Shown here one piece after another: positions 1 through 40,784 of a stretch of DNA of 40,784 bases. The DNA comes from Tissierellia bacterium (GTDB lineage: Bacteria > Bacillota > Clostridia > Tissierellales > Peptoniphilaceae). The position numbers were made by a program, and so were the translations under genes. The notes under the pieces are model-generated. The model did no database searches. It was not told the DNA's origin and saw only the letters and a list, made by a program, of their open reading frames with translations. The stretch is from positions 1-40,784 of the forward strand of contig JAUNVF010000022.1 in NCBI GenBank assembly GCA_030537815.1, read 5' to 3'. The number at the start of each line of letters is the position of its first letter. Within the stretch, counting starts at the first letter, position 1.

Positions 1-62
1 ACCCCCACGTCAATGACACTAGATCCTAAGTCTAGCGCGTCTGCCAATTCCGCCATTCCCGC
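1..62 (-). tRNA. tRNA-Leu (UAG), 3' part cut by window edge
   Basis: Read on the minus strand, the sequence starts GCGGGAATGGCGGAATTGG, the usual start of a bacterial leucine tRNA. The anticodon stem CTAGA/TCTAG encloses a loop with anticodon TAG, which reads CUA leucine codons. A variable arm begins after it, as expected for a class II tRNA. The T arm, acceptor 3' strand and CCA lie beyond the left edge. It follows tRNA-His with a single-base spacer, so the two are surely co-transcribed. Confidence 0.93.
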
Positions 63-63
63 A

Positions 64-141
64 TGGGGTGGATGATGGGATTTGAACCCACGACCTCCAG
101 AGCCACAATCTGGCGCCCTAACCAACTAGGCCACACCCACC
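64..141 (-). tRNA. tRNA-His (GUG), CCA encoded
   Basis: On the minus strand the gene begins GGTGGGTG and ends CATCCACC plus an encoded CCA, giving an eight-pair acceptor stem that includes the extra G-1:C73 pair diagnostic of histidine tRNA. The anticodon stem is CCAGA/TCTGG with loop TTGTGGC (anticodon GTG, plus-strand CAC at 104-106). The T stem and TTCAAAT loop are intact. Confidence 0.96.
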
Positions 142-163
142 ATATCAGCTGTAACGATTATAG

Positions 164-192
164 ATTATACCAAGTATTTAATTGAATGTCAA
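164..192 (-). promoter_or_regulatory. Sigma-70 (SigA) promoter of the tRNA-His/tRNA-Leu unit
   Basis: On the minus strand there is a consensus -35 TTGACA (187-192) and a consensus -10 TATAAT (164-169), separated by exactly 17 bases. It lies just upstream of tRNA-His, placing the transcript start about 15 bases before the mature 5' end. This strength is typical of stable-RNA promoters. Confidence 0.88.
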
Positions 193-603
193 CACTTATT
201 TAAATACTTAGCTTGATTAAACCGATATGTCGGCTCCGTCGAGTCTACATTAATATTATATACATTTTTAGACTTTGGTCAAGAACTTTTTGCGATTTTT
301 TTAATTTTCTCATTTTAATGCCCTAAGTATCCCCTTGAACTATCAGATTTAAATTATATTAAGATTATTTGCTTATTAAAGCATTTCTTATTTTTCGAAA
401 TTAGAATATTCTGCATCGATTAAATTCATAATCTATTGAAATTTCCCGATTCTCTATCTTTTCTTATCTTTTATACTGATATAAAATCTCCTTTTATCGA
501 TAGGAAATATCTGATATCATCTTTTGTATAAATAGGATATCAAATTCTAAATTTAAAATATAAATCAGCATAATCTTTACAATTCAATAGGATTTATAAA
601 ATT
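193..603. other. AT-rich intergenic stretch, nothing recognised
   Basis: About 410 bases between the divergent tRNA and methionine promoters. The stretch is very AT-rich. I found no open frame with a ribosome site, no RNA fold typical of a SAM, cobalamin or T-box leader, and no repeat. A four-pair hairpin (CCGA/TCGG near 222-233) is too short to call. Confidence 0.5.
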
Positions 604-631
604 TTGGAAAGTGTAAAAGCTATGCTATAAT
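604..631 (+). promoter_or_regulatory. Promoter of the methionine synthase operon
   Basis: A TTGGAA -35 (604-609), a 16-base spacer and a perfect TATAAT -10 (626-631) precede the first methionine gene. The expected start near 638 leaves a leader of only about 80 bases, too short for a SAM or cobalamin riboswitch. A weak 6-pair hairpin (AAAAGC/GCTTTT, 655-672) followed by T's sits in the leader. Confidence 0.6.
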
Positions 632-716
632 CATATGATACTTATTAAAAACGGAAAAGCGTTAAAGCTTTTTGAATTTTAATTTGATTTTTATCAATCA
701 GCATTTAGGAGTTTTT

Positions 717-1403
717 ATGGGAGCGAGTCTTATAGATTTTAATGATATAAAAATTAATATGAATGAAATACTCATGATCCTCGGATATCAGAGTGGAGAT
801 ATAGACGAGTACAAAGACGAGATAATAGAATGTTATAGAGATATCGTAAATATTTCAAATATAAATTATGTCTACAAAATTCTGCCTCTGAGGGGAATGA
901 AATTGGGAGATACCGATATCGACATCGACACGCCTGACCTAGCAAATTTACTGGAAAATTGCCAGAGCTGCATTATCTGCGCACAGACTCTCGGAGTAAG
1001 CGTAGACAATGAACTAAGAAAAGCGGGCATAATAGATTTGGCGAGAGCCATCATGATGGATGCCGCTGCAAGTTCCTATATAGAATCTGTATCTTCAAAA
1101 ATATACGATTCTCTTTTAGAAGATTATAGGGATGAGGGATTTTATTTTACGGAGAGATTTTCTCCAGGTTATGGGCTCGTTCCGATTACATTGAATATAG
1201 ATTTTTCAAAATTATTGAATGCGGAGAGGCGTATTGGTTTAAAAGTAGCCGGTTCAGGTCTTATGATTCCAAGAAAATCGACGATTGCTATTTGGGGGAT
1301 AAGCAATTCCTCAAACTTAAATAAGATTGACAGATGTTCGGATTGCAAATTGCGATTTGGTTGTAAATTAAAAGAAAGAGGTGAATTCTGTGGTAAAAAA
1401 TAA
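717..1403 (+). CDS. Stand-alone methionine synthase reactivation domain protein
   Basis: A 228-residue protein resembling the C-terminal AdoMet-binding activation domain of cobalamin-dependent methionine synthase. Typical features are LPLRGMKLGDTDI, an ICAQTLGVSVDNEL segment, RFSPGYG (the AdoMet-binding RxSPGYG motif), GLMIPRKSTIA and a cysteine-rich tail (CSDCKLRFGC). It would dock on MetH and re-methylate cob(II)alamin with AdoMet. A longer frame begins at a TTG at 672, but AGGAG at 707-711 sits five bases before the ATG at 717, so I chose that start. The end overlaps the start region of metH, implying translational coupling. The domain is normally fused to MetH in proteobacteria; the split form is common in Firmicutes. 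Confidence 0.87.
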   Translation: MGASLIDFNDIKINMNEILMILGYQSGDIDEYKDEIIECYRDIVNISNINYVYKILPLRGMKLGDTDIDIDTPDLANLLENCQSCIICAQTLGVSVDNELRKAGIIDLARAIMMDAAASSYIESVSSKIYDSLLEDYRDEGFYFTERFSPGYGLVPITLNIDFSKLLNAERRIGLKVAGSGLMIPRKSTIAIWGISNSSNLNKIDRCSDCKLRFGCKLKERGEFCGKK

Positions 1404-3750
1404 TGACTTCGTCTTTCTCGACGGCGCTATGGGAACTATGATTCAGGATTATATCGACCTAGGAGAGAGACCTGAGGACCTCAATATAACAAGACCGGAG
1501 GTCATTAGGGATATTCACAAATCATATATAGATGCGGGAAGCAAAATAATATATACAAATACATTTGGAGCAAATAAATTTAAGCTTTCGGATAGTATAT
1601 ACTCTACCGAAGAAATCATCGGCGCTGCAGTTGATAATGCAAAAAAAGCAGCAAAAAATACAGGAGCTTTGGTCGCCCTCGATATAGGTCCCTTAGGCGA
1701 GATGATGGAACCAAGCGGTCCATTAAAATTTGAAGCCGCTTATGACGCTTTTAAAGAAGTGGTAATTTCCGGCGTAAAATCCGGCTGCGATTTAATTGTT
1801 ATCGAAACTATGACGGATCTCTATGAATTAAAGGCCGCTATTTTAGCAGCTCGTGAAAATTCAGATCTGGATATTTTAACTACTATGACTTTCGAAGCAA
1901 ATGGCCGAACTTTTACCGGAGTTTCTCCGACTTGTTTTGTCTATTTGGCAGAGAGATTGGGAGTTACGGCATTGGGAGTAAACTGCTCACTCGGCCCGAT
2001 CGAGCTGTACCCCATAGTCGAGGAGATTTCAAAAATTTCCAGCCTGCCTTTGATAGTCAAGGCGAATGCCGGCCTACCCGACCCGGTCACAGGCAATTAT
2101 GACTTAAAAGAAGATCTATTTTCTTCTTCAATGGCAAAGCTGGCTGATTTAGGAGTTAAATATATCGGTGGATGCTGCGGGACAAATCCAAACTATATCA
2201 AAGAGATGATAAAGTCTATATCCGGAAAAGAATATAAAAAGACAAAGGTGGAATCCAAAGCATTTGCCTCCACTGCAACTAATACGGTATTTATAGACGA
2301 TATAAGGATAATCGGAGAGAGGATAAATCCTACAGGAAAGAAAAATATCCAGCATTCTCTAAAGTCTAAGGATTTGAGTTTTCTATTGAGAGAGGCAGTC
2401 CTTCAAACTAATCATGGAGCTGAGATTCTAGATGTAAATGTCGGCTTCCCCGGTATCGATGAGACAGAATTGCTACCTCAGGCGATAAAGGAGATACAGG
2501 CGGTCACTGATGCACCCATACAAATCGACTGTTCGAATCCTAAGGCGATTGAAAATGCTCTTAGGGTCTACAATGGCTGCCCTATAATTAACTCTGTAAA
2601 CGGCACCGAGGAGTCTATGGATGCAATCCTCCCTTTGGCTGCTAAATACGGCGCATCTCTAGTCGTCTTAACTTTAGATGAGGACGGAATTCCCGAGACG
2701 GCTGAAAAGAGGATTGAGATAGCAGAAAAAGTCATAAATAGAGCAAGCGAATTAAATATCGGCAAGGAGAGGCTTTTCGTAGATGCCCTTACCTTGACTG
2801 CGAGTGCCGAACAGGCCTCTGTAAAAAAGACACTCGATGCTATGAGAATTATGAAGGAAAAATTTGGAGTGAAATTGACTCTTGGAGTTTCGAATATATC
2901 TTTCGGACTTCCCAATAGGGATTTGTTAAATTCAGGTTTTCTCATGATGGCTCTTCAATCAGGTCTCGACCTCCCGATCATAGATCCGCTAAAAGAAGAG
3001 ATGACCGATATGATTAATTGCTATAGGGTCTTATCTGCAAAAGATGTCGATTCAGGCGATTATATTCAAAAGTATTCAAATATGGTCAAAAAGACGGTCT
3101 CTGACGAAAAGGAGGAAGAAGATATATTCTCTGCAATATCGAAGGGATTAAAAAAAGATACCGAGGCTTTTACCCTGGAACTTTTAAAGGAAAATTCTGA
3201 ACTTGAATTAGTTGAAAATTTTCTCATCCCCGCTCTCGATATGGTAGGCGATGATTATGAAAAGGGCAATATCTTCTTACCGCAACTCATAAGGGCTGCA
3301 AATGCTTCTCAAGTCGCTTTCGAGATAATAAAGCAGAGGCTTAGGGATTCTTCATCAGATCCAGTTTCAAAGGGAAAAATTCTGCTAGCTACGGTGAAGG
3401 GCGACATACATGATATCGGAAAAAATATAGTCAAAGTCATACTCGAAAATTACGGATACGATATCATAGATCTCGGAAGAGATGTGGATCCTGAAAAAAT
3501 CGCCGAGTCGGTAGTGAATTCAGAAATAAATTTAGTGGGATTGAGCGCTTTGATGACGACTTCTCTGGATTCTATGAAAAATACAATAATGAGGGTAAAA
3601 GAGGTCTCTCCAAATTCAAAGATAATGGTTGGAGGAGCTGTTTTAACTGCCGATTATTCAAAAAAGATCGGCGCCGACTTTTATGCAGCCGACGCTAAAG
3701 CGAGCGTCGAGATTGCGCGTAAAGTATTTGGAAAAGAAGGTGAAATATGA
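1390..3750 (+). CDS. metH: Cobalamin-dependent methionine synthase lacking the activation domain
   Basis: A protein of about 786 residues that moves a methyl group from methyltetrahydrofolate through cobalamin to homocysteine. Domains in order: homocysteine-binding barrel (residues 1-275, opening FLDGAMGT, zinc ligands in GVNCSLGP and GGCCGTNP); pterin-binding barrel (about 300-550, IGERINPTGKK); helical cap (about 575-655); cobalamin-binding Rossmann domain (about 660-785) with the base-off motif GDIHDIGKN and a later GGAVL. The usual C-terminal activation domain is missing and is encoded by the preceding gene. GTG at 1390 is preferred because AGAGGTG (1378-1384) is correctly spaced; an in-frame GTG at 1381 is the alternative. 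Its TGA overlaps the next ATG. Confidence 0.93.
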   Translation: MVKNNDFVFLDGAMGTMIQDYIDLGERPEDLNITRPEVIRDIHKSYIDAGSKIIYTNTFGANKFKLSDSIYSTEEIIGAAVDNAKKAAKNTGALVALDIGPLGEMMEPSGPLKFEAAYDAFKEVVISGVKSGCDLIVIETMTDLYELKAAILAARENSDLDILTTMTFEANGRTFTGVSPTCFVYLAERLGVTALGVNCSLGPIELYPIVEEISKISSLPLIVKANAGLPDPVTGNYDLKEDLFSSSMAKLADLGVKYIGGCCGTNPNYIKEMIKSISGKEYKKTKVESKAFASTATNTVFIDDIRIIGERINPTGKKNIQHSLKSKDLSFLLREAVLQTNHGAEILDVNVGFPGIDETELLPQAIKEIQAVTDAPIQIDCSNPKAIENALRVYNGCPIINSVNGTEESMDAILPLAAKYGASLVVLTLDEDGIPETAEKRIEIAEKVINRASELNIGKERLFVDALTLTASAEQASVKKTLDAMRIMKEKFGVKLTLGVSNISFGLPNRDLLNSGFLMMALQSGLDLPIIDPLKEEMTDMINCYRVLSAKDVDSGDYIQKYSNMVKKTVSDEKEEEDIFSAISKGLKKDTEAFTLELLKENSELELVENFLIPALDMVGDDYEKGNIFLPQLIRAANASQVAFEIIKQRLRDSSSDPVSKGKILLATVKGDIHDIGKNIVKVILENYGYDIIDLGRDVDPEKIAESVVNSEINLVGLSALMTTSLDSMKNTIMRVKEVSPNSKIMVGGAVLTADYSKKIGADFYAADAKASVEIARKVFGKEGEI

Positions 3751-5480
3751 TAATGATATTTGACGGTGCCATGGGTACCTATTATAGAAATAAAAAAGAA
3801 AATCCACTGCCGGAATGTGAGATGGCCAATCTATTCGACAGAGATACGATTGCTGAAATCCACAGAGAATATATTGCCGCCGGAGCTAATTGTATAAAGA
3901 CAAATACTTTTAGCGCAAATACTTCTTCTCTTTCAGCAATGCCGGATATAATTGAAAAGATTATAATCAGCGGATGCGAATTGGCTTTAAATGCTGCAGA
4001 AGAAAAAATAAAAGTCTTTGCAGATATCGGACCCATATACGGAGATGACAGAGATGATATATATGATGAATATATCAATATAATCGATATATTCTTAGAA
4101 AATGGAGTAAAAAATTTTTTATTTGAAACTTTTTCTTCATCTGACTATCTGCCAGAATTAGCAGAATATATAAAGAAAAAGTCAGAAGATTCATATATTA
4201 TAACATCATTCGCCATAGGCCCTGACGGATACACGAGGTCAAGTTATAATGGTGAGCATCTGATAAAAGAAATGGCAGACACAAAGGTCGACGCCGTCGG
4301 CTTTAACTGCATTTCCGGTCCATATCATCTTTTAGAATATGTTAAAGAGATAAAACTGCCCGAGATAGATCTAATAGTGATGCCAAATGCCGGCTATCCA
4401 TCAGTCGTCGGAAACAGGACTTATTATGCAGATAATTCTTCTTATTTCGCAAAGACGACAGCTGAATTTATAGATCTTGGATTTAAAATCTTGGGAGGTT
4501 GCTGCGGAACGACACCTGAACATATAGAAAAACTGACAGCGAGCGTAAAAAATCGAGATACAAAAGAAATTCCCATTCATTCGTCAAAGAAGTCGTATCG
4601 ACTCGAGACGAAGCCCAGCGAAAATCTATTTTACAAAAAACTGATTTCAGGAAAAAAGGTCATCGCTGTTGAATACGATCCTCCAGCTTCATGTAATATA
4701 AAATCTTATATGGAAAATGTAAAGAAGTTGAAAACTATGGGTGTTGATGCTATAACAGTTGCCGACTGCCCCGTCGGAAGGGCGAGATTTGACAGTTCTC
4801 TTATCGCATATAAGATAAAAAACGAAGTGGACTTGGATCCTGTAGTCCACCTTACATGCAGGGACAGGAATTTAAATGCTACAAAGGCATTATTATTGGG
4901 CTTAAATGTCGAAAATATACTGAATCTCATAATAGTGACAGGCGATCCGATCCCAACCGCTCAAAGAGACGAAATAAAATCGGTATTTAATTTCAACTCG
5001 GCTCTGCTTTCAAAATATATAAATGAATTAAATGAAGAGTTGTTCACAAATAATATGGTAGTTTCTACTGCGCTCAATGTGAATGCTCCAAATTTCGATG
5101 CCGAACTTAGAAAGGCTGTAAAAAAAGAGGAGATGGGATCTAAGGTATTTTTTACACAGCCGGTTGTTTCAGAAAAAGCTTCTGAGAATTTAAAAAAAGC
5201 TAGATCAGTATTGAAATCCCATATTATGGGCGGGATTATACCTATAATCAGCCATAAAAATGCAGTCTTTATGAATGAAGAAATATCAGGGATAAGCGTC
5301 GATGAAGATATAATTGAAATTTATGACGGTATAAGCAAAGAAGAAGCTTCTAAACTCGCAGTTTCAACTTCAATGCATTTCATAGATAAGATAAGCGATT
5401 ATGTCGACGGTTTTTATTTAATCACACCATTTAATAGAGTGGATATTATAGAAAATATAATAAATGAGATGAGAGCATAA
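3747..5480 (+). CDS. Bifunctional homocysteine S-methyltransferase / methylenetetrahydrofolate reductase
   Basis: A 577-residue fusion. Residues 1-275 are a homocysteine methyltransferase barrel (IFDGAMGTYY, zinc cysteines in GFNCISGP and GGCCGTTPEH). Residues about 300-577 are a MetF-like flavoprotein barrel (AVEYDPPAS, HLTCRDRN, IIVTGDP, FFTQPVV). The second half would reduce methylene-THF to methyl-THF, the methyl donor for the upstream MetH. The architecture matches Bacillus YitJ. The ATG overlaps the metH stop by four bases (ATGA), so the three genes form a tight operon closed by a terminator just downstream. Whether the first half uses S-methylmethionine, AdoMet or partners with MetH cannot be told from sequence. 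Confidence 0.92.
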   Translation: MIMIFDGAMGTYYRNKKENPLPECEMANLFDRDTIAEIHREYIAAGANCIKTNTFSANTSSLSAMPDIIEKIIISGCELALNAAEEKIKVFADIGPIYGDDRDDIYDEYINIIDIFLENGVKNFLFETFSSSDYLPELAEYIKKKSEDSYIITSFAIGPDGYTRSSYNGEHLIKEMADTKVDAVGFNCISGPYHLLEYVKEIKLPEIDLIVMPNAGYPSVVGNRTYYADNSSYFAKTTAEFIDLGFKILGGCCGTTPEHIEKLTASVKNRDTKEIPIHSSKKSYRLETKPSENLFYKKLISGKKVIAVEYDPPASCNIKSYMENVKKLKTMGVDAITVADCPVGRARFDSSLIAYKIKNEVDLDPVVHLTCRDRNLNATKALLLGLNVENILNLIIVTGDPIPTAQRDEIKSVFNFNSALLSKYINELNEELFTNNMVVSTALNVNAPNFDAELRKAVKKEEMGSKVFFTQPVVSEKASENLKKARSVLKSHIMGGIIPIISHKNAVFMNEEISGISVDEDIIEIYDGISKEEASKLAVSTSMHFIDKISDYVDGFYLITPFNRVDIIENIINEMRA

Positions 5481-5483
5481 TAA

Positions 5484-5522
5484 AACCTGCTGTTTAATTA
5501 AATTAAGCAGCAGGTTTTTTAT
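5484..5522 (+). terminator. Rho-independent terminator, convergent
   Basis: AACCTGCTG (5484-5492) pairs with CAGCAGGTT (5508-5516), extended inward by AT pairs and followed by a T run. It closes the methionine operon. Read from the other strand it is followed by TTTTATTAT, so it may also stop the convergent hemolysin III gene. Confidence 0.88.
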
Positions 5523-5542
5523 CGAATTGATTAATATTTTAT

Positions 5543-6193
5543 TTATCCTAGATATGATGCTATTCCTATATACATGCTGATAGAAGCACCGAGGATGAAG
5601 AAATGCCAAATCGCATGATTGAATTTTATCTTCCTATTTTTATAAAAATAAACTCCGACAGAATAGAGTATGCCTCCGAATATTATATATAAGAAGAATT
5701 TTATTCCCAATGTCCTAAGGATCTTGTTTACGATTAAAATCGAAATCCAGCCCATGGCTAAGTATAAAGTCAGCGATAATTTTTCGGTCTTATTTAAATC
5801 AGCTTTTTTAAATGATACTAATTTCATTATTATCCCAAATACCGCCAATGCCCAGACTATCGCCAGCATTATCTTCCCTACTCTGCCCCCTACACCCAAT
5901 AAAAGTATCGGGGTATAAGTTCCGGCAATGCAAAGAAAAATCGCACAATGATCGAGTATCCTAAATATCCTCTTAGCTTTTAGGTTTCTGATGCCATGAT
6001 ATAATGTCGATGTCAAAAACATCAGGGTCAAGCATATCATATATACTGTAAACGACATCATCTTTACTCTATCTCCCAGCCTTGCCGCCCTCGAGATAAT
6101 GGGAATCGTAAATCCAATTGTCAGTATCGCACCAATCCCATGCGAAACCGAATTTATAATTTCTTCTTTTAATGTATAATATCTTTCTTTCAC
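5543..6193 (-). CDS. Hemolysin III family (PAQR-type) integral membrane protein
   Basis: A 216-residue protein with about seven hydrophobic spans and the histidines conserved in the hemolysin III/PAQR family: NSVSHGIG near the N-terminus, STLYHGIRN, RILDHCAIF, and HAIWHFFIL near the C-terminus. These residues form a metal site in PAQR hydrolases. The name reflects an old assay; bacterial members (YplQ-like) are more likely tied to membrane lipid homeostasis. A GAGAGGT ribosome site precedes the start. It is separated from hemZ by about 100 bases of AT-rich DNA, so it is probably transcribed on its own. Confidence 0.88.
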   Translation of the reverse strand: MKERYYTLKEEIINSVSHGIGAILTIGFTIPIISRAARLGDRVKMMSFTVYMICLTLMFLTSTLYHGIRNLKAKRIFRILDHCAIFLCIAGTYTPILLLGVGGRVGKIMLAIVWALAVFGIIMKLVSFKKADLNKTEKLSLTLYLAMGWISILIVNKILRTLGIKFFLYIIFGGILYSVGVYFYKNRKIKFNHAIWHFFILGASISMYIGIASYLG

Positions 6194-6290
6194 AATCTAC
6201 CTCTCGAATCTTCTCATCTAATCGATTATAATAATATAATCTAGTTCTTATAACTACATTATATACTGATAGATATTAGATGTCAAGAAA

Positions 6291-7748
6291 TTAGAGGTCA
6301 AGCGCATTTTCTTTTCTTCCAATTTGCTCGTGAAATCTCCTTAAATATTCATCGAGACTTTTAAAATTCGCCACCCTTTCTATTCTATCTTCTTTCGGGA
6401 AGTAGAATTTCGAGACTGCCCCCATGCCAATCCCAACTATGGTCTGTATTTCTTCCATGCTTAAAATATTGTAAATACATGCTTTTGATTTTTTTGAATA
6501 TCCTATATTTTCAAAATTTCCCAAGATATTTTTTTGTCTGTACAGATAATATGGCGTATAAGAATTTTTAATTGCAGTATCAAAACTGTAATTTATCATC
6601 TCCTCGATCTCGGATCCTCCAATATTTTTGTAATCTGTCTTATTCCTCAAATGCGAGCCTTTTTTTATAGACAGAGTGTGAACCGTTATATTCTCCGGAT
6701 CTAATTTTAAAACTCTATCAAATGTATCTTTGATATCATCGATCCCCTCATTTGGAAGTCCGACTATTAAATCCATATTTATATTTTCAATTCCAAGTCT
6801 CTTAGCTAGATTAAATGCCTCTATTATATCCTCGCCATCATGTTTTCTGCCTATTATCTTTAAAGTTGAATCATTCATGGTTTGAGGATTTATGCTTATC
6901 CTATTTACTCCGTTTTCAGATAAAATCCTTAGAAGAGGTGTATTAATGGTATCAGCTCTTCCACATTCTACAGTGAATTCCCCCGAGATAGGATCACCTA
7001 AAATTTCTCTGACAGCTTTGATTATGCTCGCTAGGTATTTATTTGGAATAGACGAGGGCGTTCCCCCTCCAATATAGACAGAATAAAGTTTCGAATTGCC
7101 CATTATCTTTTTGGTATGGTGAATCTCCTCTATGATTCTGTCGACATATTGCGGGATTCTGTCCCTATATTTGTCGATTACGACAGTCGGAAATGAGCAG
7201 TATACGCAAACGCTCGGACAAAATGGAATATTTATATAGAGAGAATAATTTCCCTCACTATAATCCAAATAACTCAACTGATTATTTGCGATATCGATCA
7301 CTAAATCGGATCTTTTCTTATCTAATTTAAAAAGATCCATCAGATATCTATTTGCCTCATCTCTCTCCATTCCGAGCTGTAGCAATTTATGCCCTATTTT
7401 TACCGGCCTGATGCCTGTCAAAATTCCCCATGGCAATCTTCTGCCTGTGCATACTGACAATGCCTCGTAAATGGAAGCCTTTATGACCTTTACTTCAGGA
7501 TTTTTGAGATCCGGGAGATATTCAAATTTGAATATCTTCATCTCCCTCTCGCAAATTATTTCCTTCGATTCATAAATTCTCGCAATTGCTTTTTCTTTTT
7601 CCGCGTCATAGATGGATTCTATGTAAATTCCCATCAAAATTCCCCTATGCTCATCTATGAAATTAATGGGCATCTCGGGATAAAAAACTCTGACGAGTTC
7701 AAATACATCATGTTCGAAATGATGTCCGTCCAGTTTTATATTAATCAT
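6291..7748 (-). CDS. hemZ: HemZ-type coproporphyrinogen dehydrogenase-like radical SAM protein
   Basis: A 485-residue protein. The radical SAM centre is CPSVCVYC (CxxxCxxC, around residue 177) in the context LYINIPFCPSVCVYCSFPT, followed by YIGGGTPSS, the AdoMet GGGTP motif. The roughly 170-residue N-terminal extension with PWGILTGIRPVK is typical of HemZ and separates it from HemN and HemW. Family role: an oxygen-independent coproporphyrinogen oxidase-like enzyme; true haem synthesis in this organism is not shown. The start overlaps the end of the metallophosphoesterase gene by eight bases. Confidence 0.88.
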   Translation of the reverse strand: MINIKLDGHHFEHDVFELVRVFYPEMPINFIDEHRGILMGIYIESIYDAEKEKAIARIYESKEIICEREMKIFKFEYLPDLKNPEVKVIKASIYEALSVCTGRRLPWGILTGIRPVKIGHKLLQLGMERDEANRYLMDLFKLDKKRSDLVIDIANNQLSYLDYSEGNYSLYINIPFCPSVCVYCSFPTVVIDKYRDRIPQYVDRIIEEIHHTKKIMGNSKLYSVYIGGGTPSSIPNKYLASIIKAVREILGDPISGEFTVECGRADTINTPLLRILSENGVNRISINPQTMNDSTLKIIGRKHDGEDIIEAFNLAKRLGIENINMDLIVGLPNEGIDDIKDTFDRVLKLDPENITVHTLSIKKGSHLRNKTDYKNIGGSEIEEMINYSFDTAIKNSYTPYYLYRQKNILGNFENIGYSKKSKACIYNILSMEEIQTIVGIGMGAVSKFYFPKEDRIERVANFKSLDEYLRRFHEQIGRKENALDL

Positions 7749-8601
7749 TTAAATCACCAATTCCATATTTTTCTGCAGCTTTTCCCCAAAAAAACTCGGG
7801 AATTATATCTCCTTCTATTCCCGCCTGTCTCGCTTGGGAGAATGCGTCTTTAAGCATATATGAAGTCATAGGCTTTCCCGTCATGATATTCTCATATACC
7901 GCTTTTGCCCAATAACCGCTAATGTCGAAAAGTCCGCTGTTCTTAAATTCGGCGTATAATTTCAGATAATCGTAATCGTATTCTATAAATTCAAATTCAA
8001 AGTAATCATCTCTTATTTTGATTATCCCAAAACTGCCTTTTTTAGCATTGTCGAATGATATGCCGACAGAGCCCGGATTTATCATCCTCTTACCGTAAAT
8101 CTTGTAATCAGCTTTTACATGTGTATGTCCACAGATTATATTTTTTCTCGCTCTTTTTAACCAATCATCTACATTTTTATTTCCGACATGCATTAATTCG
8201 GTATTCGACTTAGGGGAAGCATGACAAAATATAAAATCATCCAATTCAATCTTGAGCGGCATCTCTTTGTAAAAATCGATTATGGATTTATCCATATTCT
8301 CATATGTGTATCTCAAAGATCCCCGACCGGTCGGAGATGACCAGTCCGGTTTATTATCATGATAATCTATAAGATAATCCTCTCTATTACCTCTTATAAA
8401 ATAAGTCTCGTATTCCGACCTTATCCTCATAATTATATCTACAGTCTTCATCGGATAAGGGCAATCAGACAAATAATCTCCAAGAAATACTATCTTGTCT
8501 ACATCCTTTTTCCTCATTATCTCATACATAGTTTCAAATGATATATGATTGCTATGTATATCACTTATTATAGCTATATTTTCATTTCTATTTATTTTCA
8601 T
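7741..8601 (-). CDS. Calcineurin-like metallophosphoesterase
   Basis: A 286-residue protein with the full two-metal phosphoesterase signature: SDIHSNH (DxH), FLGDYLSD (GDxxD), RGNRE (GN-R/H-E variant), a later CHAS, and CGHTH (GHxH). The length fits YfcE/MJ0936-like enzymes with a C-terminal extension of about 90 residues. The substrate is unknown. It overlaps the preceding threonine aldolase-like gene by 14 bases and the following hemZ by eight, marking a translationally coupled operon. Confidence 0.87.
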   Translation of the reverse strand: MKINRNENIAIISDIHSNHISFETMYEIMRKKDVDKIVFLGDYLSDCPYPMKTVDIIMRIRSEYETYFIRGNREDYLIDYHDNKPDWSSPTGRGSLRYTYENMDKSIIDFYKEMPLKIELDDFIFCHASPKSNTELMHVGNKNVDDWLKRARKNIICGHTHVKADYKIYGKRMINPGSVGISFDNAKKGSFGIIKIRDDYFEFEFIEYDYDYLKLYAEFKNSGLFDISGYWAKAVYENIMTGKPMTSYMLKDAFSQARQAGIEGDIIPEFFWGKAAEKYGIGDLND

Positions 8602-9610
8602 TTCTAAAAAATTCTAAAATCGCATCGATATCTTTTTCTGATGTAGCCCATGAGGTTACCAGCCTGCTGACTTTTTCTCCATTTGGCAGTATCATGGTCT
8701 CGAAGAGAAAATCCCTTGAAAGCCTTTCTATCAATTCATCGCTTAAATTCAAAAATATCTGATTTGTCACCGGCCTTGCATAAAATTCAATATTTTGTTC
8801 TCTCAATCCGACTGACAGCTTTTTCGCCATATCATTTGCATATTTTCCTAATTCATAAAAAAGACCGTCTTCAAATAAAGCTTCAAATTGAATTCCCATA
8901 AAGAAACCCTTTGCAAGCATCGCTCCCCTCTGCTTGTAAATATATCTAAAGCCCGGTTTTAATTCCTCATTCAATATCACCAATGCCTCGCCCATAATCA
9001 AGCCATTCTTTGTACCACCTATAAAAAAAGCATCCGTTAGCCTGGCTATATCTGAAAGTCTTAAATCAGATTCTTCCGACATAATTGCATGGGCCAATCT
9101 CGCTCCGTCCATATACAGGTATAGGCCGTATTTTTTGCAAACTCGACTGATTTCCTCAAGCTCTTTAATTGAGTAGATAGTGCCCAGCTCCGTCGCATTA
9201 GTTATATATACCATCTTAGGCTGCGTCTTTGACTCCGAGCCGTATGATCTCATAATATTTTCAATACTTTGAGGGCTTATCTTTCCATCTTCTCCGGGTA
9301 TTTCTATTATCTTATGACCCGTCGCTTCTATCGCACCTGTTTCATTATCTAATATATGCGCCGTCGATACAGCAATTATCGATTGATATGGTTTTAAAAA
9401 AGCCGCAGCTGCAAGTAAATTTGTTTGAGTTCCTCCGGAAATAAAATGAATATCCGCCCTCGCATCAAGCTCTTTTTCGATAAGGGAAGCCGCTCTCATA
9501 CAATGCATATCCAGACCATAACCGGTATTTACCTCTGAATTGAATTCTATTATCTTTTCTAAAATCTTTTTATGCGCTCCCAAGCTGTAGTCATTTCTAA
9601 AATTATACAT
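8588..9610 (-). CDS. Low-specificity threonine aldolase-like PLP enzyme
   Basis: A 340-residue fold-type I PLP enzyme of the beta-eliminating lyase/threonine aldolase family. Visible are FRNDYSLGAHKKIL at the start, ISGGTQTNLLA in the PLP phosphate-binding region, YMDGARLAHA with the ring-contacting Asp, and FFIGGTKNGLIMG, where the Lys of GTKNG would form the Schiff base. It likely cleaves L-threonine or L-allo-threonine to glycine and acetaldehyde, though members vary in substrate. Glycine supply would suit an amino-acid fermenter; that link is inference. Confidence 0.85.
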   Translation of the reverse strand: MYNFRNDYSLGAHKKILEKIIEFNSEVNTGYGLDMHCMRAASLIEKELDARADIHFISGGTQTNLLAAAAFLKPYQSIIAVSTAHILDNETGAIEATGHKIIEIPGEDGKISPQSIENIMRSYGSESKTQPKMVYITNATELGTIYSIKELEEISRVCKKYGLYLYMDGARLAHAIMSEESDLRLSDIARLTDAFFIGGTKNGLIMGEALVILNEELKPGFRYIYKQRGAMLAKGFFMGIQFEALFEDGLFYELGKYANDMAKKLSVGLREQNIEFYARPVTNQIFLNLSDELIERLSRDFLFETMILPNGEKVSRLVTSWATSEKDIDAILEFFRNENK

Positions 9611-9613
9611 ATT

Positions 9614-10216
9614 CTAGCCTTCAAATTCTCTTATCTCGATGCTCTCAATAGATATATCGGCAACCGGTTTATCCATAGTATCTCTGTTAACAGCACTAAT
9701 ACTGTCTACGACATCCATTCCCTCATATACCTGTCCAAAAACAGTATGTCTGAAGTCGAGCCAATAAGCTCCTCCAATATTCTCGTAATTCTCGATGACT
9801 TCATCGGGATATCCCATCTTTTCACCCGCTTCTCTCATCTGAACTATTCCATCTTTTGGCGTATCGCTAATCTGAACGATGAAGAATTGACTTCCATTTG
9901 TATCCGGACCGGAGTTCGCCATCGATAGAGCGCCCCTGTAATTTCTAAAATTCACATCGAATTCATCGTCAAATGGCCTACCGAAAATAGATTCTCCACC
10001 TCTACCTGTACCCGTCGGATCTCCACCCTGTATCATGAAATCTGGGATTACCCTATGGAAAATCACTCCGTCATAATATCCCTTCTCGCTTAATTTTTCA
10101 AAATTCTCAACTGCCAATGGAGCCGCTTCGGGAAATAATTTTATCTTAATCTCGCCCAATGTCGTCTTCATTATAGCTATCTTATCGCCTTTAATCGGTT
10201 TATCTAATTGCTTCAT
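9614..10216 (-). CDS. Cyclophilin-type peptidyl-prolyl cis-trans isomerase
   Basis: A 200-residue cytoplasmic cyclophilin with no signal peptide. Core motifs: FHRVIPDFMIQGGDPTGTGRGG, FDDEF, ALSMANSGPDTNGSQFFI, and HTVFGQVYEGMDVVDSI. The catalytic Arg of FHRV and the QFF segment are intact. It contains an insert of about 35 residues between SQFFIVQ and HTVFGQV, seen in several clostridial homologues. It is transcribed with the neighbouring minus-strand genes; 47 bases separate it from the upstream phosphodiesterase-like gene. Confidence 0.93.
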   Translation of the reverse strand: MKQLDKPIKGDKIAIMKTTLGEIKIKLFPEAAPLAVENFEKLSEKGYYDGVIFHRVIPDFMIQGGDPTGTGRGGESIFGRPFDDEFDVNFRNYRGALSMANSGPDTNGSQFFIVQISDTPKDGIVQMREAGEKMGYPDEVIENYENIGGAYWLDFRHTVFGQVYEGMDVVDSISAVNRDTMDKPVADISIESIEIREFEG

Positions 10217-10263
10217 ATCATTCTCCTTTAATTTTGTTATTTATCTTATTCTCAAAAAGGACA

Positions 10264-11529
10264 TCAGATCCGATGCCCCTCTATTATTTCATATAGACAT
10301 TTCCCCGCCGCTCCCTTTAATCCGAGATTCATGACTTTAGAAATAGTCGGCGCTATATCTATCAGCCTAGCTTCTTCTAATTTGGTATTTTTAAAATCGG
10401 GACCAATAGCAAAAAAGACTGCCGAATATCCCCTCTTGTCGGGACTATAGCCATGCGTTGCCCTATGCTTTGGAAATGTCTCATCAAAAATTTCTCCGTC
10501 AGTATCCTGTAAAAAATAATAACCCTTCTCGGCTTCAATCATAAATGCACAATCAGGATCTGCGCCTAGCATCTCAGCCTGATCGGAATTGTAAATCCTC
10601 TCTATGCCTTTATGCTTTTCTGCAAATTCTTCAAGTCGCATCAAAAGCTCTCTTAAAAATTCTTCATCGTCGTCTTTTGAGTAGATATAACAACTACCGC
10701 CGGCTTCTTGCATTATCGCTTTGTATTTTTTTATCCTACCGGCCGACATTTCAATATAACCGAGTTCGCATAGGTATTTATTTAGTCTTATGCCGACCTT
10801 TAAATCGATTTGAGAATGGTCGCTGACTACGATTAAATTTGTATCTCTGCAATAATCTAATAATTCAAGCATATTGACTATCCTGTCATCATATGTCGAT
10901 ATCGCTTTCTCGACTTCGTCAGACTTTGTTCCATATCTATGCTTTTTATCGTCTACTGCGACGAAATGCGACATGACGAGATCCGGCCCAAATTTTTTTA
11001 TTATATAATGCATCGACGCTTCTATAAAATCATCGAGCTGGGGCTGAGATATACCGTCTCTCATATACCCGAATCTCCTGTCTAAATCTATCAATAATTT
11101 GGGACTGCTATTTATTAAAGAAACCGATACCTGATTTTGCCAAATCCTATGGGGAAATATTTCAGCTATATTATAGTCAATATTTCCTCTCGCCGAGACA
11201 GGCCAAAGCAGCGACGCCGTTTTGAGACCTTTTCTTCTTGCCGCTCTAAACAGGCTGTCGCCTTTTAAATACTTTTCATACCAGTACCAATCCATATCTT
11301 TTCTTCCCGTCTGCAATAAGAGATTGTTGACTATTCCATGATCCTTAGGATATCTTCCCGATATTATCGAAGCATGACATGGATATGTCAATGACGGATA
11401 GACCGTCTTAACCCTTTTTATATAAGATCCTTCTTCGATCATATATTTAAAACCGGGCATGGATTCAAATAGATTAGCATCGACATCTCCCAAGGCGTCA
11501 AAAGACATCATCACCAGTTTCTTATTCAT
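10264..11529 (-). CDS. Alkaline phosphatase superfamily phosphodiesterase (nucleotide pyrophosphatase-like)
   Basis: A 421-residue protein of the type I phosphodiesterase/nucleotide pyrophosphatase family. Metal and nucleophile positions are recognisable: MSFDALGD, YPSLTYPCHASIISG (Thr nucleophile), AVDDKKHRYG, VVSDHSQID, and ATHGYSP near the end. No signal peptide or membrane span is seen, so it is probably cytoplasmic. It starts three bases after the map stop codon. The natural substrate is unknown. Confidence 0.85.
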   Translation of the reverse strand: MNKKLVMMSFDALGDVDANLFESMPGFKYMIEEGSYIKRVKTVYPSLTYPCHASIISGRYPKDHGIVNNLLLQTGRKDMDWYWYEKYLKGDSLFRAARRKGLKTASLLWPVSARGNIDYNIAEIFPHRIWQNQVSVSLINSSPKLLIDLDRRFGYMRDGISQPQLDDFIEASMHYIIKKFGPDLVMSHFVAVDDKKHRYGTKSDEVEKAISTYDDRIVNMLELLDYCRDTNLIVVSDHSQIDLKVGIRLNKYLCELGYIEMSAGRIKKYKAIMQEAGGSCYIYSKDDDEEFLRELLMRLEEFAEKHKGIERIYNSDQAEMLGADPDCAFMIEAEKGYYFLQDTDGEIFDETFPKHRATHGYSPDKRGYSAVFFAIGPDFKNTKLEEARLIDIAPTISKVMNLGLKGAAGKCLYEIIEGHRI

Positions 11530-11532
11530 ATC

Positions 11533-12291
11533 CTAAATCGAATCCTGTTCTGTCAAGATTACAGGACCGTCTTTTGTAATCGCAAGAGTATGTTCGAATT
11601 GACATGATAAAGATCCATCCACAGTTCTCGCAGTCCAGCCATTATCATCCAATTTCGACTTCCAATCGCCGACATTTATCATAGGCTCAATCGTAAATAC
11701 CATGCCCTCCATAATCCTAGGACCCCTTATCCTCGTCGCATAATGAAGTACCTGTGGATCTTCGTGGATATTTCTACCAATTCCATGCCCTACAAATTCC
11801 CTGACTACAGAATATCCCTTTTCTTCTGCTATATTCTGTATTACTCTTCCTATATCGCCAATCCTATTTCCTATCACAGCTTCTTTGATCGACTCGTAAA
11901 GGCATTTCTTAGTTGTTTCATATAATTCATTTGTCTCTTTACTTCCCTCTCCGATTATATATGACCAAGCAGAGTCTGCGAGATATCCATCTAAATTGAC
12001 GACCATATCTACAGTTACGAGATCTCCATCCTTTAGCACGACATCTTTTTTGGGGAATCCATGACAAATTTCATCATTGACAGAAGTACATGTCGCATAA
12101 GGATAGCCCATATATCCCTTTTGTTCAGGAGTCGCTCCATTAGCCCTTATAAATTCTTCGGCTATTCTATCTATTTCATCTGTGGTTATACCGGATTTTA
12201 TTTCTTCTCTAAGTTTTAAATGAGTCTTAGCCAGAATCACTCCGGCCTTTCTCATCTTTTCTATCTCTTCCGGTGTTTTAATAATGATCAT
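11533..12291 (-). CDS. map: Type I methionine aminopeptidase
   Basis: A 252-residue M24 metallopeptidase that removes N-terminal methionine from new proteins. Ligands are in place: VTVDMVV and YLADSAW (two Asp), GHGIGRNIHE (His), FTIEPM (Glu) and CQFEHTLAI (Glu). The length is normal and there is no N-terminal zinc extension. It lies outside its usual ribosomal-protein operon, so it may be a second copy; the rest of the genome is not visible. Confidence 0.94.
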   Translation of the reverse strand: MIIIKTPEEIEKMRKAGVILAKTHLKLREEIKSGITTDEIDRIAEEFIRANGATPEQKGYMGYPYATCTSVNDEICHGFPKKDVVLKDGDLVTVDMVVNLDGYLADSAWSYIIGEGSKETNELYETTKKCLYESIKEAVIGNRIGDIGRVIQNIAEEKGYSVVREFVGHGIGRNIHEDPQVLHYATRIRGPRIMEGMVFTIEPMINVGDWKSKLDDNGWTARTVDGSLSCQFEHTLAITKDGPVILTEQDSI

Positions 12292-12305
12292 TCAATTCTC
12301 CTTAA

Positions 12306-13100
12306 TCATATCTGAGTTTGACCGATATACTCGAATCCTTCGCCGGTCTCGCCTATTTCTATATCCCAATTTGGTCTCATTCCTATGGTTCCGGCCAGGG
12401 CATTAAAATAATATATAACTATTCCAATATCCACATAGTCATTGATACTTTCAGTATTCAAAGTATATAATTTTATCATATGCTCATCGATTACAAATCT
12501 CCATGGCTGTCTATTATAAGAAGAAGGCGCCATCCTCAGATAATAAAATAGATCGTCGAGTCCCAATTCCTCTAGCTCTTCCATCTCCATTTCATTTCCC
12601 AATTCGCCCTTGAATACATATTCTTCAATGCCTATCCTACTGCTATAATTTGCTTTACCGATATTCAATTCTCTCGGAGGATATCCCACAGCCAAAATAT
12701 ATTTAACCTTGCCGCTATCGTATTTGAATATGCTCTTTAACTCATCTTCATCTACTTCTAACAAGGTGACCCAGCATGATGCCAGACCGATCGCCTTTAA
12801 TTCAGTTATAAGCTTTTCCAGATAATAAGCACCATAGAGATATGCTATCGGCTTCTCTTCAAGAGTATGCATGGCGATATATGCGGGTGCATCTATCATG
12901 ACGCCGCCATAGCCTGCTTTTCCCTCAAGGCTCTTAGAAATATCCTTGCCATTTACACATAATTCATATCTAACATCATCTCTGGTTTTATTTATATCTT
13001 CGACCAGAGCTTCAACTTGCTTTACAGATTTTCCGGAAAGTTTTTTATTTTTAAAAACTCTAACCGATTTTCTCGATAGTAAAAAATCAGACATTAACAT
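12306..13100 (-). CDS. Nitroreductase-fold flavoprotein (putative TM nitroreductase type)
   Basis: A 264-residue protein with two half-domains of the nitroreductase fold: SRKSVRVFKNKKLS at the N-terminus and a second half with LFYYLRMAPSSYNRQPWRFVID, where the FMN-contacting SxxNxQPW pattern is clear. A central ASCWVT..VGYPP stretch is typical. Function is probably FMN-dependent reduction with an unknown substrate. GGAGG seven bases before the ATG supports this start. It heads the minus-strand operon that runs through map to hemZ. Confidence 0.82.
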   Translation of the reverse strand: MLMSDFLLSRKSVRVFKNKKLSGKSVKQVEALVEDINKTRDDVRYELCVNGKDISKSLEGKAGYGGVMIDAPAYIAMHTLEEKPIAYLYGAYYLEKLITELKAIGLASCWVTLLEVDEDELKSIFKYDSGKVKYILAVGYPPRELNIGKANYSSRIGIEEYVFKGELGNEMEMEELEELGLDDLFYYLRMAPSSYNRQPWRFVIDEHMIKLYTLNTESINDYVDIGIVIYYFNALAGTIGMRPNWDIEIGETGEGFEYIGQTQI

Positions 13101-13130
13101 ATTATCGCCTCCATAGATTTGTTTTGTCTA

Positions 13131-13157
13131 TTTATAATTTTACTACATAAATGTCAA
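13131..13157 (-). promoter_or_regulatory. Likely promoter of the nitroreductase-map-hemZ operon
   Basis: On the minus strand a consensus TTGACA (13152-13157) is followed by TATAAA (13131-13136). The 15-base spacer is shorter than ideal, so the exact -10 is uncertain. Its position in the divergent gap ahead of the operon supports it. Confidence 0.42.
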
Positions 13158-13234
13158 TTTCTCAATTGAGACTCTTTATAAGATTTATAAATGTAAAAGA
13201 TCAAAATATGATAAAATATCAGATGGAGGTCGAA

Positions 13235-15082
13235 ATGATATTAACTGATCAACAAGAAAAAGCTTCAATGCATTTCAAGGGACCTGCTCTCGTTCTCGCC
13301 GTACCAGGAGCGGGAAAGACGACGGTGCTCATAAAGAGAATTGAAAATTTAATACAAAAATACGATATAAATCCCAAAAATATTTTATCTATAACATTTA
13401 GCAAATCGCAAGCCTTGGATATGGAAATAAGGTATAAAAACTCCAGACCTGATTCGGAAATGCCTAGATTTTCCACTATACATGCATTCGCATACGATAT
13501 TATAAGGGCATATAATAGAGATAATAAAAGAAATTTGAGATTGATTGAAGGTCATGATTTCAATAAATACTCATTAGTAAAAAGACTTTACTACAATCTG
13601 AATGAAAATTTTATTACTGACGACAGCCTTGAAGAATTTTTTACTTCTCTTACATTCATAAAAAACTGCATGATGGATCTCGATAGATATATAAGAGAAT
13701 ATAAACCTCAAATTAAAGGCTTTAGAGAATTATTTCTCAATTATGAAAATTATAAAAGATTAAATAATTTTATAGATTTCGACGATATGCTGACCATGGC
13801 CTATGAAATAATAAAAAAAGAGGACAATATACTCAATCGTATAAGAAATCTCTACAAATATATACAGATCGACGAGGCTCAGGACACATCTCTAATTCAA
13901 CTTAGGATGATTGAATTGATAGCCAAACCCGAAGATAATATTTTTATGGTCGCAGATGACGATCAATCTATATACGGATTCAGGGGCGCCGTACCAGCTG
14001 AATTGCTATCTTTTAAGAGAAAATATCCAAATGGCAAGATTTTCTTTATGGAAGATAATCACAGATCTTATAAAGATATAGTATATGCCTCAAATAAATT
14101 TATAAAGACAAATGAAAATAGATATAAAAAAGATATCAAAACTACAAATGATATCTCATCACCAATAAAAGTCGTGACAGCAAAAAATATAGATGCAGAG
14201 CATAGGTATTTGATTAAAAATATAAAAAGAGATATTGACGAAGAAAAAGAGGTCGCCGTCTTATATAGGAATAATATATCGGCCATGACTTTAATGGATT
14301 CTTTTCAAAAAGCCGGAATTCCCTTTTATGTAAAAGACAAGAGAAATTATCTATCCCATTTTGTAATAAAAGATATCCTAAATATTCTCAAACTCTCGAA
14401 AGATACATCGGATATAGATCTATATGAATCGGTTTATTATAAGCTCGGGGCATATTTAAGAAAAGACTATCTAAATCATCTGCAATATGACTCATCTATT
14501 TCTGTATTTGACTCTCTTTTAGAAATTCCGGGCCTAAAAGATTTTCAAATAGATAGAATATTACAATTAAAACATTCTTTTAAAAGGCTTGCAAAGCTCA
14601 ATATCGATAGGGGAATTGAATATATAGAAAACAATTTGGGCTATGGAGAATATCTCGATGAAAAAGTAAGAAAATCGGGCAGTGGAGGTTTCTCGCCTTC
14701 CATTATACTGGAGAGCTTAAAATATATATCAAAGGATTTGAAATCTCCTTATGAATTAGAAGAAAAGCTCGAGAATTTAAAAAATCTCAAGACATTTAAA
14801 TTTCCAAATACAGTAGTATTATCGACTATTCATTCCGCTAAGGGTCTAGAATACGATTCAGTCTATCTGATAGATTTAGTTCAGGGTGAATTTCCCTCAA
14901 AGAAATCCACGGATATCGACCCGAGAGGTGTTGAACCGGGCATAGAAGAAGAGAGGAGATTATTTTATGTCGCTATGACTAGAGCTAAATCTAATCTCTG
15001 TCTGATAAGCTTAAAGACGAGAAATAATTCTCCTGTTAAGAGATCTGAATTTTTTAATAGTATTAAAAAAATGAAGTCGTAA
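13235..15082 (+). CDS. UvrD/Rep-family ATP-dependent DNA helicase
   Basis: A 615-residue superfamily 1A helicase. Motifs in order: I (AVPGAGKTT), Ia-like ITFSKSQA, II (IDEAQDTS), III (ADDDQSIYGFRGA), IV (HRSYK), V (STIHSAKGLEYD), VI (RRLFYVAMTRAK). It is shorter than PcrA or UvrD (about 720-750) and lacks their long C-terminal tail, so I do not assign either name. A longer frame exists upstream, but GGAGG at 13225-13229 sits five bases before the ATG at 13235. It is divergent from the nitroreductase operon and ends in its own hairpin. Confidence 0.92.
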   Translation: MILTDQQEKASMHFKGPALVLAVPGAGKTTVLIKRIENLIQKYDINPKNILSITFSKSQALDMEIRYKNSRPDSEMPRFSTIHAFAYDIIRAYNRDNKRNLRLIEGHDFNKYSLVKRLYYNLNENFITDDSLEEFFTSLTFIKNCMMDLDRYIREYKPQIKGFRELFLNYENYKRLNNFIDFDDMLTMAYEIIKKEDNILNRIRNLYKYIQIDEAQDTSLIQLRMIELIAKPEDNIFMVADDDQSIYGFRGAVPAELLSFKRKYPNGKIFFMEDNHRSYKDIVYASNKFIKTNENRYKKDIKTTNDISSPIKVVTAKNIDAEHRYLIKNIKRDIDEEKEVAVLYRNNISAMTLMDSFQKAGIPFYVKDKRNYLSHFVIKDILNILKLSKDTSDIDLYESVYYKLGAYLRKDYLNHLQYDSSISVFDSLLEIPGLKDFQIDRILQLKHSFKRLAKLNIDRGIEYIENNLGYGEYLDEKVRKSGSGGFSPSIILESLKYISKDLKSPYELEEKLENLKNLKTFKFPNTVVLSTIHSAKGLEYDSVYLIDLVQGEFPSKKSTDIDPRGVEPGIEEERRLFYVAMTRAKSNLCLISLKTRNNSPVKRSEFFNSIKKMKS

Positions 15083-15101
15083 ATTATTACGGCTTCATTT
15101 T
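15073..15101 (+). terminator. Terminator of the UvrD-like gene
   Basis: GAAGTCGTAA (15073-15082, including the stop codon) pairs with TTACGGCTTC (15087-15096) with one G-T pair and a four-base loop, followed by ATTTT. The stem is reasonable but the T run is short. Confidence 0.6.
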
Positions 15102-15161
15102 ATATCTATCTTCTCTTTATAAAGATTAAATTCCTGCTTGATCCTCTCTAATTTAAATAAA

Positions 15162-15187
15162 AATCTCAGACATTTCTGTCTGAGATT
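15162..15187 (-). terminator. Terminator of the SPFH protein gene
   Basis: A perfect 11-pair hairpin, AATCTCAGACA/TGTCTGAGATT with a TTTC loop. On the minus strand it is followed by TTTTTATTT. It can also stop plus-strand transcription leaking from the helicase gene. Confidence 0.85.
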
Positions 15188-15199
15188 CAATTTCTTATT

Positions 15200-16426
15200 T
15201 TATTTAAATGGATTTCCACATTCAGGGCAGAATTTCGGCTCTCCCGAACCTTCAGGCGGTTTGTATCCGCAATTTCTACATGGTTTCACTCCATTTTCTG
15301 GCTTCTTCTCTCCACAATTCGTGCAGAATTTACCTGAATTATTTGAGCCACATTCAGGGCAATACCAGCCGTCTTCTGATTTCTTTTGTTCAGCTTGAGA
15401 ATTCTGAGCCGCTTTTTGCTCATCCATTTGCATCTGCTGCATATTAGAAGTCGAGAAATTTCCCATTACATTTCCGGCGGCACCCATTCCTATGCCCATC
15501 CCCATATATGTCCGACCAGCTCCGGCTTCATTCGAGCCTGCAGCTTCCATTCCTCTCGCTATGGATCCTTGAACATATCCTTCTCTTATCCTAGCATCAG
15601 ATAACATGGCACCTTGATTTCTCATATTTATCAATTTCTGAGATTCTTCGTCATATGATAGAGATGCTATTCCGACAGACTGAACTTCCATCCCTCTCAG
15701 CTCTCTCCATTCATCGTCGAGAACCTCTCTCATTATCCCACTCAATTCCATGGTTTTAGAAGCTACATGAGATATTCTGATTCCGTCGACTGACATCTTA
15801 TTTATAGATGTCTGTAGAGCTTCCAAAAATTCGGAAAGATATTGTTCATTTATATCTTCTATATCCACTTTTTCGGCATTTCTCGGTATTACCTCGCTGA
15901 AAAATTTAATCGGATCGACTATTTTAATCGAGTAATTACCATGAGCCCTTAAAAATAATTCAGAATTATAGAAATTATCAAAATAATTTATCGCATTTCT
16001 AGTTCCAAATTTAATTCCCTTTATTTCCTGTGTATTTATAAAATAAACTTGTTGCTTAGCAGGTGGTACCCCTCCGTATTTAAGTCTATTGAAAGATTCC
16101 CTTATCGAAGCACCCAGATCCCCGTTAAACATAGATGGAGCAGACTCGTTATCGACTCTGAAATACCCGGGTTCAGCTGTGTAATCTATTATTTTACCGC
16201 CATCGACGAGTATCATAAATTGATTTTGTCCAACATGAATCACCGATCCGTCAGTTATTAAATCAGCAGTGCCTTTTTTATTAGATCCTCTCTTTGAATC
16301 ATTTCTAACCATTCTACCCTTGGTAAAAACGGTCTGATTTCCCATATCTCCTGCTTCAACTACCTCGAGCCATTGATCTGATAAAGCTCCGCCAACTGAA
16401 TCAATAGCAGCCTTTATTAATCCCAT
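15200..16426 (-). CDS. SPFH-domain protein with C-terminal zinc ribbons (YdjI-like)
   Basis: A 408-residue protein. Residues about 1-290 match the SPFH family often labelled virion core protein or YdjI: GLIKAAIDSVGGALSDQW at the start, then VYFINTQEIKGIKFGT and GIRISHVASKTMELSGIM. A glycine/methionine-rich linker (about 300-345) follows. The last 70 residues hold zinc-ribbon CxxC pairs (CPECG, CTNCG, CRNCG, CPECG). SPFH proteins form oligomeric membrane scaffolds; in Bacillus, relatives sit near phage-shock-type membrane stress genes. A small lipoprotein gene ends 12 bases upstream, so the two are probably co-transcribed. Confidence 0.83.
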   Translation of the reverse strand: MGLIKAAIDSVGGALSDQWLEVVEAGDMGNQTVFTKGRMVRNDSKRGSNKKGTADLITDGSVIHVGQNQFMILVDGGKIIDYTAEPGYFRVDNESAPSMFNGDLGASIRESFNRLKYGGVPPAKQQVYFINTQEIKGIKFGTRNAINYFDNFYNSELFLRAHGNYSIKIVDPIKFFSEVIPRNAEKVDIEDINEQYLSEFLEALQTSINKMSVDGIRISHVASKTMELSGIMREVLDDEWRELRGMEVQSVGIASLSYDEESQKLINMRNQGAMLSDARIREGYVQGSIARGMEAAGSNEAGAGRTYMGMGIGMGAAGNVMGNFSTSNMQQMQMDEQKAAQNSQAEQKKSEDGWYCPECGSNNSGKFCTNCGEKKPENGVKPCRNCGYKPPEGSGEPKFCPECGNPFK

Positions 16427-16438
16427 CTTAAACCTCCT

Positions 16439-16819
16439 TTATTTTATATTCCAGTATAATTCGAGTACGCCTCCATGGTCTTCACCGATGATTTCGACAT
16501 CGAATTCCGAGCTCTTATCTACTTTCACAATCTTTTCAAATTTTTCAGGATTTTCTTCATTTATCACTTCTTCTCCCGCTTTGTCTTTTACAATAATCTT
16601 AATTTTTCCCTTATCGGATTTGGAATTGATCTTAATCCTGTATTCCCCTTCATCAAGCTTTATCTTTTTGGAATATTCTCCGTCCATAAGGCTATGTCTT
16701 AAAAAGATCGAGTCGTCATTTTGCTCAAAAGTTCCATTTTCTCTGGTTCCGCTAAATGATTTGCTACATCCTGATATCAAAAGCGAAGCCATTATCAAAA
16801 ACATTATTAATTTTTTCAT
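16439..16819 (-). CDS. Small predicted lipoprotein of unknown function
   Basis: A 126-residue protein with a lipoprotein signal: KK, a hydrophobic stretch, then the lipobox LISGC (Cys about residue 18). The mature part is charged and beta-rich (EGEYRIKINSKSDKGKIKIIVKDK), resembling small secreted beta-sandwich domains, and ends LELYWNIK. I do not recognise the family. GGGGAG lies just before the ATG. It directly precedes the SPFH gene, suggesting a membrane-stress or envelope role for the pair, which is inference only. Confidence 0.72.
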   Translation of the reverse strand: MKKLIMFLIMASLLISGCSKSFSGTRENGTFEQNDDSIFLRHSLMDGEYSKKIKLDEGEYRIKINSKSDKGKIKIIVKDKAGEEVINEENPEKFEKIVKVDKSSEFDVEIIGEDHGGVLELYWNIK

Positions 16820-17165
16820 TCATCTCCCCTTCTAAAGTAAACCAATAAAAATCGGCATATTATAAGAATATTATATCACAATAGATGCCGAGATTGAAGA
16901 TTTGTTTTAGCCTTTTAATATGATTATATACTTATTATTAATCATGACTGCATTATTTATTTTAATAAAAAATAAAATTAACAGAATATTTATCGAAAAT
17001 CCAATCCCATTCTCGTTCTTGACGATATAGAAGTAAATCAAATCTTAAATTCTGATTTTTTTATTGCAATCCTACACCCATATAGAATAATATCCCAATC
17101 GAGATTTCTCTAATGAAATCTACTTAACTAAAATTCATATAATTTAAAACAAGATAATTTGTAAA
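16820..17165. other. AT-rich intergenic stretch
   Basis: About 345 bases between the lipoprotein start and the terminator of the cell-wall protein. A minus-strand TATAAT (16870-16875) may be the -10 of the lipoprotein/SPFH promoter, but its -35 (TTCAAT) is poor. No open frame with a ribosome site and no clear RNA structure was seen. Confidence 0.45.
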
Positions 17166-17195
17166 AAAGTCCAAATCAAATTTGATTTGGACTTT
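17166..17195 (-). terminator. Terminator of the cell-wall protein gene
   Basis: A perfect 30-base palindrome: AAAGTCCAAATCAAA (17166-17180) pairs with TTTGATTTGGACTTT (17181-17195). On the minus strand it leads into TTTTTTAC. It lies a few bases beyond the stop codon. Confidence 0.87.
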
Positions 17196-17201
17196 AGAAT
17201 T

Positions 17202-18884
17202 TTATTTTACTATGCTATTTAAACTCCTATAAACATCTGTGCTCATCGAGACATTGCCTCCAAGTACCAATATATTTGTCGGCTTTGCCGATTTCAAATA
17301 TGATTCGACAATTGGACTCAATTTATCTCCTTCGGTTAAAAGTATCGGAGCTGAATACTTAGCTGCAAGCGGAGCGCCGACAAGAGAGTCGGGGAATTTC
17401 CTTCCATTTGCAGTTATAAATACTTTGTTTTTCGGATATAAACTCTTGGCTATCTCGACTGAAGTCGCATATCTATTAGCACCGCTGATTCTCGTGACAG
17501 CTACTCCCTTGGATTTAAGATTGTCTCCAATCGGCCCTGAAACAGAATTTACTCCACCTATTATGATGACTTCTTTTGCAGATTCCAATTTAGCTGATGT
17601 CGCCGCGTCAAGACTCTTTCCATTCGTAAGTAATATTGATATATCATTTAAAGCTGCATAAGAAGAAATCGAAAGTGCATCTGCAAATATATTTCCATTT
17701 GCTAAAATATATTTTTCTTTATTTCCATTTATATCAGAAATAAGATTTGCCGTTTCATATCTATTATTTCCAGCGATTCTAGTACATTCAATATTTAAAT
17801 TCCTTAAATCATTTTCAACGCCAACGGGTATATGATTGACTCCTCCGACGATTATCGCCTCTTTAGCTCCTAATCTCGTCAATTCTCTGCTTAAATCCGA
17901 GTTTAATCTGTTTCCAGAATTTAATAATATGGGCATTATCTTCTGATCTTTGGCGACCAATGAAGAAGAGACGAGAGCGTCTGCAAATTCCATGGCCGAT
18001 GCTATAATTACCTGATCAGATTTATCTGAAAGCTGATTGCTCGCCTGTATAGCTGTCGTTATCCTACTATCTCCAAATATTCTCTGAATATTCTTTTCCG
18101 GAACCACAGGTTCGACCTTTCCTATTGATAAACTTGGATCCTCGATAGGCTCTTTAGGTTTTTCCACTTCTACCGGTTTTTCCGGCTCAACAGGTACGAC
18201 CGGCTTTTGAGGCTCTGGTTTCTGCGGAGCTGGTTTTGGAGGTTCCAGCAATTCCTTTGGTATTTCAGGTTTTTTATCAGGTCCGGGAATGGGATCCACT
18301 CCATTTACAGTCGTCTTGCATAAATCGTACATCATTATAGCGGTTTCCCAACCGTATTTTTTGCTAGGCGCCCATCTTCCGCCAAGGTCTTCTACAAATT
18401 TAGCTTTAGCATATATGGATGGAAAATGTCTTGGATCCGGTGTATTCTCATCGCTATAAGGAAAATCCGGATGTCCTGCATATAATGCTAGATGATGAAC
18501 ATGAGCTGTAATTCCCTCTTGCCAATCTTCAAATTTCATATGAGCATTTTTATCTTCATTTGCACCGCCGGCTCTTATCTTTAGTCCACATGGATTATTG
18601 AATTCCTTAGGCACGACACCTGTAAACTTGAAGAAATTCGTCTCCTTTGCGGATTGAGCATATGTGACCGCCGGGTCTATTCCGTATTTAAGGCTTATAT
18701 CGTAAAACCTCTTTGCTTCTTTTATAAAGTCAGGGTCTGCCCCTCTATTTTTTGCCCATTCCTGCATTTGTTCTACCGTAGTAGTGGGCTTTGCCACTAT
18801 CGGCGTCTTGCCATTAGCCATCGCAGTTGCAATGGGCGAAAAGACAAATACAAATGCTAATATAGCAGTTATTATTCTCTTCAA
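17202..18884 (-). CDS. Secreted cell-wall hydrolase with three CWB2 repeats
   Basis: A 560-residue exported protein. A signal peptide (KRIITAILAFVFVFSPIATAMA) is followed by an N-terminal domain (about 35-200) resembling a glucosaminidase-type peptidoglycan hydrolase: YAQSAKETNFFKF, where the Glu would be catalytic, FNNPCGLKI and WQEGITAHVHHLALYAG. A proline-rich linker (repeated PxKP/PQKPE, about 210-255) leads to three type 2 cell-wall-binding repeats (about 268-560) with R-(I/F)-x-G-x-x-R and IIVGGVN-type motifs. CWB2 repeats anchor proteins to anionic wall polymers in clostridia. The frame extends to 18914, but a TTG at 18884 follows GAGGTGAG with good spacing and places the signal peptide correctly. 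Confidence 0.87.
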   Translation of the reverse strand: MKRIITAILAFVFVFSPIATAMANGKTPIVAKPTTTVEQMQEWAKNRGADPDFIKEAKRFYDISLKYGIDPAVTYAQSAKETNFFKFTGVVPKEFNNPCGLKIRAGGANEDKNAHMKFEDWQEGITAHVHHLALYAGHPDFPYSDENTPDPRHFPSIYAKAKFVEDLGGRWAPSKKYGWETAIMMYDLCKTTVNGVDPIPGPDKKPEIPKELLEPPKPAPQKPEPQKPVVPVEPEKPVEVEKPKEPIEDPSLSIGKVEPVVPEKNIQRIFGDSRITTAIQASNQLSDKSDQVIIASAMEFADALVSSSLVAKDQKIMPILLNSGNRLNSDLSRELTRLGAKEAIIVGGVNHIPVGVENDLRNLNIECTRIAGNNRYETANLISDINGNKEKYILANGNIFADALSISSYAALNDISILLTNGKSLDAATSAKLESAKEVIIIGGVNSVSGPIGDNLKSKGVAVTRISGANRYATSVEIAKSLYPKNKVFITANGRKFPDSLVGAPLAAKYSAPILLTEGDKLSPIVESYLKSAKPTNILVLGGNVSMSTDVYRSLNSIVK

Positions 18885-18946
18885 AATCTCACCTCTTAAA
18901 TTATTCCTCGCCAATTATCCTCCCAAATATCAGACAAGGTAATTAT

Positions 18947-18975
18947 ATTATATCGAAATTCTATCTATTAATCAA
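18947..18975 (-). promoter_or_regulatory. Promoter of the cell-wall protein gene
   Basis: On the minus strand a TTGATT -35 (18970-18975), a 17-base spacer and a perfect TATAAT -10 (18947-18952) lie about 60 bases upstream of the TTG start. Confidence 0.7.
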
Positions 18976-19039
18976 TTTTTAGATAAATCCATTTAAAATA
19001 AAGCAAGATTTTTTTACAAAAACAATAAATATTTTGACA

Positions 19040-19059
19040 ATAGCAAATTTTTTTGCTAT
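19040..19059 (+). promoter_or_regulatory. Candidate upstream activator site for the sigma-54 promoter
   Basis: A perfect inverted repeat ATAGCAAA-N4-TTTGCTAT, centred about 110 bases upstream of the start predicted from the -24/-12 element. That distance and symmetry fit the binding site of a sigma-54 enhancer-binding protein, probably the one encoded at 22152-23561. A second, shorter repeat, ATCGC-N8-GCGAT (19097-19114), lies between it and the promoter. Confidence 0.6.
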
Positions 19060-19134
19060 GGCTTAAGATTTATAATTTTGTTTGAAAAAGAATGATATCG
19101 CATCAAATAGCGATCTAATCCTTTTATATAAAAT

Positions 19135-19150
19135 TGGCAAGCTAATTGCT
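19135..19150 (+). promoter_or_regulatory. Sigma-54 (-24/-12) promoter of the creatinase operon
   Basis: TGGCAA-N5-TTGCT matches the sigma-54 consensus TGGCAC-N5-TTGCA, with the invariant GG (19136-19137) and GC (19148-19149) exactly ten bases apart. Transcription would start near 19161, about 27 bases before the creatinase ATG. A convergent sigma-54 activator gene closes the same locus, which strongly supports the call. Confidence 0.87.
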
Positions 19151-19187
19151 CTATACAATGGCAACTAAAATATGAAAGGAGATTATT

Positions 19188-20426
19188 ATGGCACAACAAA
19201 TTTCTGATCTTGAAAGAATCAAATACTTGGAGAATGGTGAAAAGGCAAAACCTGTATTTTCTAAAGAGGAGATGGGTAATAGAGTTGGAAAACTGAGAAA
19301 GTATATGGCTGATAATGATATTGACGCTATTTTGTTCAATTCATATCAAAATATATGCTATTACAGTGAATATCTTTATACTGCATTCGGTAGAAAATAC
19401 GGATTGGTAGTAACTCAAGACAAGCATGTTACCGTATCAGCAAATATCGACGGTGGAATGCCATGGAGAAGAAGTTACGAGGACAATATAGTTTATACAG
19501 ACTGGAAGAGGGACAATTACTATTTTGCTGTTAAAACTATACTCGACGAAGCTGGAATCAAGAAAGGTAAATTAGGTATAGAATTTGATGAAGTAAGCAT
19601 CGAATTTAAAGCTTTAATACAAGATGCATTCCCAGATTTTGAACTTGTAAATGTTGCAAATGATCTTATGAAGTTCAGAATGATAAAGTCTCAAGAAGAA
19701 ATCGATTTTATAAAGTCTGGAGCTCATGTATGCGATATCGGTGGATATGCCGTAGTCGACGCTATAAAAGAGGGCGTTCCAGAGTATGAAGTTGCACTTG
19801 CAGGTACTCAAGCAATGACGAGAAAGATAGCAGAACTTTATCCTCAAGTAGACCTTAGAGATACTTGGATTTGGTTCCAGTCAGGAGTCAACACAGATGG
19901 CGCTCATAACTGGGCAACAACCAAGAAAGTTCAAAAGGGAGAAATCCTGAGTCATAACTCATTCTCGATGATAGCTGGATATTATACAGCTCTTGAAAGA
20001 ACTATGTTCTTAGATCATGTCGATGATGCTTCACTTAGACTTTGGGAGATAAATGTCGAAGTTCATGAAAGAGGATTGGAATTGATTAAGCCAGGAGCTA
20101 AATGTTCTGATATCTGTGCTGAACTAAATGATATTTTCAGAAAATACGATTTATTAGCAAATAGATCTTTCGGTTATGGCCATTCATTTGGAGTTCTATC
20201 TCATTATTATGGTAGAGAAGCCGGACTTGAGCTGAGAGAAGATATTGAGACCGTATTAGAGCCAGGAATGGTAGTATCCATGGAACCTATGATCATGATT
20301 CCTGAAGGACAGCCCGGAGCAGGCGGATACAGAGAGCATGATATACTCGTCATCAATTATGATGGAACTGTAGAGAATATAACTAAATTCCCATATGGAC
20401 CAAAACATAATATCATAAAAAAGTAA
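19188..20426 (+). CDS. Creatinase (creatine amidinohydrolase)
   Basis: A 412-residue enzyme that hydrolyses creatine to sarcosine and urea. It belongs to the M24 'pita-bread' fold but matches Pseudomonas creatinase over its whole length as I remember that sequence, including SANIDGGMPWRR, FQSGVNTDGAHN, FGYGHSFG and MVVSMEPMIM. Using the Pseudomonas numbering I recall plus a constant offset of eight, the active-site residues are conserved: His240 (His232), Glu270 (Glu262), Arg343 (Arg335) and Glu366 (Glu358). The metal ligands of M24 aminopeptidases are absent, which excludes a prolidase. AAAGGAG precedes the ATG. It is driven by the sigma-54 promoter and followed by a transporter pair. Sarcosine could feed sarcosine reductase, a known Tissierella pathway; those genes are not in this window. 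Confidence 0.94.
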   Translation: MAQQISDLERIKYLENGEKAKPVFSKEEMGNRVGKLRKYMADNDIDAILFNSYQNICYYSEYLYTAFGRKYGLVVTQDKHVTVSANIDGGMPWRRSYEDNIVYTDWKRDNYYFAVKTILDEAGIKKGKLGIEFDEVSIEFKALIQDAFPDFELVNVANDLMKFRMIKSQEEIDFIKSGAHVCDIGGYAVVDAIKEGVPEYEVALAGTQAMTRKIAELYPQVDLRDTWIWFQSGVNTDGAHNWATTKKVQKGEILSHNSFSMIAGYYTALERTMFLDHVDDASLRLWEINVEVHERGLELIKPGAKCSDICAELNDIFRKYDLLANRSFGYGHSFGVLSHYYGREAGLELREDIETVLEPGMVVSMEPMIMIPEGQPGAGGYREHDILVINYDGTVENITKFPYGPKHNIIKK

Positions 20427-20439
20427 CTTAGAACCTTGT

Positions 20440-20484
20440 GGGGGCTTAAAACGGATGAGATATAAGATATCTCATTCGGCCCCC
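20440..20484 (+). other. Strong intercistronic hairpin between creatinase and symporter genes
   Basis: An outer stem GGGGGC/GCCCCC (20440-20445 with 20479-20484) encloses an inner stem of about nine to eleven pairs, ATGAGATAT/ATATCTCAT with loop AAG. No T run follows, so it is a poor terminator. It may protect the creatinase message or lower downstream expression. Confidence 0.65.
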
Positions 20485-20507
20485 TAAACTTTCTAGGAGG
20501 TATCGAT

Positions 20508-20615
20508 TTGAAAACTTGGGTTATCATGATTGGTTTACAAGCTCTGACTACTATTATCTCTTTGATAGCGATAATTATTTATATGAGGCAACCGGAAGAG
20601 GAAGGTGATATATAA
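20508..20615 (+). CDS. 35-residue single-span membrane protein, symporter small accessory protein
   Basis: A short frame starting with TTG, seven bases after a perfect AGGAGG (20495-20500). The product has one hydrophobic span (VIMIGLQALTTIISLIAIII) followed by a short charged tail (MRQPEEEGDI). Its stop codon overlaps the ATG of the symporter gene by one base (TAATG), so translation is coupled. Such 30-40-residue proteins occur next to sodium:solute symporters and are annotated as symporter small accessory proteins; YhdT next to PanF is a longer analogue. Their role is probably in assembly or stability of the transporter. A gene this small is easily missed. Confidence 0.8.
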   Translation: MKTWVIMIGLQALTTIISLIAIIIYMRQPEEEGDI

Positions 20616-22087
20616 TGGATTTGAGATTATGGTCTATTATAATGTTTGTCGGATTTCTTATACTGATGGGTGCATTGGCTGTAAAAGCCGGGAAATCAAA
20701 TCTCGAAGGTGAAGGAAATCTCGATGAGGAGTATTATTTGGGAGGAAGGGGAACGGGTCCGATTCTATTAGCATTTTCATATGTTACAGGATCAGTTTCT
20801 GCAGCCGCATTTATGGGCGAGCCGGGAATGATGAGCCAGATAGGTTGGCCTTATTATTGGATAGTCATATCAATTATACCCGGAATGATTTTTCCTGCCA
20901 TTTTACTCATGAAAAAACTGAGAGAGCATTCGGAAGAGCTGGGATCTCTAACTATTCCACAGTATTTGGGTCAGACATACGAATCTGATGCTTTAAGAGT
21001 CATAATCGCAGTATTCATATCAGTTTTTTATATTTTCCCTCTGGTAGCTCAGTTTAAAGGGGCGGCCATCCTGCTTGAGCAATTTACTAATATCCCATTT
21101 GTCTGGGGAGTATTGATATTCACCGGACTCATAGCGGTATATTGTGCAACGGGCGGGCTGAGATCGGCCATTTGGACTTCAGTAATCCAGGGAATCCCGA
21201 TGTTCTTTATAGCTATCGCCTTGGTATGGCTTTCGCTAAAAGTAGTTGGAGGATTCAATGGAATAGAACAGACCCTAAGCAATTCACATCCGGAGATGTT
21301 AAATATCGTTCAGGAAAGAGCGCCCGGTGCGATGTTCCCGATTGAAGGTGTAATCGGAGTATTCGCTTACTGGTTGATCATGTTTATCGCACAACCATAT
21401 CTTTGCTCGAGATTTATGAGTATTAAGGACACAAAACCTAAGACCATAGGAATATTTTTAATAACTACTCTGGTTTTGACTATTGTATATAATACATTAT
21501 ACTTATCGGGACTTGCAGGTAGAATTATATATCCCGGAATCGAAGGTGACTATATAACATCACAATTAGCAATAGACTATCTTCCAACATTCTTTGCAGC
21601 ATTTATGATGATTGGAATCTTCGGGGCCATGATGTCTACAACGCAGTCTATGATACTCGTAATAGCGCAAGCTATAGCTAATGACATATACCTAAAAACT
21701 ATAAATCCTAATGCATCTGATAAAAAGGTTGTAAATTTAACTAGAATAGCGATATTCGTGGTTTCTGGAATCTGTTTTGCATTGACAGTGATGAAGACAC
21801 CGGAATTCCTATCCGTATTCTTCTATCTGGGACTTAGTGGAATTGGAGCCTGTATAGCCGTGCCATTGATAGCCGCAATCCTATGGCCTAAGGCTAGAAA
21901 ACAAGGCGCCATCGCAGCGGCGATTGTCGGTCCGATATCTTATACTGTATTTAATAATTTGATGGATATTAATTTATGGTTCTCTTCATTTTTAGCAGTA
22001 ATAATATCGGGAATACTTTTAATAAGTATATCACTTTATATGAATAAAAAAGGTTTTCAAGAAAAACTAAGCGAATCGCTTGAATAA
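20615..22087 (+). CDS. Sodium:solute symporter (SSS family), probable creatine importer
   Basis: A 490-residue membrane protein with about 13 hydrophobic spans. SSS family marks include EYYLGGRGTGPILLAFSYVTGSVSAAAFMG in the first spans, GGLRSAIWTSVIQG, and GIFGAMMSTTQSMILVIAQAIANDIYL, which carries the conserved Ser/Thr of the second sodium site. PanF/PutP-like relatives import carboxylates and amino acids with Na+. No close match of known substrate is recognised; creatine is inferred from the shared operon and sigma-54 promoter with creatinase. It ends at a strong convergent terminator. Confidence 0.9.
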   Translation: MDLRLWSIIMFVGFLILMGALAVKAGKSNLEGEGNLDEEYYLGGRGTGPILLAFSYVTGSVSAAAFMGEPGMMSQIGWPYYWIVISIIPGMIFPAILLMKKLREHSEELGSLTIPQYLGQTYESDALRVIIAVFISVFYIFPLVAQFKGAAILLEQFTNIPFVWGVLIFTGLIAVYCATGGLRSAIWTSVIQGIPMFFIAIALVWLSLKVVGGFNGIEQTLSNSHPEMLNIVQERAPGAMFPIEGVIGVFAYWLIMFIAQPYLCSRFMSIKDTKPKTIGIFLITTLVLTIVYNTLYLSGLAGRIIYPGIEGDYITSQLAIDYLPTFFAAFMMIGIFGAMMSTTQSMILVIAQAIANDIYLKTINPNASDKKVVNLTRIAIFVVSGICFALTVMKTPEFLSVFFYLGLSGIGACIAVPLIAAILWPKARKQGAIAAAIVGPISYTVFNNLMDINLWFSSFLAVIISGILLISISLYMNKKGFQEKLSESLE

Positions 22088-22109
22088 ATTAATTAACTGC
22101 TTGTTTTAA

Positions 22110-22139
22110 AAGCCGCAAAATCTTATGATTTTGCGGCTT
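22110..22139 (+). terminator. Bidirectional terminator between symporter and activator genes
   Basis: A perfect 13-pair hairpin, AAGCCGCAAAATC/GATTTTGCGGCTT with loop TTAT, in the 64-base gap between convergent genes. It is flanked by TTTTA on the left and CTACATTT on the right, so it can stop transcription from both sides. Confidence 0.82.
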
Positions 22140-22151
22140 CTACATTTAAAC

Positions 22152-23561
22152 TCATTGTAATTTCTGTCTATTTATCCTATAGCTCAATGTCTGTCTGCTC
22201 AAGCCTAGATCCCTTGCAGTCTGTGCTACATTACCTCTATTCTTTAAAAGCTTTTCTCTAATAATCTCATGTTCGAGATCTAAGAGATATTTATCCAAAT
22301 CTATTTTGTCCTGATAAATTACTCCCGGATTTTTTTCTGTATTATTTATTTCAGAACTTACTTTTTCCTTTAGGAAATGAGGCAGATTACCGTGATTTAT
22401 CTCCAGTCCATCTTCGGCCATTATACAGCTATGTTCAACAGCATGCTCTAGCTCCCTGACATTACCGGGCCATGAATACTTTTTAAATATCTCTACCGAC
22501 TCCCTATCGAATCCCCTTATCTTTTTATGACATCTCTTATTGTATTTGTCGATAAAGTATTCCAATAATATCGGTATATCGTCTTTCCTCTTCCTCAAAG
22601 GCGGAATTTTCACCGTTACAACTCCCAATCTGTAATAGAGATCACGCCGCAGAAAGCCTTCTTTTATAGCTTCATATGGATCGATATTTATGGCACTCAC
22701 CAGTCTGAAAGTTATCTTCTCTTCTTTTGTTTCGCCAACTCTCCTTATCTTTCCAGTCTCTACAGCTCTCAATATCTTAGCCTGTAGATTTAAACTCATG
22801 GAATTTATCTCATCTAAAAATAATGTTCCACCCTTTGCCTCTTCAAATAATCCCGCTGAATTTTCAGCTCCTGTGTAGGCTCCTTTTGAAGTTCCAAAAA
22901 GGAGTGATTCTAAGAGATTATCGGGAATGGCAGCGCAATTTATCGGTACAAATCTCCCCTTTACATTGCTTTCATTATGAATACTCTGCGCAAATAATTC
23001 CTTTCCCGTACCGGTTTCGCCGTATATTAGAACATTAGATCTCGTTTTAGCTGCCAATTTCGCATTTTCAAGTGTTTCCTTAAATAATATATTTTCACCT
23101 ATTAAATCTTCAAATATATATTTAGGTTTTTCCTTTACCTCTGTAATAGCTTTAGGTTCGTGGTGATGAAAGACATCCATTATCTTATAAAATTTGGATA
23201 TATCTTTCGTTATCGTCATTACCCCGACCATATCTTCTTCCTTTACAAGAGGATAAGATGACGATATGGTCAGTACATTTTTACCGTAAATAGTGGTATA
23301 ATTCTGCACCATATTCTCTATGGCTTCTTTGGTCTTTAAACATTCCATAGTTGCTGAATTATACCTCTCTGAGATATAGACTTCTTCAAGAGTTTTCCCT
23401 AAAACATCCTCCCTCTTGACATCGTCAAGCATCTCTGAAGCTTTATTGAATAATAGAATCTTACTATTCATATCGACGACAAAAATACAATCATCAATTA
23501 AATCAAACATCTGAACATATGCCTTTGCAAATTCCATGTCCATAACATCAATATAATCCAT
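22152..23561 (-). CDS. Sigma-54-dependent transcriptional activator (PAS-AAA-HTH, RocR type)
   Basis: A 469-residue enhancer-binding protein. Domains: N-terminal PAS sensor (about 12-125, FVVDMNSKILLFNKASEM); AAA+ domain (about 155-390) with Walker A GETGTGKE, the sigma-54 contact loop GAYTGA (usual GAFTGA variant), Walker B GGTLFLDEI and WPGNVRELEH; C-terminal Fis-type helix-turn-helix (NVAQTARDLGLSRQTLSYRINR). The organisation is like RocR and other amino-acid catabolism activators. It is convergent with the creatinase operon, whose promoter is of sigma-54 type, so it is the obvious activator, presumably sensing creatine or a product through PAS. A TATAAT about 30 bases upstream could serve as its promoter. 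Confidence 0.92.
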   Translation of the reverse strand: MDYIDVMDMEFAKAYVQMFDLIDDCIFVVDMNSKILLFNKASEMLDDVKREDVLGKTLEEVYISERYNSATMECLKTKEAIENMVQNYTTIYGKNVLTISSSYPLVKEEDMVGVMTITKDISKFYKIMDVFHHHEPKAITEVKEKPKYIFEDLIGENILFKETLENAKLAAKTRSNVLIYGETGTGKELFAQSIHNESNVKGRFVPINCAAIPDNLLESLLFGTSKGAYTGAENSAGLFEEAKGGTLFLDEINSMSLNLQAKILRAVETGKIRRVGETKEEKITFRLVSAINIDPYEAIKEGFLRRDLYYRLGVVTVKIPPLRKRKDDIPILLEYFIDKYNKRCHKKIRGFDRESVEIFKKYSWPGNVRELEHAVEHSCIMAEDGLEINHGNLPHFLKEKVSSEINNTEKNPGVIYQDKIDLDKYLLDLEHEIIREKLLKNRGNVAQTARDLGLSRQTLSYRINRQKLQ

Positions 23562-23636
23562 GATCTCCCACCTTTATAATTTCTTTATACCTATATTATA
23601 CATGATTGGGGAAAGATTTAAAAATACTGATAACTA

Positions 23637-23668
23637 AAAAAAGACAGCCCTGTATTGGGCTATCTTTT
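23637..23668 (-). terminator. Terminator of the RuBisCO-like operon
   Basis: AAGACAGCCC (23641-23650) pairs with GGGCTATCTT (23657-23666) with one mismatch. On the minus strand the hairpin is followed by seven T's, just after the dehydrogenase stop codon. Confidence 0.78.
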
Positions 23669-23679
23669 ATAGTATTTAA

Positions 23680-24783
23680 TTATATATTTCCATTTAGAAA
23701 TTCTGTTCCAAGTTTATCTGCCAAGAGTATGGCTGCATAAACTGAATCTCTTGTCGCATAAGGAGGCATATGATATACGCTCTCCTCCCCAGGCTGATAA
23801 GCTATATCCATTACTTTTTCAATCTTTTCCTTCACATCTTCGACGAGTCCAAGCTGTTTTAATGTGATCGGCAAGTCCATAGAAGCGCATAATCCCATAA
23901 ACTCATATAATTCATCATCGCTCACCCTCTCCATTACAAGTACGCAGAATGTACCGAAAGTGACTTTTTCTCCATGAAGGAATTTATGACATTCGGGTAT
24001 TTCAGTTAAAGCATCCTGAATCGAATGAGAGCAAGATATCCCGCAGTTCTCAAATCCGACTCCGCTTAGATAAGTACATGCCTCGACCACAGATTCCAAC
24101 TCCGGTGATACGATTTTCATATCATTCGACATAACCGCCTTTAAACCATCTCTTAAAATTATTTCATAGCTGAGTTTCGCCAGTCCAAGAGCAGTAGTCG
24201 ATACTTCTGTACCGAAAACATTTGGATATGCATTTCTGTAGCTTATCCTAGCATCAAAATAAGTAGATAAGGCATCTCCGATTCCGGCCTTTAAAAATTT
24301 CGTCGGTGATTTTGCTATTACTTCGGTATCGACGATTACTATATCAGGATTTCTAGGAAAATATTCAACTCCAACTACGGCCCCTTCTTCGGAGTACATG
24401 ACAGATACAGAGCTACATGGAGCGTCGGAGCAGGCTATAGTCGGCGCCATAATGACATTGCAATTCGATTTAAAGCCCGCCGTCTTTGCCGTATCCATGA
24501 CTTTTCCTCCGCCAAGACCTATGACTACCTCGGATTCTTCACTTGCAATTATTCCCTTTAATCTCTCGACCTCTTTATATGTCGTCTCGCCGTTGAATAC
24601 TTCAAAATGAAATCCTATCCCACGCTCTTTTAAACTCTTTTTAATATCTTCACCATTTTCCCTAAGAGCTGTATTGCCGGTTAAAATAAATACTCTCTTG
24701 CCATAATTCTCGACCAGTTCTCCAATCCTCTTTAGGAGTCCCGGACCCTGCAAATATTTTGGAGTCGTTTGAATTTGCCTCAT
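23680..24783 (-). CDS. Iron-containing alcohol dehydrogenase, glycerol dehydrogenase (GldA)-like
   Basis: A 367-residue group III alcohol dehydrogenase. Residues 1-160 form an NAD-binding domain with GLGGGKVMDTAK and APTIACSDAPCSS. The metal-binding half has GIGDALSTYFDA (Asp ligand), CSHSIQDALTE (His) and LHGEKVTFGT (His), the pattern of GldA and related polyol dehydrogenases. It would interconvert a polyol and a ketose or hydroxyketone. As the last gene of the operon it probably acts on the substrate taken by the kinase or on a product of the RuBisCO-like enzyme. Simple glycerol dehydrogenase is possible, but this context is not a glycerol or dihydroxyacetone one. Confidence 0.87.
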   Translation of the reverse strand: MRQIQTTPKYLQGPGLLKRIGELVENYGKRVFILTGNTALRENGEDIKKSLKERGIGFHFEVFNGETTYKEVERLKGIIASEESEVVIGLGGGKVMDTAKTAGFKSNCNVIMAPTIACSDAPCSSVSVMYSEEGAVVGVEYFPRNPDIVIVDTEVIAKSPTKFLKAGIGDALSTYFDARISYRNAYPNVFGTEVSTTALGLAKLSYEIILRDGLKAVMSNDMKIVSPELESVVEACTYLSGVGFENCGISCSHSIQDALTEIPECHKFLHGEKVTFGTFCVLVMERVSDDELYEFMGLCASMDLPITLKQLGLVEDVKEKIEKVMDIAYQPGEESVYHMPPYATRDSVYAAILLADKLGTEFLNGNI

Positions 24784-24794
24784 TCTGGCACCTC

Positions 24795-25463
24795 CTATTC
24801 AAATACCTCAAAAACTTCTTCCATACTTCTTCTAGTCTTAACTCTGTGATCGGTATTTGTATATCCAAATGCGATCATATTTGCAATCTTAAAATGTTTT
24901 GGATCATATACCTCATGCTCGACAAGGATTTCATGAACCTTATCCTGCTCAAATCCCTCTATGGGGGTTGAGTCTATACCCAGCATTGCAGCCACTGTCA
25001 ACATATTTGTAAATGGTATATATGTCTGCTTGCAAGTCCAATCAAATAATGCCCTGTCGCTTTCCGATAATTTGAAATCTACATCTTGAAATTTCCTATA
25101 CTTTTCAACTCTGTCCTTTAAGAGATCCGGGGGGAAATTCTGTATATCATTTTGAATATAATAAAGGTATTCTGAATCTGGCTTCATATCTTCAGGAACT
25201 CTAGCCAATATAAATACTATATGGCTCGCTCCGTCAAAAGCTCTATGCGCTCCCCATGAATAAGGTCGCAATTCTTCAAGCAATTCCTTATTTCTAATCA
25301 ATACGAATTTCCAAGGCTCATATCCAAGAGAACTTGGCGATAATCTGCCGGCTTCTAAAATCGTATGAAAATCTTCATCCGACACCTTTTTATCGGGATC
25401 ATATCCCTTGCATGTATATCTGTTTTTAAATATATCTTCAATATATCTATTGATATCTTTCAT
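24795..25463 (-). CDS. Nitroreductase family protein (NfsB-like)
   Basis: A 222-residue FMN-dependent oxidoreductase with RYTCKGYDPDKKVSDEDFHTILEAGRLSPSSLGYEPWKFVLI at the start, the typical R-x-x-x-K-x-(Y/F) and SPSSxxxxPW flavin-binding pattern, and a C-terminal MIAFGYTNTDHRVKTRR. Family members reduce nitro groups, quinones or enones with NAD(P)H. AAGGAG precedes the ATG. Its place between the HAD phosphatase and the dehydrogenase is unexpected for a sugar operon; a role in reducing an enone-like intermediate is conceivable but speculative. Confidence 0.87.
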   Translation of the reverse strand: MKDINRYIEDIFKNRYTCKGYDPDKKVSDEDFHTILEAGRLSPSSLGYEPWKFVLIRNKELLEELRPYSWGAHRAFDGASHIVFILARVPEDMKPDSEYLYYIQNDIQNFPPDLLKDRVEKYRKFQDVDFKLSESDRALFDWTCKQTYIPFTNMLTVAAMLGIDSTPIEGFEQDKVHEILVEHEVYDPKHFKIANMIAFGYTNTDHRVKTRRSMEEVFEVFE

Positions 25464-25474
25464 ATATATCTCCT

Positions 25475-26152
25475 TTATACTAATTCTATCTCTGAAAAAT
25501 CAGCTATCAAATAGTCGCTCGAATCCAATAGATCTCTTTTTTCATCTCCTGTCATTATCTTCTCCACTACCCCTACCGTCATAAAACCGGCTTCTCCAGC
25601 TTTTTTATTAGCAAGGGCAGAATCCTCAAAGACGATAATCTCCTCTGGCTTTAATTTCATTTTTTCTGAAAGGTATTCAAAGATCTTAGCGCTATTCTTA
25701 TCTGTATTTATTTCTTCTGTCGTTATAATATATTCGAATTTATCGTAAATTCCCGTAGCTTTCAGTCCGGCTTCTACGAATTTTTTTTGATTTGCACTGG
25801 CTAAGGCTATCCTTATGCCTTTTTCGATTAAAGATTCTATAAAATCAAAAGCAGCTTCCTTTAATTCTATCTTCTGATATATCTGGTACATAAAATTCGT
25901 CATATAGTCGAAAATCTCCTGTTCATCTTCTTCTATTTGGTAGACTTCCTTGAGATATGCGGCGCCTCCTCGGAATCCCCTCGGCTTTATTTCATGTATG
26001 AGATCTTCATTCGGAGTCTTTCCTCTATCGACCAGCATATTTACAAGCATATCCTCCATAGCCGACATCGAATCTACGAGAGTCCCATCAAAATCGAATA
26101 TTATAGCTTTTATAGAATCCCTTTTTAATCTTATTTTATTTTGTGAGTTCAT
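25475..26152 (-). CDS. HAD-superfamily phosphatase, subfamily IA
   Basis: A 225-residue haloacid dehalogenase-fold hydrolase: motif I FDFDGTLVDS, motif II LASAN, motif III Lys in NTDKNSAK, motif IV FEDSALANKKAGEAG. The helical cap (about 30-95) is like phosphoglycolate phosphatase and beta-phosphoglucomutase. It overlaps the 3' end of the RuBisCO-like gene by 17 bases and I see no good ribosome site, so translation is probably coupled. By position it may dephosphorylate the RuBisCO-like enzyme's product, as MtnX does after MtnW, but it is not recognisably MtnX. Confidence 0.85.
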   Translation of the reverse strand: MNSQNKIRLKRDSIKAIIFDFDGTLVDSMSAMEDMLVNMLVDRGKTPNEDLIHEIKPRGFRGGAAYLKEVYQIEEDEQEIFDYMTNFMYQIYQKIELKEAAFDFIESLIEKGIRIALASANQKKFVEAGLKATGIYDKFEYIITTEEINTDKNSAKIFEYLSEKMKLKPEEIIVFEDSALANKKAGEAGFMTVGVVEKIMTGDEKRDLLDSSDYLIADFSEIELV

Positions 26153-27446
26153 ATATAGATTTTTCGGGATCGTAAACTCCCCACAATTCCAATGCCTCTC
26201 TCAATTCAATATGATCTTTAGCATATTCCTCGAGAGGTATATCCTTCATCGCCGCTTCTGCCGCTTGATTTAGAGAAGCTATTCCAGCTTTTATTCCCGA
26301 TGGATGAGCATGCATTCCCGCACCCGCTCCAATAACTATATTATTTCCAAAATCTTTCATGATGGTAGGAATCATACCTGCGTGAATTCCCGCACATGGA
26401 CTTGGATAAGTCTTTTTCAAATCATGGAATGGGCTAATTAGACTTTGTCCAACTCTTATATATCTCTCTTTTAAACCGGGGACCTTTCCATATGCACAAT
26501 TGTATACAACTATATCTGCACCGTCCATCCTCATGAATTTACCATGTACTAAATGAGAAGCCAGTCCGGTCTGATTTCCGAGATAGCTTGCTCCTGCATA
26601 TGCCGGGTGAGCGAGTATTGGTACTTTTCCGTCAACTGCATCTATTACCGCTCCTATAGCTCCATATCCGCAAGCATGGACATTTACCATGAGTGCATTA
26701 CAGCCCATATCCATCGCCATCTTAGCTTTCTCCAACATCTTATCCTGTCTGTCGGTAATATTCGGGAAATAAAGCACTTCTCTGCCTGTTTCTCTCTTGA
26801 CTTCATGAACGACTTTCATACAAGCTTCGATTCTGTCTTTTAATGGTGCGTAAACCGGGTCTGCAATCAGCTCATCGTCTTTGATAAAGTCGATTCCACC
26901 ATATGCCAGTTCTTTAAACTGCCTTTGAATAATATCTACAGGGATTCCCGTACATGGTTTTATCATAGCTAAAACAAATGGCCTCTCCTTGACTCCGGTC
27001 AATTCTCTAAGACCTTCGATTCCAAATTGCGGCCCTTTGAATCCGTCGATAAAACTCTTAGGAAATTCAATATCCAAAACCTTTAGATTTTTAGTCATCG
27101 ATATATTTCCGAATACTGTACTCAATAGCTCGGGGAATTGCTGTCCGATATTTACCCATGGGAATGCTATCCTGACTACGACACTGAGCTTTCCTTCGGG
27201 TCTAGAAGCCTCGTATCCAGGTATGGGATATACACCTATTACTCTTCCAACATGAGCCTTCCTTACCTCGGGAGTTTCGTCGGGAACGGGCATCCATGTT
27301 CCCGTCGTCTGCTCGACTGCAACGGATCCCGCTCTATTCACATAGTCCGCCATTTCATCAGTCATTATATATGTGACAACTATAAATTCATCGAGATTGA
27401 GTGATTCTGTTTGACAAAAAATTATTGGATCATATTTGTAATTCAT
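26136..27446 (-). CDS. RuBisCO-like protein (form IV), reaction unknown
   Basis: A 436-residue homologue of the RuBisCO large subunit. Compared with spinach numbering, kept residues are Glu60 (E45), TGTW including Thr65/Trp66 (50-51), Lys175 (K163 in MIKPCTG), the carbamylated lysine with its metal ligands Lys201-Asp203-Glu204 (K189, D191, E192 in GIDFIKDDE), His294 (H280) and Lys334 (K321). Changed are Asn123 to Thr, Lys177 to Cys, Arg295 to Pro, His327 to Val and Ser379 to Cys. Magnesium binding and enolisation look possible; carboxylation does not. The ATG overlaps the kinase stop by one base behind AAGGAG. Known form IV roles are methionine-salvage enolase or isomerase and apionate-pathway enzymes; the kinase/HAD/GldA context fits none I can name. 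Confidence 0.9.
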   Translation of the reverse strand: MNYKYDPIIFCQTESLNLDEFIVVTYIMTDEMADYVNRAGSVAVEQTTGTWMPVPDETPEVRKAHVGRVIGVYPIPGYEASRPEGKLSVVVRIAFPWVNIGQQFPELLSTVFGNISMTKNLKVLDIEFPKSFIDGFKGPQFGIEGLRELTGVKERPFVLAMIKPCTGIPVDIIQRQFKELAYGGIDFIKDDELIADPVYAPLKDRIEACMKVVHEVKRETGREVLYFPNITDRQDKMLEKAKMAMDMGCNALMVNVHACGYGAIGAVIDAVDGKVPILAHPAYAGASYLGNQTGLASHLVHGKFMRMDGADIVVYNCAYGKVPGLKERYIRVGQSLISPFHDLKKTYPSPCAGIHAGMIPTIMKDFGNNIVIGAGAGMHAHPSGIKAGIASLNQAAEAAMKDIPLEEYAKDHIELREALELWGVYDPEKSIYELTK

Positions 27447-29026
27447 TATTTTGCATCTCCTTGATTTTCTTTATTACATTCTCCGCTTTTTTTACATTTT
27501 ACATTTCTAAGATCATAGCAGGATTTAAATGCCAAGCTCATATGCTCTTTTAAAATATTCATATAATAATCATATGTTATCCCGTAAAATTCCGTATGCT
27601 CGGGAACCGGTTTAAATTCTTTATCAGGCACGAGTATTTCATCAAGTTTTGCCTTCATATCTTCGATATCTCCAATTGCATAAGCAGCTAAAACTGCATT
27701 CGACATCGTAGCACCTTCTTTTTTCTTCATAGTTCTTACATCTATGTCGAGCATATCCGCCTTTATTTGATTCCAGACATCCGATCTACTTCCACCTTCT
27801 GTAATAACCGCTTCTTTTACCTCAACTCCGGCTTCCCTAATCTTCTTGACCAATGTCATATACTCGTATCCTATCGATTCGAGAATCGATCTCCACATCT
27901 CTCCGAGTTCTGTATTGCTCGTCATATTCAAGAAGCAGCCGCTCGCATTTGAGACAAAGCCTTGACCTCCCTGAAGATATGGAAAGAATAATGTGCCATT
28001 AGATCCGACCGGTACTTTTTCCGCCTTCTCATTAGCCATCTGATAAAATTCATCTTCGCCTTTTCTATTCATCACCTGGTCTCTAAACCATTGTAAAGAC
28101 AAACCTCCCGTCCTGATATATCCCCAGTAGAAATATGTATCGGGTACGGTGGCAATACTAAAATAAAGGCCTGAGTTCTCACTCAATTCTTTATGTATTC
28201 CGTCGACCATAATTCCAAACATTGCAGCAGTGCCTGCTACATCTGAAGCTGTACCATGATCGTAAACCCCACAACCTACAAATGACTGCATCGTATCACC
28301 TGCGCCGGCTATGATGGGAATACCTTCAACCAGTCCACATCTATCCGCCATCTCGGCAGTCAATTTACCTACGATATCTGTTGGCTTTACAATTTTTGGA
28401 AGGTATTTCATCGGTATGCCCAGCATCTCCATCTGCCTTTCAGACCATTTCTTTTTCTCGGCTTCATATCCGATTATCCATCCACCCAAAGTCGCATGGT
28501 CGATAAAAGCTTCATCTGCTTTCAAGCCTGCAAGCCTAGATAAGACATAGGGACCATTATTTAAAATCTTAGCGCCTCTATTTTTAAACTCTTCATTATT
28601 TTTGATGAGCCACATAGAGATAATCGGCGGCTGAAGACATTCTATAACTGAATTTCCACTTTCCTCTATCCATATCGGATCGAGAGTCTTAACATATTCA
28701 GCCTCTTCGCTCGCCCTTGAGTCGAGATAAGGTATATATGGGGTGATGGCATTTCCATCCTCGTCTACCCCGACGACTCCCATTATGATTCCATCTCCAC
28801 AAATCGCCCTAATATCATTTGGATTGATACCACTTTTTTCGACGCAGTATTTAATCCCATTTACAACATGATTCAAATACATATCAGCATCCATCTCGGC
28901 CCATCCCGGATTTGGATATTTGATTTCATTTGGATAACTATGCTGGCAAATGCAATTAAAATCTCCGTCGTAAATCGCCGACTTAGTACTCTGCGTTCCA
29001 CAATCAAAACTTAAATAATACTTCAT
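27446..29026 (-). CDS. FGGY-family carbohydrate kinase (xylulokinase-like)
   Basis: A 526-residue sugar kinase. The N-terminal half starts SFDCGTQSTKSAIYDG (phosphate-binding loop) and has an EMDAD segment; the second half has AGAGDTMQSFVGCGV (catalytic Asp in GDT), DVAGTAAMFG, GGLSLQWFRD, PYLQGG and ITEGGSRSDVWNQIKADML (adenosine motif). The substrate cannot be named; ketopentoses and ketotetroses are candidates. The last 25 residues form a cysteine- and lysine-rich tail (SCYDLRNVKCKKSGEC) not usual for xylulokinase. GGAGG precedes the ATG. It probably phosphorylates the substrate used by the RuBisCO-like enzyme encoded next. Confidence 0.9.
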   Translation of the reverse strand: MKYYLSFDCGTQSTKSAIYDGDFNCICQHSYPNEIKYPNPGWAEMDADMYLNHVVNGIKYCVEKSGINPNDIRAICGDGIIMGVVGVDEDGNAITPYIPYLDSRASEEAEYVKTLDPIWIEESGNSVIECLQPPIISMWLIKNNEEFKNRGAKILNNGPYVLSRLAGLKADEAFIDHATLGGWIIGYEAEKKKWSERQMEMLGIPMKYLPKIVKPTDIVGKLTAEMADRCGLVEGIPIIAGAGDTMQSFVGCGVYDHGTASDVAGTAAMFGIMVDGIHKELSENSGLYFSIATVPDTYFYWGYIRTGGLSLQWFRDQVMNRKGEDEFYQMANEKAEKVPVGSNGTLFFPYLQGGQGFVSNASGCFLNMTSNTELGEMWRSILESIGYEYMTLVKKIREAGVEVKEAVITEGGSRSDVWNQIKADMLDIDVRTMKKKEGATMSNAVLAAYAIGDIEDMKAKLDEILVPDKEFKPVPEHTEFYGITYDYYMNILKEHMSLAFKSCYDLRNVKCKKSGECNKENQGDAK

Positions 29027-29039
29027 TTAATCCCTCCTC

Positions 29040-29978
29040 TTAATCTCTCAACAATAATTCGGCCGTCTCGACATCGGTATACAAAATATTTATAGCTCCC
29101 GATCTAATCGTCGCCTTTATAGCATCTACTTTTTCCAGCCCATATGCGACAGCTATTACCTCGGGACATCTATCGATGTCGTCGAGCTTCGCTCCAAAGA
29201 AATTGTCGGATTCTTCTATGCAGACTTCCCCTCCATCAGCCCCTAGAAAAGAACCACATACGACTGCTACCGCCCCCTTTTCTTTAGCTCTGAAAATCTC
29301 GTCTTGAGTCATCTCGGATTTGCCGAGAGTTGAATTCTCGGTTATTTCTCCAATCCCTATTATTGATAGGTCGAGATTGCGATACATATCGATAACCGGC
29401 TTTATAGACTTGTCATTAGACAATTCTCTTTTAAGTAATTTTGACCTGATCACCATGGGTGCATTTAGCTCCATCGTGATACCTTTTGAATTTTCTGCAA
29501 ATCTCACGCAATTTTTATTTGAATTCCACTCGTCATTTTCGTATTCGATACCGCCCATAAGGGAAATGAATCTATACCTGTTTAAGCTGTATATATTTGT
29601 ATATCTGCTGCAAGACTCGATAGTCGTACCGGCTGAAATACCTATATTTGCCTCATCCTTTAAATTCTCATTCAATTTATAAGACAATTCTTCAGCTATT
29701 CTCCTGCCCTTTATTTCCTTATCATCTGAATCTGTCTCGACGACCACAATATCATCAAGACCGTATTTTTTAAGAATTCCTTCTCGATAATTCTCTTCTT
29801 TGGAAAAAGGATCCATGACTTTTATATTTACAATCCCGTAATTTCTAGCTTGTTCCAAAAATCTTCCGATTTGGGATCTTGACATAAATAATTTGTTAGC
29901 GATTTCCTTTTGACTCATATTATCGTAATAATACAATTTGCTGATCTTGACTAATAATCTCAATCTCTCGTATTCCAT
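29040..29978 (-). CDS. SorC/DeoR-type sugar-binding transcriptional regulator
   Basis: A 312-residue regulator. The N-terminal helix-turn-helix is clear (YYYDNMSQKEIANKLFMSRSQIGRFLEQAR, about 17-46). The rest is a SorC effector domain related to sugar-phosphate isomerases: GISAGTTIESCSRY for phosphosugar binding, SLMGGIEYENDEW, and AVAYGLEKVDAIKATIRSGAINILYTDVETAELLL at the end. Family members bind phosphorylated sugars and act as repressors or activators of the adjacent operon. It is the first gene and is followed after 13 bases by the kinase, so it most likely controls this operon through the palindrome at 30045-30065. Confidence 0.9.
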   Translation of the reverse strand: MEYERLRLLVKISKLYYYDNMSQKEIANKLFMSRSQIGRFLEQARNYGIVNIKVMDPFSKEENYREGILKKYGLDDIVVVETDSDDKEIKGRRIAEELSYKLNENLKDEANIGISAGTTIESCSRYTNIYSLNRYRFISLMGGIEYENDEWNSNKNCVRFAENSKGITMELNAPMVIRSKLLKRELSNDKSIKPVIDMYRNLDLSIIGIGEITENSTLGKSEMTQDEIFRAKEKGAVAVVCGSFLGADGGEVCIEESDNFFGAKLDDIDRCPEVIAVAYGLEKVDAIKATIRSGAINILYTDVETAELLLRD

Positions 29979-30044
29979 CTATCATAATCCCTCTCTTTAG
30001 AACAATCGTATCATAGTATAATCTAAGAAACAATCATTTGCCTT

Positions 30045-30065
30045 ATATTGGGCATATGCCAATAT
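30045..30065. promoter_or_regulatory. Candidate SorC operator palindrome
   Basis: The 10-base palindrome GGCATATGCC (30051-30060) is flanked by ATATT(G) on the left and AATAT on the right, a symmetric element with one extra base. It lies about 70 bases upstream of the regulator's ATG, a normal position for an autoregulated SorC-type operon. Confidence 0.5.
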
Positions 30066-30068
30066 TTT

Positions 30069-30083
30069 TTGTAATCGTTTTCA
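30069..30083 (+). promoter_or_regulatory. Catabolite-responsive element (cre) for CcpA
   Basis: TTGTAATCGTTTTCA fits the cre consensus WTGNAANCGNWNNCW at every defined position. It lies next to the palindrome in front of the SorC-led operon. A cre here implies glucose-type catabolite control, which supports a carbohydrate catabolic role for the RuBisCO-like gene cluster. Confidence 0.62.
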
Positions 30084-30118
30084 TAATATTCTTATTTACT
30101 CAAATCTAAATCCTAAAT

Positions 30119-30148
30119 AAATCCCCGAGTTTTAAAACTCGGGGATTT
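30119..30148 (-). terminator. Terminator of the iron/ABC operon
   Basis: A perfect 30-base palindrome: AAATCCCCGAGTTTT (30119-30133) pairs with AAAACTCGGGGATTT (30134-30148). On the minus strand it is followed by ATTTAGG. It lies just beyond the stop codon of the last permease gene and is nearly symmetric, so it may also block readthrough from the right. Confidence 0.83.
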
Positions 30149-30165
30149 ACAAAATATTAAATTGA

Positions 30166-31371
30166 TTAATTATTTTCTCTCAATAATAGTGCCGGTTCTC
30201 TCTTGTCCATCTTATTTAATGAAATAATGGAGGATAGAGGTCCTAGCGCCGTACCTATCAAAATTGTAGCTAAGAGTATAATTAATAATTCTGGTATGGT
30301 AGGCTCTAAAAATGGCATCTTCAGCTTTTCGCTAAAGGCCCTTGCAAATAAAAGCGATACTGCAAATGAAGAAACCGATCCGATGACAGCACCGCTGACA
30401 TTGATCAATAATGTCTCGGCCAGACAGATCGCCTTAAGTTTTTTCTTTGTAGCTCCAAGTATCCTAAGCATTGCGAATTCTCCCTTCCTCTCCCTTATAG
30501 AGATGGAATATACGAGACTCAATACAAAGAAAGCGAGTATCCATACCAGGGCTATTAAAATATATACATATGTCAATAAATGTTGAACATTTTCTGAGAC
30601 TTCAGACATCATCTGTTTGGATATCAAACCGTAAATCTGTTCACCTTTAAATTCCTCATTTATCGCCTTTGATACATCTCTGGGATCGACTCCCTTTTTA
30701 ACCTTAACCATGACCGAAGATATATAATCTTCTTTTGCAGCAAGTGGTTCGCCGAGGATTTTCTCATATTCCTTAGCCAACTTTTTCGCTTCCTGCATAG
30801 TCATAAATACAGAATTATCAAATCCCATACCGGTCTTAGCCAATTTTCCTTTTAAATTGAATTCCTGATTGAAAAACTTTACTTTTCCGTTAAAATCTCC
30901 CTGAATATTATTGCCGCCCACTACTTCACCCTCTTTTAGCGGCAATTTTATTTGTTTTTCAAGCCAGGGTACAACAGTGAAGTCCTTGTCAAAATCAACA
31001 CCTATTACCTGTATTGGAAATGAACAACAACCTGCTGACAGGGTCGCCAAGAAAAATTCGGGAGATGTCTTTTCGACGCCATCAATCTTTTTAATCCTGT
31101 CTTCTACGCTGCGATCAAAAAAGAAACTATTGGGTTCCCCTCTTAGAATCGCTCCAGCGATCTTACTGTCATACCCTTGTGGCACTACAATGACATCAGC
31201 TCCCAGTCTCGCGGAAAGTGAAGTCATTCCGTTTTTCAAGCTGAATATTAAAAAGCTGCTCATAAAGAGTATAAAGCAGAGAACTCCCGTCAAGACTATC
31301 AAGCCGGTAGTCCTCCCCGGTTGGTTCTTTATATTCTTTTTAGCCAGACCGACTGTTTTTAAATCCTTCAT
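30166..31371 (-). CDS. FtsX/MacB-like ABC transporter permease (third permease)
   Basis: A 401-residue permease. One span near the N-terminus (LIVLTGVLCFILFMSSFLIF) is followed by a large extracytoplasmic domain (about 50-265, with a GCC cysteine pair near residue 108) and three C-terminal spans. The FtsX signature is visible in RKGEFAMLRILGATKKKL. MacB/LolC-type systems use such permeases for mechanical work on extracytoplasmic proteins rather than ordinary transport. It is the distal gene of the iron operon, five bases or fewer from the FMN-binding lipoprotein, which it may serve. Confidence 0.85.
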   Translation of the reverse strand: MKDLKTVGLAKKNIKNQPGRTTGLIVLTGVLCFILFMSSFLIFSLKNGMTSLSARLGADVIVVPQGYDSKIAGAILRGEPNSFFFDRSVEDRIKKIDGVEKTSPEFFLATLSAGCCSFPIQVIGVDFDKDFTVVPWLEKQIKLPLKEGEVVGGNNIQGDFNGKVKFFNQEFNLKGKLAKTGMGFDNSVFMTMQEAKKLAKEYEKILGEPLAAKEDYISSVMVKVKKGVDPRDVSKAINEEFKGEQIYGLISKQMMSEVSENVQHLLTYVYILIALVWILAFFVLSLVYSISIRERKGEFAMLRILGATKKKLKAICLAETLLINVSGAVIGSVSSFAVSLLFARAFSEKLKMPFLEPTIPELLIILLATILIGTALGPLSSIISLNKMDKREPALLLRENN

Positions 31372-31372
31372 C

Positions 31373-31801
31373 CTATTCGATAGCCATCTCTAAAGCTTTT
31401 TCTACAGCTTCCTTGAAGCTCTGATGTGAAACAGTCGCACCGCTTATTACTTCAACTTGATCAATATCTTGTGTTTCAATTAATTCTTGAGGGTATTGTT
31501 GTGCAGATTCAACTGCATTTTGAGCTATTTTATAAAGACCCGGATTAGTTATTTTTCCATCTTCTTTGCCGTAATCCTCGTCCTTTTCTTTGCCTTCATT
31601 GTCTAGATTTTTAATTTCACATGCTGTGATCTTACCATCTTTTACTTCAAGACTGACATTTATTTTGCCTCCCCACTCGTCGGGATTGCTGTCTGCAGTA
31701 TAAGTTCCGTCTTTTAGCTCTGCTACCTTTGTTTCAGGAACATCTTTGCTGCATCCTACGATGAGCAAGAGCGATAATGCTAATACCAATAACTTCTTCA
31801 T
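31373..31801 (-). CDS. FMN-binding domain lipoprotein
   Basis: A 142-residue lipoprotein. The signal MKKLLVLALSLLLIVGCSK has lipobox LIVGC. The mature part is a single FMN-binding domain with DGTYTADSNPDEWGGKINVSLEVKDGKI and the flavinylation-type motif VEVISGATVSHQSF. In this family ApbE attaches FMN covalently to the Thr of D-x-x-S-G-A-T; here Glu or Val occupies the usual Asp position, so attachment is likely but not certain. Placed among ferrous iron uptake genes, it probably carries electrons outside the membrane. The stop codon of the upstream ATPase abuts its ATG. Confidence 0.85.
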   Translation of the reverse strand: MKKLLVLALSLLLIVGCSKDVPETKVAELKDGTYTADSNPDEWGGKINVSLEVKDGKITACEIKNLDNEGKEKDEDYGKEDGKITNPGLYKIAQNAVESAQQYPQELIETQDIDQVEVISGATVSHQSFKEAVEKALEMAIE

Positions 31802-32508
31802 TATATAAACTCCTTCATTATATTGTCCTCAATTACTGGTCTTTTACGGTTCTTTCTCTCTTCTCTGGCTATCCTTCCATGCTCGAGCATTACCATTCTC
31901 TCAGCTTCGTCTCCAACTTCAGGGTCATGTGTTACGACTATTATAGTACTTCCTGCATTATGAAGCTTTTCTAAAATATCCATAACTAAATATTCATTTT
32001 TTTCGTCGAGATTTCCTGTCGGCTCATCGGCGAGCAAAATCGCGGGGTGATTTATCAATGCCCTGGCTATACAAACCCTTTGCTGTTCTCCTCCGGATAA
32101 TTGATTCGGAAGATGCTTTGCCCTGTCTTTTAAGCCGACGGCCTCAAGTGCAGCCATAGCCTCTTCTTCATCCGGCATCGAGTGATAGTACTGCGCCATC
32201 ATAACATTTTCAAGAGCAGTAAGGTAATTTATCAAGTGGAACTGCTGGAATACCAGTCCGATTTTATCTCTTCTTATTATAGTCAATTCTTTTGGCGAAA
32301 GTTTTGATATATCATCATCTTCCAATATAACTTCGCCGATGGACGGTTTGTCCATACAGCCTATTATATTTATCATAGTAGTCTTTCCACTTCCGGAAGG
32401 ACCCATTATAGAAAGCCATTCTCCCTTTTCTACAGTCAGATTAATCTGATCAAGAGCTTTTACTTCACCATATATTTTGGAAACATCTCTAAGTGTCAAT
32501 ATATCCAT
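31801..32508 (-). CDS. ABC transporter ATP-binding protein (MacB/LolD type)
   Basis: A 235-residue ATPase: Walker A GPSGSGKTT, Q-loop VFQQFHLI, signature LSGGEQQR, Walker B ILLADEPTGNLDE, and the switch His in VVTHDPEVGDEA. The FQQFxLIxxLTALENVMM pattern is typical of the MacB/LolD/FtsE class that pairs with FtsX-like permeases. The frame extends 15 codons upstream, but AAGGAGGAAAAT just before the ATG at 32508 fixes this start. It lies between permeases of the operon and probably powers the 33.6 kb and 34.9 kb ones, or all three. Confidence 0.92.
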   Translation of the reverse strand: MDILTLRDVSKIYGEVKALDQINLTVEKGEWLSIMGPSGSGKTTMINIIGCMDKPSIGEVILEDDDISKLSPKELTIIRRDKIGLVFQQFHLINYLTALENVMMAQYYHSMPDEEEAMAALEAVGLKDRAKHLPNQLSGGEQQRVCIARALINHPAILLADEPTGNLDEKNEYLVMDILEKLHNAGSTIIVVTHDPEVGDEAERMVMLEHGRIAREERKNRKRPVIEDNIMKEFI

Positions 32509-32518
32509 ATTTTCCTCC

Positions 32519-33652
32519 TTATTCTCCACGTAGTACCAGAGCCGGTTCAACATCTACAGCCTTACTTACCGGAATCAGGCAAGCAATCACCGTTATTATT
32601 ACCGACACCAATATAGTCAATGGTACGAGGCTCCACAAGAAACTTACTTTACGGGCAAATACACTTATACTCACCCTCTGTGCAAATATATATCCCAGCA
32701 CAACTCCAAGCAATCCTCCAGCTATACCAAGTACGACACCTTCTCCTAAAAAGTCTATAACCACTGATTTATTAGATGCCCCGAGAGCTTTTTTAAGACC
32801 TATTTCTCTTCTTCTCTCAGTTACAACGGCCATCATAGTGGTGGATACACAAATCATCATGATAAAAAGAACGATAACTGTAACTATCCAAACTAGTGCC
32901 TGTAATTTATTTAATACGACATCTTGTGATTCCGTAACTCTTTTTACGAGCTGTGGAGTTAAGTCTCTATCATTTTCAGAGATTTTATCGGCGATTAGTT
33001 GCAGAGATTCAGCTTCAGCTTCGACACTGCATTCTACAACATCAAGTTCTTGATTACCTATTATTTCTCTAATATCTTCAAGACTCATGAATATCAGTTC
33101 TTCTTCTTTACCACCTGTAGTCACAGTCCCTGCTACTTCAAAGTCCGTAGCGGTCATGTCGCCATCTTCTTTGGGAGTATTTAAAGTGAATTTATCTCCC
33201 GTTTCAAGTCCTATGGCTTTTGAAATCTCATTTCCGAGAAGTACTTGTTTATGATCTGTAGGCCAGTCTCCATTTATTAGCCAATAAGGGCTATTTTCTT
33301 TCGCTCCGGCCAAATCAGTTCCTGCAACCATATAAGGCTGCTCATTAATCTTTGCATTCTGATAAATATATGGGGCAAGCCCAACTAATTTATCGCTCGG
33401 TATTAATTCTGTAATTTCTTTTAGTTGATCTTCTGAAATCTTTTTATCGCTATCAGTTGGAATTATTATCATATTTGCACCATATGACCTAAATTCCTTT
33501 CCCATCTGTCTAGGTATGTCATAGTAAATAGTAACCAATCCCGACAAAATCGTCGCTCCCATGGCAATAGCTAAAAGAGCTGTTATCATCCTCGAACGCC
33601 TTCTCGCAAGAGATCCGGTTACCATTCGCCAGTACATAGATCTGTTTTTCAT
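32519..33652 (-). CDS. FtsX/MacB-like ABC transporter permease (second permease)
   Basis: A 377-residue permease with one N-terminal span (MITALLAIAMGATILSGLV), an extracytoplasmic MacB-like domain (about 45-245, starting SYGANMIIIPTDSD) and three C-terminal spans. The conserved cytoplasmic segment is ERRREIGLKKALGASNKSV. It starts nine bases after the preceding permease ends. Campylobacter jejuni has two adjacent permeases of this kind in its p19 iron locus (Cj1661-Cj1662, as I recall), which this pair matches in kind and place. Confidence 0.88.
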   Translation of the reverse strand: MKNRSMYWRMVTGSLARRRSRMITALLAIAMGATILSGLVTIYYDIPRQMGKEFRSYGANMIIIPTDSDKKISEDQLKEITELIPSDKLVGLAPYIYQNAKINEQPYMVAGTDLAGAKENSPYWLINGDWPTDHKQVLLGNEISKAIGLETGDKFTLNTPKEDGDMTATDFEVAGTVTTGGKEEELIFMSLEDIREIIGNQELDVVECSVEAEAESLQLIADKISENDRDLTPQLVKRVTESQDVVLNKLQALVWIVTVIVLFIMMICVSTTMMAVVTERRREIGLKKALGASNKSVVIDFLGEGVVLGIAGGLLGVVLGYIFAQRVSISVFARKVSFLWSLVPLTILVSVIITVIACLIPVSKAVDVEPALVLRGE

Positions 33653-33661
33653 GCTCTCCTC

Positions 33662-34945
33662 CTATCTGCCATGCAGTACGTCTTTCGGGTTTAATCTCAA
33701 TAAATAACGCATTGCAGGAATACTTCCCAAAATCGTAACCAAGAAAATAAGAACTATTACGATCGGAATTACCATAGGAGCAGGCACTATCGCTGAGCCG
33801 AATACTTTATAACCTATGATCTGAGTTAAACCGAGTCCAACAAAATATCCGACGACCGCACCGATAACACCCGTCAAGAGTATCTCGGTCAGTATCGTGC
33901 CGACTATTTTGAAATTACTCGCTCCAACCGCTTTTTGTAAACCTATTTCAGAACGTCTTTCCATTACACCGGCTGTGACCAAATTTGAAATTCCAAGAGC
34001 CGATCCTACAAGACTTAGAATCGTGATCAATACCATGAGCAATGTCGTCTTATTGAGGATATCTCCCTCTGATTCAGCAACCTGTCTTATCGGCTTTGCT
34101 ACCGAATCAGTTACGACTTCCTGAATCTGATAACAGATGGCGCTGACATATGCCGTACAATACCAAATCTCCCATTCCTTGATTGTCAGGCTCAGTGGAT
34201 TCTTGGCCGCTTTTCTCGCAAGATCATTATCAGGCGTAGTTAAAGCTGAAACCTCGATCTTATTAACGGCATTCGTCTTTCCTTCAAAGTTCTGAGCTAT
34301 CTTTAATGGAACATAGATGGATTGATCTTCATCACTGCCCGATGTATATATCCCCTTGACCTTCATTTCCTTTTCTAGATTGTCAGATTTTACCTTAATG
34401 GTATCTCCGACTTCATATCCATTTCTGGATGCAAACACAGCTCCAAGCATCACAGAATCTTCATCTTTATCCTCGAGCCACTCACCCTGTATTTCCCACC
34501 AGTTTTTAAGTCTTATCATACCGGTATCGATGGATTCTCCAGTCGGAAGATCCATATGATGATTAAACCATGTGCCGACCATCTTAGTCGTATTTTTACT
34601 GTCATCGATATTTACCCAGGCATTAAAATAAGGAGTGTAATCGACTATATTATATGCCCAGAAAATAGTTTTGATATTTGGAAGTTCGTCTTCGCTCAAA
34701 TATTTTTGAACCGTTCCTTCCTTTTCTTCCATTCCATAGATATCATCCAATAAAGATGCTTCTTTTGGCAATACATTTATATTTGCACCATATGCTTTTA
34801 ATTCTCGATTTACCTTGTCTCCAACTCCAAGCATGGTATTTAGCATTGATGTGGAAAGACTAGCTCCTAAAGCAATGGTAAAGGCTATCATGAGCATTTT
34901 CCCTTTTTGTCTAAAAAGAGCACCTTTTATCATACGTAAAAACAT
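33662..34945 (-). CDS. FtsX/MacB-like ABC transporter permease (first permease)
   Basis: A 427-residue permease. An N-terminal span (MLMIAFTIALGASLSTSML) is followed by a roughly 240-residue extracytoplasmic domain opening with AYGANINVLPKEASLL, then three C-terminal spans. The cytoplasmic coupling segment is ERRSEIGLQKAVGASNFKIV. It shares the ends, YGAN-start domain and coupling motif with the next permease, so the two probably form a heterodimer. It follows the DUF2318 gene by about 15 bases. Confidence 0.88.
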   Translation of the reverse strand: MFLRMIKGALFRQKGKMLMIAFTIALGASLSTSMLNTMLGVGDKVNRELKAYGANINVLPKEASLLDDIYGMEEKEGTVQKYLSEDELPNIKTIFWAYNIVDYTPYFNAWVNIDDSKNTTKMVGTWFNHHMDLPTGESIDTGMIRLKNWWEIQGEWLEDKDEDSVMLGAVFASRNGYEVGDTIKVKSDNLEKEMKVKGIYTSGSDEDQSIYVPLKIAQNFEGKTNAVNKIEVSALTTPDNDLARKAAKNPLSLTIKEWEIWYCTAYVSAICYQIQEVVTDSVAKPIRQVAESEGDILNKTTLLMVLITILSLVGSALGISNLVTAGVMERRSEIGLQKAVGASNFKIVGTILTEILLTGVIGAVVGYFVGLGLTQIIGYKVFGSAIVPAPMVIPIVIVLIFLVTILGSIPAMRYLLRLNPKDVLHGR

Positions 34946-34960
34946 TATTCCACCTCAATT

Positions 34961-36226
34961 CTATTTAAATACATAGGACATAGCGTCCAAGTCTTTTGGT
35001 TGTATCTTAATCTTTTGGTCATGAACTATATACGGGAAAGGTATCGGATTGCATCCGCCCTTAAAGCCAATTGTTCCCCTGTTCATTACTACATCACAAA
35101 GTTTACAGACAACTTCGTCTTTCCTTTCAAAATATCCGGAAGGACCGCATATTTCGCAAGCGTCTAAGACCACGCCATATGAGTTTTGGGCTTTCTTTAT
35201 CAGGAAGAATCTCACATCTACTCCATCTGATGAATGATAGATATATCTGTGAAGATGATTATCTTCCAATACCTCCAGAGGTACAACTATCATACCGTCT
35301 TCCATCTGATATTCTTCAGGCGGAGACAATGCCTCTTCTCTTCCCTCATACTGCTTTAAAGCCGTCAGTGAAATTAGAGATATTAATATCAGCGCTAAAA
35401 AGAATTGCGCCCAATGCCTTCTATTTCTCATATGAGATTTTATTTTTCTAAGTTCAGCTTTATTTCTATAACTCTCTTTTACTTTTACATTCTGCTTCCA
35501 TAAAATTATAGGAGCGACAGCCAAAATTGCCATTACGACTATATTTATTATATTTTCGTAATTAACTATGGCGGCTATAATCGAGAAAAGCGTCCTGGTT
35601 CTGGGAATAATGCTCAAAGAGTACAATCTCTGAACTATGACATTCAATTGAATTATCCCCCTGAGTATTAGAGTTATGAGAACAATCGCCTTTAATTGAG
35701 TCTCTTTGAGTCTGATACCTGTATTGTATACTGCAATCCCGGATAAAATAATCATCAAAATACCGAATATATACCCTAAGACACGGAATAAAACCATGGT
35801 ACTTACAGCACTCTCTCCATAATACACAAAACTGTTAAGCTGTGTAAACAGAGCTGGCATATAGTAAAAGAATGACGATATTATATAAATAGCAATTATA
35901 ACTGAAAAAATCTTCTCGTATAAATCTAATTTATCCTTAGAAATCTTTTTTCTTAATCCCATCGCTATAAATATAAGTATCAAAGATATTACTAAGGGCA
36001 CCATACTCCAAAAACTAAATGAAGTTCTGTTGACAAAATTCGGAATACTCCTCACGACAGCAGAGATGATAGCAGCTATGAAACCCAATACAAAGCTGAC
36101 TATTATAACATTTCTCTTTAATTTATGGTCCTTTGTCCTATAATAGGCCAAGAGGATTGCTATCGTAAGAGAAAAAGCAATTCCAGCTTCCATTATTTTA
36201 ATAAATATTTTAAGGATAAAACCCAC
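34961..36226 (-). CDS. DUF2318 Fe-S-type membrane protein
   Basis: A 421-residue protein with about eight hydrophobic spans in residues 1-305 and a soluble C-terminal domain of about 115 residues. The domain carries CEICG, CKLCD and a final GGC in the order typical of DUF2318, often annotated as Fe-S-containing. This family is found next to FTR1 and P19 genes (Cj1660 in Campylobacter, as I recall). A likely role is electron transfer or metal handling at the outer face of the membrane; this is not established. An 83-base gap with a strong hairpin separates it from the P19 gene. Confidence 0.85.
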   Translation of the reverse strand: MGFILKIFIKIMEAGIAFSLTIAILLAYYRTKDHKLKRNVIIVSFVLGFIAAIISAVVRSIPNFVNRTSFSFWSMVPLVISLILIFIAMGLRKKISKDKLDLYEKIFSVIIAIYIISSFFYYMPALFTQLNSFVYYGESAVSTMVLFRVLGYIFGILMIILSGIAVYNTGIRLKETQLKAIVLITLILRGIIQLNVIVQRLYSLSIIPRTRTLFSIIAAIVNYENIINIVVMAILAVAPIILWKQNVKVKESYRNKAELRKIKSHMRNRRHWAQFFLALILISLISLTALKQYEGREEALSPPEEYQMEDGMIVVPLEVLEDNHLHRYIYHSSDGVDVRFFLIKKAQNSYGVVLDACEICGPSGYFERKDEVVCKLCDVVMNRGTIGFKGGCNPIPFPYIVHDQKIKIQPKDLDAMSYVFK

Positions 36227-36253
36227 CCCCGTTTTAAAACATCAAATCAAGAT

Positions 36254-36277
36254 AAGGATCGGAATTATCCGATCCTT
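36254..36277 (-). other. Intercistronic hairpin after the P19 gene
   Basis: A perfect ten-pair hairpin, AAGGATCGGA/TCCGATCCTT with loop ATTA, between the P19 and DUF2318 genes. On the minus strand only ATCTTGATTT follows, so it would be a leaky terminator or an mRNA 3'-end stabiliser that raises P19 relative to the membrane genes downstream. Confidence 0.6.
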
Positions 36278-36309
36278 TTCTGATATTTTTTCTGATAAAT
36301 GTTAAAATT

Positions 36310-36969
36310 TTACCACTGTGGTCCAGCCCACTCGAAATCTGGCCATTCAACAACTATAGGCTCAGTCCAGAATCTACCTGTAACTCCGGTTTCTTCGTCG
36401 ACATGTAGTAGATAGTCATTACCAGGTGCTGATATTTCAAATTTAATGCTATATTTTCCTAATCCTTCAGGGAATTTATAGTTTGCACCATAGTGAGGAC
36501 CGTCAGAAGCGTTCATAGGCATGAATGCTACTTCATCAACTTTGTCAGAACCTTCTTTTTGAACTAAAGCTTTAACCTGAAGCCATGGAACAAAGTCACC
36601 AATACCATATCCAAGAGCAGTTCCTTCTTCTGAAGCTGCGATATCTGCCTCTATATGGCAATCTGCTTCTTCTTTAGGAATACTGTTTCCAGCTGGTTCC
36701 ATATCTACTGGTTGGAAATAAACACCAGCAACGATCAATGGTCCAACTTCTTGCTCATCACCGATATCGAATTCTTCGAATCCGCCACCAGGTGCATTTG
36801 CATCATCAGCTGGTTCTTCTTTTTCTTCAGGCTTAGTTTCTTCAGCCTTTTCCTCTGTAGCTGTATCAGCTTTTTCCTCAGCCGGTTTGTCTTGTCCGCA
36901 TCCAACTAGTGCTAGCGAAAATACAAGAACTAAGGCTAAGATCAATAAAATCTTACTTTTCTTAAACAT
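36310..36969 (-). CDS. P19/Tp34-family iron-binding lipoprotein
   Basis: A 219-residue lipoprotein. The signal ends at lipobox ALVGC; an acidic Glu/Lys/Ala-rich linker follows (about 26-65). The rest is the P19/Tp34 domain: VYFQPVDMEPAG, DCHIEADIAA, GDFVPWLQV, FMPMNASDGPHYGANY and YLLHVDEETGV. The Glu, Met and His residues of DMEP, CHIEAD, GPHYG and LLHVD match the copper/iron ligands known in P19. It would deliver ferrous iron to FTR1. Its ATG overlaps the FTR1 stop by one base, with the ribosome site inside the end of FTR1. Codon use suggests high expression. Confidence 0.93.
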   Translation of the reverse strand: MFKKSKILLILALVLVFSLALVGCGQDKPAEEKADTATEEKAEETKPEEKEEPADDANAPGGGFEEFDIGDEQEVGPLIVAGVYFQPVDMEPAGNSIPKEEADCHIEADIAASEEGTALGYGIGDFVPWLQVKALVQKEGSDKVDEVAFMPMNASDGPHYGANYKFPEGLGKYSIKFEISAPGNDYLLHVDEETGVTGRFWTEPIVVEWPDFEWAGPQW

Positions 36970-38315
36970 TATACTCCTCCTTGAGTGTTTTTTTCATGCT
37001 GAGCTTTAAGCTCGGCTCTTTTCTTTCTGTTATTTTTATTTTGATAGATAACAGAAATTATTATTACTATTAATAGGATTATCTGTGGAAGTAGTGTTTC
37101 AACTCGGTCGTAAATACCAAGCAATTCTATACTAAAGCCATTCATAGCCGGTATTATAGTTCTTCCAATAACTCCAGCTTCCTGAAGTTCGAATACACCT
37201 TTTCCGGCAAATGAGATACATAGTATAAACATAAGCCAACTCGTAACTGTGAAGAAAGGCTTAAGTGGTAATCTTACACTCAATTTAGTAATCGCATAGT
37301 AGACTACTGCAAGTATTATGACAGCAACTCCCAAGCCCAGCCACATATGGTATGGACTATTCGAAATATTAGAACGCATACCCTGGAAGAACAGAATTAA
37401 TTCTGCACCTTCTCTGGCAACAGCTAAGAAAGCTGTAAATGCTAGTGTCATCATATTTCCTCTGGTTATGGATTGTTCCACCCTGTCCTGAATGTATTGA
37501 TTCCAGATCTCAACTTCTGATTTGGACAACATCCAATTACTTACATAGAATAATACAGCTACAGCGACAAACATGGCCACACCTTCAAATATCTCCTGTC
37601 CTATTCCGGACTCGGCATCTCCAACCTTGTTGGCGATGACATTGAAGACAATAGCCAGGATGATACTAAATACTATACCGAGTATCGCTCCACTATATAC
37701 TCCCTTTAAATAACCTCTATTATTAGTCTTAGTTAAATATGCCGCTATTGCAGCGACTACCAATATAGCCTCTAAACCTTCTCTTAGAGTTAGTCCCAGT
37801 ACAGCTATAAAGGTATTGAATCCCTGAACTGACTTATTGCTAGACAGCGCGTCTGAATGAGATGAATCATCTGATTCTTGAGTGTCGCCCTTATTCATAT
37901 TATCCAATGCCTCAGCATCTTCTTCGAGCATTTGAATTAGGGTTTCTATTTCTTCTTTTAACTCGTCTATAGACTCTCCTCTTTTTATAGAACGCTTAGC
38001 ACGGTAAAATTGATGCTCTACAGTAGAACCTCTCTTACCTGATATTACAGTCATTACGGTCTTTTCAAAACCAAGTTTTTCATAAAACTTGAAATAAGCC
38101 GTATTTATTGCCGATGTAGCTTCTTTAGCTGCATCTTCGCCTCCCTTTTCGTAAATATCTACAGCTTCATTTAAATGAACAGCCATAGCTTCAGCAACAG
38201 CTTCCCAGTTATCATATGTTACTTTGTCCGAGGCGTAAGCAGGTGATAATGATGTTATTAAAAAAATTGCCATTAAGACGGAAAGTATCCTGCCTTTCCA
38301 ATTCCCCTTGATCAA
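36969..38315 (-). CDS. FTR1-family iron permease with extracytoplasmic N-terminal domain
   Basis: A 448-residue protein. A signal peptide (ILSVLMAIFLITSLSPAYA) precedes a helical extracytoplasmic domain (about 30-150, NWEAVAEAMAVHLNEAVDIYEKGG). Seven-span FTR1 core follows with two REXXE iron motifs, LREGLEAILVV and AREGAELILFF. The tail is basic. This layout matches bacterial FetM/Cj1658-type permeases that pair with P19. The start is TTG, seven bases after GAGGAGG. It probably imports iron oxidised or reduced by the operon's redox partners; the exact valence cycle is unknown. Confidence 0.93.
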   Translation of the reverse strand: MIKGNWKGRILSVLMAIFLITSLSPAYASDKVTYDNWEAVAEAMAVHLNEAVDIYEKGGEDAAKEATSAINTAYFKFYEKLGFEKTVMTVISGKRGSTVEHQFYRAKRSIKRGESIDELKEEIETLIQMLEEDAEALDNMNKGDTQESDDSSHSDALSSNKSVQGFNTFIAVLGLTLREGLEAILVVAAIAAYLTKTNNRGYLKGVYSGAILGIVFSIILAIVFNVIANKVGDAESGIGQEIFEGVAMFVAVAVLFYVSNWMLSKSEVEIWNQYIQDRVEQSITRGNMMTLAFTAFLAVAREGAELILFFQGMRSNISNSPYHMWLGLGVAVIILAVVYYAITKLSVRLPLKPFFTVTSWLMFILCISFAGKGVFELQEAGVIGRTIIPAMNGFSIELLGIYDRVETLLPQIILLIVIIISVIYQNKNNRKKRAELKAQHEKNTQGGV

Positions 38316-38327
38316 GATATTACCTCC

Positions 38328-39011
38328 TCAATTTTTATTGTATTGCTCCGAATCTTTTAGTCTACCGTCCTCCATGACAAGAACTCTATTTCCGTATTCC
38401 AAAACATCAAGTTCATGAGTGACGATAATTAAAGAGACCGATTCGTTGATTTTTTTCAAAATCTCCATAATTTCCCTAGTCGTATGACTATCCAGATCCG
38501 CCGTAGGCTCATCTGCTATGAGTACCTTAGGCTGGTTCATAAGAGCCCTGGCCAAGAGTACTCTCTTTAGCTCACCGCCTGAAATTGTACCAGTAAATTC
38601 ATCTTTAAGGTGAAATATACCCATCCAATCAAGTAGAATTGAAGCTCTCTCTATTCCATCTCCTTCTCTGGGATGAAGGAAATGAGGCAATCTCACATTA
38701 TCCAATACAGTTAGATTCGGCATAGTTCCCATAGATTGAGGGACATATCCAATAAATGAGTTGCGATATAAGCTTTTCTGAGCATCATCCATTTCGGCAA
38801 TATCTTTGCCTTCGGCAAGTATCTTACCTCTTGTAGGTTCCAGTATTCCGGATATGAGATTTAGAAAAGTGGTCTTACCTCCTCCACTCCTTCCAATGAT
38901 ATGGATAAATTCTCCTTTTTCCAGAACAAAATCCGTTTCGTCAACTGCGGGAAAGCTACGACCCCCTCTTGTGAAATCTTTTCCTAATTTAATAGTTTCA
39001 AGTAAAGTCAT
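38328..39011 (-). CDS. ABC transporter ATP-binding protein (LolD-like)
   Basis: A 227-residue ATPase: Walker A GRSGGGKTT, Q-loop YVPQSMGTMP, signature ISGGELKR (in place of LSGGQ), Walker B VLIADEPTADLD, switch VTHELDVLEYG. It belongs to the same class as the operon's second ATPase but differs in the signature. It lies before FTR1, away from the permeases, so the operon has two ATPases for three FtsX-like permeases. Which pair together cannot be told from order. Confidence 0.9.
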   Translation of the reverse strand: MTLLETIKLGKDFTRGGRSFPAVDETDFVLEKGEFIHIIGRSGGGKTTFLNLISGILEPTRGKILAEGKDIAEMDDAQKSLYRNSFIGYVPQSMGTMPNLTVLDNVRLPHFLHPREGDGIERASILLDWMGIFHLKDEFTGTISGGELKRVLLARALMNQPKVLIADEPTADLDSHTTREIMEILKKINESVSLIIVTHELDVLEYGNRVLVMEDGRLKDSEQYNKN

Positions 39012-39035
39012 CTAACTCTCCTTTAGTTAAAATTA

Positions 39036-39440
39036 CTAAGATTTTTTCTTAGTTCCGACAAATAAATAAACAATATTTGCTATTATATACACAGCCGCTA
39101 GTACTAAAACCGTCGGCTTTGTATGCGTATTACAAGACATAGTCGGCATCTTACATCCGCCTATGAGATATAGGGGAAGTAGTATTGTTATTATACCCAC
39201 TATTATATTTGATATTGAGATTCCTAAATTTATACTCTCATTTTTAACAAGTCCGAAAATTATTCCCGTAATTACTATAAATATCCCCTGCCCAATGAGA
39301 GCCTGACCCATCCAATGACATTTCATAAAATGTCCATCCGGTTTTGGTCCACAGACAGGTGCTAGGTGATTTGGAGTCACCAGAATTAGTATCCCAATAA
39401 TTACAAATAGGATACTAAAAATCATTTTCTTATTCTTCAT
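39036..39440 (-). CDS. DUF4418 small membrane protein
   Basis: A 134-residue protein with four hydrophobic spans. Two cysteine clusters face the extracytoplasmic side after the first and third spans: PVCGPKPDGHFMKCHWMG and GGCKMPTMSCNTHTKP. This is the DUF4418 family, function unknown. The frame extends to 39482, but GAGGAG shortly before the ATG at 39440 sets the start. It is the first gene of the iron operon, and its Cys/His clusters suggest metal handling or redox sensing, which is inference. Confidence 0.85.
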   Translation of the reverse strand: MKNKKMIFSILFVIIGILILVTPNHLAPVCGPKPDGHFMKCHWMGQALIGQGIFIVITGIIFGLVKNESINLGISISNIIVGIITILLPLYLIGGCKMPTMSCNTHTKPTVLVLAAVYIIANIVYLFVGTKKKS

Positions 39441-39486
39441 AAAAGAATCTCCTCTGATATTAAATTTTAAGATTATAGTCATACTT

Positions 39487-39501
39487 TGATATCAATTATC
39501 G
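39487..39501 (-). promoter_or_regulatory. Fur-like operator at the start of the iron operon
   Basis: TGATATC-A-ATTATCG matches the 7-1-7 Fur consensus TGATAAT-N-ATTATCA at 11 of 14 arm positions. It covers the region just downstream of the predicted transcript start. The site sits exactly where iron repression of this operon would be expected, but the match is not perfect. Confidence 0.42.
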
Positions 39502-39510
39502 ACTATTTGA

Positions 39511-39540
39511 ATTATACCAAATTTAAATATCCGAGGTCAA
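39511..39540 (-). promoter_or_regulatory. Promoter of the DUF4418-FTR1-P19-ABC operon
   Basis: On the minus strand TTGACC (39535-39540) and a perfect TATAAT (39511-39516) are separated by 18 bases. Transcription would start near 39504, giving a leader of about 65 bases. Confidence 0.72.
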
Positions 39541-39570
39541 GGAATATGATTCCATTACAAGCCTCGATAT
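39527..39570. other. Stem-loop overlapping the iron operon promoter
   Basis: ATATCCGAGG (39527-39536) can pair with CCTCGATAT (39562-39570) with one bulged base, and the loop contains a small GGAAT/ATTCC hairpin. On the minus strand it is followed by TTAAATTT, so it could be the terminator of larC. It also spans the -35 of the next operon. Confidence 0.4.
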
Positions 39571-39634
39571 GACATATTAATAGATTGATGTGTATATATA
39601 ATATATAGATATATTCATATACAAGGATTCATCT

Positions 39635-39760
39635 ATGCTTGATCTGAATTTTAATACTTTATTAAATAAAACTAAATATCTTCAATTTGACATCCATACA
39701 TATATACATATGTCGAAATCAGATTTGTTAAGTTTTCACAATAATTTTAAAAAGAAATAA
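39635..39760 (+). CDS. Possible 41-residue small protein, weak
   Basis: A plus-strand frame begins with ATG seven bases after AAGGA and runs 41 codons to TAA. The product is polar and basic (ends FHNNFKKK) with no span or motif. A TGACAT-N17-TATATA pair lies upstream. It is antisense to the gap between larC and the iron operon. AT-rich chance reading is quite possible; I list it only because it would be the sole gene in this 340-base gap. Confidence 0.2.
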   Translation: MLDLNFNTLLNKTKYLQFDIHTYIHMSKSDLLSFHNNFKKK

Positions 39761-39779
39761 ATCATAGATAAAAGCTCTA

Positions 39780-40201
39780 TTATTCAACATTACCAGCTAT
39801 TATACTGGAATCATTTTCCAAAGCGATTCTGCACAAATCATCAAATTCAATTTTTTCTTTTACGATATTTTCATATTTAGATTTTTTTACCCTAATTACG
39901 CCATCTTTAGTTGATTTTTTTATTATATTCCTTTCCATTTCAACTCTTTCCATCTCGACCATCCTTATGCCAATAGTCGTCGTATGCTTTAAAATAGCTT
40001 TAATTATATTTTTTTTGTCTTTTTGTCTGCCCAATACAGTCAATAGTACGCCCGGCCTATTCTTCTTCATCTGTATATTTGTAAAAGATATATCGACTGC
40101 ACCGCTGTCAAAGATTCTGTCCATGGCAAATGAAAATTCTTCGCCCGTCATATCGTCTATATTTGCTTCAAATTTCCAAATCTTATTATTTAGTTTTTTT
40201 T
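39780..40201 (-). CDS. larC: LarC, C-terminal part (LarC2), reached by -1 frameshift
   Basis: The C-terminal portion of the nickel-pincer cofactor synthase LarC. An internal ATG at 40151 begins MTGEEFSFAMDRIF, but the conserved lead-in (KFEANIDDMTGEE) lies upstream of it in the same frame, so the natural product is reached by slipping back one base in the A9 run at 40194-40202. From there the frame reads on through LNNKIWKFEANIDDM without a stop. The domain is about 140 residues, ending SSIIAGNVE. LarC inserts nickel into the LarB/LarE-made pyridinium cofactor used by lactate racemase and relatives. No ribosome site is evident for separate translation from 40151. Confidence 0.82.
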
Positions 40202-40784
40202 TACAACCATAAGTCTCAAAACATTTGGAATCTCTATATCCTTGCTTCCGGCACCATAGCCTATCGAATCTATGACGCAGCCGCTTAAATCTGAAAACTC
40301 ATCGACTATTTCAGCCACAATAGCAGCCCCAGTCGGAGTTACGAGTTCCGTCTTGATTCCGGTATCGTATACGGGTATCTTTGCCTCTCTTATTATCTCG
40401 AGAGTTGCAGGAGCGGGAACAGGGAATTTCCCATGTGCACATTCGACAAATCCGCCTCCTATATGAAGTGGAGAAGATATAATCCTTTCGATATCCATAT
40501 CTTCTAAAAGTATACAGACACCTAATATATCGACAATGGAATCGATCGCACCGACCTCGTGGAAATGGACTTCATCCAGCGATTTACCATGTATCTTGGA
40601 TTCCGCCTTAGCTATATGGTTGAATATTCCTTTCGCCCTCTCTTTTATCGAATCAGAAAGATTTGAACCATCTATTATCTTTTCTATATCATTAAGATTT
40701 CTATGGACATGATTTTGATGTCCATGTCCTGCATGTCTATCATGGCTATGATGCTCATGATGGTCGTGATGATCATGGCTATGA
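40190..40784 (-). CDS. larC: LarC, N-terminal part (LarC1), 5' end outside the window
   Basis: The open frame enters from the right edge and ends at TAA (40190-40192). At least 198 residues are present. A histidine-rich stretch (HSHDHHDHHEHH and more, about 40724-40783) is typical of the LarC metal-binding loop. It is followed by EVHFHEVGAIDSIVDI, IISSPLHIGGGFVECAHG and PTGAAIVAEIV, all conserved LarC1 features. An ATG at 40498 is internal, not the true start. The frame stops directly after the slippery run that leads into LarC2, as in Lactobacillus plantarum, where LarC is made by programmed frameshifting. Confidence 0.9.
   Translation of the reverse strand, partial: HSHDHHDHHEHHSHDRHAGHGHQNHVHRNLNDIEKIIDGSNLSDSIKERAKGIFNHIAKAESKIHGKSLDEVHFHEVGAIDSIVDILGVCILLEDMDIERIISSPLHIGGGFVECAHGKFPVPAPATLEIIREAKIPVYDTGIKTELVTPTGAAIVAEIVDEFSDLSGCVIDSIGYGAGSKDIEIPNVLRLMVVKKN
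40193..40202 (-). other. -1 ribosomal frameshift site in larC
   Basis: On the minus strand GT-A9-C is read GTA AAA AAA AAC TAA. It contains the slippery heptamer A AAA AAC in the correct phase, with the zero-frame stop codon immediately after. Slipping back one base joins LarC1 to LarC2 without loss of conserved sequence. I see no strong downstream pseudoknot or upstream stimulator; an A9 run can also cause transcriptional slippage. Confidence 0.78.

Follow-up and report, generated by a model that had tools for sequence, protein, structure and literature searches.

A RuBisCO-like protein (RLP) of a Tissierellia bacterium is encoded in a compact six-gene unit that we read as a regulated sugar- or polyol-processing operon. 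The kinase of this unit would make a ketose phosphate, the RLP would isomerise or epimerise it through an enediolate, and a HAD-family phosphatase would dephosphorylate the product. We give this reading, with the common transcript, the reactions and the order of the steps included, a probability of roughly 45%. Throughout, the window is the whole stretch of DNA analysed (40,784 nucleotides; positions 1-40,784 of the forward strand of JAUNVF010000022.1, assembly GCA_030537815.1), and model matches are given in bits as score of cut-off.

Layout of the six-gene unit

29040-29978, minus strand: SorC/DeoR_Bac-type sugar-binding regulator of transcription, leading the unit (PF04198, E 3e-54)
27446-29026, minus strand: FGGY-family carbohydrate kinase (PF00370, PF02782)
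26136-27446, minus strand: RLP, form IV, W clade (PF00016, E 2.4e-48; PF02788, E 5.6e-8)
25475-26152, minus strand: HAD-IA family phosphatase (PF00702, PF13419)
24795-25463, minus strand: nitroreductase-family flavoprotein (PF00881, E 4.7e-24)
23680-24783, minus strand: GldA-like Fe-ADH, an iron-containing polyol dehydrogenase (PF00465)
23668-23639, minus strand: terminator-like hairpin downstream of GldA (12-pair stem and T-run; consensus match only)

An earlier note on this DNA had described six genes in one tight minus-strand unit, with overlaps at the kinase-RLP and RLP-HAD junctions and no transporter inside; coordinates and Pfam matches agree with this for all six families, and the unit's gene set contains no transporter. 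The kinase stop and the RLP start have one base in common (TAATG), the HAD start lies 17 bases inside the RLP end, and the remaining gaps are 11, 11 and 13 bases. The hairpin stem begins 11 bases past the GldA stop; because the scan found 4 hairpin-type sites versus 4.0 in shuffled sequence, only its placement is informative. The GC content of the unit (0.39, versus 0.37 for the window) gives no indication of recent foreign origin.

The SorC regulator is below the NCBIfam cut-offs of DeoR_Bac (178 of 420) and LsrR (113 of 486), the nitroreductase is below PRK11053 (83 of 227), and the FGGY kinase is below all 12 kinase cut-offs reported, XylB being the best (232 of 380). Glycerol kinase GlpK was rejected for the FGGY gene (TIGR01311, 131 of 590); the genome's GlpK sits away from the unit (771 of 590). 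For the HAD enzyme, the generic HAD-IA subfamily was the sole cut-off passed among the best 25 of 42 matches. The GldA-like enzyme passes the glycerol dehydrogenase subfamily PRK09423 (415 of 336) and is below the propanediol/glycerol equivalog NF047954 (366 of 700).

The Pfam scan covered all 36 picked window ORFs of at least 90 aa, two of which had no match. Among these 36, no MtnA (IF-2B), class II aldolase/MtnB, acireductone dioxygenase, cupin or DUF1537-type kinase was found, as had been claimed earlier. That absence is confined to the window, since the genome elsewhere encodes MtnA (TIGR00512, 418 of 279). Also outside the window are an MTA/MTI-phosphorylase-like gene adjoining a second MtnA-like gene and a FucA-type aldolase (PRK06833, 365 of 264).

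Family position and active site of the RLP

The RLP has the N-terminal and barrel domains of the RuBisCO large chain (PF02788 and PF00016, above cut-off), as form IV proteins do. MtnW was its highest-scoring characterised family in NCBIfam, and MtnW and 4nas were among its top solved-structure matches. Its scores were below the cut-offs for MtnW (TIGR03332, 312 of 514; PRK09549, 368 of 409) and OiaX (216 of 700). The MtnW controls L205, L206 and L146 pass both MtnW models, and the OiaX control L233 passes its own (782 of 700). The other W-clade RLPs score 408.6 (L168, short by 0.4 bits), 406.9 (L170) and 380 (L169) against PRK09549.

We built a careful tree from 48 rows hand-picked from a 101-row tree; rows left out included the long-branch L192, L023, L113, L002, L114, L115 and L097 and form I. 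The window RLP falls in the four-member W clade (support 98/93), outside the MtnW clade (8 rows, 100/100). The isomerase-type short RLPs form their own clade (100/100), and the OiaX-containing group stands apart (100/100). The W, MtnW and isomerase-type clades group together at 98/91, a sister relation that the 101-row tree does not resolve. The window RLP belongs to none of the MtnW, isomerase-type and OiaX groups; the phylogeny proposed earlier puts it beyond every characterised clade included.

Active-site residues are given in spinach numbering. The groups of the residue table cover part of the 101 rows, and 4nas is counted separately from the six MtnW rows. All four W-clade rows keep E60, T65, W66, N123, K175, K201, D203, E204, H294, G333, K334 and G381. 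They lack K177 (C) and H298 (A), and carry V (three rows) or C (one) at H327 and P (three) or S (one) at R295. The replacements in the window RLP (K177C, R295P, H298A, H327V, S379C, G380A and G403A) place it in form IV. A carboxylating RuBisCO (forms I-III) was rejected, with K177, R295, H298 and H327 missing and the form III model at 245 of 497.

Whereas all four W rows have N at position 123, all six MtnW rows and 4nas have K, a lysine that we take to be the K98 general base of MtnW. K334 is kept in the four W rows and in both OiaX rows, one of which is annotated OiaX, and is lost in the MtnW and isomerase-type rows (6/6 each). The W-clade pattern supports a fit to enolisation of a phosphorylated ketose. 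Since the enolisation set is kept and the lost residues presumably include binders of the second (P5) phosphate of RuBP, we predict a ketose monophosphate as the substrate.

Pairing of the RLP with FGGY kinases

Of 56 RLP loci prepared, L171 was dropped (its 438-aa RLP ORF was displaced by overlapping ORFs), leaving 55 mapped, 54 besides the window. Neighbourhoods came from 11 of 17 non-window matches, 23 of 40 and 14 of 17 genomes in the respective searches. Family presence near RLPs was scored by phmmer (E 1e-3), and gene labels were read from cluster examples, part of them checked by Pfam or NCBIfam.

The kinase-RLP pairing described in the earlier note recurs well beyond what is expected. 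An FGGY kinase lies within seven genes of the RLP in 16 of 50 loci versus 1.17 expected (L001, L114, L115, L205 and L206 had no kinase count and were omitted), and the nearest relative, L168, has an orthologous kinase-RLP pair (63% and 69% identity). Identities by codon position for the L168 and window genes (0.71/0.81/0.34 for the kinase, 0.76/0.87/0.43 for the RLP) are as expected under constraint. Directly upstream of the L168 kinase are genes for an ADP-ribosylglycohydrolase and a xanthine/uracil-type permease. The FGGY kinases beside RLPs form at least five groups with three label changes; these are well-separated groups rather than five proven recruitments, compared with RLP-free genes that comprised only relatives of the window kinase and the genome's own GlpK.

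Ten of the 16 FGGY-positive loci belong to one bacterial family. There, two of three glycerol-kinase-like genes tested pass the GlpK equivalog (L199, L200) and the third is just below it (L197), in glp-type operons, and L194 and L195 carry a curated xylulokinase; the RLPs at these loci may thus adjoin ordinary genes of glycerol or xylulose use for a different reason. Four close relatives of the window kinase (46-47%) occur in genomes without an RLP at E <= 1e-50, and the kinase may therefore work independently of any RLP; the neighbours of four RLP-free kinase relatives (L222-L224, L226) gave no hint of substrate.

The complete six-gene set, whose conservation the earlier note proposed to check, did not recur: all six families together were found in none of the other 54 mapped loci (phmmer, E 1e-3). 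The best match, L195, has five (RLP, SorC, FGGY, Fe-ADH and, seven genes away, HAD), and L193, L194 and L102 have four each. The grouping of dehydrogenase, kinase and RLP did hold up, as an Fe-ADH-family dehydrogenase, an FGGY kinase and SorC accompany the RLP in L193, L194 and L195, with a dehydrogenase-kinase-RLP-SorC arrangement and a different Fe-ADH subfamily in L194 and L195. HAD, nitroreductase and GldA genes were not found at the three other W-clade loci, of which the L168 contig ends shortly past the RLP and that of L170 is short. Phosphatases downstream of RLPs elsewhere are ComB-type in 11 of 12 loci of a Bacillota set (group B), MtnX in L206 and HAD in L102.

L168 came from genome sampling. 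An exact-peptide-pattern scan of GTDB contigs (at least 593 matches; best 80 of 577 relatives) gave L001 as the closest listed (38%), and searches around G079, G310 and G516 gave no further relatives. A search among plasmids (367 records), with six loci examined, returned reference RLPs with no FGGY partner.

Proposed route and alternatives

In our preferred reading, the FGGY kinase would phosphorylate either a ketose or a polyol, the latter being oxidised afterwards. Using Mg2+ bound to a carbamylated lysine, the RLP would remove the C3 proton of the resulting 2-keto-1-phosphate or its equivalent to form an enediolate and return the proton at another position, which would yield an isomer or a C3 epimer. 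The HAD enzyme would strip the phosphate from this product, GldA would interconvert polyol or diol and keto forms, and the nitroreductase could serve in flavin-dependent reduction of the product or as an electron carrier. Enediolate formation is called central to RLP mechanisms, with varying subsequent steps, in a passage of PMC10176493, and a passage of PMC7325909, citing a review, has the majority of RLPs as likely isomerases and/or epimerases. An interpretation of this kind had been suggested earlier and is supported in part: the active-site residues and the recurring kinase-RLP pairing agree with it, and conservation of the six-gene set found no support. With neither an aldolase nor a transporter in the unit, the route leaves net catabolism unexplained.

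A more specific version, which we consider quite improbable, adds the W clade to the two methylthio-sugar RLPs as a third branch. With a new activity and the loop-6 lysine of RuBisCO kept, it would act on a nucleoside-derived ketose monophosphate from its own FGGY kinase; the HAD enzyme would dephosphorylate the enediol product, which the nitroreductase and GldA would reduce. If true, these three enzymes would be an oxygen-free end replacing the dioxygenase of aerobic methionine salvage.

The W clade may instead serve methylthio- or 5-deoxy-sugar salvage, the RLP taking a 5-substituted ribulose 1-phosphate from the MtnA encoded elsewhere and HAD, nitroreductase and GldA finishing without oxygen. 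The grouping with the MtnW and isomerase-type clades, the near-cut-off PRK09549 scores (368 to 408.6), the genome's MtnA, phosphorylase-like and FucA-type genes, and the nucleoside-type genes upstream at L168 all point this way. We nevertheless regard it as unlikely: the MtnW cut-offs are missed, W has N where MtnW has K, it keeps E204 and K334, positions occupied by H and R in the isomerase-type rows (6/6 each), and its sister relation is unsettled in the 101-row tree. Moreover, an MtnA that supplied the RLP would leave no place for the FGGY kinase.

The genes may also be adjacent without a common pathway, nitroreductase and GldA being general redox genes behind a kinase-RLP-HAD core. No other mapped locus has all six families, a nitroreductase-family gene was detected elsewhere only in L102, and a GldA-like gene passing PRK09423 only in L193, five genes from the RLP. 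L102, from another family of the same class, has FGGY, RLP, HAD and nitroreductase genes in the window order, together with an aminotransferase; this order argues for a link, although its HAD is only 22% identical to that of the window and its nitroreductase gave no usable BLASTP match. Given this order, and six same-strand genes with overlaps or 11-13-base gaps ending at a terminator-like hairpin, adjacency without a common pathway seems rather improbable to us.

It is very doubtful that the RLP carries out carboxyl transfer, decarboxylation or a similar C-C reaction through its loop-6 lysine, in the manner of OiaX in the D-apiose pathway. The shared K334 favours this, but the OiaX score is far from its cut-off, the tree sets the OiaX-containing group apart, both OiaX rows keep R295 and carry D at E60, F at W66, G at N123 and V at G333, and the unit lacks the four-carbon acid sugar (DUF1537-type) kinase adjacent at the OiaX locus. 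Finally, lsrR-lsrK pairs a SorC-type regulator with an FGGY kinase and the MtnW substrate resembles a phosphorylated C5 diketone, so an autoinducer-2-like path can be imagined, with SorC and the kinase handling a phosphorylated diketone and the RLP replacing the LsrG isomerase, but it is highly improbable, as LsrK (153 of 528) and LsrR are below cut-off and none of the remaining genes is of Lsr type.

Few RLP activities have been characterised, according to a passage of PMC10176493. The characterised RLPs are a comparison set for RuBisCO origin. The operon is part of a wide Bacillota RLP set that retains RuBisCO active-site residues to a greater extent than MtnW and has FGGY kinases of at least five kinds as neighbours; the literature searched gave no assigned reaction for this set. 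The FGGY kinase offers a direct route to the RLP substrate.

Comparison with known systems

MtnW, the form IV 2,3-diketo-5-methylthiopentyl-1-phosphate enolase of YkrW type, resembles the window RLP in being followed by a HAD phosphatase and in lacking what we take to be the P5-phosphate residues. It differs in that the window RLP keeps E60 and K334, has N for K at position 123, lies in a separate clade and is without MtnA/B/D partners in its unit; MtnX of the L206 mtn operon passes HAD-IB models, whereas the window HAD passes HAD-IA. We rejected an MtnW identity on the missed cut-offs, the N123 position and the placement outside the 100/100 clade.

The isomerase-type short RLPs (from a Shinella locus with mtnK, mtnA and transketolase genes, and RLPs of ~380-395 aa in class members) owe their presumed isomerase function to one neighbourhood and earlier work. 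They too are form IV, with a possible common ancestry with W and MtnW, but are 42-64 residues shorter than the window RLP; the missing E204H/K334R pattern and separate clade led us to reject this identity. OiaX, the 3-oxo-isoapionate-4-phosphate decarboxylase of the D-apiose pathway, also keeps K334 and has a kinase gene adjacent; its score and an FGGY in place of a DUF1537-type kinase led to its rejection, alongside the separate group and active-site differences.

Group B (L172-L183) encodes an RLP, a PEP hydrolase-like protein, a ComB-type phosphatase, a Tm-1-like protein and often GlpP. Its RLPs differ from the window RLP in having L at R295, G at S379, G at G380 and A at G404 (12/12), and no FGGY or Fe-ADH gene was found nearby by phmmer. 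Its L172 RLP passes the MtnW equivalog PRK09549 (416 of 409) although group B has N at the MtnW lysine position in 12/12, which is an annotation hazard. Group B RLPs are 43-46% identical to the window RLP, have the W-kept residues in 12/12, have likewise lost K177, H298 and H327, and share with the window unit a phosphatase-family gene at 11 of 12 loci.

Organization of the operon and its surroundings

The six genes of the unit described in the earlier note (SorC regulator, FGGY kinase, RuBisCO-like protein [RLP], HAD phosphatase, nitroreductase, and GldA-like Fe-ADH) all lie on the minus strand in that order, and Pfam bore out all six family names. The overlaps claimed for the unit were likewise found: the kinase and RLP genes have one base in common (TAATG), and the RLP and HAD genes overlap by 17 bases. 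The other intergenic gaps are 11 to 13 bases. A purine-rich stretch lies upstream of five of the six starts and is absent for HAD, whose start sits within the RLP gene. A 12-pair hairpin followed by a T-run lies 3' of GldA, and we treated 23680-29978 as a single putative transcription unit. The window contains the following features.

1381-5480, plus: a pair of neighboring one-carbon genes, one for a homocysteine methyltransferase that has pterin- and B12-binding domains and one for a fusion of homocysteine methyltransferase and methylenetetrahydrofolate reductase
12306-13100: second nitroreductase-family gene, TM1586 type
19188-23561: sodium:solute symporter and M24 peptidase, faced by a sigma-54 regulator (PrdR model, 379/795 bits)
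22152-23561: the sigma-54 regulator, past the hairpin and 118 bases from the GldA stop
23680-29978, minus: the six-gene unit
30166-39482, minus, upstream of the unit: iron-uptake type cluster (FTR1 permease, Fe2+ transport protein, FtrD-like membrane Fe-S protein, two ABC ATPases, three FtsX/MacB-type permeases, FMN-binding-domain protein, DUF4418)

The genes at 19188-23561, past the terminator-like hairpin, probably make up a unit of their own.

Gene neighborhoods of RLP loci

We mapped up to seven genes on each side of the RLP at 55 loci including the window, and detected families by phmmer (E 1e-3) using the window proteins and the HAD and nitroreductase of locus L102 as queries. The six-gene set did not emerge as a conserved unit, with all six families found together in none of the 54 other loci. 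L195 had five, with its HAD gene seven genes off at the limit of the mapped stretch; four were found in each of L193, L194, and L102. Several other contexts recurred: RLP-PEP hydrolase-like-ComB-Tm-1, preceded by GlpP in seven of 12 loci; SorC and FGGY with anaerobic glycerol-3-phosphate-dehydrogenase-like genes; PTS and FucA-type aldolase genes with SorC; triosephosphate isomerase/RpiB/Tm-1; class III aminotransferase; zinc-type dehydrogenase; and mtn operons. SorC regulators were present in 18 of the 55 loci, the window counted.

FGGY kinases were found at 16 of 50 loci against an expectation of 1.17, calculated from the number of FGGY genes in each genome with 950 genes per megabase assumed; these loci are not independent, because 10 of the 16 come from one family (f71). 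The neighboring kinases form at least five well-separated groups. Among the f71 kinases, those of L199 (605/590, score/cut-off) and L200 (676/590) were recognized as the GlpK equivalog, and that of L197 scored 589, just under. The kinases of L194 and L195 are curated xylulokinases (531 and 533/380), each by an Fe-ADH-family gene that reached no curated dehydrogenase model.

Other features of these loci were recorded in passing. The Fe-ADH_2 genes of L194 and L195 had glycerol-1-phosphate dehydrogenase as their nearest model (159 and 148/413 bits), and together with the xylulokinase they lie near the RLP and a SorC gene, divergent from the RLP. The RLP terminates SorC-FGGY-anaerobic glycerol-3-phosphate-dehydrogenase-like operons in L199-L202, with the GlpK equivalog in both of those tested for it (L199, L200); a small cupin-like gene (labeled by eye) directly precedes it in L200-L202. 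In group B (L172-L183, from Bacillota genomes), the RLP is accompanied by a PEP hydrolase-like TIM barrel, a member of the 2-phosphosulfolactate-phosphatase (ComB) family in 11 of 12 loci, and a Tm-1-like gene, with the glycerol-3-phosphate-responsive antiterminator upstream in seven of 12; three of these families were Pfam-checked in one member each. A class III aminotransferase adjoins the RLP in L102 (Pfam-checked), L112, and L113, two of which have an FGGY kinase, and these loci are perhaps an amino-sugar or amino-polyol form of the same logic.

Distribution and nearest relatives

The RLP gene has a patchy distribution. Among 61 genomes, the window RLP was matched at E <= 1e-3 in its own genome only; none of the 36 other genomes of the same family had a match, not even a 97%-complete one from the same genus. 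With the window's own genome counted, 18 of 391 genomes in the class sample (E <= 1e-3) and 41 of 398 in the phylum sample (E <= 1e-50) had matches. The nearest in the phylum sample were 69% (G516), 57% (G620), and 49% (G548) identical, or 69, 56, and 48% by BLASTP.

L168, the locus in G516, carries on one strand an ADP-ribosylglycohydrolase, a xanthine/uracil-type permease, a kinase (63%), and the RLP (69%), soon after which the contig ends. The RLP of L169 is accompanied by a short-chain-dehydrogenase-like gene, a distinct FGGY kinase (26%), and a PTS-IIC-like gene, and that of L170 by a B3/4-domain gene. The order at L102 (43%, outside the clade formed by these RLPs) is FGGY, RLP, class III aminotransferase, HAD, ferredoxin-type nitroreductase, and amidohydrolase. 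This echo of four of the six window families is only suggestive, because the locus turned up by seeking such echoes; its HAD is 22% identical to that of the window, and the nitroreductases gave no usable BLASTP match.

Phylogeny, curated models, and active site

In a 101-row tree, the window RLP joined L168, L169, and L170 (the W clade; SH-aLRT 98) outside the MtnW, isomerase-type, and OiaX-containing groups. A careful 48-row tree, rooted by our choice on the OiaX group, recovered the four-row W clade (98/93), MtnW (eight rows including 2oek and 4nas, 100/100), the isomerase type (six rows, 100/100), and the OiaX-containing group (10 rows, 100/100). In this smaller tree, an 18-row group (98/91) united W with MtnW and the isomerase type; it was not recovered in the 101-row tree, where 53 other RLPs joined at 94. 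The earlier note had allowed that the RLP might fall inside a characterized clade; this is not the case for the clades included, since the trees, built without the R. rubrum isomerase, hamamelose oxygenase, and second apiose RLP, place it outside them.

The window RLP fell under the cut-offs of all six matching NCBIfam models (MtnW 312/514 and 368/409, form III 245/497, OiaX 216/700). As positive controls, the MtnW-type RLPs of L205, L206, and L146 exceeded both MtnW cut-offs, and a plasmid-borne OiaX (L233) exceeded that for OiaX. The W-clade relatives came close to the laxer MtnW cut-off of 409 (L168 408.6, L170 406.9, L169 380). The window kinase fell under all 12 FGGY models reported (highest XylB, 232/380) and the nitroreductase under both of its models. 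HAD passed only the generic HAD-IA subfamily cut-off among the best 25 of 42 matches, and GldA passed a glycerol dehydrogenase subfamily cut-off and no equivalog.

A separate observation concerns the group B RLP at L172:6604-7920, which is accepted by the NCBI MtnW equivalog PRK09549 (416/409 bits) and falls under TIGR03332 (370/514). The MtnW lysine is absent in its group, and it is possible that such RLPs are mis-annotated as MtnW via PRK09549.

Residues were compared in an alignment of 101 rows with a form I RuBisCO as anchor (spinach numbering). All four W rows keep E60, T65, W66, N123, K175, K201, D203, E204, H294, G333, K334, and G381 and lack K177, H298, and H327, and R295 is P in three of them and S in the fourth. 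Position E60 is G in the six MtnW rows, which also carry K for N123 and S or T for K334; in the six isomerase-type rows, E204 is replaced by H and K334 by R. Going by the roles of these residues, we take the W-clade metal site and enolization acid-base set to be intact, the loop-6 lysine of CO2 chemistry to be kept, and the RuBP second-phosphate site and MtnW's base to be gone. Read with these roles, the pattern predicts enolization of a monophosphate, which we regard as highly probable for the window RLP, and makes the MtnW reaction less likely. K334 by itself cannot discriminate between a proton shift and a carbon-carbon reaction.

Proposed pathway and comparison with known systems

Our main reading, to which we give a probability of about 0.45, is that the FGGY kinase would phosphorylate the substrate, the RLP would form an enediolate as an isomerase or C3 epimerase acting on a ketose phosphate, and the HAD phosphatase would act on the product. 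Taken singly, that last step is an even call, and the roles of GldA and the nitroreductase are less sure than RLP enolization. The host may be an anaerobe, judging by its apparent clostridial kin.

A methylthio or 5-deoxy substrate is the alternative kept alive by the host's own genome (84.6% complete). It encodes MtnA (TIGR00512, 418/279), a second MtnA-like gene (176/279) adjoining an MTA/MTI-phosphorylase-like gene (under the MTAP model, 250/275; over the MTI model, 227/223), and a fuculose-phosphate aldolase (365/264), so that the cell may contain both a 5-substituted ribulose 1-phosphate and an aldolase that forms DHAP. The same genome has two FGGY_C matches, the window kinase and GlpK. 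At L118 (contig C11 of this genome), the MtnA equivalog ends an apparent BMP-type nucleoside ABC transporter operon, and a short-chain-dehydrogenase-like gene comes next (both labeled by eye); this looks like nucleoside-sugar salvage apart from the RLP operon.

The RLP operon is real and, short of being solved, can now be placed better than it was. The open-license papers listed by our searches assign it no reaction and, judged by title and opening abstract, describe no FGGY-linked RLP; a reaction may have been assigned in a subscription journal. MtnW/MtnX, the R. rubrum isomerase, and apiose RLPs are treated in PMC6302742 and RLP mechanisms in PMC10176493 (see also PMC5575542 and PMC4384745). 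In PMC7325909, an RLP of unknown function is reported that adjoins a DeoR-type and an epimerase-type gene and has relatives in Moorella.
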